In this document: in pieces, positions 1 to 64,000 of the stretch | Numbering within the stretch: the first letter of the stretch is position 1 | How the letters are laid out: each line of letters opens with the position of its first letter | Assembly (NCBI GenBank): GCA_963575745.1 | Contig: CAUYUJ010016358.1 | Location: 193,204-257,203, forward strand | Source: Prorocentrum cordatum | Taxonomy: Eukaryota > Sar > Dinophyceae > Prorocentrales > Prorocentraceae | Length of the DNA: 64,000 nt | Direction: 5' to 3' | The notes under the pieces: model-generated | Databases searched by the model: none | Told to the model about the DNA's origin: nothing | What the model saw: only the letters and a program-made list of their open reading frames with translations | Translations under genes and position numbers: made by a program

Positions 1-251
1 TGCACCTCCCGAGTCACTATAGCATGGCCTGGAGGGATGACTTCTACAGCTCCGGAGCCCAGCATGGCTTCCCACTCTTTTTGATCTGACAGCTCGAAAT
101 TAATCCGATCACTGGGCGAGAGACGTCCCAGTGGTACCTCCCCGCCTTTGCTAGCAGCGAAAGGTCCCAGGAGCCGTCACCATCATTCTGCCATGTACCC
201 CGACGGACCCGATCATCTCCTGCTGCTTCACCGCTTGCCTGGCCTCGGTCG

Positions 252-761
252 TCACGTGCCATGCTTCCAGGGATCGTCGTTGGTCTCCCAAACATCGTCG
301 TCATGGCCCCTGGCGGCCGGGGAGGAGCCCCTGGACCCGATAGTCTCGCAGACTATGTTGCGCATCATCTCTCTCGGCTCCTCCGCCGCCGTGCAAGAGG
401 TTGCAGCTGCCAGGCCAGGAAGCGTCGCCGCTGCGCCAGCCGTGGCTGCCGCTGCCGCGTCGCCGCCTGGGGTCTCGGCCGGGCCTGCTGCTGTGCCGCT
501 CGCTGGAGCAGCACCTCGAGCGGCCGCCAAGCCAGCCCCTGGGGTCGCAGCTGTGTCGTCGCCTCCATCGGCGTACATGCCCGTCTCTGCTGTCTTCGCC
601 TCCGCAGGCATGACAGTTACCATGGATCCAACGCCGGCCTTGTGGTGTCGGGTGGGGCTCGCCAGAGGCGCGCAAGCGCGAGACACCGCCGCCTCTGCCG
701 GCGCCAGCGCCCATTGCCACCTGGCAATCCCCGCTCCGCTACTAACTGTGGCAGCCAGCAT
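252..761 (-). CDS. unidentified low-complexity protein, possible retrogene
   Basis: This 169-residue minus-strand frame starts at an ATG 12 bp downstream of a degenerate DinoSL-like sequence (773-794). The protein is rich in Ala, Gly, Thr and Pro in its middle and ends in an acidic, Trp-containing tail (VWETNDDPWKHGT). I do not recognise the family. Coding-like sequence appears to continue past the stop in another frame down to about position 44, which also carries a Trp/Asp-rich composition, so this may be a frameshifted copy. The overlapping plus-strand frame (148-777) is probably a GC-driven shadow. Evidence for a real gene is the leader-like sequence and the non-repetitive C-terminus only. 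Confidence 0.3.
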   Translation of the reverse strand: MLAATVSSGAGIARWQWALAPAEAAVSRACAPLASPTRHHKAGVGSMVTVMPAEAKTAETGMYADGGDDTAATPGAGLAAARGAAPASGTAAGPAETPGGDAAAAATAGAAATLPGLAAATSCTAAEEPREMMRNIVCETIGSRGSSPAARGHDDDVWETNDDPWKHGT

Positions 762-772
762 ATGTTTTTTGC

Positions 773-794
773 CTTGAGCCAGAGTGCAAAACGG
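773..794 (-). other. weak DinoSL relic candidate
   Basis: Read on the minus strand this starts CCGT and ends CTGGCTCAAG, the two ends of the dinoflagellate spliced leader, but the middle is diverged and one base longer. It lies 12 bp before the ATG of the 252-761 frame. Chance similarity cannot be excluded. Confidence 0.3.
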
Positions 795-1508
795 ACATGC
801 ACTCTGTGCCGAATGTTTCTGATTGCTAAACCTACGGAACGAAAACGGGAGTGCTGCAACAGCATCCGCGACAACCCACGAGCAGAGGAGATAACAGTCT
901 CGCGAACTCCCGCAGCCCCGCAAGTGGAACAGTCACCCACCGCCGAGCGAGAGCTAGGCGGTAGGGAAGGCGAAGAGACATATGATGGAGGCCCGAAGAG
1001 GTCAGAGCGCGTCCTGGGGGTGGACATTACGGGGGCCCTGGGGTTGCAACGACATCGCGCCCAGGAGCTACAGTAGGAAACGGAGGCCTCGGCAGAGATA
1101 GTGGGCCGCCCAGAGGGGCGGGTGTGGGTGCCTAAATGACGCCCATGGGCCAAGCCAATGAAACACAGGAAGGGTAAGGAGAAGGGGCTCACCGCCTTAC
1201 TAGTGCCGACGGCTGGTCGAGCGGCCTCCGCGGTCAGCGAAGTAGAGGGGGAGTCGGGGGAGACCGGGGGAGTGGCCGACGTGCCGAGAGGAGGCTCGCT
1301 GTGAGGCGAGCGAGAAGGCGCGCATGGTCTTGCAGCGGGCCTGGGCGCGCCTGAGGACGGCGGCTCCACTGGCCCTGGCGCCTTAATCGGTACGCCGCCG
1401 CTTAGCGGCGGGTTGCTCCGAGCCGTCGCAGGGGAGCCCTGCTCGTTTAGGATGAGCGTGGGGATTCTTGACGCATGCCAGGTCGTTGCCGTTGTTCAGG
1501 AGGCATTT
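795..1508. other. no gene recognised
   Basis: This GC-rich stretch has long open frames on both strands but none with a recognisable motif or leader. I see no tandem repeat and no RNA gene here. Confidence 0.4.
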
Positions 1509-1676
1509 CTATAGGATGGCGATCCAAACACCATGGCGAGTCTGCATCTCCTCCTGTGTCCAGTCCCGCACGCGCGCGAGGAGGGCCGCGTGCTGGTCAG
1601 GGCTTGCGCCATTGGGACCTTGTGGGTAGTCGCCCAGACCCTGCGCGAGGAGCCTGAGCCCAGTCGCTGCGTTCAT
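1509..1676 (-). CDS. coding-like fragment, unidentified
   Basis: The minus-strand frame ends in a non-repetitive stretch of about 56 codons (from an ATG at 1676 to TAG at 1509) with balanced composition, including GDYPQGPNG and a C-terminal Trp/Gln/Glu-rich helix-like segment. The same frame stays open upstream to about 1855 before running into the CA repeat tract. I cannot assign a family. It may be the 3' end of a decayed gene whose 5' part was lost in the microsatellite. Confidence 0.25.
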   Translation of the reverse strand: MNAATGLRLLAQGLGDYPQGPNGASPDQHAALLARVRDWTQEEMQTRHGVWIAIL

Positions 1677-1860
1677 CGAGTGACGGGCGCCAAACGGACC
1701 CAGCCTCGCCAGTGGCTCAACTAGCCGAAAGGTCCTCTTCTGACCACTGCCGGCCCTGGGCCCAGAGGCATTGACGAAAGGTGAGCGTGATGATTGCCGT
1801 GGTGTCCTGACTGGGGCGAGCGCCCGCGCCCGCGTTGGGGAGGCCCCGGATGGCCGCAGC

Positions 1861-1927
1861 GCACAGACACAGGCACAGACACAGACACAGACAGACACAC
1901 ACACACACACGCACACACACACACACG

Positions 1928-1974
<47 letters not shown>

Positions 1975-2520
1975 GCACACACACACGCGCACACGCGCAC
2001 ACGCGCACACGCGCACACGCGCACACGCACACACGCACACACGCACACACGCACACACGCACACACCACACACGCACACGCACACGCGCACACGCGCACA
2101 CGCGCACACGCGCACACGCGCACACGCGCACACGCGCACACGCACACGCACACACACACACGCACACACACACACGCAGACACGCCCACTCGCCCACACG
2201 CGCACACGCGCACACGCGCACACGCGCACACGCGCACACGCGCACATGCGCACACGCGCACACGCGCACACGCGCACACGCGCACACGCGCACGCGCGCA
2301 CGCGCACACGCACACGCACACGCACACGCACACGCACACACACACACACGTGGAAACACAGACACAGACACACACACACACACAACAAACAACTCCCCAC
2401 GCCCACACGCACGCACGAGCACACACATCCACACACATCCACACACACACACACATACACACGCACGCACGATAAGACACATTCGCAAGCACAAGCACAC
2501 ACACACACACACACACATGC
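1861..2520. repeat. CA / CACGCG microsatellite tract
   Basis: About 660 bp of almost pure alternating purine-pyrimidine sequence: CA dinucleotides interspersed with ACGCGC units, plus a CAGA edge at each end. All six frames are open because the units lack stops, so the long His/Thr and Val/Cys frames are artefacts. Alternating CG/CA of this length is a strong candidate for left-handed Z-DNA. Confidence 0.97.
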
Positions 2521-3306
2521 GCGCCCACCGTTGACTAGAACCACCGCACCCTAGAGAGGTTGGGTTGTCTGGTCAGGGCAGGGGTCCGTTCCAAGAGCAG
2601 GGCGTGGCTGTGTTCAATATGCACCCTGTCTAGCCCGCCTGGAGCTGCTCTGGGGGCCTCCGTCTCCGACTAACTGTTGACTGCACCTGGCCCCCCTGAG
2701 ACTCTGGCCCGCCAGGCTACTGCCTCAATTTCCCAGTCTCGGGAAGGGCTTTCCCGCATCACCGAGGGGCGGCTTCGGAGCGTGTTGGCGGTCTCGGATG
2801 GCATTTTGGCACACTAGGGCTCGTGTGGCCTGTTCAAGTCCCCCCTCTGGAGGCCGAGAACATTGGAACCATCCAGTGTTTCATGTGTTCTTGGCTCCTG
2901 GAAAAGTTACGCGAATACTCGAGAGTGCCCGACAACGCCCGTGAATAGTGGCCCTGTGCCCCTCAAGGATCGTTTACAGTATTCAATGCAGAGCGCGAAG
3001 AAACCCAGGGACATTCTACTTTTTGCTTCCCAGCACGGTGGCGGATTTTTGCAATGCCAGCAACCGATCACCAACGGAAAGTGGGCAACCTCCTGCTTCG
3101 AGCAGGGTGAGGCCGTGCCGAAAAGGATCCCCTGGATGGGTTTGAGCTGGCGCGCTCAACGCTTCGGGTTGGCGTTCTTCGACATCGTCGAAGCTGAAAT
3201 CCTTCAAATATCCTCCTTTCCCTCGCCTTGCTCCTCTTCCTTCCTCCTCCCTTCTCTGGGGTCCTTCGTTGTCGCCCGCCTCCTGCTCCCCGTCCTCTTT
3301 ATTCCC
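2521..3306. other. no gene recognised
   Basis: A unique-looking, moderately GC-rich interval. A plus-strand frame is open from the ATG at about 2863 but shows no known domain and no leader upstream. I see no repeats in it. Confidence 0.4.
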
Positions 3307-3430
3307 AACCATCCTATGGTGTTGGGTCCTCGTTTTGAAGAGACAGCGCCGCGCGTCCCTCCTCCTTCTCCCCTCATCCCTCCCTCCTCCCATCATCAGC
3401 ATCATCATCATCAGCAGCAGCAGCATCAAA
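3307..3430 (+). repeat. dispersed repeat motif A with CAT/CAG tail
   Basis: It begins AACCATCCTATGGTGTTGG, continues with the conserved CGTTTTGAAGAGAC core, then a C-rich stretch and CAT/CAG triplets. The same order occurs at 5142-5270 and 58236-58480 in the same orientation, and the core occurs inverted at 54238-54290 inside an intron. It looks like one end of a dispersed composite element. This copy ends about 170 bp before the HSP90 pseudogene. Confidence 0.65.
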
Positions 3431-3596
3431 GGCCGCCGCGAGCTCGAGCCTTCGGAGGCGCAGCGGCCTCAGAGGACGCGCCCCCCCTTGCTCACGCAGC
3501 ATGCAGAGGGCCTAGCACCCCACCCGCGCAGGGCGATGTGCACCGGCGCGTGTGCTCTGCACGCCGTACCGTGTCGAGCCCGACGTGAAGAAAGGC

Positions 3597-4860
3597 AATC
3601 ATCCTACGAGCAGCTCGACAAGTGCCTCAAGCTGACCGCAAGCGAAGACTCCACCAATCGCACCAAGGTCGCGGATCTCATGCGCTACTACACCTCGAAG
3701 ACCAGCGATGTGACGGTCAGCCTGCAGGAGCACGTCAACTGCAATAAGGATGGGCCGAATGACATCTACTGCATCACGGGGGACGACAAGCAGTTAAAGG
3801 AGTTCGACGGCAAGAGGATCAAAGCGACGACCAAGACGGCCTCGCAGGATTACTGGCAAGCCAACATGGAACGCAACGATTCCGAGAATGAGGAGAGGAA
3901 AAGTACCTACCCGACGGCCTCGTTCGACCGCAACATCACGAACAACCGCGCCATGATGTGCACCGTGTTGATCCTCAGAATCGGGAACAACCAGGGGATG
4001 GGTGACGTCGGCTACGACAAGATCTACGACATCTACGTCCCGCCGCAGCACCTGCGCCTGTCCGATGGGCCTAGCCTGGTGGTCGACACCATCATCAAAC
4101 CGAACATCTCCCGCGAGACGCTGCAGCAGAACAAGATCTTGCGAGCGACCAAGAAGAATATCGTCAAGAAGTGCCTCGAGATGTTTGTGGAGACCGCCGA
4201 GAAGAAGGACGACTACAAGAAGTTTCACGAGCAGTTCGGCAAGTGCCTCAAGCTTGGCGTGCACGAAGATTCCACCAACCGTACCAAGGTCGCGGAGCTT
4301 ATGCGCTACCACACCTCGAAATCTGGAGATGAGATGATCAGCCTGAAGGAGTATTTGGTCCGCATGAAGGAGGGGCAGAACGACATTTACCACATTACGG
4401 GGAAGAGCATCGCAGCGGCGTCGTCCTCGCCTTTCCTGGAAACGCTGCGCAAGAAGGGTCTTGAGGTCCTCTACATGACCGATTCCATTGATGAGTACTC
4501 CGTGCAGCAGCTGAAGGCGTTCGACGGCAAGAAGTTCAACTCGACGACCAAGGAAGGTTTGGACCTCGAGGACGAGGGCGAGAACGAGAAGAAGAAACTG
4601 GAGCTGAAGGCGGAGTTCGAGCCGCTGACGAAGCTGATGAAGGAGGTGCTGGGCGACAAGGCGGAGAAGGTGGTTGCCAGTTCGCGCATGGCGGACTCGC
4701 CCTGCGCGTTGACCACGCACGGCCTGCAGCCGAAGCCTTTCGTCGAGGCCTGCTATGGCTGCTGGCAGGACGGCGACTTCATAAAGAACGACGAGCCCCT
4801 GAGCAACGTTCTGCCAGATGAACTGGTACTCCATGCACTCCTACATGGCGTCCAACCTGC
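3597..4860 (+). pseudogene. rearranged HSP90 (cytosolic type) processed pseudogene
   Basis: The translation matches the middle and early C-terminal domains of eukaryotic HSP90. It contains [25 protein letters not shown], two copies of [37 protein letters not shown] and [12 protein letters not shown]90 is an ATP-dependent cytosolic chaperone of about 700 residues; the N-terminal ATPase domain is missing here. The order is scrambled: a first partial copy (3597-3830) jumps from the DIYCITG segment straight to KEFDGK, followed by unrelated-looking sequence, then a second longer copy (about 4100-4700). After SSRMADSPC the frame shifts, and the expected SYMAS-containing C-terminus appears in another frame near 4840. 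No intron interrupts it, consistent with a retroposed copy, although no DinoSL was found. It is very unlikely to make a working chaperone. Confidence 0.85.
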
Positions 4861-5141
4861 CCCCCCTTTAAGAGAGCGCGGGCGCCGCCAACGAGGCGTC
4901 TCAGATGGCGAAACGTCGACTCGGACTGAGATGCTGTCTCTTTCTTTTCTGATGCACCCTCTGAGCCACGGCCATATTTGCATCCTTTTTTACGTTAAGT
5001 GACTCGGGCACCCGCTCGCCTGCGTGTAATGACTTACTTGCAGGCTAGATGCACGGTCTCCGGCTGTGCGTCGATGCCCCCCGAGTGCAATCGCCCCACG
5101 CGGGTTTATCGGGGCATGACTCTGTTATGCTCTCTGCGACG
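4861..5141. other. no gene recognised
   Basis: Flank of the HSP90 pseudogene. It contains nothing recognisable apart from read-through of the pseudogene frame to about 5002. Confidence 0.4.
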
Positions 5142-6097
5142 GATCTTCATACTTGGTCCTGACTTCGAGGAAGCAGCATCATCATCACCATCAGCAGCAG
5201 CAGCATCATCATCATCGTCGCCATCGTCATCGTCATCGTCATTGTCGTCGTCATCATCACCCCTCACACGGATCGTGGCCCAACAGGGAGTTCCATATGA
5301 GGTCCCAGTGGCTCAGTCCGCATGGCGGCGCCGCCCTATTTTGGCACACCCCTCGCACGCTTCGTGGCCACATCGGGAGTTCCACCTAAGGTCTGAGATG
5401 CGCAGTCCGCATGGCGCGCCGCCCGATTTTGGAGCACCCCTCACATGTTTCGTGGCCCTATAGGGAGCTCCACCTGGGGTCCCAGTGGCTCAGTCCGCAT
5501 GGCAACGCCACTCCATTTCGGCGCGCCCCTCACACGTTTCGTGGCCCCATCGGGCGTTCCACCTAAGGTCCCAGTGGCGCAGTCCGCATGGCGGCGCCGC
5601 CCGATTTTGGCACACCCCTCACACAATTCGTGGCCACATCGGGAGCTCCACCTACGGACCCACAAGCGCAGTCCGCATGGCGGCGCTGCCCTATTTTGGC
5701 ACACCCCTCACACGCTTCGTGGCCCCATCGTATGCTCCACCCAAGGTCCCCGTGGCGCCGTCCGCATGGCGGCGCCGCTCGATTTCGGCACCCCCCCCGC
5801 ACGCTTCGTGGCCCCATCGGGAGCTCCATCTACGGTCCCAGTGGCGCAGTCCGCATGGCGGCTACTCCACCGATGACCCCAGTGGTTACGCTCGCATGCG
5901 CCCACCACGCTTGCTGCGGCACACCCCTCACGCACTTCGTGGCCACATAGGGAATTCCACCGACGGCCCCAGTGGCTGCTTTCGCATACCCCTCACACGT
6001 TCCGTGGCCCTAGAAGGAGCTCCTCCGAATGCGATGCATACAACGGCGGTGCTCACAATTACATATGGTTGGGTCTTTCGCCAGGCTAGTGTGTTTT
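5142..6097 (+). repeat. composite dispersed element (motif A, CAT/CAG, 89-bp array, motif B)
   Basis: The parts are motif A (TTGGTCCTGACTTCGAGGAAG, diverged), CAT/CAG/CGT triplets (5170-5265), an 89-bp tandem array (5272-6020) and, inverted at the right end (about 6040-6097), motif B. Motif B reads GCCTGGCGAAAGACCCAAC on the minus strand. Motif B followed by array units recurs at the very start of the intron at 53476, and motif A lies near that intron's other end, so the two copies share the same overall order in opposite orientation. Confidence 0.65.
5272..6020. repeat. 89-bp tandem repeat array
   Basis: Anchor TTCGTGGCC (or ATCGTGGCC) occurs at 5272, 5361, 5449, 5538, 5627, 5716 and 5805, giving a period of 88-89 bp, then irregularly at 5936 and about 6000. 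Each unit also holds GGGAGCTCCACC and CAGTCCGCATGGCGGCG. Since 89 is not a multiple of three, the open frames crossing it are not credible proteins. Related units are at 53545-53680 (inverted) and 58515-58960. Confidence 0.95.
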
Positions 6098-6789
6098 TCC
6101 TTCTCCATCCTCCTCCCTCTCCCCCATCCCTCCCTGCCCCCTCTCCCTCCCCCCCTCCCCCCAGGCTGGGCTGCGCTGGCCCTTCGTGCCCTGCAATGGT
6201 GCAAGGACGGCGCCGCCTCGACCGCTCGTTCCCTGGCCCACTCTGCGCGCCATGGAGAGCAGATGATGAGAGAACGAGAAAAAGAACGGGAGAAAGAGAG
6301 AGAGAGAGAGAGTGAGAGAGAGAGGTAGTGATACACATATACCTTTGCATATTTACACAGAGAGACATACCGAGAGAGAGAGCAGAGGGTCGAAAAGAAG
6401 GGAGAGGGGGGGAGGGACAAGCGAGGTGCTCTCGCATCAGATCTGACGTCCTACCCTCCCTCCCGTCCCTTAACCACTTCGTAGATCCCCGCTTTATTCG
6501 CCCAATCCGATGTCGACGAGGACAACAATTCCCACATACTTCGCGACGCATCGCATGGCATTGCATGGCAACGCACGGGGCAGGCGAGCACGGCAGAGCG
6601 TGGCATGGCATAGCTTGGTGTGGCGTTGCGTATCCAACCATCGCATAATATAGCTTTGCAGCGCACGTCATGGCATCACATAGTGCCACATAATATGGCA
6701 TCGCACGTCATGCCATGGCATGGTACGAGACAGACGAGCATGGTATGGAATTGTGTAGCACAGAAGTGTATAGTGCACTACTGCAGTTA
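6098..6789. other. low-complexity DNA
   Basis: Contains a C/T-rich stretch (6100-6170), a GA repeat (about 6270-6330), and a degenerate series of CATGGCAT-like short repeats (about 6540-6740). No gene is supported. Confidence 0.6.
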
Positions 6790-7545
<756 letters not shown>

Positions 7546-7619
7546 TGCCACTACTGCGGACGGAACTTGAAGTACTACGGCTGATAGAATTGTGTCTGCT
7601 ACTACTACCAACACATCCG

Positions 7620-8060
7620 ACCAATCCTGCTATTCTTACCACAACGACTGCGTCCATTAGTGCTACTATTATTGCTGTCATGACTTGTATTATTACTTCT
7701 ATGCCCCACATCCAAAATGGGGTTATTGCTTTCTCTCACAGCCTCCGTGCCGGAACCTCACCTCCCTCCCACTCTCCGCCGCTCTCACGCATTCACCCCG
7801 TCACTGGTCATCATCACCATCGGTCAACATCATCACCACCACCATCATCATATTCAGTCACTCACCATATATCACCGTCGGCCATATATCATCATCAGCA
7901 TCATCAGCATCACCAGCACTGGCACCACCATCATCATATTAAGTCGCACATCTCTCACACACACACACACATTCTCTCTCACCCAGCACACCGCCACAGC
8001 ATCATCCTCTTCCTCTTCATCATCGTCATCATCACCAATCATTACCATCATGGGTTTCGT
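7620..8060. repeat. CAT/CAC-rich low-complexity region
   Basis: Clusters of CAT, CAC and (CA)n units between the CTA tract and the 3' end of the minus-strand LINE. No coding evidence. Confidence 0.6.
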
Positions 8061-8103
8061 TCGTGAGTGATGTGTGAGGAAGTTTCGGGCGGGAGCCCCC
8101 TCC

Positions 8104-9850
8104 CTATGGGGCCTGCACTTCATGTTGGTAAGGTGGAGGAAGTATCAGGCGGGAACCTCGTCTGTGAGTGATTTGTGGTACTGCACCTCGATGGCGTAGA
8201 AATCCGTACACACCTGGGACACCGCGCGCTGCAAAGCCCCCCTGCTTGGCAGACCAGTCCGCCCACAGGTTGCCCGCGTACAGCACTGGGTGAAGCCCCG
8301 CCGCCAGGCGCCCGTCGACGTCCTGGTGGGCGGGGGCACAGGACACCTCGGGGCGGCATGGCTGCTGCCGCAGGTGCCTCCGCACCGTGGCGTGCACCGA
8401 CTTGGCCAGCGCCAGCAGGTCAGTGGCCACGAACCGCGCCTGCTGCCCCAGGAGCTTGGTGACCTGCAGGAACGCGTGTCGCTCGGCGCGACCCACCGTC
8501 TGCAGGCGGCCAGGAAGGGCCCCGAAGGCCGCGCGAACGGGCTCCCTGTTGGAGCCGAGCTGGACCAGCGACCACCCGCAGCGCCTCAGCTCGGGCATGC
8601 TGCTCGCGAGGCCCGAGCCATCGGTGAACGCAATGCTTCCGCGCTGCTCGTCGCTCGTGCCGCTCCAGTCACCCCAGAGCCTGATCTCCGCCTCGTCGGC
8701 CGCAGGCGGCACGCGCGGCGGCAGCACGGGTAGCCCGACCTCATGCTCGAACCCGCTGAAGTCCGCGACCCCCACGCCGCCTGCCTGCAGGCCGTTGTCG
8801 CGCATGGTAGTCCATATCTGCTGCAGTAGGTCAGGGGAGACGCCCTGGTCGACCGACGGCTTATTCGCAACGACACATGCCGTGCCAAGCTCGCTGCCTC
8901 CAGGGGGGCTAGCCCGGCGTGCGCGCAGCAGGGCCTCGCAGTCGTACAGCCTGTGACCAAGGGTGTCCGTTTCCGCTCCGCACGCCAGACAGCTGCCATC
9001 GGGGGCGACCCCAACGTCTAGCTGCCCCTGCCTGGTCTACGGCGTGCCTGCCCAGTGGATCTGGAGGCTGGTGGCTGCAGGCCCTTCGGCAACAGCGGCG
9101 CTTTTGCCGCCCGCGCGCAGCCTCAGGCCCCGCGTCCAGATCGGCCCCGTGGGCTGCGCGCCGCCGAAGTGGCCCAGGATCCGTCGCCCTTGCCAGCGGC
9201 TGACCCCCTCGACGAGGTAAGCCTTGAGGTCGGACGGCGAGGTGGCGAGCAGGTGGATGTGCTGCTCCTCGTCAGTGACCAGCACCAGGCTAGACCACAT
9301 GTACCAGTCGATCCTCCAGTGCGTGAGCGTCGTCGAGGCGATCGGGCCGCGGGCCAGCCCCCGCGTCGGTTTCTCGACCGGCCGCCGCGTGATGGAGGCC
9401 CACGCGCGCTGAAGCCTGCCCAACGATGTCCTCTGCTCCCAGACCCAGCTGGAGTACCTGACCACGAGCGCCACCGTCGCCTCGTAGACAGGATCAAACC
9501 TCGCGCTGCGCTGCGCGGCCAGGCATATCGTTGCGCCCGACGGGCTTGGCCGCGCCCCCGCCAGCCAGTTGGCCTCGGCCCGCAGCCGCTGCAACTCGTC
9601 GTTGGAGATGCCCACGACGCCCGCGACCTCCCCGGCGCTAGGGGGCAGCCCCGTACGCCACAGCACGATGACCTTGCGGCCAGCAGCACGCTTCACAGCC
9701 GCCAGACGCCCGCGCCGCCGCGCCAGCGCCTTCAGCCGCAGCTTGGTCCGCCGTCGCTGGATCCCGCCTTCTCCAAGGTCATGCCCTAGATTGCGGGCCC
9801 AGTGTAGCAGCTGCAAGTCGCGGGATCCCGCATGCTTCCTGCGCTCTGCG
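8104..9850 (-). pseudogene. LINE ORF2 C-terminal part: post-RT, zinc knuckle, RNase H
   Basis: The frame from 10086 down to 9037 carries the post-RT region (ARNLGHDLGEGG, a long basic stretch, LWRTGLPPSAGEVAGVVGIS). After a shift, a zinc knuckle of the form C-x2-C-x7-H-x4-C lies near 8950-9000. RNase H follows in the 8805-8104 frame, with FTDGSG (first catalytic Asp), a later ERHAF segment (catalytic Glu) and VATDLLAL (Asp). RNase H would remove RNA from the RNA:DNA hybrid during target-primed reverse transcription. At least two frameshifts separate these parts, so no functional protein is expected. Confidence 0.75.
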
Positions 9851-9851
9851 G

Positions 9852-10530
9852 CTAGGCCCTTGGCGAGGTCACGTAGCCAGACTTGGCGGGCTGCGCGATG
9901 ATGCCCAGTTGCTTGGCCTCCTCGCGGAAGCGCGCGACCGCGGCCCACAAGACGCCGACGTTGCTGCCCGCGGCCCTGACCCACTGAAGGGCGACGTCGT
10001 CTACGGGGGCCCTGGGAGTGACGCCCGTGCAGCGCGCCCGCTCCAACACGCGGTGCATCCGCACCGACGCGAGCGCGCGCGCGCATCCAGCCAGCACCCC
10101 TCGGTAGGACACCATTTCGTAGGACGCCGAGCCGAACGCTTGCAGCCGCCCGGGCTGCCTGTAGAGCTCCACCAAAAGCCAGACCAGCGGCAGCGGCATC
10201 TTGAGCATCTGCGCCACCTGTATCAGGGCCTCGGGAATCACCGTCTCAGAGAACTTCCAGGTGTCCAGGGCAAGGTGGCCACCTGCTCCTCCAACGCGAC
10301 CGCTACCTCGGTCGCGAGGTCCAGGTCGAATGCTGCATCCGACGACGACCTGCCCGCGCCGAGCCCCCAGATGTGGACGCCGGGGCGCTGCGCGAGCCAG
10401 CCTTTGGGGATGTCCGCCCGCGCCCTCGACCACCAGCGCACCAAATAATGCATGGGCGCGATGAGGCGGCGCCCTCCAGAGGGCTTGGGCGGCCGACGCA
10501 TGGCGTGCCACGGGCGGCCCTCCGGCCACG
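9852..10530 (-). pseudogene. LINE reverse transcriptase fragment
   Basis: The minus-strand frame shows RT landmarks in order: a fingers/palm segment with PEALIQVAQMLKMPLPLVW, YRGVLAGCARA (equivalent of the QG/GxxLSP motif) and VDDVALQW at about 10005-9982 (equivalent of the catalytic YxDD box, first residue changed to Val or lost). KSGYVTS follows. The N-terminal palm (first catalytic Asp) lies in another frame around 10340-10300 (FDLDLATEV). Frame changes near 10300 and 9890 mark it as a pseudogene. Confidence 0.75.
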
Positions 10531-11112
10531 CGCCCGAATTCTACGTGCGCATGATGAGCTGCGCGCGAACTTACATGCCGTCCTCGGACAGGAAAGACAG
10601 GGCACGCATGCCTAACTTGGCGGGCCCCATCGCCGTGCCCGTGGAGAATGAGAGCGCAGTCCTCTTCATCCTGTCGACGGTGAGTTCGGGCAGCGCACCC
10701 CGCTCCTCAATGTCCGCAGGCCTGCGAGCCTGCGGCAGCCCATGGCACCGCCGCACCTTTGCCCACGGCTGCATCTCCCGATCGCGCACCAGGCGCGGGC
10801 TCGCGTCCTGCATCTGGCTGTGCCAGGCAGTGGCCACCTCCTGCAAGTCCCTGACCTTGGAGTACCGATGGGCGCGGCCGTTGGCCGACTTGACCCACTC
10901 CTTTTGCTGCGCCGCGAGGGCCGCTTCATACTGACCGCTAGCGTGCTCCACGACCCTCGACGCCTGGCCCACGAAGCCGGCCTGCGCGAACATCAGCATC
11001 CGTTGGCCGAAAAAAGTCCTACACCCAGTGCGGCAGGAGCGCCAGCGTGCCGCGGCTGGCGATGATCTTGTCGAGGTACGCCGCCGCCTCCAGCAGGGGC
11101 CCCGCCAGCTTG
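10531..11112 (-). pseudogene. LINE ORF2 linker between endonuclease and RT
   Basis: Minus-strand coding-like sequence connecting the endonuclease and RT domains. It is basic and helix-rich (RSKRSGSSRP, PRLVRDREMQPW) and spread over several frames, and it holds no recognisable catalytic motif. It is placed by its position between the two domains. Confidence 0.5.
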
Positions 11113-12232
11113 TCAAACTGGGCCTCGAATGGCGGGCAGAGGAGACTGGCGCCGTGGAGTTGGCGGACCGCTTTGGCGACGCACGCCCCCCACCCCCATC
11201 CGGTGCCGAGCCCGCCTCGACGCCGCGCGGCGCGCCGCGGCCTGGCGACCGAGCGCGGTCCTGCGTCGATGGGGGTCGCCACTTGACAGCGACGAGGGTC
11301 GTATCCAGAGCGCCAGCCCTGCCCGCGTACTTGGCCCTGTCATGCCCGACGACGTCGTAGCGGCCCAGAAGCCTCTGCTCGATTGTAACCACCACGGCGC
11401 CCCATGCCTCTGGGGGGTGCTCTCGGCTGACAGCTGCGCGCGCCTTGGCCAGGGGCCTGCGGCGCAGGCCCCTGGCCAGTACTCGACGCCGCGGCTGCAG
11501 CCCACGGGCGGCACAGGGCCGATTGGCCTCGGGCCCCTGACCACCCGTACCTGCATCGGAAGGTCCTGCGCATGCATCTCCATCGCGACGGGCAGGTGCG
11601 GCTTCGTCGCGCCGTACTCGTTGACCCGCGGCCTGCCAAGCCTCGGAGCCATGTTGGCTGCGAAGAGGAAGTCGTCCAGCGTCGGCCAGGCCCCAGCACA
11701 TGGTCTGCAGGTGGCATCCTCAGCCGCCGCCCACAGCCCACGGACCCCGAGGAGCTGCTGCACAGGAAACTTCTCGGGCTCCATGTTGAAGTTACTTCAT
11801 GAGAACGGCCGCCACGTGCTGGTTGTCCGCTTTCCACCCCGCACTGTCGTGGATGCACGCGTAAATGGCGACAAGCCCTCCCGCCACTCCCCAGTGCACA
11901 TGGGCGGCCACCTGGCGCGCGGCCAGCAGCACGGGGCTCTCCAGGAACGGCGGGCTGGTGACTATGATGTGCGAGCGCACAAGCACCGCCACCCTGCCAG
12001 AGGTGCCTGCCTCGCCGCGCGGCCCCTGGACCGCTGGCGCCCAGAGCCCCGCGTGCCCGTGGTCCAGCATGGCCTGCTGCAAGGCGGCCAGCCTGTCGTG
12101 GTCCCTGGCGTGATGCTCCTGGACCAGGAGGACCGCGGCCTCTGCCCGCTCGCAGATGCCCTCGAAGCACGGCGCCAGGGACCCCCCCGCCCTCAGGTTC
12201 GCCGTGAAGATGCTGCAACGGCGCCAAACCAC
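11113..12232 (-). pseudogene. LINE endonuclease (EEP/APE-like) domain
   Basis: The frame 12232-11792 contains FTANLRAGG and VLLVQEHH, the expected N- and E-containing motifs of APE-like LINE endonucleases, then a GRVAVLVR core strand and a DSAGWKADNQ segment. After a frameshift the domain ends in the 11784-11113 frame with LDDFLFA, corresponding to the DYxL/V motif, and ATKPHLPV, replacing the final SDH-type His motif. The enzyme would nick target DNA for primed reverse transcription. A perfect 15-bp inverted repeat with a 3-base loop (11446-11478) lies within it. Confidence 0.7.
11446..11478. repeat. perfect 15-bp inverted repeat, 3-nt loop
   Basis: Left arm TGGCCAGGGGCCTGC, loop GGC, right arm its exact reverse complement. 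It lies inside the decayed LINE endonuclease region. Confidence 0.9.
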
Positions 12233-12474
12233 GTGCTGAGGATCAGCTGGATCCTAGTAAGGCTGGAAGCCCCGCTGGCCAGCGCGGCGCAGCGGGCGCG
12301 CGTCTGACTCCCTCGCCGCCTTCGAGCTCCAGGCCATGCTTCCGCCGCCGCTGCTGGAGCTGCTCCGCCGACTCCTCCTCGGGCTGCCGGCGCGGCACGA
12401 CGGTTGTGCCGCTGCCGCTTCCAGGCGTTGCTGCCTCGGGCGCTGGCTGGGGCTGCCCGTCCCGCTCTGCGCCA

Positions 12475-13630
12475 TCACGCACCTCTCCTGCGGTACTGGC
12501 GAGGTCCTGGCTGGCGATGGCCTGCTCCTCGGCGGGAGCCTCCCTCCACGCGCCGCGCCCGCTTGGCCATGCACAACTCCGCAATGCGCAGGCCCAGCAC
12601 GCCTGCCATACGCTTCTGTGCCTCCGCTGGCACTGGCTGCTCCTCGTTCGGGTGGGCCGAGAGCTGCTGCAGCACGACGGTCTCCAGCTCGCCCACCGTG
12701 ATGCCGAACCCGCCGATGACGTCCTGCGCCATGGCCTGGCCCGCAGGCCGCGGCTGTGGAGCCTGCGGCGCCTGCTGCTGCAGCTGCACCAGCTCGGCCT
12801 GCAGCGGCACCTGCTGTTCCAGGAGGTCTGCATGCACCTTCTCCGCGCGCTCAACCTCCTCCACGGCCCGCCACAAGGCCTCCTGCGCCTTCCGTTTGTT
12901 GCCCTCCGCCTTCTCCAGGCGCTCGGCGCACTGCTTGGCCTTGTTGGCGATGGCGTGCGTCCTAGCGTGGGGTGGCTTGCTGGCGATGAGCCGCGCCTTG
13001 GCCTTCTCCAGCCTGGCGCGCAGTTCCTCCCGCGGCGCCGTGGCCCAGTCCGCCGTCTGATCCTTGATGGCGTGCATGCCCGACTCGCACATGTGGATCT
13101 CGGCGAGCACCGCCGCGTCGCCCGCACCAGCGCCTTCGCCGACGTCGACCTCCATGGCCTGCACCCCGCCGAGCGGCCCGCCAGCGCTGGCAGGCCCACT
13201 GGCCTTGAGCTGCTTCTTGAGGTCCGCAAGCTCGCGCTTCGCCTGGGCCAGCTGCACCGGGAGCGGCGGCCCTGCCCAGGGAGGGGCCTTGCCGCTGCCG
13301 CCGCCTGGCGCCGCACCCGACTTCGAGTTCGACTTGGCCGCCGCCGGGAACGGGACGTTCGCCCCGAAGCGCGTGGCCTTGGGCAGTTTGTAGCCCTGAC
13401 ACTTGACCGCCGTCCCCCAATTGACGACCGCTCGGCCCCCTTGGCCCGCGGCACGCCGCCAGCCATCTTGCACTCGTTGTCGCCCTCGCAGCGCCTCCAG
13501 TGCCCGCCAACGCCAGGAGCCGCCCGCGCGCTGGCAAAGGCGATGGTCCGAACCTGAGGGGGCAGGCCGCGCGAAACGAAAGCTGCCGCGGACTAGCGGT
13601 ATCCGTTTGGCCCCCACGGGAACCGCACAT
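12475..13630 (-). pseudogene. LINE ORF1, coiled-coil protein, frameshifted
   Basis: Directly after the DinoSL (ending at 13631) comes an ATG at 13630, CTCAAG joined to ATGTGCGG. That frame soon loses coding character. From about 13460 another minus-strand frame is convincing down to a stop at 12475. It is Lys/Ala/Gly-rich, then has a long coiled coil (QLAQAKRELADLKKQL; RLEKAEGNKRKAQEA; VERAEKVHADLLEQQ), then a Gln/Pro-rich segment and a basic tail. ORF1 proteins of LINEs bind the element RNA. A RanBP2-type zinc finger like that of the intact element is not clearly present. The frame change near 13460-13600 implies decay. Confidence 0.65.
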
Positions 13631-13651
13631 CTTGAGCCAAAATGGCTACGG
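13631..13651 (-). other. perfect DinoSL copy (21 nt)
   Basis: The minus strand matches the 21-nt core of the dinoflagellate spliced leader without a mismatch, from CCGTAGCC to GGCTCAAG, and ends immediately at an ATG. A genomic leader in this position is the footprint of reverse transcription of a trans-spliced transcript. Confidence 0.97.
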
Positions 13652-13660
13652 ACGAGGAAA

Positions 13661-13697
<37 letters not shown>

Positions 13698-14182
13698 CGC
13701 GGAGGAGGACGCGGAGGAGGTGGACACGGGATGATGTGTGATAATAGACAAAACGAGGAGGCAAAGGGCGATCAGGATGTGGAGGAACAGGAGGGGGAGG
13801 TGGAGGAGGAGGAGGAGAAGGAGGAGGAGGAGGAGGAGGAGGAGGAGGAGGAGGAGGAGGAGGAGGAGGAGGAGGAGGAGGGGGGACATGAGGAGGAAGA
13901 GGACGTGGAGGGGGACGAAGACGAGGGGAGGAGGACGAGGACAAGGAGGAGGAGGAGGATGAGGTGGAGGGAGAGGGGGGAGGGAAGAGGGCATGGAGGA
14001 AGTGTGGAACCAGAGGGCGCGCATGGGATCCGGACGAGCTGTCGGGGGAGGGGGGAGGGGGGTGGGCGAGGAAGATCATAGACAGGGACAAGCATGGCGG
14101 CAACAAAAGAGGCCGAGGAGAGGAGCAACAAGCTGTGGGGGGGGTCGACGACGAAGACGGCAGTGCCTGGCGCGGCGGCCAG
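13652..14182. repeat. GA-rich (purine) tract
   Basis: GAGGAG/GACGAG-rich plus strand, densest at 13660-13960, giving poly-Glu/poly-Arg frames on one strand and poly-Ser/Leu/Pro on the other. If the Brr2 exon model is right, this is the 3' part of an upstream intron, ending GGCCAG at 14182. Confidence 0.8.
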
Positions 14183-15565
14183 ATGATCGACAAGCGGATG
14201 TGGGGGTCGCAGACGCCCCTGCGCCACTTCAAAGGCCTCGCCGAGGACTCGCGCCCGCTTCTCTACTGTTTTTGTGCCCTCGCTTGTGTCGTCTTCATCT
14301 CCATCATCCTTACTCCTCCTCCCCCATCCCTCTCCCATCCTCCTCCTTCCCCCTTCCCTCCTCAGTCGTCGTTGGTTAGCCGAGAGTGCGGCTCCGTCGC
14401 TTAAGGCGGGTGTTCGGCTGTATTCGGTTTGTTGCGACATTCCCCGACTGTGCCAATACCGTCTCTCCGCGCTCCAAACGCTCGGGAGCGCGCGTACGCG
14501 CGGGGGCAGGATGAAGGAGGGAAATGGGATGCAGAAGGAAAATTGCCAGGAGGAACGATGAACAAGAAAACAACGTCTCTCCACTCGTCCCGTCCTCCGT
14601 CCGCAGCCCAGTGTTTCTCTTGCCGCCCCCGGCGCCAAGGAGGGGAAGGGGCGGGGTTGCTTGAGGTTCCGCTCTTGGACTTCAGGCCTCCCGTGGCACG
14701 ATTTGGACTGTAACTGCCGTGGGCGGCTCGCAGCGGGCGAGCGTGGCGGGCTTCCCACACGGGCACCCGCATCCTGTCCAATTGGGTGCAGGCGCCGGCG
14801 TGTCGGCGCATAAAGTTGTTCCGCAGGGGCTCGAAGGCAACTGCGCGTGGTGTTTCGCGGTCTGGGCCAGAGGGGCACCCTGTTCCAGGTGGGCGACGCG
14901 CGAGCGTGAAGACGGCCGCGTTTCGCGGTTCTCCTGGATGTGCGCAGTAAGTTGACTCGGCGCCTGCTCAGCCTCGCCGACCTGCCGCCCTTCAGGACAT
15001 CCTCCGCAAGGTGGAGAAGAAGGATTTCGCCTGGGAGCGCTACTACGACCTGTCCAGCGCCGAGATCGGGGAGCTGATCCGCTTCCCAAAGATGGGCAAG
15101 ACTATCCACAAGCTTGTCCACCAGTTCCCCAAGCTGGATCTCAGCGCGTACGTGCAGCCGATCACGAGGTCCTGCCTCATGGTGGAGCTGACAATTACCC
15201 CAGACTTTCAGTGGGACGCGCGCGTGCACGGCCGCGCGGAACCGTTTTGGGTTTTCGTGGAGGATGTGAACGGCGAGCAGATCCTCCACCAGGAGATGTT
15301 CGTGTTGAAGGAGCGGGGCGCGGAGGAGGAGCACACGCTGAATTTCACGGTGCCCATCACGGAGCCCTTGCCGCCTCAGTATTTCATCCGGGTCGTGTCG
15401 GACCGATGGATCAACGCACAGACATTGCTCCCCGTCTCCTTCAGGCACCTCATCTTGCCCGAGAAGTACCCGCCGCACACCGAGCTGCTTGATCTGCAGC
15501 CGCTGCCGCTCACGGCGCTGCGATACCCCGCGGCGGAGCAGCTGTACGCGGCCGCGGGCCTCAAG
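14183..15565 (+). CDS. Brr2 / SNRNP200-like U5 snRNP helicase, partial, two exons
   Basis: Exon A is 14183-14245 ([21 protein letters not shown]) and exon B 14996-15565. Joined in frame they read on through [44 protein letters not shown] and TITPDFQW. The later landmarks are [29 protein letters not shown] and [15 protein letters not shown]. This is the end of the first Sec63 domain of Brr2, the Ski2-like ATPase that unwinds U4/U6 in spliceosome activation, and the linker into the second helicase cassette. The two helicase cores are absent from this part. Exon A lies after a GCCAG acceptor. The decayed LINE upstream could sit in an intron. Either this is a few exons of a long gene running out of the window or a gene fragment; no later helicase motif was found downstream. 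Confidence 0.85.
14246..14995 (+). other. Brr2-like intron 1 with AGGAC direct repeat at both ends
   Basis: The 750-bp gap between exons A and B is defined by protein continuity (GLAE to DILRK). The junctions read CCGAG|GACTCG and TTCAG|GACATC, so the sequence AGGAC is repeated at both ends. Taken literally the intron begins GA and ends AG, a non-canonical pair known from dinoflagellates. It contains a C-rich stretch (14295-14370) and otherwise unassigned DNA. Confidence 0.75.
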
Positions 15566-16305
15566 GTCCTCCGCCAGCAGCGGGGCCTGTTCCGCACCTG
15601 CTACCTGCTCCTGCTGCTGCTACCTGTCCTTGCTCTCGCTGCTTACTGCTGCCGCCACAGCTGCCCCTTTTCTTCTCTGTCATTATCGGTGTCCTCGTCC
15701 TCCTCCCAGCCTCTGATGCAGCTGCTCCTGCCGCGCCCCTCCTTCGCCCTCCCTCCTCCTCCGTCTTGCCTTCCGACTCCCTTGTCATGTTCCGGATGCT
15801 CTCTCTCCTTCCCTGAATCCACCTCATGATCTTGTGTTTGTGCTGCAGGTGATCCTCCTCGTCCTCATGCTGATGCTCGTGATGCCGCTGTTGTTCCTTC
15901 GCCTCCCCCTCCTCGATCCTCGAACCTGTCCCCATCTCCATCCTTTCTATCCCCGTCCTCATTCTCTCCCACACTTCCCCACCACCACCACCACCCCCCT
16001 CACCTCTTCCATTCCCCATCCATGTTTCCTCCACCCAGGCTCCTCGTATCTCTCTTTCCTCATTATTCATTTGTTCTAACCACCTGCACCCTCCTCTCAC
16101 CCTCCTCTCTCCGCCATCGTCCTTCCTTCATCGCAACTCCTACCTGCTCCGTTGACTCTCCTCGCTCACTTCCTTCATGTCCTCCGCATTCCCGCTTCTC
16201 CCTGTTCTCTTATTCCTCCATCCTGGCTGCGTCGCCGTCCTCGTCTTAGTCCCCTTCCTCCTCCTCCTCCTTCGCCTCCTCCAAGTGGCCGTGTAAGGCT
16301 TCAAG
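15566..16305 (+). other. probable Brr2-like intron 2, pyrimidine-rich
   Basis: Brr2 homology stops at about 15565. A GT follows at 15566 and the next matching residues (TFAPLQ, as in the FFNPIQ motif region) start at 16306 after TTCAAG. The two junctions carry a direct repeat, GGCCTCAAGGTCCT against GGCTTCAAGACCTT. The interval is C/T-rich throughout and has no gene. Confidence 0.5.
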
Positions 16306-16405
16306 ACCTTTGCCCCACTTCAGAATTCACGAAACGCAAGTCGCAACGGCAGCATCCCGCCATGTTCATGCCTTCAGAGTGCTCAGCGGCGCGTCTTGGG
16401 CAGGT
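16306..16405 (+). CDS. possible Brr2-like exon C, very short
   Basis: In phase with exon B this reads TFAPLQN, corresponding to the start of the second helicase cassette (the Q-motif region FFNPIQTQVF in Brr2 proteins). The match then fails. A TQV triplet appears nearby in another frame, suggesting either another tiny exon or decay. Too short to be sure. Confidence 0.3.
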
Positions 16406-16577
16406 AAGCGTTGCCGCCTACAACCCTAACAACGGCACCCGCGGGCGCGCCCAGGATACCGATAGGACCACTCTACGGGTGATAAGGAGGTTGGGGGGGA
16501 GGGATAGGCGGTCGATATCTAGCTACCGATACGACCACCCTTCGGGTGATAAGGAGGTTTGGGGGGGGGAGGAACCA

Positions 16578-17270
16578 ACGTCTCACTCGATCGGTCTCAC
16601 TATCGATCTCACTATCGATCTCACACTCGGTCTCACATTCGGTCTTACTATCGATCTCACTATCGGTATCACAATCGATCGCATATTCGGTCTCAGTACC
16701 GATCTCACAATCGATCTCACTATCGATATCACAGTCGACTTCACTAATGATCTCGCAATGGAAATCACAACCGATCTCACTATCGATCTCACAATCGATT
16801 TCACTAACGATCTCGCAACGGATCTCACATTCGGTCTCACTATCGATACCACAAGCCCACATTCGGTCTTGCAGTCGATCTCACTATCGATGTCACAATC
16901 GATCTCGCAATCGATCTCACATTCGGTCTCAGTATCGATCTCACAATCGATCTCACATTCGGTCTCAGTATCGATCTCACAATCGATATCAGTATCGATC
17001 TCACTAATGATCTCGCAATGGATCTCACAATCGATCTCACTATCGATCTCACGAATGATCTCGCAATCTATCTCACATTCGGTCTCACTATCGATCTCAC
17101 AATCGATCTCACTATCGATATCGCAATCGATCTCACATTCGGCCTCACTATCGACCTCACTATCGATATCACTATCGATCTCACTATCGATACCACTATG
17201 GATCTCACAATCGATCGCACTATCGATCTCACTATCGATCTCACAATTGACCTCAGTATCGATCTCGCGA
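16578..17270. repeat. 12-bp tandem array (CGATCTCACTAT family)
   Basis: About 690 bp of irregular CGATCTCACTAT / CGATCTCACAAT / CGGTCTCACATT units, 12 bp with some variation. All frames are open, giving Ser/Ile or Asp/Leu/Thr repeats that should not be read as proteins. Confidence 0.95.
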
Positions 17271-17540
17271 CGGGACACCAGCGGGACACCGGCGGGACAC
17301 CGCGGGGCCCCGGCCGCCCGGAAGGGAATCATTTGGTCCGGCCGCGCCTCAGCCACACGAGACACCGGCGGGACACCGGCGGGACACCGCGGGGCCCCGG
17401 CCGCCCGGAAGGGAATCATTTGGTCCGGCCGCGCCTCAGCCACACGGGACACCAGCGGGACACCGGCGGGACACCGCGGGGCCCCGGCCGCCCGGAAGGG
17501 AATCATTTGGTCCGGCCGCGCCTCAGCCACAGGAGACTTT
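17271..17540. repeat. 87-bp tandem repeat, three copies
   Basis: GAAGGGAATCATTTGGTCCG starts at 17321, 17408 and 17495, an exact 87-bp period. Each unit carries one or two extra GGGACACCGGC blocks and GGGGCCCCGGCCGCCC. The copies are almost identical, so the expansion is recent. Confidence 0.95.
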
Positions 17541-17556
17541 CTCTCGCCCGCCCACG

Positions 17557-17640
17557 CAGCTTCGCCTCGCCCGCACGGCACGCGCGAACACGAAACCGAA
17601 ATCGATTTCCCGGTAGGGGGGCTCTCCGTTCCGTTTCGAT
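17557..17640 (+). repeat. shared cassette following a tandem array
   Basis: CAGCTTCGCCTCGCCCGCAC then CGAAACCGAAATCGATTTCC and CCGGTAGG. A diverged copy lies at 26072-26140, also directly after a short-period tandem array (25555-25990). Together they look like one repeat family with an expandable 5' part. Confidence 0.6.
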
Positions 17641-17676
17641 CTCACCCCCTCACCTCCGATCGATATGCCGATTTGA

Positions 17677-17677
<1 letters not shown>

Positions 17678-17741
<64 letters not shown>

Positions 17742-17766
17742 TAAATATGTATATATATATATATGC
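17678..17766. repeat. TA and GA microsatellites
   Basis: TATATATA (17678-17688), (AG)n (17689-17736) and a second TA run (17748-17764). Confidence 0.95.
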
Positions 17767-17849
17767 CCATATAACTTTACATGTATTGCGAAGGCCTTGC
17801 GGCCGATGCCGCCGACCCTGAAGGGGGACGATGAACGACGACGACGACG

Positions 17850-18900
17850 ACGGCGACGGCGACGACGATCGCGAGTCCTTGTTGGGGCCTTCCCGGGCCC
17901 TCTTGGGCTGTCCTGGGGGGCCTTTGGGCCGTCTTGGGGCCTTCCCGGGCCATCCTGGCGTGTACTTGGGGCCGTTCTGGGGAGCTTTCGGAGGCAACTG
18001 GGGCCGACGTGGAGTGCATGAAGCCTGGAAGTCGAGCAGGCGACAAAAACATGGGCGATTTCGGGACCTCCTGGTAGCCTCTTGGAGTGGGGAGCTTGAA
18101 ATGTGGGTTGGTTTTCCCCCTCTTCGGCCTCTCTTGGGGTGTTCCTGGGGCTCTCTTGGGCGTTTTCGGTCGGAGAAGGGGGGGGGGATCACGATTCGCA
18201 GGACGCTACCAGGGACCCCGCGGGATCTTCTCCTCCCTCTCACCCTCCCCCGGGACGTCCCCTCTCTCGTTGGGAAGGGATTGCAGTAACGGGGTCCCCT
18301 TCGAGTCGATTATGCTGTTGTTCGATTCTCCTCTGGCTGGAGCGTTTGAGGAGGTGGGCCGAGGGAAGAGGGGGGGGGGGGTCTGGGAGGCTCATGCAGG
18401 TCTCAGGGTGGTGCGGTTGAAAAAGACGACGAAGAGCGAGGGGGAAACAGAGAAGGAGGAGGATGAGGAGGAGGAGGCAGAGGAGGAAGAGGAGGAGGAT
18501 CGAGGATCGGGCTTCGAGTCGATGTTTCATTTGTCATGGTCTTTTTTTGGGGGGCTCTCTGGAAGCCTCCGAGGATTTCTGGGGACATCCTGGAGGCGTC
18601 TTGGGCCGTCTTGGGGCCCTCTTGGGCCGTTGGGGGACGCTTTTGGGCGCCTCTTGGGGTGTCTCGGGGCGATATTGGGGGCCTCCTGGGCCGTCTTGGC
18701 GCGTTGGCAAACGTCAGAGGCAAGAGCGGCAGAATCCTGAAAAAACGTATGGAAATCTACGATTGTTGGCTTTTTGGGGCTCTCGTGGGAAACCTCCTGG
18801 ATGCCTCTTGGGGCGCCTTTGCAGGCTTCTTGGGCCGTCTGGAAGCCGTAAAGGCGTCTTGGACAGATCGTCAGGCGAGTCGGGGTTCTCGTGAACTGTC
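17850..18900. repeat. degenerate CTTGGGGCC minisatellite region
   Basis: Repeated but diverged blocks of CTTGGGCCGTCTTGGGGCC type at 17880-17990, 18115-18165 and 18545-18845, separated by GA-rich DNA (18420-18510). The same short motif recurs at 31.6, 39.35, 39.85, 40.95 and 59-60.8 kb. No gene is supported. Confidence 0.7.
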
Positions 18901-19300
18901 TGTGGGGCAAATTTGACCGCACTTGCCCCTTTTTTTGATTTTTCTGAGCTCCGGGAATCCCAGGGAGAGCGTCGTATTTGACCCCCCCCCCTGGGACCCT
19001 CCTCCAGGACCCCCTCCCTAACCCCCCCCCTGGCGGGGGAGGGATCGAAGGGAAGGGGCTTCCCTTCGACTCCATTACGGCGTTCCTCAACGCTTGGGAA
19101 GGGAGGGGAAGAGGACGACAGCCACGACGACAAACGAATGACGGGCTGAGGCGGTCCCTGGGAAAGGGGGGGAAGAGGACGACAGAGACGACGACAAACG
19201 AATGACGGAGACGACGATTCGAACGGACGAAGCCCCTCACACACACCGACAGGCCCCGCTGATTGTTATGTGTATATGAGAGAGCGTGATCCACCGCCGA
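18901..19300. other. no gene recognised; C-run rich
   Basis: Contains short C and G runs and a near-duplicated segment AAGAGGACGACAG with ACGACGACAAACGAATGACG at about 19110 and 19172. No gene is supported. Confidence 0.5.
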
Positions 19301-19399
19301 CATCCAACCTTTTCCTCCCCCTTCCTCCGAAAATCCCCCCCCCTGCTGGAACCCCTCCCCCCCCCCCCTCCTCCTCCCGGCAAAACCCCCCCGTCCCCT

Positions 19400-20380
19400 A
19401 ACCCCCCCCCCCCCCCCCCCCCCTCGAAAACCGGGGGGGGTCACTACCGGTTCGAACCCCTCCCCCCCCCCCCCCCCCTCCGGATCCGGAAAACCGGGGG
19501 GGGTCACTAGGGGTTGGAACCCCCCCCCCCCTCGAAAACCGGAGGGGGGTCACTACCGGTTCGACCCCCCCCCCACGCACCGCCAGCAAACGACTCCCGG
19601 TCCCTACCACCGCTCGCATGACATCCCCCACTGTTGTTCCCAGCACCACTGTCCTCACCACCACTGCCCCGCTGGTTCCACCACCGTCCCTATTGTCCCC
19701 ACCAGTGCCCCCACCACTGTCGCACTGTCCCCACTGTTCCCACAACTGTTCCCACCACGGTTCCACTCTCCCCACTGTCTCCACGGACCCAACCACTGCC
19801 TATCCCCACTGTCCCCTGTCCCACTGACTCCTCCGCTGTCCCACTGAGCTGTCCCACTGTTTCCACCACTGTCCCCACTGTCCCCACCACTGTCCCCACT
19901 GTACCTCTGTCCCATTGTCCCACCGCCGTCCTCGCCGACGCCTTTACCAGTGTCCCCACCACCATTGTACCCTCCACTGTCCCAGTGTTTCCACCTCATT
20001 CCCACTGTCCCCACACCACTGTCCCCACCACCACCGTTCCCACCACTGTCCACTGTCCCCCCTGTTCCCACCATTGTCCCCACCACTGTCCCCACCACTA
20101 CCGTCCCCACCGCTGTCCCACTGTCCCCCCACTGTCCCCACCACTGTCCCGCTGTCCCCTCACCACTGTCCCCACCAACACCGTCCCCACCACTGTCCGC
20201 ACCCCCACTCGGTTTTCGAGGGGGGGGGGGGGGTTCGAACCGGTAGTGACCCCCCCTCCCTTTTCATGATGAGCTGGGGGGGGGGGAGGGGTTCGAACCG
20301 GTAGTGACCCCCCCCGGTTTTCCGGAGGGGGGGGGGGGGGTTCGAACCGGTAGTGACCCCCCCCGGTTTTCCGCCAGCAG
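19400..20380. repeat. large inverted repeat of G/C-run units flanking a CCCACTGT array
   Basis: The left side has about three units of CTCGAAAACCGG, a G run, TCACTACCGGTTCGAACCCC and a C run (19423-19580). The right side has about three units in exact inverse order: GGGGTTCGAACCGGTAGTGA, a C run, then CCGGTTTTC (20212-20375). Between them, 19630-20205 is a CCCCACTGTCCCCACCACTG-type tandem array. The arms could fold into a long stem. Confidence 0.85.
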
Positions 20381-20421
20381 CGGTAGAACACGCTCTTTCG
20401 TGTATATCGATCCACATGTAT

Positions 20422-20473
20422 TGTGAGTTGTACGTGAATGATCTATGCGCGCTCGTAATTAGTTTTTCGGCTC
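20422..20473 (+). repeat. A1 terminal split direct repeat
   Basis: A 52-bp repeat starting TGTGAGTTGTACGTGAATG and ending TTTTTCGGCTC. It matches A2 at 24934-24985 with two mismatches. Confidence 0.95.
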
Positions 20474-20479
20474 ACGCGC

Positions 20480-20851
20480 ATGAGGCCAGAGGTTGGCATC
20501 GGTCTCTTCGCAGTCGGACTTGCGAGGGAGCTCGCTTTTCTAGCTTCGCTTTCCACTCGACACCAGTGCCCAGACTGCTTCTGTGACTGCCCTCGGCCTT
20601 CGGAGTGTCCGAAGGTACCCGACTGTGTGCGTCCGCTGCCGCTGGAACGTCATCCCGCGTGCGAGGTGCCGCCCGACTTCTTCAACAGGACCAGCTTCAT
20701 CGCACCCACAGACGCCAGCGTCTCCCTTGCCAGTATCGGCCTCCTGGGAGTGCTACTCGGAGCAGCAGTTGGAGGTCTACTCACTCGGCTTTGCTGTCCT
20801 CGTCGTGTTGCTGCCCCTCGTCGTGGAGGGCTTGGTCGCGTTGAACAGTGA
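20480..20851 (+). CDS. small Cys-rich membrane protein of the YR retroelement (ORF0)
   Basis: A 123-residue frame starts at an ATG 6 bp after A1 and ends at TGA (20849-20851), whose last A is the first base of the next ORF's ATG (TGATG). The N-terminus is hydrophobic (GLFAVGLARELAFLASL), then comes a Cys/Pro cluster (CPDCFCDCPRPSECPKVPDC), then a predicted transmembrane helix (SLASIGLLGVLLGAAVGGLL) and a basic Cys-containing tail. This suggests a signal or anchor plus a small ectodomain. No such protein is part of the textbook Ngaro/PAT set, and I cannot name a family. The stop-start overlap suggests coupled translation with the Gag-like ORF. Confidence 0.6.
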   Translation: MRPEVGIGLFAVGLARELAFLASLSTRHQCPDCFCDCPRPSECPKVPDCVRPLPLERHPACEVPPDFFNRTSFIAPTDASVSLASIGLLGVLLGAAVGGLLTRLCCPRRVAAPRRGGLGRVEQ

Positions 20852-22248
20852 TGGCGGGAGTCGCGGAGGCTCTGCCAGGTGGCCATGCCATCTACTGGTA
20901 CGAAGGGGACGAATACGGTCATGAACGGATTTTGCTGAGGGAGGTTAAGTCACTGGATGACAAATGTATCTGGGTTGGGGCTTCGCCTGACTTCGATGTC
21001 TATGCGGAGGAGTGGAGGGCTACTGGAGATCGCGGGCCGATCAGAGTTGAAGTGCTGAGGGGCCGCACGGTGCCGAGGGGGCTACCGAGGCCCATCTACC
21101 GTTTCGAGCAGACGGTGCCCTGGGACAAGTTGCTGGAGCTGAGGGCCGAGGCGTTGCAGGTCATGGTCGACGAGGGGCTCGACGAGATCCCGCGCGCGAG
21201 AGGCGGGACGACACGTTTGCGATCAGGAACTTCCGTCGGCCCCGCCTCGGCGCGCGAGGTCCTGCTCCTCCTCTGCCGCAGCCTGTTGACGGTCAGGCTG
21301 ACCTTGCCGCCGCCCCCGAGAGCGACGAGGCCTGGGTCGCGTCGGAGCCTGTCTTCGACGGGGACCAGGAGGTGGCATGGATCGGCACTCAGGTCGCTGA
21401 GGAGTCCGTGGCGCGCAGGCTCGGGAACCGCGGCTTCGCCAAGTTCGGCTCGGTCGTCGCGGCGCTCGAGCGAATCAAGGTGAACGACCTCGACGGCTAC
21501 TTCTCGGGCCGCAAGACCCTGCTCCTGGTGGGCCTGGGTGGCACTCACACGCCTGACGAGCGTGATGGGGGCCCTGGCTCGCCCACAGGGCTCCAGGCCC
21601 TGCGGGGGGCTCTCGTGGGCCCGCAGCTTCTTGGCGCGGGTGAGGAGCCTGACTTGAAGGCGGACGAGCATGTTCGCACGCTTTCGGCGAGGTTCAATGC
21701 TTTCAACCGTAGGGAGCGCGTCTGGGTGGACTCGGTCAAGGAAATGGTCGAGGACGCCTTCTCGGACTGGCCCTTGGATGGTCCTCGCACGTTCCTGTGG
21801 CTGGTGATGTCGTTTGCACAGCTGGCGACGGTGCCCACGTTCTGGCTAGAGCGCCATCTCCAGACGGCGGGCTGGAGCGAGAAGGATCGCTCTATTCACG
21901 AGATGCGGGTGATGGCGGAGGTTTTTGAACTGGCTATCTCTCACGATCAACTTAACGTTGCTTCGCTCGCGGCCTTCGAGAGGTTGGGGCGGAGATGGCA
22001 GGCTATACTTGAGGCTCATGATGAACCCGAACTACGAGATTGATGATAAGTTCTCGGGCTACAACCGCCGACAACAGCTTGCGGCGCCTGCGCTTCGCAC
22101 CTACGTGGCCGAGGAGGTGCGAGAGGAGGCGGAGATCGACAAACAGACTAGCAAGGCCAAGGCTCTGAGGGACGAGGCCAAGGTCGCCCTCAAGCGCGGG
22201 AAGTCCGCAGGGAAGGGCAAGGAGAAGGAGGGGGGCACAGATGAGTGA
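20851..22248 (+). pseudogene. Gag-like protein of the YR retroelement, frameshifted
   Basis: Starts at the ATG overlapping the ORF0 stop. The first part (MAGVAEALPGGHAIYWYEGD, VYAEEWRATGD, WDKLLELRAEALQVMVDEG) runs to about 21205. The coding signal then moves to another frame (RDDTFAIRNFRR, EVAWIGTQVAEESVARRLG, VSLARFNAFNRRERVWVD-like segments) up to about 22015. It moves again to the frame ending KGKEKEGGTDE at 22248. The C-terminus is highly charged and Lys-rich, fitting nucleic-acid binding. It lies where Gag is expected; assignment rests on position and composition. Its stop overlaps the next ORF's start (ATGAGTGA). Confidence 0.6.
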
Positions 22249-23455
22249 GGCCTCCATCCTTGCCAGCAAGACCGATGGTAGTGCGTGCCGCAGTCGCCGC
22301 GCGGCATGCGCGCTGACAGGCGAGAGCGATGCGCAGGGGGCGCGACAGGCGCCGCTGTTTCCGCTCGAGTTTCGCGACCACTCTGCTTCTCCGCCGACGC
22401 GTCTCTCGAGAAGGTACAGGCGGAGAGCGAACCTCAGGAGCCACCAGTCGCGTGAGTTCGGGGAGGTTTTGACGGGCCTCAACTGGCTATATTCCCGAGC
22501 TTCGAGCCCACTCGTTCGCCAAGGGGTGGCGAGCGAGATTCGCGATTTTGTCGCGGGACGAGTTGCCCAACAGCCGCCTGTGCCGCCTTTTTTGGATAAG
22601 AAGGGAGCCGTGCGCGAGCTCCTCCAGAGCAAGTGTGGTTATGGCCACACAGCTTCCACTGTCGTCGAGTTCGGTCGAGCCCTCGTCTCTCTGCCCGAAG
22701 GAGTCCAGGACAGGATGTTGCTTCAGGACTTGGTCTGTCAGGAGGACAGGGAGGCGGTGGTGAACTTTAGGGAGAGCATGATGAGGTATGTGAAGGAAGC
22801 GATGCAAATGAGAGGCTACGGCGAGTATATTAACCCGTATTTTGACCAGAAGTTTCGCACTCGACGGCACGAGTACGTTCGCTTTCTGAAGATGTTGCAC
22901 GGTCGTGGTCTGATCAGGTGGTCGACTACGCCAAAAGAGATCGTCACCCCGTTTTTTTTTTCGAAAAAATGGATGGCAGACAGCGACTTATCATCGATGC
23001 GAGACGCACTAACCAGCTTTTCCGAGATCCTCCTAGTACCCTGCTGGCCACGCCCGAGAGTTTCGCCCGCTTGGAGGTGGAGGGGGGTGTTGAGTTTTTT
23101 GAGGCGTCTCTTGACGTGGGTTTTGGAACCTGGAGTTCATAGCTGTCGTTTTCTGGCTCTTGGGGATAATCTCGGTGTCACGCTCAGCTTTGCAAGATCC
23201 AGGGCCCGTGCTTTTCCTCTGCTGGCGCAGGTTCGGCGGGCGGCGGCGCTGGCGCTGTCGCGAAACCTCTTCGCGGCGTTCAGGTGGGCCCCGAGTGAGT
23301 TCAACAGCTCCGACAAACCTTCAAGGGGCCCCGGTCTGCATCGGGGGTGCGCGGTCGAGTTGAGTGTCGCTCCTGATATACGCCGTCTCGCTCGAGAACG
23401 GCAGGGCTCTGTAGCCGTTTTGGCCAAGCAGGAAGTCCCACAATGCTTTGCTTTT
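22241..23455 (+). pseudogene. RT-RNase H of the YR retroelement, internally deleted
   Basis: ATG at 22241 overlaps the upstream TGA. The N-terminal region runs to VTPFF and SKK (about 22970), where a T run and A run cause a frameshift. RT then continues as DGRQRLIIDARRTN, a typical DIRS-order RT start, through VEFFEASLDV (about 23115). The rest of the RT palm, including its catalytic Asp-Asp box, is missing. The sequence jumps directly to an RNase H-like C-terminus, with ALGDNLGVTLSFARSRA, FRWAPSEFNSSDKPSRG. The RWxPSExNxxDxPSR motif is typical of DIRS/Ngaro RNase H. The copy cannot encode a working polymerase. Confidence 0.8.
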
Positions 23456-24503
23456 TTACTTGATTGGGCTCGACATGTCCTTGGTGAGGAAGGCCAAGAG
23501 AGCAGCTCCGACGGAGGAGAGGGAAGTTCGTGCGCTTCTTCGTCGCACGGACCCGCTGCCACTAGAGAAGAGGTGGCAGGCTACTTTACAACAGCGACGC
23601 GATCGCCTCCCCTTGCCCGTGCTGCTGGAGGAGGCGGAGAGGGACGCCAGCCGTCTGGGAGCTTCGGACGGCACGACCTGGGAGGAGGATGGCAACCCGC
23701 TCGTGCAGGATCGCGTGCTGAGGCGCAAGATCCACCAAGCGAGGATGGCAAAGGAGCCAGGTATGCAACACGTTTCGGTGCTAGAACGAAGCTCGGTAGG
23801 AGAGCGAACCTGGGCGCAATATCGAAAGCTATATCGAGGCCTGGCGGACTACGTCGACGAGCGCAAGCTGAACACCGACGAAGTGCAGGACTTCGACGCG
23901 GCCATCGTCGCCTTCATGACCCACATGTATATGCTGGGCTACGACGCAGGCATCGGCCAGAAGCTGATCGCGGCCGTGGTGTTCTTCCAACCCCATTTTG
24001 GCAAGCTGGGCGACCTTTCTCTTCCGCGAGCCTGGCGGGCTGCCAGGGGCTGGGCCAAGCTGGACCCTCCACGCAGTCGACAGCCCTTGACCCTGCCGAC
24101 GGTCGCAGGGTTGGCCGCGCTGCTTGCCTACGAGGGGCGCCTGGGCATGGCCATCTGTGCGATCATCGCTTTCTGCACCTACCTGCGTCCAGGCTCTATG
24201 ATGCAGCTCACCAGGGGCTCTCTGGCCCCACCTACCATGAAGGTCGACACCATGTGGCGTGTGCTCGCACACAGGTCAGACCTCCACCAGGTCTCGAAGG
24301 TGGGAACCCAGGACGACACCATCTTGTGGGTCACTCAGGGTTTTGAATGGATGGGCGAAGTTCTTCAGATTCTAGCCGTCGGAAAACGAAATGGGAGCCT
24401 GTGGCAGTTTACCTATCCAGAGGTAGTGCGTGAAATCCGTAAGCAAGGCCGACTGCTCGGCCAAGATATTGTACCTTACCAGTTGCCCATGCGGGCGCTT
24501 CCT

Positions 24504-24506
<3 letters not shown>

Positions 24507-24537
<31 letters not shown>
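24507..24537. repeat. TA microsatellite within recombinase active-site region
   Basis: About 15 TA units between the conserved H/R box and the Tyr box of the recombinase frame; it encodes alternating Ile-Tyr. Confidence 0.97.
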
Positions 24538-24539
<2 letters not shown>

Positions 24540-24820
24540 AAGCATCGCAACCTGTACGATGTGCAACGTCGTGGTGGTTGGATGTCTACCAAAAGTGCGC
24601 AGCGCTATGATAAGGCAGGCATGATGATGAAAGACTACGCCCTGCTTCCCCTGGCGCTGCGCTGCTGGTTGGAGGAGCAGGTAGACACGCTCAAGGACTC
24701 GATCCTCAGAGGCCGCGCGGTGCAGCCGCCGCCGCCGCTTTCGTTCAGTGCCCGTGGCAAGCGCGTAGCAACTCCTCCCAACACAGCAAAGTGGGTGACG
24801 CATCATGTTATGGGTGATAT

Positions 24821-24933
24821 GGGTGAAGTATGCGCCGCCGTGCCTCTGCCCACCCACGCTCGTGTGCAGTCAGACTCCAGACGGCGCCGGCATCAGACAC
24901 TAGGAAACTCAGAAACAGAGCGCGGGGGGATCA
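24821..24933 (+). repeat. B1 split direct repeat
   Basis: Starts GGGTGAAGTATGCGCCGCC and ends GCGGGGGGATCA. It matches B2 at 25025-25129 over its whole length with a few substitutions and an 8-bp indel. It overlaps the 3' end of the recombinase frame. Confidence 0.93.
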
Positions 24934-24985
24934 TGTGAATTGTACGTGAATAATCTATGCGCGCTCGTAATTAGTTTTTCGGCTC
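24934..24985 (+). repeat. A2 split direct repeat
   Basis: A 52-bp copy of A1, directly abutting B1. Confidence 0.95.
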
Positions 24986-25024
24986 CCCGTGGCCTTACCC
25001 AAGCCGTTTTCATTCCTTCATATC

Positions 25025-25129
25025 GGGTGAAGTGTGCGCCGCCTTGCCTCTGCCCACCCGCGCTCGTGTGCAGTCAGACTCCAGACGGCGCTGGCATCAG
25101 ACACTGAGAAACAGAGCGCGGGGGGATCA
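25025..25129 (+). repeat. B2 split direct repeat, element 3' end
   Basis: A copy of B1 separated from A2 by 39 bp; the AT-rich flank starts right after it, so the element probably ends here. Confidence 0.92.
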
Positions 25130-25393
25130 GTATACTTATATTAACATATATATATATATGTATATGAATACACATGCAAAAGCTTCAATTCGCATAGAGA
25201 TATACGGATGCCACACATATACATGTAGATCGCAGCGGGTAAACAGGAGTATATCAAGTTTTCAATATATATATATAATACATACATGCATGATTCCGAT
25301 CTGCATGCTTACATGTATACACACGTTCATCTATCGATCAACCGCTCAATATATCAATCAGTCGTTGCATCAACCTATCATATAAAGATCTAC

Positions 25394-25427
<34 letters not shown>

Positions 25428-25554
25428 ACCGATCTTTGAATCCATCAATCCATCCATAGATCAATATATGAACCTAAATGTCTACTAATCTGAATATCTT
25501 TCTACCTACCTACCTCACTATCTATATCTGTCTGCTCATCGACCTATGAATCAT
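25130..25554. other. AT-rich flank with TA repeats
   Basis: Markedly AT-rich compared with the surroundings, with TA runs at 25146-25162, 25266-25278 and 25398-25425 and ATCAACC/ATCAATC repeats. No gene. Confidence 0.7.
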
Positions 25555-25990
25555 CAGGACAACCATCCGGACAACCATCCAGACAACCATCGGGAAGACC
25601 ATTTGGACAACCATCGGGACAAACATCGGGGCAATCATCGGGGCAACCACGGGGACCACCAGGGCAACCATCGGGACATCCATCGGGACAACCATCGGGG
25701 CAACCATCGGGACAACCATCGGGACAACAATCGGGGCAACTATGGGGGCAATTATCGGGACAATCAGCGGGACAACCATCGGGGCAATCATGTGGACAGT
25801 CATCGGGGCAACTATCGGGACAACCGTCGGGGCAATCGCCGGGACAAGCATCGGGACAAGCATCGGGACAAGCAGTGGGACAAGCGTCGGGACAATTCTC
25901 GCAACAAGCATCGGGACAACCATCGGGGCAATTGCCGGGGCAGCCGCCGGGACAACCATCGGGGCAACCATCGGGACAACACACGCCGGG
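25555..25990. repeat. ACCATCGGGACA short tandem array
   Basis: Units of 12 bp (ACCATCGGGACA / ACCATCGGGGCA / AGCATCGGGACA) over about 430 bp, open in all frames. It is followed at 26072-26140 by the same cassette that follows the 16.6-17.5 kb arrays. Confidence 0.95.
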
Positions 25991-26071
25991 ACAACCCGGG
26001 AACCACGATCGGCCGACGGGGGAGGGCGGCTCCTTTGGCAATCTATGGCTTTTACCCGTGCAGAAACTCGC

Positions 26072-26140
26072 TCAGTTTCGCCTCGCCCGCACGCGTGACA
26101 CGAACCTGAGACGAATCCGATTTCCCGGTTTGGGCCGTTT
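26072..26140 (+). repeat. shared cassette, second copy
   Basis: AGTTTCGCCTCGCCCGCAC, then CGAACCTGAGACGAATCCG and ATTTCCCGGT, a diverged copy of 17557-17640. Confidence 0.6.
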
Positions 26141-29100
26141 CCGCTCACGCGTCCCAGCCGCCGATATTGGATGAGTTGCATGTCGCGACCGTTGTGAACC
26201 TCATTGTGGCCCAGGAGAAGGAGCTGCAGGGCACCAAGGGAAACCGTCGACTCTCTTCTTCCTAGGGCCATATCGAAAGATTGATATTAGGTGCCATGTC
26301 AATAAAGTCTTGTGGGCTGAGCACCTGGTGCACCAACGAGCTCTTCCGCCCCTTCAACTTTGTTGAGTCATATCGGTCCCGAGGGGGGCTGCAAAGACGA
26401 GTAATGTGCGGCAAACTGGAGGGGCAGGCGCTTCGAATGGCTTTCATGTTGTTATACTTTCTGTCCAGTACGCGAATCAAGGGTGAACAGTGTAGGTGTT
26501 TGAACTGATGCGAGCCGACCATAAGGTGGCTCTCACAAGCTCTCGATAGCTTGGCAGGACGATGGAGACCAGTCGTCACGACGGATCTCAACTCAGTCTT
26601 CACCGAGGGGAGTGAGGGAATGTTTTGACCTGTCGGTCATGGCGAAGATAAGAGACTCTCAGCGTTGTTGTTCAAACCTGTTCTTATCTGCACATAGTGA
26701 ATGCAATGAGAGATACAGGTATCGCCTTTGTGGAATCGAACGGAACGACGCGAACATTATATTAGATTCCGTTACCGTATGCCTTGTTGCCGTCAGCGAG
26801 TTGGCGCGCAATTCTCAAAACGAGCATGGGGATATTTCAGCCGCGCAGATGGGAGTGACAGCGGGATCATATGCCACTGGGGGCCGACGTTGGCTGGTCG
26901 AAGAACATCACCCCCATGACCAAGGACGGGGAACAAGAAAATCGTCGCCCATCTACTGCGAGTGCAAGGCGCCTTCGAAGGCACCGACGACCAGGGTTCA
27001 ATAAGGTGGTTCACGCCACAAACTTGGCTATCAGATGGCAGTGAAGGCGAATCAGCTGTTGGTTGAGGCCCCCAAGGCAGGCGCCAGGGCGACCTGCGCC
27101 ACTTCAGAACGCTACGCGGAAAGCCACTCGCACTACGCGAAAGATCTGATGCACTTTCTACTGGAAAGAAGAGCCGTTCGCGACACCTTGTTCTGGGCTT
27201 GCTTTCAGGATTACGACAGCCGGCAGCATTGCCTTATTGTTCGAAGTATTGCTATAAGAAGGCGACTTCGCAGTCACAAAGCACGACGTTGGCGACGCGT
27301 CGAGGAGGACTTAGCACGGGTTTCCGAGGGGGCCAGAGACCCAAATACATTCTTCTGAAATTCATCGCATGGCGAGGCTCGTTGCTTTCGCAGGGCGAGG
27401 ACCACGAAGACGCAGTTATCGACAACTACAGACCAGCGGCAGGGCCCGCGAATGGATCACGAGGGGGCGCGCGAGGTGGCGCTGCGGAGGAAGTGGGCAT
27501 CTTCGACGCAATGGCTCAGATGGTGCACGACCTGCCAGAACAGTTCAACACTTTGACAGCCGACGAGACCGAGGAGGACGCCCGCGCGTTAAAAAGTGCA
27601 GCGCGGAGACTGCGGTTGCGGAGAGCGATGTCGCAGGAGAGTTTCTGTGCAACGTTTTAAGAGTTCCATTGTTTCCCGCCTCGGTGAACAGGCGACGGCG
27701 GCAGCGCAGCCGGGATCTTGTATGCAACATAAACAGGCGAAGACGTCAGCTGCGCCCCCTATTTCACATCGCGGCGTCTGCTTCGTGGGGTTACAGAAAG
27801 TCGATAGTCGCCCTTCTCCTGGGCGCGCCCCGAGGCCTGCGAGATGGGGGGTGCAACCCGGAGGAGGGCGTCGACGGCGAGGGGCTCGTCATGCTCGCGC
27901 GCGCGCGATCGCAATGGCATATCGCAGGAGTCCCCCGGCGCGCGGCGCGCCAATCTGAGTCGAATATTGGATGTATGGGCGTCTTCCAAGCAGGCGGCGC
28001 AGGGCCGCGGCAATCGTTCAGCAGGCGTACTCATGGCCGAGGACAAGAATCAGTCAGTTCACATCAAGAGGCCCCATGGCGCAATGCGCGCCGTCTCCGG
28101 CATCGACCAGGGCAGTCTTCGCGACGAGGTAGGGGGACTTGTCGAGAAATTGTGAAGTTCAGAGTCTCGCCCTCGCGTCCCGCGGCACCTGGCGACGCGA
28201 CCAACGGCGCGCTTCTTCTCCAACATGGCTCGCCTTCCCGTTTATTTGTCGTGGTTTATCTTGGACAGTGGGCGCGGAATCTGCGAGCGTGGAAGACTTG
28301 GGGGCAGCGCAGTTTCCCTTGCCCAGGGCCCCAGAAATGCGCGCGCGTGGGCGACGCAGCGGACTACTTGGACGTAGAACGCAACGCGGGGTCGATCGCC
28401 ATCTCGGGCAAGTTCCAGGACTCAGTCATATCCCACCGCGCGGCTGAGGTAACAATGGCGCAGAATGCGACTGTGAGCGATCAGAAGGATCTGTCGCATC
28501 CTAGCGGGCAGAAATCCGCGCGCCGCGGGGCAAAGTTCTCGCGCGAGCGGTGTCTGGAGGGAAAAAGGACAGCTCGCGCCGGGCACTGGTGGCCACGAAT
28601 GATTCCAGGTTCGCTCTTTCCGAGATGGGGCGTCGACCGACGGCGGGGGGGGGGGCGCGGCGCGACATTTCTGGGCAGCGACGCATTATTCAGGCGGGGA
28701 CGCGGCGAACGCGCGCCGCCGCGGAGCTGATGTATTTCGCGCGAAGACAGGGCCAATGCGAGCGCGCGGCTGGCAGTCCACCCCAAGCTTTCTCGCGGCG
28801 CATGCTAAGACTCTGCTGATGCAACTTATCCCAGCAAAGAGAACCCGCTTCAATTCGCGCGATGTCCAGCCCCCAGGCCCCCCGAAGGCTCCACTGGCAG
28901 CCCCGCGCGACTAGGCGGGAGTTCGAAGGCCCAGATGGCTTCAGGAGCGCCGGAAGAAGGCCGCCGAGCCGCTCGGTTCCTCCGGTGGTTTTCGGGCGCC
29001 CGCGGGACGACGCGCATGCCGAAATCGACGCGTGCGCGAGCGAGGGCGCGAGTCCGAATGCATGGCGCGAGCAGTTGCATGGCGACGTCAACGCAGTCGA

Positions 29101-31180
29101 GCCATTCGACGACGGTGCTAGGCCGCTACAGACGCGCGGCTTGGAGGGGATCTCATTCGGGGGGCGGGGGGAGTTCGCGCCGCGGGGCGCGGGGCGAACC
29201 GGGGCGCGCCACTTCCTGGGCGCCGCGCAGCTGGAGCACAGACAAGAGGAGCTCGAGAAAGGGGCGCCCTTCAAGCGCGCGGCCCTCGAGGGCAGCGGGG
29301 AAGCGCGCGCGGGCGGGCATCCTTCGCGCGCGCTTCGGCCGCGCGCTATTCGATGGCAATGGGGGGCGCGCGCGGAACGCATCTCCTAGGGGGAATGCGT
29401 CGCGCATCCAGTCCGCGTGCACTATGCGGCCCCGGGTGATCCACCGTGGGCTGCGCTGAGCGCCGCGCGCGTCGAATCTTTCATCGAGGCATGCGTCGCG
29501 CAGATCGAGGGCGAGCGAACAGACGGAGCAGTCATTCTGCCAAAGGGCTTCGACTGCCTGGCACGCGAGTGCGCCGGGGTCGGAGACGGCGATCGCCGTG
29601 GGCATCTTCTCACCGGGCATGCGCGGCCGCGCTCGCGCCCGCATGTGTTTGTTTTCCGTCTGCCAGGCTTCCAGGAGGCAATCAATCGAGCACTATGTAC
29701 TGCGCATGCCTAGCGCCCTCATCGACGAGGGCAACCCTGGCGCGAAGCTCCTGCGCCAGTTGGGGAGGGGGGGGGGGGCGGTCGAATCGGGGCGCTGGGG
29801 CCCTGGCAGGTTTTGCAGTCCATGGGCCCAGTGGCGAAGAAAAGAAAGCGGAGGGCGAATCGGGCCCCCCCGCATTCGGGCCACCAGCATTGCAGGGTGC
29901 TGCCGATCATCCGAGCGGTTCCAGCGGCTTGCTCGACCAGCAGGGTTTTTCAGCAGGAGACAGTTCGGCATCTACAACAGGTGCCAGACAGGCAGTTTCC
30001 CGCGGCGCAGAGGAACTATAGGCCAACGGCCAGCATCGAAGAGCGCAATATGTCGGACATTCAGGGCGGGCGCTGGGCTATAACATGTTGACCCAAGACC
30101 GCGAACCTAAGGCCGCCAACCTTCCCGAGGGACAAAGAGCAGGTGCGGGGCACTCTTGCGGACGTGGGCGCCATGGCAGAGGACAAGGGCACCGCTCGCG
30201 AGATCCGCACCCCACCTTGTAGGAGGGCTGGGGCAGTGTAGCAGGTCATACATGGATTGTTTCGGGTCCTCATGTTTTAAACAGCAAGCCTGGTCGTGCA
30301 CCCCGTGGAGCGTTTTGTTAAGACCGCGAAATAGACTTGCGCGCGGTGGCGAGACTGTGCGTGGCCCAGCCGGGTTCGCTGGCGGTGGGAGTGGCCTTTT
30401 GCGCCCCCGCTGCCCAGGGGCGGGCTGGGCAGCGCGCCGTTGCATCGCCTTGCGCCCCGCCCCGCGCGGGGCAAATCAGCGAAGCGTCGGTTGCCATTCC
30501 GCCGTCCCCGAGGCCCCCCCTGAGCAGCGCTGCGTAACGTTTTCGGTTTGTTTCGGGAGCGTGAGCGCCCCTAATCGACGAGATCGGACGACGAGAGCCG
30601 AGGCCCAGAGCACGCGGCAAGTGGTTTCAGACACGTGGAGCTCAAACGGGCAAGACAAACATACCAACTCCTCTTCCTTTTCTGGCCCCCCCTTCTGCTC
30701 GAATACCGTTGGCGCATGCGTTGCTGGAGGTGCCAGCGTTGTGCTCCTGTCACGCACCCCCATCCAGCCCCCCTCTCCCTTCGCGTCCACCCCTTCCCCC
30801 CTCCGTCTGTCCTGCTATTGTCCCCCTCCTTCCCTCCTTCCCTCTTCGCCGACCTCTGCTGAGCAGCTGCCGTTGGTGTTGCGTCTCCTCATCTTCGCCA
30901 TTTTCACCACCGGTTCCGATGCTTGCATGCCTTCTCTTACCCCTCTTCTCTGTTAGTGCTAAGCCGTCTGAATTCTTTACGCTTCGCGTATCCCCGCCAG
31001 CCCATCTCGCAGCAGCAGCTCTCGCGAAACATGTCGACAGTTGTGTTTTTCAGGCGTGTGTCCGCTGGGCTCCGTATATCTCCCCTGCCCCTCCTTTCTC
31101 CCGCCTCCTTGTGAATCTTCCTTGTGGGGGGAGCGGGGGAAGGACGAGGCGGAGGAGGGGGGAGAGAAAACGCTCCTCGT
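26141..31180. other. 5 kb without a recognisable gene
   Basis: Open frames on both strands show no recognisable domain. A short plus-strand exon-like segment near 26170-26265 (VVNLIVAQEKELQG, then stop) could be the end of a decayed gene. From 27.7 to 29.7 kb the DNA is very GC-rich, with GCGCGC-type dinucleotides and overlapping frames in all six phases, typical of GC-driven shadows. The interval 30.75-31.15 kb is C/T-rich. I see no leader, no repeat array and no RNA gene. Confidence 0.45.
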
Positions 31181-31189
31181 GATTTGAGT

Positions 31190-31585
31190 CGTTTGGGGTT
31201 TCTCGTCCTGGTGTGCGTCGTTCGGGCCCTTCTTCCTGGTGTGAGTCGTTCGGGCTCTTTGTGGTGTGAGTCGTTCGGGCTCTTCGTCCGGGTGTGAGTC
31301 GTTCGGGCCCCTCGTGGTGTGAGTTGTTCGGGCCCCTCATCCTGGTGTGAGTCGTTCGGGCCCCTCCTCCTGGTGTGACTCGTTCGGGCTCCTCGTGGTG
31401 TGAGTCGTTCGGGGCGCGCGTCGTGGTGTGAGTCGTTCGGGCTCCTCGTGGTGTGAGTCGTTCGGGCGCCTCGTCCTGGTGTGAGTCGTTCGGGCCCCTC
31501 CTTGTGGTGTGAGTCGTTCGGGCTCCTTCGTGGTGTGAGTCGTTCGGGCCCCTCGTCCTGGTGTGAGTCGTTCGGGCTCCTCGTG
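31190..31585. repeat. GTGAGTCGTTCGGG array, copy 1
   Basis: About 14 units of 25-28 bp sharing GTGAGTCGTTCGGGC, in the orientation opposite to the 33.5-35.2 kb array. Confidence 0.93.
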
Positions 31586-31800
31586 GGGCCTCTTGGGGGC
31601 CTCTGGGAGCCTCTTGGGGGCCTCTTGGGGGCCTCTTGGGGGCCTCTTGGGGGCGTATTGGGGGCCTCGTGGGGCCCTTGGGGGCCTCTTGGGGGCCTCT
31701 TGGGGGCCTCGTGGGGCCTCTTGGGGGCCTCTTGGGGGCCTCTTGGAGGCCTCTTGGGAGCCTCCTGGGGGCCTTTTGGGGCCATCTTGGGGCTTCTTGC
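31575..31800. repeat. GGGGGCCTCTT minisatellite
   Basis: GGGGGCCTCTT units of about 11 bp, nearly perfect between 31590 and 31760. It directly continues the previous array, and the same pairing of arrays occurs at 39.3-39.5, 39.85-40.0 and 40.95-41.06 kb. Confidence 0.9.
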
Positions 31801-31814
31801 GACCTCCTCAGAAG

Positions 31815-31960
31815 CGCAAATGAGCGCTGCCCCCTGAGAAGGACAAAATGAGCCCAAAACCTTCGTAAAATCAATGATTCTGCTAGGAGGGAAGATAAGC
31901 GCGGCCCCCTTCAGAAGGCCAAAATGGGCCCAACACCGTAGTAAAATCATCGGTTTTTGC
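31815..31960. repeat. two-copy duplication of about 75 bp
   Basis: GCCCCCTGAGAAGGACAAAA, CGTAAAATCA is repeated in diverged form as GGCCCCCTTCAGAAGGCCAA, TAGTAAAATCA. Confidence 0.65.
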
Positions 31961-32086
31961 TTCGAAGACGAGCTGAGGCACCAAACCCCCCCCTCCCCCG
32001 GGGCCAGAATCCTCGTGAGGGTAGTCGTTTTTTGGCCCTCCCAGGAGTCGAAAAAGGCACCCTTGACACCACTCGGAACTCCCTCT

Positions 32087-32375
32087 CCAGGTCCAGGGGA
32101 GGGGGTAGGGGGAGGGGTAAACCCCTACCCGAAGGGGAAGAAGGGTTGAGGACAGAGGGGGCTCGCTAAACCACTCACGCCCTAAGGGCTGGTGGGATTT
32201 TAGCTCTCCCAGAGATAGACAAAGGACCCTCTGACGATCCGCGGAAGGCCCCTTCCAGGTCCAGGGGGAGGGGGCAGGGGGAGGGGTCAACCCCTCGCCG
32301 AAGGGGAAGAAGGGAGGTTGAGAACAGAGCGGGCCCCCTAAACCACTCACGCTCAAAGGGCTGGTGGGATTTCGT
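32087..32375. repeat. 168-bp direct duplication
   Basis: CCAGGTCCAGGGG starts at 32087 and 32255. Both copies contain a GGGGGAGGGG stretch, CCGAAGGGGAAGAAGG and CTAAACCACTCACG, and end with GGGCTGGTGGGATTT. Confidence 0.85.
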
Positions 32376-32389
32376 TTTTCGGGGTTTCA

Positions 32390-33540
32390 GTGCGCACTTG
32401 TCCGGTGGAGCTCCAGTGTCACAGAAGATGCCTCTGTGGCTGCCTCGTCGTCGAGACGCTTCGAATGCTGTGTAGTTTCCTCGTAGCCTCCTTTCCATGC
32501 CTCTGTAGCTTCCACGCGCTCCTGCGTCGCCGAGTTTCTTCTTGCAGCGTCCTTGTCGTGTCGCGGGGTGCGTTTGCGTCACTTCGGTGTTGCTGCGCCT
32601 TGAGACGTGTCTCTGCAGCTTCTCCGTCTCATCGGGGACTCCAGCGTCACCGAATTGGTTCCCGTATTGCGCTTGTCGTTCCAGGTCGTGCGCACGCGCG
32701 CAGAATGTTTCTCTGCTGCGTCCTTGTCGCATCAGGATCTCCAGCGTCGCAGAATGTATCCTTGTAGCGCCTCTTCTTCCAGGGCGGCGTGGTCCCGAGT
32801 CGCCGCGGACGACTCGCCGGGGACGGTTCCATTCGATTCCACGGACGATCGTGCGCATGTAGTTTGCCACGCGCCTGCGCGCGCGCGGAGAGGGCCTGGG
32901 CGCCCTGCCGCCTGCGGGCGACCGCGCGGGTTAGCCCCCGTTGAAGCCCAAAAAAGGCATTTCCACACGCCGGGTAAAGCCTAGAAGGGCTTTCGTCTGC
33001 CTGATCCTTGCCCCCCGCTTTCCTCCTTCTTCTTTCATCGAAGTCAGAACCCCCGCCCCCTATGACGTCCTCCGCTGGCCTGGGTGGTCTACTCAGGTCG
33101 CGGGGGGGGATAGGGGGGGGGTCGTTGCCACGGCTGGTGCCTCGTTTTCATGACGGGGAGGGGGGGGTGCACCGTTCCCTCGGATGGGCACATCCCCCCC
33201 TCCAAGGGCCTCCGAGCCCTCCCTCTCCGTCCTTTTCTTCTCCCTTATCCTTCCCTCCCTCGCGGTTTTCGAAGCCTTTGGCGCCTCCGCCCACCACCCT
33301 TGGGAGTATCCTAATGGCCTCCGGCCCACCCCGCCACCGTGCCGTGCCGGCGGATAAGAGGCGCATGGAGTAGACGAGATGGTTAAAGGGGGAGCCAGTG
33401 GCTTCAATCGGGCGTTGTGGAGCGCGCGCGCGCAGTTGGGTTCTGCAGGGTGTCCCTGGGGGTTGTCTTTTTGTCAGTGTATACAAAGGGGGAAATGTTG
33501 TCGAATTTGGGACGTATGGTTCTTTCTTTTTGCATGCGTC
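32390..33540. other. degenerate repeats, no gene recognised
   Basis: From 32400 to 32790 short related blocks recur (CAGCGTC, CGAATTGG or CAGAATGT, then TTGTAGC or CTGCAGC), like an old tandem array. The rest to 33540 is unassigned and contains G and C runs at 33105-33175. Confidence 0.45.
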
Positions 33541-35190
33541 TGGGCCCCGAACGGCTCACGCGAGGACGAGGGGCCCGAACGACTCACACCGCGAGGAGCC
33601 CGAACGACTCACGCACAAGGAGGGGCCCGAACGACTCACACCAGGACGAGGGGCCCGAACGACTCACACCACGAGGAGCCCGAACGACTCACACACAAGG
33701 AGGAACCCGAACGACTCACCCCAGGACGAGGGCCCCGAACGACTCACACCACGAGGAGCCCGAACGCCTCACACACAAGGAGGGGCCCGAACGAATCACA
33801 CCAGGACGAGGGGCCCGAACGACTCACACCACGAGGAGCCCGAACGACTCACACAAGGAGGGGCCCGAACGAATCACACCAGGACGAGGGGCCCGAACGA
33901 CTCACACGTCGAGGAACCCGAAAGAGTCACACACAAGGAGGGGCCCGAACGACGCACACCAGGACGAGGGACCCGAACGACTCACACCACGAGGAGCCCG
34001 AACGACACACACACAAGGAGGAGCCCGAACGACTCGCACGAGGACGAGGGGCCCGACCGACTCACACCACGAGGAGCCCGAACGACTCACACTCAAGGAA
34101 GAACCCGAACGACTCACACCAGGACGAGGGGCCCGAACGACTCACCCAACGGGGAGCCCGAACGATTCACACACAAGGAAGGGCCCGAACGACTCACACC
34201 AGGACGAGGGACCCGAACGACTCACACCACGAGGAGCCCGAACGACTCACACACAAGGAGGGGCCCGACGAATCGCAACAGGACGTGAGGCCCGAACGAC
34301 TCACACGTCGAGGAACCCGAAAGAGTCACACACAAGGAGGGGCCCGAACGACGCACGCCAGGACGAGGGGCCCGAACGATTCGAACGACTCACACCAGGA
34401 CGGAGCCCGAACGACTCACACCACGAGGAGCCCGAACGACTCACAAGGAAGGGGGGCCCGAACGACTCACACCAGGACGAGGGGTGACTCACGACTCACA
34501 CGAGGAGCCCGAACGACTCACACACAAGGAGGGGCTCGAACGGCTCGCACCAGGACGAGGGCCCGAACGACTCACGCCACGAGGAGCCCGAACGACTCAC
34601 ACACAAGGAGGAGCCCGAACGTCTCACACGAGGACGAGGGGCCCGAACGACTCGCACCACGAGGAGCCCGAACGACTCACACTCAAGGAAGAACCCGAAC
34701 GACTCACACCAGGACGAGGGGCCCGAACGACTCACCCCACGGGGAGCCCGAACGACTCACACTCAAGGAAGGGCCCGAACGACTCACACCAGGACAAGGG
34801 ACCCTAACGAATCACACCACGAGGAGCCCGAACGACTCACACACAAGGAGGGGCCCGAACGAATCACAACAGGACGAGAGGCCCGAACGACTCACATCAC
34901 GAGGAGCTCGAACGACTCACCCGCAAGAAGGGGCCCGAACGACCCACACCAGGACGAGGGGCCCGAACGACTCACACCACGAGGAGCCCGAACCACTCAC
35001 ACACAAGGAGGGACCCGAACGACTCACACCAGGACGGGGGGGCCGAACGACTCACACCAGGACGAGGGGCCCGAGCGACTCACACCACGAGGGGCCCGAA
35101 CGACTCACACACAAGGGGGGGTTCGAACGACTCACACCAGGACGAGAGGCCCGAACGACTCGCGCCACGAGGAGCCCGAACGACACACAC
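33541..35190. repeat. 80-bp higher-order tandem array (CCGAACGACTCAC)
   Basis: Three related monomers of about 28, 25 and 27 bp, all containing CCCGAACGACTCACAC but ending CAGGAC, CAC or ACAAG, repeat in fixed order to give an 80-bp higher-order unit. About 20 such units are seen, with some deletions. No monomer contains a stop in any plus frame, so all three frames are open for hundreds of codons; this is a repeat property, not evidence for protein. Confidence 0.95.
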
Positions 35191-35219
35191 AACGAGGGGA
35201 CTTCTGGGTGTCTTCTGTG

Positions 35220-35965
35220 GTTCTCGTGAGTTTTCTGTGAGTCGTTCGGGTGGTTTTCTGCGAGTCGTTTGGGCCGCTCGTTTCCTGGGTTTTTTTGTGA
35301 GTCGTTCGAGCCGTTCGCTCGTTTGCGCATGCTTCTGGGGGTTTTCTGTGAGTCGTTCGGGCCGCTCGTCCTGGTGTGAGTCGTTCGGGTCCCTCCTTGT
35401 GTGTAAGTCGTTCGGGCTCCCCGTGGTGTGAGTCGTTCGGGCTCCTCGTGGTGTGAGTCGTTCGGGCCCCTCGTCCTGATGTGAGTCGTTCGGGCCCCTC
35501 CTTGTGTGTGAGTCGTTCGGGCTCCTCGTGGTGTGAGTCGTTCGGGCCCGTCGTCCTGGTGTGAGTCGTTCGGCCCCCTCCTTGTGTGTGAGTCGTTCGG
35601 GCCCCTCGTGGCGTGAGTCGTTCGGGCCTCTCGTCCTGGTGTGATTTTTTCGGGCCCCTCCTTGTGTGGGTCGTTCGGGCTCCTCGTGGTGTGAGTCGTT
35701 CGGGCCCCTCGTCCTGGTGTGAGTCGTTCGGGCCCCTCCGTGTGTGTGAGTCGTTCGGGCTCCTCGTGGTGTGAGTCGTTCGGGCCCCTCGTCCTGGTGT
35801 GAGTCGTTCGGGCCCCTGCTCGTGTGTGAGTCGTTCGGGTTCCACGTGGTGTGAGTCGTTCGAGCCCCTCGTCCTGGTGTGAGTCGTTCGGGCCCCTTCT
35901 TGTGCGTGAGTCGTTCGGGGTCCTCGTGGTGTGTGTCGTTCGGGCCCCTCGTCCTGGTATCTCGC
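35220..35965. repeat. same array in inverted orientation
   Basis: GTGAGTCGTTCGGG monomers of the same three types in the opposite orientation, starting within about 30 bp of the end of the previous array. Together they form an inverted repeat with arms of roughly 700 bp. Confidence 0.93.
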
Positions 35966-36191
35966 CTTCGCTGGTTCCTCCGGTCTCGCCTTTGCTGGTG
36001 CCTAGTTCTCCTGGTTTTTTCTGGTTTCCTATCGGGTTTACTGATCGTGCTGGCTCTGGGGATTTCACTATTGCTGGTTCCTGGGAGTCGTGACAAGGGG
36101 CTCGGGTTCACAAGGGAGTGTGACGAAGGCTAGGGTCCACAAGGGTTTTACCATCAGAGGGTCGAAGGGGTTACGATTCCCTAGCGATTTT

Positions 36192-36242
36192 CCGTAGCCA
36201 TTGTGGCCCAAGGCAAGTTGGCCCAAGCCATATTTGGCTTAC
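36192..36242 (+). other. three tandem DinoSL relics
   Basis: 36192-36212 matches the 21-nt leader with two substitutions (CCGTAGCCATTGTGGCCCAA then G). 36213-36227 (GCAAGTTGGCCCAAG) and 36228-36242 (CCATATTTGGCTTAC) are two more degenerate copies missing their first bases. Successive leaders are expected when a retrogene is transcribed, trans-spliced just upstream of the old relic and retroposed again. Confidence 0.85.
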
Positions 36243-36328
36243 TGTTAGCTCCGCGTACCATTTGTGCAGTGAGCTTAGCTTTGACTCACGCTCTTCTTTC
36301 CAACATCTGAGGGCGTGCGACAGAGTTT

Positions 36329-39310
36329 ATGGAGATGCCAGTCGTGGACTTACGTGAGGTTCACGCGCCCTTGCCTCGAGCGGTGCGAGACTTGCAGGGG
36401 GCGATGATGGAAACGATGCCTGCGGCTGGAGACGGCGCGTGCGCCATTCATTCTGTGTGGGGCGAGTGGGAGTGGGGTGAGCTGGTCAAGCGCGACGCTC
36501 GCTCGTTTCTCCGCGAAGCATTCGGTCCCACCGTTGACATCTTCAAATCGAGGCTGTCGTCCGAGGAGCTGCTGGGCGACATGGAATGGGCACTCTGGGA
36601 TTTGATCCAACCCTTTGCGAAGCAGTCGGACCCCTTCGGTGCTCCGCTGCACGCGGGAGATAACGAAGGTCAGCACGTGTGGCACTGCCTTCTGGAATCC
36701 TATTTCGACATTGCTCAGCGCTGCGTTGAGGCATGTCGGGAAGAACTGCAAAAGTTTGAATTGCACAGGGAGCGTGAAACAAGGATAATGCAAGAGTTTG
36801 GTTCTCTCTGCGTCGAAGATTTTCAGGATGTCTTCATAATGCTTTTGATGCGATCCCTGGGGTTGTTGGATAAGTACACGGCAGAAGCATCTGATGAGTT
36901 CTCCGGAGGGCGCCGCCTGAGCAAGTGCGAGGCGCTGTTCGCGGGAACCGCTGGCGCTCGAGAGTGGCACAGAAGTGTCGTTGAAGACGCATGTCTCCAG
37001 AACTCATTCGATTTGTTTTTCAGTAAGATTCACGACGTGGCTGACGGCCTCGATTTCGACGGCGGCGTCGATCTGGAACCTGCAACGGCTTTCGCAGAGT
37101 CTGTGGACAAGGCCAGGGAGTGCAACTACCAATCTGCCGGGCTGCCCGCAAATTTCTTCAACGCTGTCTATCCTGCCTATCTGGAAGCCATGACTACGTG
37201 CGCATATTATTATTATTTCAGTGACATCGAACTGCTTGCGCTGGCGCGTTGCAAGAGGCAGAATGTCGTCATTTTCGTGCACTGCTCTGCGACGCACGAG
37301 TTGACACACGCGCGTTCGCACGTCGGAGACCCGAGCCTTCCGGTGGTCGCCACGTCCCTGCGAGATGACGGCGGACAGGGTGCTGTCCGAACACACTTCG
37401 AGCGGCTGCGGGTTCGCCCGCAGGAGCATTTGCCTGGGCGGGGGAGAAGCCCGGAAGGCGATCGCTCCACTGAAGATGATGGGCACAGAGAGGCGAAGCG
37501 CCCGAAAACCCAGAGTGAAAGAGCCCCGGCACGTCCCCCTGCCGAAGAGAGAAGCCGCGGAGACGGGAACGATGGAGCGGTGGGGCTGCCGCCGCCGCCG
37601 CCTGGGGCGCGCGCTGGGCGGCGCGCGACCGGCGGAAAGTCTGGATTGCATCTGGGGGAGGATTTCGAAATGCATAGTGGATGCGACGCCGGTTGCGACG
37701 ACCACGTCAATGCGGCGGAGAGCCAGGGCGCAGCCTCGGGAATGCCGGCTGTCGCCGCGACTGAAGGAGGCCAGTGCGTCACGGACGTGCTCGATTTCTT
37801 GGGGTTTCAGTGCCCAGGCCATGCAGGAACGCCAGCTGTCGAGGCAACTGACAGAGACAAAGGCATCGCTTCGGGGTCAAGCGAAGGCGCCGGCGAGGAA
37901 TCTGAAAGCGAAGGGGGCGACGGCGTGGAGGAGCCATATTTTGCAGTTGGCACCAACGCGGAGCAGGTCCGTGGAGCGCCCGTGGAAATGGGCGCGATTG
38001 ATGGCCGCTGCCGAGAACTCCGCAAACTCATGCGAGAACGGCCCACGCTGCCGCTGACAGCGGACGGCGCAGTCTTGACAGCTCCCGATATGGAAACTGG
38101 AGTGAAGTTGCCTTTGTACTCGTGTCCTTTCCAGAACAACCAGAGTGGGCCTTGCCGTTTCCACGCGAGTGACCGGGCAGCCTTCTTGCACCATATTGCC
38201 GGGGGCGCCAGGGATCGCACGCATGCCAGCGTGATAAGTAAGATCTGCAACAATGATATTCGCTGGATGACGAACTTGGACTACGTATACGGGGCCATGG
38301 CCGTTGCCGAGCGGGAGCGGTGGCCAATGTTGGGGCTGTCGACAACTCGGCGATCCCTGAACCTGCTCGCGCTTCGTCACAACGACGAGACGACGAGATG
38401 TCTGGCCTGTTTCATACGCGGTCAGCTTCGCACGACGTGCGCGGGGTACCCGCCAGTTGACCTGGAGTCGAGTTCCATCTCCCTCGCGTCTGGCAACGTC
38501 GAGATAAAATATTGGAAAGAGGCGGCTTTCCAGGACGTTGAAAAGAACTTCCCTGGAACCCTGCTCAACAACTGCGGGTTCGATCTATGGCAGAAGCGGT
38601 GCGTGGATGGGGACCTCGCGTCAAGCAAGGCGTACCCGTGGAGAGGACAACAGGTGTTAAGTGAACCGTTGAGCACCTGTGTTGGAAACCAGGAGCGCCA
38701 CGTGTCGCGGTGGGCCGTCCAGTTCAGCCTCGAAGGCAGATCAGGGAAGTTATTCGGGTGCACTGAGGACGTCCGCTGTTTCGCGTGCCCCGACAGACAT
38801 TCGGAGGATTGGGAGGCGCCGCCGTTTTGCAGGAAACTCTGCCCGCAGTGCGAGGTGCCAGTTTGCCGCGACTGCACGGGGAAATTAAGGGATCACGAGG
38901 CGGCATCCTCGTTCCTCGACGGCGGGACCATCCCTATGAGCATAGCGAACGACCATTACTACGGCCACGTGAGTCGATACATTGTGGAGAACGACGTCAC
39001 GTGGCTGGAGTGCGCGGCGTGCTGCACCGTGTGGAGTACGATGTTGGTCTATTACCTGGAGGCCCCGCGCGGCAACCTGATCGACGTCCCGCTCGGCAAG
39101 CCGGAAGCCAGGACGCAGGTGAAGGTCGGGCCCCCGGAGACCAGGACAAAAATAAACCAGGACACGGAAAACCAAGCAATCGACATCTTTTCCTGCAGTG
39201 TCACGTTTTTCAGCACCCGTGCAAGTTGTGCTCGCTGCGCTGCAGGACTCGGGTTTGCGTCTGGGTTCGAGGCCTGTGGTCGGGTTTATTTTCGAAATGC
39301 AGCAGTGCAG
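36329..39310 (+). CDS. OTU protease / Helitron-like protein, C-terminally truncated
   Basis: The ATG at 36329 follows the leader relics by 87 bp and opens an uninterrupted frame. Residues about 1-360 look like an OTU cysteine protease: GDGACAIHS (Asp35, Cys38) and a final THFERLR His motif near 355. Residues about 360-590 are a low-complexity, acidic and basic linker. Then come Cys/His-rich segments (CPFQNNQSGPCRFH; CFACPDRH; LCPQCEVPVCRDC) and ANDHYYGHVSRYIVENDVTW. The last segment resembles the Cys-rich region N-terminal to Rep-helicase in Helitron-type proteins, where OTU domains are also known. No Rep or helicase is present. From about 39310 the frame runs into minisatellite DNA to a stop at 39559, so the real C-terminus is lost; homology may already shift frame near 39195. 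Confidence 0.6.
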
Positions 39311-41072
39311 TGTTTCGTTCGCGCGGGCCTCTTGGGGGCGTCTTGGAGGCTCCGGAGGCCTCGTGGGGGATTATTGGGCGCCTCTTGGGGGACTCTTGGG
39401 GGCCTCTTGCGGCGTCTTGGGGCTTCTTGGGGGCCTCTCGGGGGCCTTTTGGGAGCCTATGGGAGCGTCTTGGGAGCCTCTTGGGGGCCTCGTCCTTCCT
39501 TGTGTGAGCGCCTCGGGCCTCTCACTGTGTGTGAGTCGTTCGGGTTCCTCGTAGTGTGAGTCGTTCGGGCCCCTGGTCCTGGTGTGCGTCGTTCGGGCCC
39601 TTCCTTGTGTGTGAGTCGTTCGGGCTTCTCATTCTGTGAGTCGTTCGGGCCCCTCGTCCTGGTGTGAGTCGTTCGGGCCCTTCCTTGTGGTGCGAGTCGT
39701 TCGGGCTCCTCGTGGTGCGAGTCGTTCGAACCGCTCGTCCTGGTGTGCGTCGCTCGGGCCCCTCCTTGTGTGTGAGTTGTTCGGGCTCCTCGTGGTGTGA
39801 GTCGCTGGGGCCCCTCGTCCTGGGGTGAGTCGTTAGGCCTCCTCGTGGGCGTCTTGGGGGCCTTTTGGAAGCTCTCGGGGCTCCTTGGGGCGCTCTTTGT
39901 GGTCTCTTGGGCGCCTCGGGGGGGCCTCGAGAGGCGTCTTGGGGCTTCTTGGAAGCCTCTTTGGGGCCTCTGGGGGGCCTCTGGGGGCCTCTTGGGGGCG
40001 TCTTGGGGGCCTCGTCCTTCCTTGTGTGGGTCCCTCGGGCCCCCCAGTGTGTGTGAGTCGCTCGGGTTCCTCGTAGTGTGAGTCGTTCGGAGCCCTGGTC
40101 CTGGCGTGCGTCGTTCGGGCCCCTCCTGGTGTGTGAGTCCTTCGGGCTCCTCACGGTGTGAGTCGTTCGGGCCCCTCGTCCTCGCGTGAGTCGTTCGGGC
40201 GCCTCCTTGCGTGTGAGTCGTTCGGGCTCCTCGTGGTGTGAGTCGTTCCGACCGCTCGTCCTGGCGCGCGTCGTTCGGGCCCCTCCTTGTGTGTAAGTTG
40301 GTCGGGCTCCTCGTGGTGTGAGTCGTTGGGGCCCCTCGTCCTGGGGTGAGTGGTTCGGGCCCCGCATTGTATGTGAGTCGTTCGGGCTCCTCGTGGCGTG
40401 CGTCGTTCGGGCCCCTCCTTGTGTGTGAGTCCTTCGGGCTCCTCGTGGTGTGAGTCGTTCGGGCCCCTCGTCCTGGCGTGAGTCGTTCGGGCGCCTCCTT
40501 GCGTGCGAGTCCTTCGGGCTCCTCGTGGTGTGAGTCGTTCGGACCGCTCGTCCTGGTGTGCGTCGCTCGGGCCCCTCCTTGTGTGTAAGTTGTTCGGGCT
40601 CCTCGTGGTGTTCGTCGCCCCTCGTCCTGGGGTGAGTGGTTCGGGCCCCGCATTGTATGTGAGTCGTTGGGGCTCCTTGTGGTGTGAGTCGTTCGGGCCC
40701 CTCGTCCTGGCGTGCGTCGTCCGGGCCCCTCCTTGCGCGTGAGTCGTTCGAGTTCCTCGTGGTGGGAGTCGTTCGAGCCCTTCGTCCTGGTGTGAGTCGT
40801 TCGGGCTCCTCGTGGTGTGAGTCGTTCGGGCGCCTCGTCTTGGTGCGAGGCGTTCGGGCCCTTCCTTGTGGAGTAACTCGTTCTGGCTCCTCGTGGTGTG
40901 AGTCGTTGGGGTCTTTCGTCCTGGTGTGAGTCGTTCGGGCTCCTCGTTGGGCCTGTTGGGGGCCTCTTGGAGCTCTTGGGGCGTCTGGGGGGCCTCTTGG
41001 GGGCCTCTTGGGGGCCTCTTGGAGCCTCTTGGGGCCTCTTGGGGGCCTCTTGGGAGCATCGAGGGGACCTCT
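39311..41072. repeat. alternating GGGGGCCTCTT and GTGAGTCGTTCGGG arrays
   Basis: Blocks alternate: minisatellite (39320-39495), GTGAGTCGTTCGGG monomers (39530-39840), minisatellite (39845-40015), monomers (40050-40945), minisatellite (40950-41060). The last block ends about 12 bp before the DinoSL of the LINE, so the element appears to have inserted in or next to the array. Long open frames here are repeat artefacts. Confidence 0.93.
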
Positions 41073-41093
41073 CCGTAGCCATTTTGGCTCAAG
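41073..41093 (+). other. perfect DinoSL copy (21 nt)
   Basis: Exact match to the leader core from CCGTAGCC to GGCTCAAG, followed directly by ATGGTGTGC. The other LINE has the same kind of junction (CTCAAG then ATGTGCGG). The ATG at 41094 is out of frame with ORF1. Confidence 0.98.
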
Positions 41094-41197
41094 ATGGTGT
41101 GCTCGGGAGGCTTTCAGCCTCCGTGCATTCGCGAGAGCTGCCGCTGCAGCAACCTCCAGTGCCCTTGTGGGCTCGTGTCGGCGCGTGGGGCGCACCG

Positions 41198-42280
41198 ATG
41201 GCGGGCGGCGAGAACGACTGGGAGGTCAAGGGCGGCGGTCGGCGCAACAGGAAGCAGAAGCCGTCTCTGGTGTGGACAGTCGGAGGCAAAGGCGGTGGCT
41301 CGTCCTGGGTGGGGGCGGGCCCGAGTGACACATGGACGTGTGGGGCTTGCGGTACAGGTGCGAACTGGAGTACGCGTACGTCCTGCCGGGCCTGTGGCGC
41401 GGGTCGCCCTGGGTACAAAGGCAAGGGCAAGGTCACTTCCACGCCTGAGGTGGGGCAGTGGTCCCGCACCTCCTTCCCACCAGTGGCGGCCAGGCCTTGG
41501 CGCGCGGCCGCGGAGGCCAAGGCGCCTACGGCTTTGCAGAAGCTGGAGGAGCGCAGGAAGGTCCTGGTCCAGTGCGCCAAAGACTGGGGGGGTGACGCGC
41601 CTCACCTCGACCAGGCGGTGGCCGACGTCGACAGGCAGATCCAGGACGCCAAGGCGGAGCGCACGCAGGCGAAGCCTTTGTCTGGCCAGCTGCGTGAGGC
41701 GCAGGTCCAGCTGGGGCAGATCGACAGGCAGCTTGAGCGCTTGGCAGAGACCGAGAGGAAGGCCAACCAGATGCTGCTCGAGGTCAAGAAGGAGAGGGAT
41801 GAGGCTGCGAAGCGCAAGGAGGAGCTGGCGACCACGATCCTGGAGCTCCAGGGGAAGATTGCGGTGGCGGGCCCAGCGGCCCCAGCCTCAAACCTCGACG
41901 TCATCCGAGTGCAGTTGGAGTGCATCGCCAAGTCCGTCGGCAGCGACATCCAGTCCCTCGGCCTCAATTTTGCCACGCTCGAGTCCCTCCTGGAGGCCAA
42001 GGCTAAGGAAGGGGCAGCAAAGGCTGAGGCTGCTGATACTGGTGCTGCTAAGCAGCCTGGTCAGGCTGACGACGGGGACGGTACAGAGGACGAATCCATG
42101 GGAGACATCGTGGGGGCTGAGGAGTTGCCACCAGGTGTCACCGAGACCGAACGTAAGTGGATTAACGGGCAGGAGCCAGTGCCCGACCAGGAGGAGAACC
42201 CGCACTTGTTCAAGCGGTACCAAGAGGTGCTCATGTCGGTGCATTCCTGCCAGTTGGCCAAGAGGCAGCGAAAAGGGTAG
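41198..42280 (+). CDS. LINE ORF1: RanBP2-type zinc finger and coiled-coil RNA-binding protein
   Basis: A 360-residue protein. Residues about 45-70 form a RanBP2-type zinc finger (WTCGACGTGANWSTRTSCRA then CG), a fold that binds single-stranded RNA. Residues about 110-225 are a long coiled coil, including AVADVDRQIQDAKAERTQAK, RLAETERKANQMLLEVKKER. The C-terminal third is acidic with a basic end (KRQRKG). ORF1 proteins package the element RNA and often form trimers through the coiled coil. I chose the ATG at 41198 because it is the first in this frame after the leader. The upstream ATG at 41094 opens a competing frame that overlaps ORF1 for its whole length but has the Arg/Cys/Ser composition of a shadow. 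ORF2 starts 6 bp after the TAG. Confidence 0.9.
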   Translation: MAGGENDWEVKGGGRRNRKQKPSLVWTVGGKGGGSSWVGAGPSDTWTCGACGTGANWSTRTSCRACGAGRPGYKGKGKVTSTPEVGQWSRTSFPPVAARPWRAAAEAKAPTALQKLEERRKVLVQCAKDWGGDAPHLDQAVADVDRQIQDAKAERTQAKPLSGQLREAQVQLGQIDRQLERLAETERKANQMLLEVKKERDEAAKRKEELATTILELQGKIAVAGPAAPASNLDVIRVQLECIAKSVGSDIQSLGLNFATLESLLEAKAKEGAAKAEAADTGAAKQPGQADDGDGTEDESMGDIVGAEELPPGVTETERKWINGQEPVPDQEENPHLFKRYQEVLMSVHSCQLAKRQRKG

Positions 42281-42286
42281 CTTGCC

Positions 42287-45200
42287 ATGCGACCTCTTGT
42301 TCCTGGTGCTCAATGGGACCCACCTCGGTTACCCCGAGCGCCGTGGAGAGGCGCGGTCCAGGTGCAGCTGCGCCAGAGCGGGAAGGCCCTCCCTTGGGAC
42401 GACAGCCGCTGGAACCCTGAGGGGTGGGAGGCGGAGTTCGGGGGGTGCGAGAGTGAAGGGCACCGACGGGACGTAGAGCAGATGGATGATGAGCGTGGCG
42501 GGCGCGCAGCAGCGGGAGCCAGCCAGAGGGCGGGAAGTGTGGCCAGGTCCACGCCCGCGGGGCCAGTGCGCGGCCCACGGCCTGCGGCATTGGCGAGGAG
42601 CGAGCACGGTGCCTTGAGGGCGGGAAGTGTGGCCAGGTCCACGCCCGCGGGGCCGTCGCGCGGCTTCGTGCCTGCGGCGACGGCGAGGAGTCAGGGGGCA
42701 GATTCGGGCCAGTGGCGAGGATACGCGAGGGTCCTGCACGACAATCGCATGATGAGGCTTTTGGTTGACAAGGTGAATGACGACAAGCAGGTGGTCATTG
42801 TGTGGACCTTCAACGGCTCGGGATGGGGGACCATCAGAGAGAAGCTCTTGGAGAAGAAGGTGGGGCAGCAGAAGCACATCTACGCTTTCCAGGAGCACCG
42901 CCTGAAAGAGGACCAGTGGGCTGGAGTTACCCACAGTATGCGTCAGAGAGGCTACCAAGTGGGTGGAGCGGTGGCCGTGCCCACGCTAGGCCCCATGGGT
43001 GAGCCAGGAACCTCTGCAGGTGTGGGAATCGCTGTGCCGAACAGGATTGGCATGGCGTATGTGTGTGGGCAGACCAGCTGGGACTGGTCCCCCAGAGGAT
43101 CCCCAGGAAGAGCTGCAGCGGCATGGGTTGCAGTAGGTAGAGGCGGCATAGTGGTCGCGACGGTGTACCTGTGGACGGCCGAGCAGATGTCGCGGCGGAA
43201 CAGGGGGCTGATGGACCACGTGCTGGGGAAGCTGCACGAGCTCAACATGCCGTGGGTGTTGTGCGGGGACTTCCAGAATGCCCCTGCCGTCCTGGCGGGT
43301 TTGGATTCGATCAAGCTCATTGGCGCGACGCTGGTGGCCCCCTCTGCTGCGAGCGGAACTTGTCGGACTGCGAGTGGATGTTCCACAATAGACTATTTCG
43401 TGGTATCGAGGGAGTTGGCAGGCCAAGTGAGGAAGGTGGCCATCCACGAGTCGTGGCCTTCGGCGCCGCACAAGCCGGTGGGGATCACGCTCGACCTGAG
43501 GCCGCAGGAGAGGAAGGAGCGGATTCTCATCACGCCGAAGAAGTTGGAAGGAATCAGCATCGGGCGCGCGCCTGAGCCGCCCGTATACGACGAGGTGGGG
43601 GTTTTCAGCGACGTGGCGGTAGCGACCAGGACCTGGGCTTCCTTCATTGGCAAGCTGGAGCGCGAGGCTTTCGCGCTGCGGGGGCTGGAGTGGCACCCCA
43701 GGCATGAGTGCGCAGGGCGTGCGGACCCACCGCGCTGGAAAGAGAGAGCGATCCTCAGAGGGGGCGGCAACCACCCAGCCCCGCAAGGAGACGCTCTGTG
43801 GTGGAGGTGGCTCGCGCGCTCTTTGCAGACCCTGGCGGGGAATTACGAGAGGCTCAGGTCGTCCTCGGGTAGTGCCCGTGCGCGCCAGGAGTGGTGCATG
43901 ATAGCTAGTGATCTGGAGGAACGCTTCAGGAGCGTGAGCCACGAGTTCAGGTGCGAGCTGGTCGGCGAGGAGAAGGAGCGGTGGAGAGAAAGGTGTACCT
44001 TGCTGGCGAAAGGGCGCTGGCGAGGTGCTGACCAGAAAGCCAGCCTGGACGCGATGATCCTGGAGGCCAAGGAGCGGTCCAGGCGGGAGGACCAGGACCT
44101 GATAAATGAAAGAAGGAGGCAGTGGGCTGCGAAGCTGGAGGAGGCTGCGAAAGGAGCAGCGGGCGGACTCCACAGAATCAGCAAACCAGTGGACATCTGG
44201 AGGCCGAGGAGAGCGAGTACACCCCAAGCTTCGGCAGACCCGTTGCGGGCAGCGGAAGCGGCCCTGGGAGAGTGGAATGCAGTCTGGAAGGTGAACGACC
44301 CGATGCAGGAGCAGGAGCGGCGGTGGGAGACGGAGCCGCGCCAGGAGTTGCCAGAGTTCACGGAGGGCGACTTGGCCAAGTTAAAGAAAGTGGCGCGCAC
44401 CTTCAAGAGAAAGACAGCACAAGGAGTGGACCGTTGGCACCCCTCCATGCTGCTAGGGGCTTCGGACGCAGCGCACTGGACGCTCCTGCAGATCCTGAGG
44501 GAGGTGGAGCGCACGCTCGTCTGGCCGCAGCATGCAGCCACGGTCATTTTCTTCCTGATCCCGAAGAGTGTAGCGGTCGATCGTGCCATCGGCCTCCTCC
44601 CGACCCTGGTGAGGGTGTGGGAGATCATGAGGGAGCCCTACATGATCGAGTGGGCCAAGGCGAACCAGCGCTCTTGGGATTGCACGGCCTTCGGCAAGGC
44701 GGCGGAGGACGCGGCTTGGGAGGTTCTCCTCGCCAACGAGGGCGACGAGGTGCAGGATTCGGACCCGCGCACCCTAGCGACGGTGACGGCCATCCTCGAC
44801 CTGGTCAAGGCTTTCGAGAGGGTGAGCTTGCATGTGCTGTGGGAGCGTGGCAAGGCCATGGGCTTCAACACGGGGGTGCTGGCGGTGGTGTGCTCCTATT
44901 TTGCCATGGCGAGGCGAGTCAACACGGGGGAGGCCATCTCGGAGGAGACGAGGACTGTGGCGACGATCATCGCGGGCAGCAAGTTCTCGGTGGGTTTCCT
45001 CAAGATGGTCATCCAGGACACGATTGACGGTTTGGTAGTGGAGTACCCGCTGGTTCAATGGAGGATGTATGTCGACGACCTGTGCCTCAAGCAGCGAGGG
45101 GCGCAGCAGTGGATCGTGGATAGCTTCCCGTCCGTTGTGGACGACAGCGTGGACGGCTTCGCGGCCTTGGGGCTCGAGTTCTCCCTGGGCGACCAGGGCA

Positions 45201-47763
45201 AGGGGGCGGTCATGGCCAGCACCAAGTGGCTGAGGCAGGCTCTCAAGCAGGATGCAGCAGAGAGAGGGTTGCCCATGGTGCTGGCCTGCCCTTACCTCGG
45301 AGTCGACGTGGTGGCCCACGGGACGGCGGCAAAGAACAAGAGTGGCAAGAGGTTCAAGCGCATGAGGAACAGGGTCGCCAGGCTAAAGGGGCTGAAAGGC
45401 TCAGGCAAAGGTGTGACTAGAGGGATTGGTTTGGTGTACAAGTGCGGCCTCAAGAGATCGGTAATGTATGGGTGCAAGTGCCTGGGCATGCCAGACCACC
45501 AGCTGCAGCAGGTAAGGAGAGCGGCAGGTCAGTTGCTTCCAGGTTCCAGAGGAGCCAAGAGCCTCACCCTGCAGTTGGCGGTGCTGAAGGAGGACCCCAC
45601 CGAGGAGGCCACACTTGCGCCGGTGGTCAGGTGGGCGAGGGCCGTCTGGGAGCAGGCCGTGGCAGGAGACCTGAGAGTGCTCGTTGCAGGGGGCCAGGGG
45701 CAGGCGCAACCCTGTCGTCAGCAGGCCTTCTGTCCTGAGGCGGGTGCTAGGCTCAGGGATGCCCTCGGTGTCTGGACGGCGTTGTGGATCAAGGATCTGA
45801 GGGGCGAGAAGCACCAGCGGCAGGAGGACTGGAGCCAGTGGAGTGTTCCCCTGGTCGCAGAGTATCTGCAGGAGGCAGCGCAGGCAGGCCTCCGCAGTGA
45901 ACTCAGGAGGGAGGCGGCTTCCAAGGCCACAGGTGGAAGCTTGCCCCAGGAGGAGGCTCAGGAGGCGGAGTATCTTGCTGCAGAGGTGTGTCGGCGTGCG
46001 TGGCGGAGGGCGTGCTGGAGAAGGCGTGCAGCCTTCCGTTACCTCGACGCGCTCGACGAGGATTGCCGCGCCCAGGTCATCTCGCAGTACAGGCAAGAGC
46101 AGGTCGCGCTGCAGAAGGTGGTGCGGCGGCTGCTGGTGTCGAGAGGGGCGCAATGTCCCTGGGAAGGAAGCGAAGGAGGCATGCAGGAAGAGGAAGGCTA
46201 CCTCGGTGTCAGCACCATTGAGAGCCTGGTCGAGCTGCTGCTGGTGGCGGGCAGCCAGATGGAGATCGCGGAGGACAAGATAAGCAGGAGGACGAGTGTC
46301 GGCAGTGAGGCTGTCCTCCTGAGCGAGCAGATGAGCAACGCGTGGAGGCAGCAGCAGAAGGAGGTGGGCATGAGCCCGCAGTGGGCCAAGGTCAAAGGAC
46401 CCGCGGGGGCGGTCATCATGTCACTGAGGAGAGCGAGGTGGACCTGGCCGTCGTGGACGGTCTACTGCACAAAGGACGGCGAGATGGTGGACCTCACGGC
46501 GGTGTGCCCTACTGACGTCGGGGCGCTCCTCAGGGCTGACCTGCGCAAGGTGCTGTGGGAGCAGTGGACGGCGCAGCAGCCAGGCATGGAGAGCCTAGCC
46601 CCAGGCCCGAGGCTCCCGCCAGTGGTGGCGCAGCTGGCCGCGCGGGCTTTCCCCGCGCATGCGAAGCGGGCGGCTCGGAAGGTGGTGCTGGCGGGGGCCT
46701 GGACCATGAACAGGCTTGCCGAGGTCAGCATCACGCCGACCGACATCTGCATTGGGTGTGGGCTGGCGGTCGGCACCCCGCATCATCGTTTCTTTCGGTG
46801 CCCCGCGCTGCTCGAGGTCAGGAGGCGAGCGCAGGCGGAGTGGCAGCACGTGGCGGAGCAGCAGGAGGACAGTTTGCTCTGGACGCGTGGGCTGGCGCGG
46901 GACCCCTCGGCGGACTGGGCCCACAGGTCGGTCGACGAGGCGGACTTCCACTGCGACGTCCTCCAGGGGACGGACGCCCTCCTGTCGGGCGACATCGTGT
47001 GCGACGGCTCCAAGCTGGGCACCAGCTGCTGGGCGCAGGCGGGGTGGGCCGCGATGGCCATCGACGCGGGAGGCGCCCCCACGGTGCAGCTCTGGGGCCC
47101 CCTGCCATGCCGCTTCAAGGAGCAGAAGACGGTCAAGAGGGCCGAGATGTGGGCCTTCTTAAAGACCTTGGAGACGGTGCTGCCGCCGTGCAGGATCTTC
47201 ACGGACCACCAGGGCATCCTTGACGGCATCAGGCGGGGGCCGAGATGGTGCTTAAGTTGGGGAAGGCCGCGCGCGGACGTCTGGAGGAGGATCTGGCACA
47301 AGATCGCGGACGTGGGACTTGAGCCAGAGTGGGTGATGCATGTGAAGGCCCACAGGTCCAGAGTGGCCATCAGCAGGCTCGAGGGCTTGGCGCAGCAAGT
47401 GGCCAGGGGCAATGAAGCGGTGGACGCCCTGGCCAAGCGTGGAGCCGCGGAGGACATCGGGCACGGCAGGGAGCAGACCCTGGAGAGCCTGGATGAGAAG
47501 GTGAAGTGGGCCATCCAGAACATCGGTTGGTGGTGCCAGGAGATGAAAGAAGGGTGGCCCGACGTGCCGCCCAGGACGGGGCCGAGCAGAAGGAGGAAGC
47601 AGCAGAGGCCCTACGTCAGCCTCACGAGGCACGAGGTCGAGGTGTGTGGTGCTTGGCTGGTGTGCACGCGGTGCGGCAAGCGTGCAGCTTCGGCCAGGAT
47701 GAGGAACTTTGTAGCCCACCGTCGTTATGCAGCTTATGTCTGTAGTTATACAATGTGCAACTG
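42287..47763 (+). CDS. LINE ORF2: endonuclease, reverse transcriptase, RNase H
   Basis: An uninterrupted 1825-residue polyprotein. Residues about 168-405 are an APE-like endonuclease (FNGSGW, FQEHRL, CGDFQNAP, TIDYFVV, APHKPV). The RT core is at about 745-960 (FFLIPKS, LDLVKAFERV, AGSKFSVGF, and the catalytic box MYVDDL near 926). A zinc knuckle CIGCGLAVGTPHHRFFRC is near 1488. RNase H is at about 1568-1715 with all four acidic residues in VCDGS, RAEMWAF, FTDHQ and NEAVDALAKRGA, plus VKAHRS. It would nick target DNA, copy the RNA and remove the template. A 90-bp in-frame duplication near the N-terminus repeats GSVARSTPAGP (42531 and 42621). The ATG lies 6 bp after the ORF1 stop, suggesting reinitiation or coupled translation. 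Confidence 0.95.
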
Positions 47764-48557
47764 ATGTTATAGAATGGACAAGTTAAGGTATAACCAAGAC
47801 AAGCAGCAAAACTCAACTTATAACTTGCATGGCATTTATACCTGCATTATAGAACACATAATTGGTTATATTGGTAGTTATGCCACTTCAAGATAAACTT
47901 GACAACCGTTTTATATTTGGATACATGTAATTATATGTGGAAATATTCCACGTATAAACAGTTATGAACAGTTACGAATAGTTATGAAATCGCGGGAAAT
48001 TTCAACATAGAAAAAGGGGAGGAGGGAAGGGGGAAAACACACAATTGCAAAAACAGATGACGCGCCCGTCCTCGTCGTGGCCCACGATTCGCGAAAAGTC
48101 GTTGTCGTCGTCGTCGTTGTCGTGAGGGGTGGCTTGCTTCCCCTATCCTGGCCGCTCCATGGCATGTATCTCGGGCAGCCAGAAAACCGATCGGCGCATC
48201 GGGGCGCCCGCTATCGGATGCGCCGAAAGGAAGAGTGCTACTGCGGCCCGAGGTGCATGCCGCGGGGCGGCTGGCGGATTACGCTGGCCCTGCACGTCCA
48301 GCGCGTCGTGGCCAGCCGCGCAGGGTCTTAGCGGAGCCCCCCAAATGAGCGTTTCGCTTGACATCCTCGCACGCATGACGTGCTCGCAATGTGATAATCT
48401 TTTGCAAAACAGAATCACGTGCCAAAGCAAGAGCGGATCAAGCGCTTCGCCTGAGACATCTTCCAACAACTACATGTCGCCACGGCGTCGTTTGAGTTGT
48501 AGCTGACCCCCCGCGTAGCTTTTCGGCTAGCAGTTGGCACCGCGGAGACGGCCAGGT
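47764..48557. other. LINE 3' tail and intergenic DNA
   Basis: 47764-47995 is AT-rich with GTTATAGAA / GTTATGAACAGTTA-like short repeats and probably belongs to the LINE 3' end. 48090-48125 is a GTCGTC triplet run. Nothing else is recognised. A very weak leader-like string (CGTAGCTTTTCGGCT, 48514-48528) precedes the next gene and is not counted as a relic. Confidence 0.5.
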
Positions 48558-51144
48558 ATGCCTCCGAAGAAGCGGGCCCGGATTAGGCATAATGAGTTGG
48601 GCGTTTCGCAGGCTGCAATGGCGCGTCATCTAGCTGAGCAGGGGGATGGACCAACTGAGTCGGCCCACCGGCATCGGATACAGCAAGAACTGATAGATTT
48701 GACAAATATTTGGACGCCAGTTGGGCCCGTTGTTCAAGATATAGAGCTGCCCATGTTAGAAGACGGCAGCAAAATGTTGACGATTATCCATCCTGTTGCG
48801 ATGTTATATCACATGTGTGCCTCATGCGAGCAGTTCGCAGTCTTCCTTCGCCAGTGTTGCTCAGGTTTCGAGGGCGATGGCAATTTGTTGTTATACACAG
48901 ACGAATGCACGACTGGCAATCAGCTGAGGCACGACGCTATAGGGCGCGTGCAGACAGTTTACTGGTCTTTGAAAGTGTATCCACACTGGTGGAGATCTCG
49001 GCTATGCGGGTGGTGCGTCTTCACATTTTTGCCGTGCGATTGGCAATGTGCCATGGACGGCGGCTTGTCTGCTCTAGCCAAAATCATTCTGCACAAGTTT
49101 TTCATTGACGGCGCTTCGAACTTTCATACAGGCATCGCGCTGCCGTCCCGACATGGGCCGTTTGTGTTCAAATGTGGGATTGCCTGCTTTATCCAAGATG
49201 AAGCCGCCCATAAATCACTGTGTAGTGTGAAGGGCGCCAGCGGTTCGAAACCATGTTTGAAATGCAAAAACATAACAAAGGGGATTACGCATGAGCCGGG
49301 CGAAGAGTACTGGCGCGATGTGTCCGTTGCAATGCCAGAGGAGTTTGACGAGCACGATAGGGAAAGCTTCAATGAGATGATTGCCAGACTTGAGCGGGAT
49401 AAGTTGGTTTTGGGGAAAGGGCGTTTCCAGAATTTGCAACAGGTGTTAGGAGTGACTTATCATCCAGAGGCTGCCATTTTCGACCCTCAATGTAGGTTGC
49501 ACTTTTCACCGCCAGATCACGTGCATGAAGACTGGATGCACGCGGCAGCGGCCAGTGGGGGTTTTGGACAATATGCGCTGAATTCATTCCTGCTCAAATC
49601 GTTCCAGCATGGCGTGGTCGATGCAGATTTGGACGCGTTTCAACAGCAGATCTGCTGGCCATCGAATCGTGACGCCTTGCATCGAGAATTTTTCAGGAAA
49701 CGAGTCACGCAACCGAATCCAAATAAAAAGGAAGGTTCGAAGCATGAGCCCCATTTGAAATGTTTCGCATCGGAGACGATCCAGGCAACCCAGGCTGCAG
49801 TGTTATTTGCGATTGTCGTCATCATTCCCATGAATATTTTGACATCGGAATGCCGCTGCTTATTCCTGTTGAACCAGATGTTCGATATCTTAGGCGGGGG
49901 CCCTGCAGAAACAAATGGGGGCGCCACGATTCCCCAGACCCCCCCGCCCCCTCAAAAGCATCCCTGGGTTCAGCGGGGCGCCTTCTGGGCGAACTACTGC
50001 GCCCCCATGCTGTCGCGGGCCCCCGAAGGCCAAGGGGACAAAGCGGTCGAACACATCCCGTTGTTGAGGGCCGTCGTGCGAGAGCACCACAAACTAGTAA
50101 CGACGCTGGCGCGTGCCCTCCCACCCCCGCATTCTCTGTTGATCCACCACCCCCCTCGGCACCCCTCCCTGCCCGGACACTCCGCCCCATCAGCATCATC
50201 CTCCGCGTGCATCTGACGCTTTGCTGGCCCCGACCCCCCGAGCCTCACTGTCCTCGCCCATTTCCAGCCCCGCTTCCCTTGCGACCCACGCAGGCGGGGC
50301 GGGGGAGGGCGGGGATGAAGCGGGGAAGCGGGCAGCAGGAGGGGGGGGGAACGAGGGGGCGAGGAGGAATGAGACGATGATGAATAAAGGGGGAGGGGAT
50401 GGGATGGAGGATAGGGGTTTTAGAGAGGACGAAGACGAGGGCGAGGAGGAGGACGAGGAAGAGAGAAGAGGAATCGCCATGTTATGAGACACGCAGGTCG
50501 GACCCGCAAGGGCGAGCGGACTCATTAGGCTCTACGGCCCGAACGTTGCAAAGCCGAAGGTCCATAGCATGTACCATGTGGTTGACATGTTGGAGGCCCT
50601 GGGCGTTAACCTCACTTGTTTCGCGGGGGAGCGCAAACACCGAGAGTTGAAACGCATTACACGCAATAACCGTCCAGGTGATGCGGGGCAGTCCCACATG
50701 GTGAGGAAGTCAGTAGTGAAGTATACCCACGACTTGATAGATGAAACTTCTTTCGAGCCCACCTTCCTTATCGCCCAGTCCGCATCGCCAGAGCACATTC
50801 CAGTGATGCGGGCGATGTTTCGGGAGCTGGGCCCTGTCATTTATAAGGCCAAGAGCGCTCATAGCACGGTTGGCATTTTGAAAATAGGCGATTGCGTTCG
50901 CGGTATCAGCGCCGGCCAAATCTTCGTCGGCCTAGCCGAGTTGTTTCTGTCAGGGGCCCACAACATTTCGGGCGAGCATTTTTTTGTGATTCGCTTGCAG
51001 GCTGCCGAGCAACTCGAAGGGAGGCTCTGGCGCTTCACTGGGACATCCGTTTTCTATCCCCTCGAGTGTGTCAAAGGGGCCGTGCCGTACGTTTTGAAAT
51101 CGGGTGGTTTTCTCCCCTTGCTCCCGATGCTCGAGGCCATGTGA
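48558..51144 (+). CDS. transposase-like protein of a dinoflagellate multicopy family, split by an insert
   Basis: Part 1 (ATG 48558 to about 49893) has a basic NLS-like start (MPPKKRARIRHN), a helix-turn-helix-like segment, LLLYTDECTTGN, FFIDGASNFHTG, and FIQDEAAHKSLCSVKGASG followed by KPCLKC. Asp residues in the first two and Asp-Glu in the third could be a DDE/D catalytic set. Part 2 (50488-51144) resumes with LYGPNVAKPKVHSMYHVVD, a PKxHxxxH motif, and CFAGERKHRELKR. I infer a cut-and-paste transposase from this order of motifs; many dinoflagellate genomes hold such proteins, but no experimental function is known to me. Between the parts lie about 600 bp of GC- and GA-rich DNA with stops in the part 2 frame, either an intron or an insertion. 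The ORF containing part 1 reads into the insert to a stop at 50216. Confidence 0.6.
49894..50487. other. intron or insertion within the transposase-like gene
   Basis: C-rich then strongly GA-rich (50290-50475) DNA interrupting protein similarity between the LNQMFDIL and LYGPNVAKPK segments. Likely boundaries are uncertain; a CAG stands at 50494-50496 near the resumption of coding. Confidence 0.5.
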
Positions 51145-51315
51145 TTCAGCGGTGATAATTAACGATTGGACCTCCGCTCAAGAAAAGAGAGAGCCCCTCG
51201 CCCCTCGGTTTCGGACCAGGCTCGCCGGTCACCCTTCCACCCCCCACTACCCCTCTGCTTCGGACCAGGTTCGCTGGGTCCAGCGCTGGGTCCGCTACCC
51301 CAATCTCTCACCCTT

Positions 51316-51337
51316 CCAGAGCCCATTCTGGCTCAAG
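51316..51337 (+). other. DinoSL relic
   Basis: CCAGAGCCCATTCTGGCTCA then AG: the 21-nt leader with three substitutions and one extra C. It ends 3 bp before the ATG at 51341 and is preceded by a C/T-rich stretch. Confidence 0.85.
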
Positions 51338-51340
51338 GAG

Positions 51341-52144
51341 ATGGCAGAGCCAGCCGAACTCCGAGGATATCTAGGACCTTTTCCAGTTCTCGGCACACTT
51401 ACCGACGATGATCGGAAAGAGATTCTGCGCCAGACGGGCGTCAGAGCGTCTGCGCGTGCGCCACGCAAGGGGCATGTTGCAGGCCAGCCACGCGATCTGT
51501 CATTTAATGGCCCTCCTGAGCGGCTCAGGGAAGCGCACGAGATGGCAATGGTGATGATAGAGAAGCACGGCCGCACTGGCGGGAGAAAGACAGCCAAGCA
51601 GCAGCGCCAAGAACAGCAGGAGGCCATGGTGAAGAGGGTCTTGAACGCAGAGCGAGAGTTGGCGAAGGCGAAGCTGCAGATGGAGCAGGTCAGTGGTTCC
51701 AGCAGTGCAGTCTCCAGCTCGGCCGGTTGCGAGCCGAAGAAGATCGATGTCCCTTCCGACACCATGAGGCTGGAGCCGTCGGACGCGCCCATGAAGGTCG
51801 CCACCTCCCGCGCCTCAGTCAAGAATCATCGTCGCATCCCTCATGACTCGACGCCCGTCGAGCCCGAGGAGGCCCGCGACGCGTTCAACACCTCGGTGAC
51901 GGAGAAGGCCTCGGAGACGGAGCCGCTGACTGAGCCCGAGCGGCCCTCGGACACTCTGCTGTTGTCTTGCCCTGTCTCACAGCCGAGCGCTCCCGTCTCA
52001 GGTGTTGCAGGTGACTGGAATTTGGATTTCTTAGAGCCCGTCCAGTACTCCAGCGGTGAGTGGAACTTCGTGCTCGCTGATTACATGCACGACGTTCGCC
52101 GAGAAGCTTGGCGTGAAGTGTGCCCTGGTTGGGATCAGTGGTAG
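51341..52144 (+). CDS. KH-domain-like retrogene
   Basis: A 267-residue protein with its ATG 3 bp after a DinoSL relic. Residues about 20-78 resemble a KH RNA-binding domain (DDRKEILRQTGVRAS, a basic loop, RDLSFNGPPERLREAHEMAM, IEKHG), with the usual helix/GxxG-like loop/strand/helix order though the loop is degenerate. A Gln/Lys/Glu-rich coiled-coil segment follows (about 85-125). The remainder is Ser/Pro/Glu-rich and ends in an aromatic tail (EWNFVLADYMHDVRREAW). It probably binds RNA; the specific role is unknown. The frame is also open upstream of the ATG, but the leader marks the transcript start. The intact frame suggests a recent or functional retrocopy. Confidence 0.7.
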   Translation: MAEPAELRGYLGPFPVLGTLTDDDRKEILRQTGVRASARAPRKGHVAGQPRDLSFNGPPERLREAHEMAMVMIEKHGRTGGRKTAKQQRQEQQEAMVKRVLNAERELAKAKLQMEQVSGSSSAVSSSAGCEPKKIDVPSDTMRLEPSDAPMKVATSRASVKNHRRIPHDSTPVEPEEARDAFNTSVTEKASETEPLTEPERPSDTLLLSCPVSQPSAPVSGVAGDWNLDFLEPVQYSSGEWNFVLADYMHDVRREAWREVCPGWDQW

Positions 52145-52951
52145 CGTCGACGCGTGCAGGAGTGATTGTGGCCCCAGATTCGTCGGCGTGCCCGAACGAC
52201 GGTGGCCAAAGGCTTTCCGAAGCGGGCCGGGCGCTCGCAATCATTATTTGGATCAATTCGCGCTCACGCGGATCCTTGCTGCGCACTTCGGTGCAAAACT
52301 GAATGATGGCGAGGAGAGGGAGGGGGAGGTGGATGAGGCGGGAGAGGAAGCGGATGAGGAGGGGGCGGGAGAGCGCCTGCGGTGAAGTCGGGGGCTGACG
52401 GAGGAAGGAGGAGGAGCGAGGAGTGCGAGAAGGGGCAAGGAGGAGGAGGGAGGCGGTGAGGAGGAGGAGGGGGGGGCAGAAAAGGAGGAGGAGGAGGAGG
52501 AGGAGGAGGAGGGGTAGGACGAGGATATAGGTAGCGATGAGAGGGGGAGGGCAGAGGGGAGCGGCGAGAGGGAGGAGGGGGAGGAGGAAGAGCATGTGCA
52601 TGATAGGAGTGCCCAGGGGGAAAGGCACCAGGAGGGCCCATTATTTTGTACGGCTGTAATTATACGGTCTAGAGCCTAGGATAGGAATCTTGAAGCGCGA
52701 GCCCTCGTGAGCCCCCCTCGCTCGCTGGCAGGGGTTAGCGTTTCAGCCAGCGTCGCTGCTTGAATTCATGTGCCAACAGAGCCATGATATGTACGAGGCA
52801 ATCAATGGAACAAAAAATACAAAAAACTTGTCACGAACATCAAATGAATAAATGCAGCGGGTGGGGGCTCACGAGGGCCCGCAAGATGAGGCCTGCATTG
52901 GTTTCTTAAGGGAAAGGGCCATGCGGCTGGGCATGATCCCCGTCCGCGCTT

Positions 52952-53011
<60 letters not shown>

Positions 53012-53221
53012 GTCTGTCACCACCCCTCCTTATCCTACATCCTCTTCCTGATTTCGTCGTCGTCGTTGGCCCCGTCGTCGTCGTTGCCCCGTCGTCGTCG
53101 TCGGCCCGCGTCGTCGTTTTCGAGCCCTCGCAGGGCCCAGGATAAGCCGAACATCTTCTCTCAGAATCTGGATCTTTCCCCAAGGCTCGTCTGAATTTGA
53201 TGTGTATACCCGCCGACGTCC
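52145..53221. other. intergenic: GA-rich tract, TC microsatellite
   Basis: 52310-52600 is GA-rich with a (GAG)n core. 52955-53010 is a TC microsatellite. 53055-53115 has CGTCGTCGT triplets. The rest is unassigned. Confidence 0.7.
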
Positions 53222-53283
53222 AAGGGCGGAAAGGGCGGCGAGCCCTCCCTTGCAAGGGAGGGCTCGCCGCCCTTTCCGCCCTT
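53222..53283. repeat. perfect 62-bp palindrome
   Basis: Two 31-bp arms with no spacer; the centre is CCCTTG|CAAGGG (53247-53258). Every one of the 31 pairs is complementary. It lies 73 bp upstream of the first codon of the two-exon gene. Confidence 0.97.
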
Positions 53284-53355
53284 CCCCTAACGTAGCTTTC
53301 TGGGCTGAGAGAGGCAGGCTCGCCGCCGATCGGTCCGTTTTCGACCTGCCCTGCG

Positions 53356-55529
53356 ATGTCGATTAAGAAGGGTGCCTCTATTGCTGCTGCGGCGGCCAGC
53401 AAGCCGGATGCCCCACGCGCGCCGGCTGCCTCTGCTGCCAAGGCGTCCAAGGACCCGCGGCAGCCCCAAAACAAGGTGGGGATTAGCCTGACGAAGGACC
53501 CAACCATATGCAGCTGCGAGTACCGCATTGTGGGTACCGCTTTCGATGGAGCTCCCTACGGGGCCGCGAACCGTGTGAGGGGATGGGCATGCGGTGGGCG
53601 GGAGGGCGCATGCAAATTCTGCCGTCGGGAACTTCGGTGGAGCTCTCACGGGCCACGAATCGTGTGAGGGGTGTGCCGACCTGGGTGGCGGCACGCGCGC
53701 GCACACACAAGTGTATGTATATAGTACACCGTTGTACATCGCCCTATAGTCCTATTGCCCTAGACCACCATTGCCCTAAAGCCCTATAGCCCTATAGTCC
53801 TCTAGCCCTATAGCCCGGTAGTCCTATAGCCCTATAGCCCTGTAGCCCGACAGCCCTACAGCCTTATAGCCCTACAACCCTATAGCCCTAGCCTTCTAGC
53901 CCAATGGCCCTATAGCCCTACAGCCCCATAGCCCTATAGCCCAATAGCCCCATAGCCTGATAGTCCTATAGACCTGTAGCCCTATAGCCCGACAGCTCTA
54001 TCCCTATAGCCCAATAGCCATATAGCCACATAGCCATGTAGCACTATAGCCCCGTAACCCTAAAGCCCTACAGCCCTATAGCCCTGTAGCCCTGCAGCCC
54101 TCTAGCCCTATAGCTCAGCCCTAAAGCCCTTCAGCCCAATAGCCTATATCCCTATAGCCATATAGCCCTATAGCCCTATAGCCCCATAGCCCTATAACAC
54201 CATAGCCCCCAAACAAATCTGATTGGGTTATTCTCGGGTATCATCTCTGTCAAAACGAGGACCGAACACAGGATGGTTGGGAACTGCAGTTGGGAGGCCG
54301 GCAAACGAGGGGGGAAAGAGCTTGGGGGCCCTGGGCGCAAGGCTCGAAGTGCGCGGCGAGCCAGCGCATTCATGAGGTGCCCTACTTGATGCCCCCAGCA
54401 CACTTCAGAAAATGTTAACTCCTCACTCCCCTCGCATTTCCCCCCTTCACTTCCAACCCGCTCCCCCATCCCCCTCCTCCTCCGTCGCCCGCCTCTCTGC
54501 CGCGGCAGAGAGGCGGGCTGTGCATGTTTTTTGCTTTCCCTGCAGGGCGGCACGAGCGCTGGTCAGCCGAGCGCCTTCGTGATGCCGCCCGGCGCCGTGG
54601 GTGCCTACGACACGGACGCGCAGATCCCAGAGGGCCACCGCCTCTGCAACAACTGCCGCTTCATCTTCACCGACTCCTACGCCACCCATGTGCAGGGAAA
54701 TCAGTATCGCTGCAAGGCGTGCAATCGCCTCCAGAGCCGCGTGCAAAGGATGTGCACCAGCCACAACATCGACTCCTTCGACGTTTTGAGCCCAGAGGAG
54801 CGGATCTCGTTCTTCAGGGAGGCGCAGGATTACTTCGGCGAGGACTTGCAAAAATGCATCACGGAAAGCATCAGCCGCTCCCAGATCAAGCGCGTCACCA
54901 CCAAGTTCAGGACATTTGGCCCCATGGAGTCGAAGTCGGACGCGGCGAAGCGCTACGAGGGGCAGCCTGAGAAGTGGGCCAACATCCTGAAGACGGCGAA
55001 GCAGTTCACGTGCCCGGTCACCCTGGACGAGCTGATCCAGATCCCCAAGTACGAGGCCGAGACGGAGGACGTGAATGAGTGGGAGCAGATGCGGAAGCGC
55101 GAGGCCACTGGTGAGGGCAAGCTCAAGCTCAAGAAGATGAAGCTGGAGAAGAAGGAGGAGGGTGAGGAGCCATCGCCTCCGAAGGCATTGACCAAGGGCC
55201 AGAAGAAGAAGCTGCAGGCGCTGAAGACGAAGTTCGGGAAAGCCTCCATGGACCTCGCAACCCAGATCGCCGCAGCCAGCGCCCCCGAGAACCAGGATGT
55301 TGTGCCCGCGAAGCAGGTGAAGAAGATGCACGAGCAGCGCACGATGTGCACAGAGTGGAGCTGCGCCGACGGCAAGATCGACAAGATGATCAACGCTGAG
55401 AAGACCAAGCACGACGACTTTGCCGACCTCCTGAATGCGGGCGAGAAGGCACTGGAGCAGGTGGACTACATGTGCATGCACGTGGCCAAAACCATCGAGC
55501 TGTCGAAGGATGACGAGGTGGAGGCGTAG
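53356..55529 (+). CDS. two-exon gene, Cys-rich zinc-binding protein with charged C-terminus
   Basis: Exon 1 is 53356-53475 (40 codons, Ala/Lys-rich, MSIKKGASIAAAAASKPDA). Exon 2 is 54546-55529. The intron has canonical GT-AG ends (AAG|GTGGGG and TTTCCCTGCAG|GGCGGC with a pyrimidine tract) and phase 0, giving a 367-residue protein. Residues 74-99 form a treble-clef-like zinc site (C-x2-C, 18 residues, C-x2-C; LCNNCRF and YRCKACNRLQ). The centre contains a helical region (RISFFREAQDYFGEDLQKCI) and a Lys/Glu-rich stretch (KLKLKKMKLEKKEEGEE) and the end is acidic-helical. I recognise the style as a dinoflagellate multicopy family but no function; nucleic-acid binding is likely from the zinc site and basic stretches. 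This is the best-supported spliced gene in the window. Confidence 0.85.
53740..54215. repeat. CCCTATAG 8-bp tandem array
   Basis: About 475 bp of CCCTATAG / CCCTGTAG / CCCAATAG units, mostly 8 bp, inside the intron. It is reminiscent of telomere-like repeats but does not match the TTTAGGG type. Confidence 0.95.
54487..54518. repeat. perfect 32-bp palindrome near splice acceptor
   Basis: Two 16-bp arms with no spacer (GCCCGCCTCTCTGCCG and its exact reverse complement), 27 bp upstream of the intron's AG. Confidence 0.97.
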
Positions 55530-55534
55530 ACGTC

Positions 55535-55650
55535 CGCAGAGCGTGCTAGGCTTGCGAGGCTTGCCAGGCAGAGCGTGCTAGGCAGGATTGCCAGGCACGT
55601 TGGGTTTCAAGGTGCTAGACTTGCGAGGCTTGCCAGGCAGAGCGTGCTCG
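55535..55650. repeat. GCTTGCCAGGCAGAGCGTGC duplication
   Basis: The block TTGCGAGGCTTGCCAGGCAG plus GCGTGCT occurs twice (about 55551 and 55620) in the presumed 3' UTR of the two-exon gene, with a third partial copy between. Confidence 0.85.
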
Positions 55651-56119
55651 GCGAACAATCACGATTGTGTTTCATGTATGTCGATGGGCAGCCTCGTAGC
55701 CAGAACGAAGATTGGGATTCGAGCTCATTGTGAGTTCAAACGCACGTGGTACACAATCCTCCCCCTCCTCCTCCTCCTCCTGTTGCCGGCTCCTCCTCCT
55801 CCTCCTCCTCCTCCTCCTCCTCCTCCTCCTCTGGCGGTCCCTCGAGGTTGTCATGCATGCAGCCTCCCATCGGGGCCCCTCCTCGGGCAGGCTCGCCGCC
55901 CTTTCATCCCCTCCCCCCTTCGACGGTGGCTACCATGCACTGGACCTCGGACATCGTCTGGACCTCGGCTTGCTTTTTCTGGACCTCGTCTGGACATGCC
56001 CACGCAGTCCTTTTTCTGGACCCCGTCTGGACCTCGGACCTCGCGTGGCACCCTGCTCAATGACCTTCGGACCTCGTCTGGAACCCCTCAGGGCCAAATC
56101 CAGGCCCGTGTCTGCTCCT
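55651..56119. other. intergenic, CTC-triplet rich
   Basis: (CTC)n at 55765-55832 and repeated GGACCTCG(T/G)CTGGACC blocks at 55940-56080. No gene supported. Confidence 0.6.
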
Positions 56120-56127
56120 CTTTGGGC

Positions 56128-56345
56128 TCCGCATCTGGACCGTATCTGGGCCGTATCTGGACCGTATCTGGGCCGTATCTGGACCGTATCTGGGCCGTAT
56201 CTGGGGGAGGGGGGCGTATCTGGACCGTATCTGGACCGTATCTGGGCCGTATCTGGGCCGTATCTGGGGGGGGGGGCGTATCTGGACCGTATCTGGACCG
56301 TATCTGGGCCGTATCTGGGCCGTATCTGGGCCGTATCTGGCTCAC
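56128..56345. repeat. 11-bp tandem array (TATCTGGACCG / TATCTGGGCCG)
   Basis: About 19 units interrupted twice by a G run with GGGGGGGCG. Open in all frames. Confidence 0.95.
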
Positions 56346-56571
56346 GGGCGAATCGAGGTCCCTCAGCCCTCACCATGGGCCCCCCCTTGGCCTCCTCCAC
56401 GTCCCCGCCCTTCCCCCAACCCCCCCCCGTCTTGCCCTCCCCCCCCCGGCCTCCTCCACCAAGATGCCCTCGCCTTCCTCCCCCCGCCTCCTCTCTCCTC
56501 TTCCTGGCTGCAGCCCTTGTGGTTGCGAACCTGCTTGCCTTTCCAGTGGGCCCCTGAGTCCGACGGCCCCC

Positions 56572-56904
56572 ATGATGAAGGCATTGGCGTTTTCGTTGGA
56601 GTTGCTGGTCGCGTGTTTGGGCATGCCGCATGAATGGCAGGTGCAATCAGCTGCCGACGTCGCCAAGACCCCCAAGCTCCCAGCCTTCGAAGTTTTCTTC
56701 AAGAAGATCCCTGCTCTGGCCAGGCCCCTTCGGATCGCGAGCCCGTGCGTGGGGCTCCACTCGTGCGCCGTGGCGTTGGACGCCATGGGGGTTGATGCGC
56801 GCCACGGCAACGTTTACGACCTGGAGGCTGGGTACTCCAGTTGGTTAACGTCGCTCATGCAGAAGGCCGGCCACGAGGTGGTGAAACTCAACTTGGGGCC
56901 CAAG
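56572..56904 (+). CDS. C5 DNA methyltransferase-like, exon with motif I
   Basis: The frame from the ATG at 56572 reads LELLVACLGMPHEWQ, then ARPLRIASPCVGLHSCAVAL and DAMGVDARHGNVYDLEAGYS. The segment SPCVGLHSCAVALDAMGV occupies the place of motif I (the S-adenosylmethionine-binding FxGxGG loop) in C5-cytosine methyltransferases, and GNVYDLE fits motif II. The exon ends at LNLGPK, where the next exon (57234) resumes with DGNVLNVPP. The 5' boundary is uncertain; an upstream exon is likely because the frame stays open into low-complexity sequence. The canonical Phe-Gly-Gly motif is replaced, so activity is doubtful. Confidence 0.65.
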
Positions 56905-57233
56905 GACGGGCGGGAACTCAACTTGGGGCCAAGGTCTGGTTCAGCTTAAAGGGCTAGGACGGCGAGGAGGAGGAGGGGGCGGAGAAAGAACGGGAGGAGG
57001 AGGAGGAGGAGGACGGGAAGGGATGGCGACGGACGGGGAGATCGGGAAGAAGAGGATAAGGAGGAAGAACGGGTCTTGCACACTGGTTGGGGGGCCTGCC
57101 ACGACGGGCGCGGAGTCGTCTGAGATGAGCCCCCACCCTCCCCAGGGAAACCATTTGCAGGGCGCAAGCAAGGGCCCCTTGGAAGCGCTCGGGGGTCTCG
57201 GAGTAGGAGGCAGACTGGCGCGGCTTACCCGAG
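56905..57233 (+). other. methyltransferase intron with AGGAYGGG direct repeat
   Basis: Protein continuity places the junctions at CCCAAG|GACGGGCG and CCCGAG|GATGGGAAC, so AGGA(C/T)GGG is repeated at both ends. Read literally this is a GA-AG intron of 329 bp. A second short direct repeat (AACTCAACTTGGGGCC) lies across the 5' end. The middle is GA-rich. Confidence 0.65.
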
Positions 57234-57524
57234 GATGGGAACGTCCTCAACGTGCCCCCGACAAGCTTGGAGATCCCGTGCGACTTTCTAGTCACGGGGC
57301 CCCCGTGCCCCCCTTGGTCTGGGCAAGGCATCAAGAGGGGGTTCAAGGACGCCCGCAGCCGCGTCTTCACCAGGATCTTGCGCTGGCTCTTGTACCTAAT
57401 CCACGCTGGTGGTCTCATCGGGTGCGTTCTGGAGAACGTGACAGGATTCGAGTACGAGCGCGACGGCCGCGTGTCTCCAAAAGACAGGTTTCGGGCATCG
57501 GGACCCTACAACAATAGGCTTTAG
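57234..57524 (+). CDS. C5 DNA methyltransferase-like, exon with motifs IV and VI
   Basis: Continues the previous exon in frame: DGNVLNVPPTSLEIPCDFLV, then TGPPCPPWSGQG and LIGCVLENVTGFEYERDGR. GPPCPPWSGQG is motif IV, with the Pro-Cys catalytic nucleophile that attacks cytosine C6. VLENV is motif VI, whose Glu protonates the base. The frame ends at a stop (57522-57524) soon after SPKDRF, within the start of a 48-bp repeat, so a splice donor probably lies shortly before. The target-recognition domain and motifs IX and X are not adjacent; a matching exon lies at 62.3-63.1 kb. Confidence 0.75.
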   Translation, partial: DGNVLNVPPTSLEIPCDFLVTGPPCPPWSGQGIKRGFKDARSRVFTRILRWLLYLIHAGGLIGCVLENVTGFEYERDGRVSPKDRFRASGPYNNRL

Positions 57525-57602
57525 GTAGGTAGCACCTTGTAGGCAAGCTAAGGAGACGCTGGCTTTAGGTATGTAGCACCTTGTAGGCAAGCTAAGGAGG
57601 CA
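57510..57602. repeat. 48-bp direct duplication
   Basis: GGCTTTAGGTAGGTAGCACC plus TTGTAGGCAAGCTAAGGAG at 57517 recurs at about 57562. Confidence 0.9.
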
Positions 57603-58235
57603 AGCTAAAACACCAACTAAAAAGCACGCCAGCTTAGGTAGCTGCAGTGGCTTAGGTAGGAAACTGAGGCACTTGTGGGCCTCCCAGGTTCCTCTTCATC
57701 TTGCGGAAGATGGCCCCAGAGTTCTCATGGAGGTCCGATAAATTATTGGCGCTCGATGCAAATGCTTCGCTTCCACGATGACCCTGATCCCGAGGGGGAA
57801 TATGCTCGTCCCAACTCCCTGTCCTCTCCTCCTCCCCCCTGCCTCCTCTCTCCTCTCGACGAGCCGAAATCCTTCACATCAGTAATTTTGGGTCTCGGAG
57901 CCACAGGGCGGTTTTTCATGTTTTCCATTCGACGTTCCATGAAGCCCGATGTCATTCCGAGGCCGCGCGTCGAACGTTTTCGATGGCGCGTCGCGTTATG
58001 CGATGTCACGTGCGTTGGGGTCGTCAAAGGCTTGCGTGCTTGTTGCGGATCGGTTGATGTGGGCTGGGGTTTCTCAGGATTGTACATTTGCTTTGCGCTG
58101 GGGCGGTTTCGACCCCCATCCCTGGCTGATCCACCCCGCGGGTAACGTCGCAGGAAGAGTTCGATCATTTCGTTCGTAGTGCCAGCGATGCTGTCGCGGA
58201 CATTGACCGCGCCACGGGGGGGGGTCGTCCAGAAA
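57603..58235. other. no gene recognised
   Basis: Several short open frames, some non-repetitive (plus-strand WGGFDPHPWLIHPAG near 58105; SQEEFDHFVRSASDAV near 58155 in another frame), could be exons of an unidentified gene. None is long enough to call. Confidence 0.35.
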
Positions 58236-58960
58236 TTTCCTACCATATTGCAGTGTTGGTTCTTCGTTTTGAAGAGACACCGCCCCGCGTCATTCCTTCC
58301 GGCCCCCTCCCTCGTCCTCCCTCTTCGCGTATCTGCCCCTGCTCTCCGCGTGTCTCCGTCGTCATCGTCCATCGTCATCGTCGCCATCACCATCATCATC
58401 AGCATCATCAGCATTCTCGCCGTCTCCATCATCAATACCACCACCATCCTCATCAACATCATCAAAACACCCCCCTTGTTCCCCCGCGTCTCTGCTTCGC
58501 CACATCCCCCGCAAGTCTCGTGGCCTTGTGAGGTGCTCCACCGAAGGCCCCATCGGCAGGGTCCTTAGTGCGCCGCCCAGCCCATGTCGGCACGCCCCTC
58601 AGACGCTTCGTGTCCCCATGAGGAGCTCATCGGAGGTCCCGGCGGCAAGGTCCACATGCCGTCGCCCAGGCCACATTGATGACACCCTCAAACATTTCGT
58701 GCCCCTATAGGCAGCTCCACCAAAAAAAGGTCCCAGCGGCAGGTTTCCCAGGCCGCCGCCCAGCATATTTCGGCATACGTTTCACACGCTTCGTGGCCCC
58801 ACGGGGAGCTACACCGACGGCCCCACAGGCAGGGCCCACAGGCCGCCGCCCAGCCCATTCCGTCATACGCTCACAAGCTTCGTGGCCCCATTGGGGAGCA
58901 CCCCCGATGGCCCAAGCGACAGGGTCCACATGCCGTCGCCCAGCCCATGTCGTCCACGAG
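58236..58960 (+). repeat. composite dispersed element, third copy (motif A, CAT triplets, array)
   Basis: TACCATATTGCAGTGTTGG then CGTTTTGAAGAGACACCG (motif A), a C-rich stretch, CAT/CAC triplets (58365-58470), then five or so diverged units of the 89-bp family (CTTCGTGGCCCCA, GGAGCTCCACC, GCCGCCCAGCCCAT). Motif B was not found at its right end. Confidence 0.65.
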
Positions 58961-59029
58961 TGGCGCCCAGCACGGCTCCAAGAGCGCCCCAAGAGGCGCC
59001 GAGTAAGTTGCACCCTCATGCAAATAGTT

Positions 59030-60800
59030 TTTGTCACTTGTGGGGGTCCTCTTGGGGCCCTCTTGGAGCATTCTTGGGGCCCTCTGGGAGCGTTCTTGGG
59101 GCCTTCCCGGGGCCCCAGTGGGCCCTCGGAGGGCCCCAAGAACGTTCCCCGAGGGCCCCAAGAGGGACCCCCCAAAGTGGTACAAAGAATTCGCGCGAAC
59201 GTGCAATCTGTTGTAGGCCTTTCGGGGCCCTCTGGGAGCTCTCTTGGGGCCCCCATTGGTGGCGCCTTGGGGCCTTGGGATGGCTCCAAGAGGCTTCGGG
59301 ATTGCCCCAGACCGCCACAAGACAGCTCCGAGACGGCCGTCGAGCACCACGGGTGAAAGCAAGTGAGGCTAGGGAACAGGGCCTCTGGTAAGCCGCCACT
59401 GCGCCCCCTGGACTACCCAGACAGCGAGGGGACCTGAAACGCCCTGGGGCTCCAGGGGCCCCAGATTAGTGAAGTGAAGGTTTTTGCCATGCAAGCACCC
59501 CGAAATTCTTCACTTCACTAAACCGGACCCAGGACGAACTCGCTACGCTCCAGTCCCGCGGGAGATCCAAGACTCCCGCCGCCGCCCGGGGACGTTGCTG
59601 CATTGCGGTGCTCTGGTCACTGTTAATGGCTTCCGCGGGCTGCAGCGGCTCACTTCCATGACTACCCCGACTCACGAATCCAGTGGTTGGTCTGGCTCTA
59701 TGGGTTGGTTTCGTTGTGTCGGTTGATTTTATGCTTGGTTGGCGGTCGGTGGATTTCGCGTTGTTCATTGGTGTCGTGAAGTGATTTGTCGTTTGGTTGG
59801 TCAGTGCCGTTTTGTTGATTCGTGCCGTTTTGTTGGTTGGTGTCGTTTCGTTGGTTGGTGTCGTTTTGTTGCTTGGTGTCGTTTTGTTGCTTGGTGTCCT
59901 TTTGTTGGCCGGTGTCGATTTGTTGGTTTGTTGGTTGGTGTCGGTTTGTTGGTTGGTGTCGTTTTGTTGCTTGGCGTCGTCCTGGCGGCGTGGCCGATAA
60001 TCGGCGGCCTGCAATGGCGCCAGGATTTGTTTCGGGCCAGCCTTGATCGCCCTCATCATTCTCATATTCGTCAGCGTCAGCACTCGTCGCCCCCATCCGC
60101 GCACACATGCGGCCCTGGTACGGCTCTCACGCGGCCCTGCGAAGGCCTTCACTGTGCTCCCCAAAGCTTTCTGAGGGGCCCCCCAGAGGCCCCAAGAGGG
60201 CACTGGAAATTGTCGCTTCCAACTCCGCCAGGCGGAGGTCAACAAGGGTCTCACTGGTGCACTTCCAGGAATCGTCGTTCGATCCTCTTGGGGCCCTCCT
60301 GGGGCCTTCTGGAGCCGTCTTGGAAGCTCCGAGCGGCTCCATGAAGGCGCCGGGCGATATCGCTTCCAATTCCGCCAGGTGGAGTTAGACCAGGGGCTCA
60401 CTGAGGCCCCTTTTTGCGCCCTCCTCTGCCTTTGAAAAAGCCCCGATGGGGTTCTTCAGTGCCGTCTTAGGGCCCCTAAGAGGCCTCCAGTAGGGTATTG
60501 AAGTTATCGCTTCCAACTCCGCCACGCGGAGTTGAACCCAGGGCGGCTCTCTATGGCCCTTTCGGGGCCTTCTTAGAGCTTTTCTGAGGCCCTAAGTGGG
60601 CCCTGGGAGGTGTCATTTTCACGGGCGTTGAAAGTGACACCGCGGAGGGCCCTCTTGGGCCCTTCTTGGGGCCTCTCTTGGGTCCCTCTGGGAGCCCTCT
60701 TGGTGCCGCCCTGGGGCCTTCTCGGGGCCTTCTTGGAGCCTTTCTGGTGCTCTTTAAGTGGGCCCTGGGAGGTGTCACTTTCACGGGCGCTGAAAGTGAC
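59030..60800. repeat. CTTGGGGCCCTC minisatellite region with conserved blocks
   Basis: Diverged CTTGGGGCCCTC(T/C)TGGGAGC units in both orientations (59040-59290, 60280-60350, 60550-60760) surround GTTTTGTTGGTTGGTGTC-type units (59700-59990). Three copies of CGCTTCCAA(C/T)TCCGCCA with a GGAG block lie at about 60211, 60361 and 60508. Confidence 0.75.
60610..60640. repeat. hairpin copy 1
   Basis: 12-bp stem, 7-nt loop CGGGCGT; arms GTGTCATTTTCA and TGAAAGTGACAC, one G-T pair. Confidence 0.9.
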
Positions 60801-60802
60801 AC
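60772..60802. repeat. hairpin copy 2
   Basis: 12-bp perfect stem, 7-nt loop CGGGCGC; arms GTGTCACTTTCA and TGAAAGTGACAC, 162 bp from copy 1 and in the same orientation, both preceded by GGGCCCTGGGAG. Confidence 0.92.
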
Positions 60803-61233
60803 ATCGAAGGGCCCGCTTTCCCTCGTAGCGCTGCCCGTGGCCGGGGCATTGTGCAGCGCATCCCTCGTCGAACGTATTTTGTCGGACGCGTGGTCGAATT
60901 CCGCCAGTTCGGTCGAGATGGTGGTCAAGCGGTTCGGTTGCAATGTAGCCATGCGGATCTGAGCTTACCATTTCTTGCCATTTTGGCGGGGATCGCAGGA
61001 GCGTTTGTGTTGTGATCAACTGTGCTCGATATATCCAGCGGCAGCGTTTCATCCCAATATATTATTTTGAAAAAAGTCAGCAGGGGCCAAATTGCTGATG
61101 TGAAGCAACATAGGTCTCGTATCCTCGACCACCACCCCGTTCTGTATATCCTCCTCCTCATCCTCCTGGCCCCCCCCCGCTTCCACCCCCCAGTCAGCCC
61201 TCTCTTTTCTTCCTTCCGCCTGTTAATTCCGCT

Positions 61234-61255
61234 CCGATAGCCGTTTTGGCTGAAG
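61234..61255 (+). other. DinoSL relic
   Basis: CCGATAGCCGTTTTGGCTGA then AG: the 21-nt leader with one inserted A and two substitutions, preceded by a C/T-rich stretch (61195-61230). It lies 64 bp upstream of the next ATG. Confidence 0.85.
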
Positions 61256-61319
61256 TGACGGGCCTCGGGCCACGCCACGCCAACGCAAAGCCAGCCAAGG
61301 CTTCCACTGAAACGTTTCG

Positions 61320-61958
61320 ATGACATCCGCATTTTCGGATCGCTTCCCGACGGAGCAGGAAATCGACGCAGCGATCGCCATGGACGATTCCCTGGCCGCC
61401 GAGGCGGGCCAGCTCGAGCTCGCAGAACGCGAAGCTCAGCTCGCAGAACACGAAGCTCAGCTCGACCACTTCTATCGCCAGTGCTACGGCGAGACCCCAG
61501 AACTTCCCATTGCAGCGTCACCATCGCCGCAGGAGGTATGGGAGGTGATCGCAGTGAGCGACGACAGCCAGGGGGCCGCGCTCTCAGAGCACGCAGACCC
61601 GCCTGAACAGGCGAACGAGATGCAAGCTGAGCTCGCTTCCTTGATCGCCCTGGCGCTGGTGGCTACAAAGGACACGGTGCTTTGGCTGCTAGACCATTGT
61701 GCAGCGAGGGGCACGGGCGATAATGCCAATGCTGACGATCCCCGCCAGCGAGACCGGAGCCGGTCGCCGAGACTACCGAGAAGCGCGTTTGCTGCAGCAG
61801 ATCCGTTTGCTGGAGCATGCTCGGGAGAGACTCCCGAGGATATCGAGAGCCCGTCGCGGTACAGCGAATGGCTCGCGCGCAAGCGCCCTCCCGTTCTCAA
61901 CGATGGCGAGGAGCCTCAGTCTGAGGCTCCGCCTCCAGCAGAGGCTGTAGAAATGTAA
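61320..61958 (+). CDS. unidentified acidic protein, retrogene
   Basis: A 212-residue frame whose ATG lies 64 bp after a DinoSL relic. The N-terminal third is an acidic helical repeat (ELAEREAQLAEHEAQLDHFY), likely a coiled coil. The centre has an aliphatic helix (ELASLIALALVATKDTVLWL). Near residue 142 is an SR-like stretch (RQRDRSRSPRLPRS), and the C-terminus is Pro/Glu-rich. I do not recognise the family. The SR-like stretch hints at an RNA-related nuclear protein, but that is inference. The intact frame and the relic leader support a retroposed, possibly functional gene. Confidence 0.6.
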   Translation: MTSAFSDRFPTEQEIDAAIAMDDSLAAEAGQLELAEREAQLAEHEAQLDHFYRQCYGETPELPIAASPSPQEVWEVIAVSDDSQGAALSEHADPPEQANEMQAELASLIALALVATKDTVLWLLDHCAARGTGDNANADDPRQRDRSRSPRLPRSAFAAADPFAGACSGETPEDIESPSRYSEWLARKRPPVLNDGEEPQSEAPPPAEAVEM

Positions 61959-62275
61959 GCTTGCGCGTGTCGCCTTGCTGTAGCCAGCCTCCATCTCCTC
62001 TCACCCTCTCCCCGCACACACACGCGCGCGCAATTCGGCGCGCGTCCACGATTACAAAGTTCCCGAGTGAGTTTTACGGGGGAAGAGGAGGAGGAGGAGT
62101 AGCGGGGCTGGGGTCAGGAGAAGGAAGGGAAGGAGCGGCAGGAGGGACGGTAGCCTTCTCCTTCCACTTGCACCCCCCTCCCCTCGCTTTCTCACCCCAT
62201 CCCCATTCCTCGTCCCATGGCCGGCCCCGCGCGCCTTGACCCGCAGTGTCGGGGCGGCGGCTTACTTCTTACCCC
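61959..62275. other. short intergenic or intronic DNA
   Basis: GA-rich (62075-62145) then C-rich sequence ending TTACCCCAG at about 62275, which could serve as a splice acceptor for the next exon. Confidence 0.5.
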
Positions 62276-63096
62276 AGAACCGCAGCAGAGTCTTCACACG
62301 AGGCATGCGGAAGAACATCGTCCCTGCTGTCCCGAAGCCCCTGCCTCCATTCGGCACCCGTCAGTTGCGCGAAGTTCTCGGCAAGTTCCCCCCGATCGAT
62401 CGCGAGAGCCTCACCGAGGCTCAGAAGGAGAACGTGAAGGCCCAGGAGGAAAACGTGAAGCAGAAGTTTCTCGATGACGAACTCTCCGAAGATGACCTCG
62501 TAGTGATTTCGACCGATCGCGCCATCGACGGCGTCTACACCCCTCCTTGCTTCCCCAACTTCTGCCCCACTCTCACAACGCGTAATTTTTATCTGTTCGT
62601 CATGAGTGTTTCAGATATCCTGAGCGAGGTTCCTGATAAGGACCGCTCGTTCTTTAGATTCCTGCGCCCGACGGAGCGACTTGCGCTCCAGGGCTTGCCT
62701 CCTAGCGCCGCGCTTCACATGCCCAGCCATGCGGTTGCGGTCAAGGGCGCTGGGAATGCGTTCCCGCCGCCGCTTATAATGGCGGTGATGCACCCAATGA
62801 TCGACGCGCTGCAGCAATCGAGCTTTGACTTGGGGAGTTGGCCCCGCGCTCCTAGGCCCGGCTGTGCTGAGCTGCCAATCTACGATCGGATCGAGCGCCT
62901 GCGCATGGCCCCATTGCCTAAGAAGGCGAAAGCCAAGGCAAAGGCGAAGGCCAAGCCAAAGGCGGCAGTGCACCACAAGCCAGCAAGCAGCAGCAGCAGC
63001 AGCAGCAGCCAAATCCTCAATTCGAAACCTGCGGCTTGCAAGCGCATGCGGGTTAAAGTGGAAGTCAGCTTTGAGAATTCTGATGCTGACGAGTGA
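62276..63096 (+). CDS. C5 DNA methyltransferase-like, C-terminal exon
   Basis: The frame is convincing from NRSRVFTRGMRKNIVP; the first in-frame ATG is at 62305, but an AG at about 62275 suggests this is an internal exon. It reads VVISTDRAIDG, then CPTLTTRNFYLFVMSV, FFRFLRPTERLALQGLPPS and KGAGNAFPPPLIMAVM. The RLxxxERLxLQGxP segment and GNAxPPP correspond to motifs IX and X of C5-cytosine methyltransferases. The tail is Lys/Ala-rich (KAKAKAKAKPKA), Ser-rich and ends DADE. It may be the last exon of the gene whose motif I, IV and VI exons lie at 56.6-57.5 kb, or a separate fragment. The retrogene between them argues for a very large intron or for two loci. Confidence 0.65.
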
Positions 63097-63774
63097 GCGC
63101 GTGCGAGCTTCACTACAGAAGAGCCCCATGGGCCATGGGGCCCTGGGGCGCACCCTACCGCTTTACGCACGCACGCAGAAGCACGAATACACGCACACGC
63201 ACACACGCACACGTGAAGCATGCTCGCGCTCAGACTTTTAAAGTTTTGCCGATGTGGGCCGCACAGGGCATTTCAACGCTATCTAGCGCAGGAGAGGCTC
63301 GCCCTCCTTCGCTTCGCAGTCGCTTTATACAACGTTGCCGCCGAGGAAAACACCCCACGAGCCCCCTCTGGTGCCTTCGTCGCCCCTGCCCTCAGTGCCG
63401 TCTTATCGGGACTTGCAGGGTCTCTGATCCCGAGAGCTCCCCCCTCCCTCTCATTCTCCTCCTCCTCCTTCACTTTTCTCAGCCTCCTCATCGTCGTCGC
63501 CCTCCTCCTCGTCCTCTTCACCCTCTCCCTCCCTCTTGCGTCCTCTCTCTCTTCTGATTCCTTATCATCATCCTCTTCCTCTTCCTCCTTCATCCCTCCC
63601 TTCCAGCGCGGGCCCCGAGAACGCCTGGCCCGCCCGAGCGGGGTGAGCATGAGGGGGGGGGCAGCGGTGGAAGGTGGAGGAGGGAGGCGGGAAGGTGGAG
63701 GAGGGAGGCGGGAAGTTGGAGGAGGGAGGCGGGATGAGGCGGGGGCGAGCATAACAACCGCCATCCTATCAAGT
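63097..63774. other. intergenic, low complexity
   Basis: CA/CG-rich (63170-63225), C/T-rich (63440-63600) and G-rich with a GGAGGGAGGCGGGAAG repeat (63670-63735). No gene. Confidence 0.6.
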
Positions 63775-63790
63775 GCCATTTTGGCTCAAG
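63775..63790 (+). other. DinoSL relic (16 nt, perfect)
   Basis: GCCATTTTGGCTCAAG is exact, missing the first five bases of the leader. The preceding CCGCCATCCTATCAAG (63759-63773) may be a second, more decayed leader joined to it. Confidence 0.88.
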
Positions 63791-63846
63791 ACTCGGATCC
63801 ACAACCCTGCGTTAAGGCCCGATCAAGGCGCCAATTTCTCCGCGAC

Positions 63847-64000
63847 ATGGCGCAACCAACGTCGACGATGGCCGACCACTTCCGAGCCGTGCTGCACTTC
63901 CTGCGTGCCAACATCGACGCCAGCGGGAATGATCCTGACAGGGTCGCCCCGTTGGCGCAGTCGGCGAAGGCGTCCCTCTTCGAGTGCCTGGGGAGAGTGC
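63847..64000 (+). CDS. 5' end of a retrogene, cut by window end
   Basis: The ATG lies 56 bp after the DinoSL relic. The 51 codons visible read MAQPTSTMADHFRAVLHFLR, then ANIDASGNDPDRVAPLAQSA and a helical end. The frame is open at the window edge. It looks like a compact helical N-terminus; I do not recognise the family. Confidence 0.55.
   Translation, partial: MAQPTSTMADHFRAVLHFLRANIDASGNDPDRVAPLAQSAKASLFECLGRV

Follow-up and report, generated by a model that had tools for sequence, protein, structure and literature searches.

How does a LINE come to begin, in genomic DNA, with a complete dinoflagellate spliced leader (DinoSL)? The question is raised by LINE-A, a two-ORF element in the window, by which we mean the whole 64-kb stretch of Prorocentrum cordatum DNA analyzed here. 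Directly 5' of LINE-A, at positions 41072-41093 of the forward strand, lies a complete and exact 22-nt DinoSL, TCCGTAGCCATTTTGGCTCAAG, one base longer than the 21 nt reported by the sequence-only reading that drew attention to the locus. The DinoSL consensus is DCCGUAGCCAUUUUGGCUCAAG, with D standing for U, A or G, in the part of PMC6616646 consulted. A scan of the window allowing up to three mismatches returned three matches, against a maximum of 0 in 100 shuffles; the perfect 22-mer is present twice, once at LINE-A and once at a second element, LINE-B.

Leader-started LINEs in the window and a probable third copy

The junction between leader and LINE-A reads CAAG/AT and is exon-like. Genes for SL RNA carry a GU or GC donor after the leader (PMC6616646, same part), so that the AT found here marks an exon-type join and not an SL RNA gene. 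The leader is followed by a 5' untranslated region of 104 nt (41094-41197, forward strand), whose ORF1-proximal part (VPLWARVGAWGAP in frame) resembles the homologous protein P0012, discussed below. The upstream flank of LINE-A is a minisatellite; long arrays of two minisatellites, of the TGAGTCGTTCGGG and GGGGCCTCTTGG types, occupy 31172-41072 between and beside inserted genes.

LINE-B is absent from the sequence-only reading and, like LINE-A, begins at a perfect, complete 22-nt DinoSL (13631-13652, reverse strand). Its body, delimited by open frames, tblastn and inspection by eye, extends over 8107-13630 of the same strand, the 8107 end being approximate. The first frame is open to 12478 and has the look of a coiled coil by eye; protein matches place the endonuclease at about 12214-11482 and the reverse transcriptase at about 10861-9879, and an RNase H region with a motif recognized by eye lies at about 8700-8200. 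The LINE-B ORF2 is broken; by eye, the reading frame changes at least four times and two stops lie in frame. When 22 LINE protein queries were run against the whole window by tblastn (E 1e-5), two loci were hit, LINE-A by 22 of the 22 queries and LINE-B by 11; the leader start is therefore found in two of the two LINEs detected, in a search that LINEs unlike the queries would escape.

The two elements are only distantly related. Local matches between the LINE-A ORF2 and LINE-B have 23-30% identity, the sequence after the leader aligns with a local score of 16 (shuffle mean 17.9), and the 60-nt flanks, a CTC-rich stretch upstream of LINE-B and the minisatellite upstream of LINE-A, are no more alike than shuffles. 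With distant ORF2s, and with post-leader sequence and flanks alike only at the level of shuffles, LINE-A and LINE-B represent two separate insertions.

Homologues of ORF2 extend the sample beyond the window. Besides P0001, the window's own protein, which ORF2 matches at 100%, 20 were found, 18 of them from P. cordatum. One of these, P0002, is encoded on another contig and is 94% identical over 68% of the query, which indicates that the LINE-A family itself has amplified. P0012, a gene model from a separate contig of 386,849 bases, is more diverged (54% identity over 62% of the query), and its N-terminal stretch reads SVAVLQ-VPSWVRIGAWGAPMAGG. Translating LINE-A from the leader with a gene-model-like GC-AG intron (41087-41149) omitted gives SVAILQPPVPLWARVGAWGAPMAGG, placed as SVAVLQ-VPSWVRIGAWGAPMAGG is in P0012; the annotation of the P. 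cordatum genome admitted GC donors, according to the part of PMC10666404 consulted. Across the 21 homologues, which total 34,536 aa, the pattern SVA[IVLM]L has a single occurrence, at the leader-like place of P0012, the peptide having been noticed on reading this N-terminus before it was put to the pattern count. Exact leader peptides are absent from all 21 homologues by exact pattern. P0012, known from a protein gene model where A and B were read as DNA, is probably a third leader-started copy whose leader has drifted, as judged from its sequence. Most of the other homologues' models begin at or after the ORF1 start and are uninformative on the leader. We conclude that the leader-tagged LINE is genuine and more than an isolated accident.

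Coding capacity, 3' end and age of LINE-A

Both reading frames of LINE-A are open, as the sequence-only reading had it. ORF1 (360 aa) spans 41198-42280 and ORF2 (1825 aa), supported by its open frame, Pfam matches and homologues, spans 42287-47764, starting six bases past the ORF1 stop; these and the features below are on the forward strand. The RanBP2 zinc finger and coiled coil attributed to ORF1 are weakly seen: Pfam gives a weak coiled-coil model and a RanBP2 finger (E 0.06), both below curated cut-offs, and the finger, WTCGACGTGANWSTRTSCRAC at 41333-41395, fits the pattern W.C..C....N......C..C at position 46 of P0001, whose start resembles ORF1. With these two features ORF1 is presumably RNA-binding. 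No ORF1 homologue was found among 8000 scored candidates, a search perhaps swamped by low-complexity words, or among the 215 candidates of a second search.

In ORF2, Pfam recognizes Exo_endo_phos (E 3.3e-4), RVT_1 (E 1.5e-4, below the gathering score) and RNase_H, all below curated cut-offs. The reverse transcriptase stretch (44762-45109) contains the YVDD motif noted previously (45068-45079) together with LDLVKAF, and the RNase H stretch (47000-47446) contains its four motifs, which bears out the earlier assignment of both domains. The claim that all catalytic motifs are kept is not confirmed in the APE-type endonuclease stretch (42878-43438): the Glu, Asp and His motifs are present, but the GDxN position reads GDFQ. 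In APE1 and L1, GDxN holds the catalytic Asn. The variant is shared within the family, GD[FV]Q being found by pattern in 10 of the 21 proteins (P0001 included) and by eye also in P0003 and P0010; P0020 has GDWN, and the remaining proteins gave no match to a GDxN-type pattern. The first endonuclease motif, FNG, and the reverse transcriptase motif AGSKFS were seen by eye in ORF2, and two badly written patterns (EN_N and RT_B), which matched 0 of 22 sequences, have no bearing on the presence of these motifs. No PDB match by sequence was found at E 0.01, and a predicted model of the reverse transcriptase (pLDDT 43) was left unused. Of the features of APE-type two-ORF non-LTR retrotransposons, LINE-A shows a reverse transcriptase with catalytic motifs and several family members in the genome.

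LINE-A had also been described as full-length, which comparison with its relatives does not confirm. The match of ORF2 to its relatives ends at 47707 (RMR/NFVAHRR), and the sequence from 47708 onward is unrelated and AT-rich (60-71% AT in the 300 bases to about 48007, in a window of 61% GC). Four of the 21 proteins gave a match to the C-terminal pattern, and they continue with KKLW (P0002 and P0015), LNMW (P0007) or LKMQ (P0003); by eye, P0012 also continues with KKLW past the end of ORF2 homology. Since family homology is lost at 47707, the 3' end of LINE-A is either truncated or interrupted. The ORF2 stop is probably fortuitous, and the copy, to judge from where the family match ends, may be immobile. 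We rejected the idea that the AT-rich block was inserted into the LINE and that the element continues past it; neither tblastn nor a KKLW codon pattern detected a continuation, in a search from which untranslated parts would escape. A 560-aa open frame behind the block (48534-50213, forward strand) has no Pfam match.

The check for target-site duplications proposed with the sequence-only reading gave none for LINE-A or LINE-B in the stretches searched. No exact repeat of at least 7 nt ending a few bases from the leader was found in the ~1.2-1.3 kb past either ORF2, nor was a duplication found at 47707; neither element offered a defined 3' end for this search, and a repeat could be missed.

Transposition had been called very recent on two grounds, and these fare differently. 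The open frames support it. A stretch of 6,555 nt would be without a stop with a probability of 0.07 at 1% neutral divergence and 0.03 at 1.4%, and, with 0.1 indel allowed for each substitution, it would stay open with a probability of 0.06 at only 0.3%; on its ORFs LINE-A thus looks young, unless selection kept them open. The perfect leader is of little use for dating the insertion. A 22-mer survives intact with a probability of 0.64 at 2% divergence and 0.51 at 3% (calculated as (1-d)^22), and the leader of LINE-B is perfect beside a broken ORF2, which makes a perfect leader a weak clock.

Probable origin and possible renewal of the leader

In our judgment LINE-A derives, with high probability, from a LINE mRNA that received its leader through host trans-splicing and was then copied as cDNA into the genome. 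This origin of the 5' end was already proposed from the sequence, and it is well supported by the exact leader, the CAAG/AT junction and the unrelated flanks, in a structure that is repeated in LINE-B and probably in P0012. Transcription of LINE-A would start at a flanking or read-through promoter, and the spliceosome would join DinoSL at an acceptor located at the element start. The ORF1 and ORF2 proteins would then bind the capped, leader-bearing mRNA and target-primed reverse transcription would run to its first base, the host leader thereby fixing a uniform 5' end.

A genomic copy alone does not reveal which reverse transcriptase made it, and a second reading keeps the same core with different machinery: another reverse transcriptase, for example that of a Ty1/copia element, would have copied the trans-spliced LINE mRNA in trans, and LINE-A would be a LINE retrogene. 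Many host genes are known to have given rise to SL-tagged retrogenes (PMC12014239 and PMC6050394, in the parts consulted), and the cut at 47707 and the lack of a detected target-site duplication at either element fit such an origin. Against it, both LINEs pair the SL start with the order ORF1, endonuclease, reverse transcriptase, RNase H, and P0002 attests to amplification of the family; we regard copying in trans as unlikely.

Nor would fresh trans-splicing be needed if DinoSL were an inherited, DNA-encoded first exon, captured once by an ancestor and since maintained by selection because it imitates the 5' ends of host messages. Such an exon would account for an identical leader at the equal place in two diverged LINEs, for the diverged leader inferred in P0012 and for the absence of tandem relics after A and B. 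It sits poorly with the dissimilarity of A and B right after the leader, which means that nothing beyond the leader would have been preserved, and with the drift of the leader inferred in P0012; the perfect leader of LINE-B needs no selection, given the survival of a 22-mer at 2% divergence calculated above. We consider this reading improbable. Still less credible, to the point of being nearly dismissed, is a LINE that inserts site-specifically into SL RNA genes in the manner of CRE, SLACS, CZAR and NeSL, so that the leader is target flank. The position of the leader immediately upstream of the element is what such a LINE would leave, but the flanks, a minisatellite at A and CTC-rich sequence at B, resemble each other only as shuffles do, and no Rfam family was found in the window at gathering scores (a weak point, which would count only if Rfam has a model of DinoSL RNA).

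Under trans-splicing of the LINE mRNA, the number of leaders per copy becomes informative. In the recycling model, as set out in the part of PMC3229502 consulted, re-splicing at the AG inside a copied leader truncates that leader, and relics accumulate with each cycle; tandem SL genes are another source of tandem leaders (PMC6616646, in part). In the 80 nt past the leader, the best candidates for a second relic match 7 of 15 positions in LINE-A and 8 of 15 in LINE-B, neither above chance. For comparison, a gene without LINE match carries a DinoSL with two mismatches (36191-36212, forward strand) followed by a probable degenerate 15-nt relic at 36213-36227 (11 of 15 positions; p about 0.013, uncorrected, at one of five sites tested). 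The contrast in relics is one of two LINEs with one gene. At the remaining two sites, 51323 (7 of 15) and 63776 (8 of 15), no further relic stood above chance.

These other leaders of the window were recorded in their own right. By eye, a possible third relic, CCATATTTGGCTTA, is contained in 36191-36240 (forward strand); in the open frame that follows, Pfam matched nothing in the first 290 aa. Relics of 15 nt lie upstream of reading frames at 63776-63790 (exact) and 51323-51337 (one mismatch), both on the forward strand, and mark probable retrogenes.

Single leaders in a LINE lineage that must have cycled many times suggest either that leader replaces leader or that the copies stem from sources with no leader in the genome; relics mutated past recognition are a third possibility. 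In the first case, splicing in the next round would fall exactly at the relic's terminal CAAG, the new leader replacing the old; in the second, SL-tagged copies would derive from source copies without a leader in their DNA. We tentatively extend the first case to a general proposal, which we hold to be possible though short of likely: several dinoflagellate LINE lineages would gain their leader each generation by trans-splicing, the terminal CAAG of the copied leader would be the next acceptor, the exact 5' end would be renewed without internal promoter or relics, and these LINEs, not Ty1/copia, would be the natural source of SL-tagged retrogenes. The narrower suggestion that machinery of the LINE-A type seeds SL-bearing retrogenes is plausible. 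Set against the recycling model, the lack of tandem relics after A and B is the most interesting part of the results, with two copies only. The leader start of LINE-A also poses the question of how an exact 5' end is preserved in an element whose leader comes from the host.

Comparison with known systems

A leader-started LINE with open ORFs suggests that LINE RNA enters trans-splicing and is reverse-transcribed all the way to the first base. LINEs thereby become candidates, open to test, for the machinery of mRNA recycling in dinoflagellates. A review calls the retroelement driving this recycling unknown and favors Ty1/copia (PMC6050394, in the part consulted). In the sections consulted, PMC8045281 treats the LINEs of Symbiodiniaceae and Polarella as old remnants, and PMC10235124 already proposes that LINEs supplied the machinery for SL-marked viral insertions in Symbiodinium. 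In the literature searched, from which most subscription papers fell outside, we found no description of dinoflagellate LINEs starting with DinoSL.

A search for related loci in viral contigs gave six pattern matches, none of them confirmed. Locus L001 (2746-2913, reverse strand) lies in a 7.2-kb contig of 22% GC filed as viral and has two exact DinoSL 21-mers at a distance of 147 nt. Behind one of the two, a GC-richer stretch containing an ATG can be seen by eye and may be a captured dinoflagellate cDNA. Exact 21-mers at L002 (32-52) and L003 (4334-4354) lie in contigs filed as Dehalococcoidia MAGs, possibly as eukaryote contamination. The 22 LINE queries printed no tblastn match to L001-L003.

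The closest known relatives of the structure are the SL-tagged retrogenes of dinoflagellates, in which a reverse-transcribed message likewise starts with DinoSL in the genome (PMC12014239, PMC6050394 and PMC3229502, in the parts consulted). In LINE-A that message comes from the LINE itself, and its one leader is complete where the recycling model expects truncated tandem relics after repeated cycles (PMC3229502, same part).

The trypanosomatid L1Tc/ingi elements are, as here, LINEs in a trans-splicing host. According to the part of PMC4748587 consulted, L1Tc does without the leader, having its own Pr77 promoter and unspliced transcripts. In positions 40900-41400 of the window, an Rfam search found no ribozyme family up to E 1 and returned one chance-level miRNA model (E 0.61). 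The LINEs CRE, SLACS, CZAR and NeSL insert site-specifically into SL RNA genes, and SL sequence stands beside the LINE in them as it does here; the flanks of LINE-A and LINE-B, however, are unrelated repeats.

In the genome of Schistosoma mansoni, six SL exons fused to transposable elements have been reported, and trans-spliced, reverse-transcribed elements were likewise suggested; assembly chimeras were not excluded by the authors, and the anatomy of the elements is absent from the portion of the text examined (PMC5832876). In P. cordatum, by comparison, two LINEs of distant relationship each have leader, ORF1 and ORF2 in one contiguous stretch.
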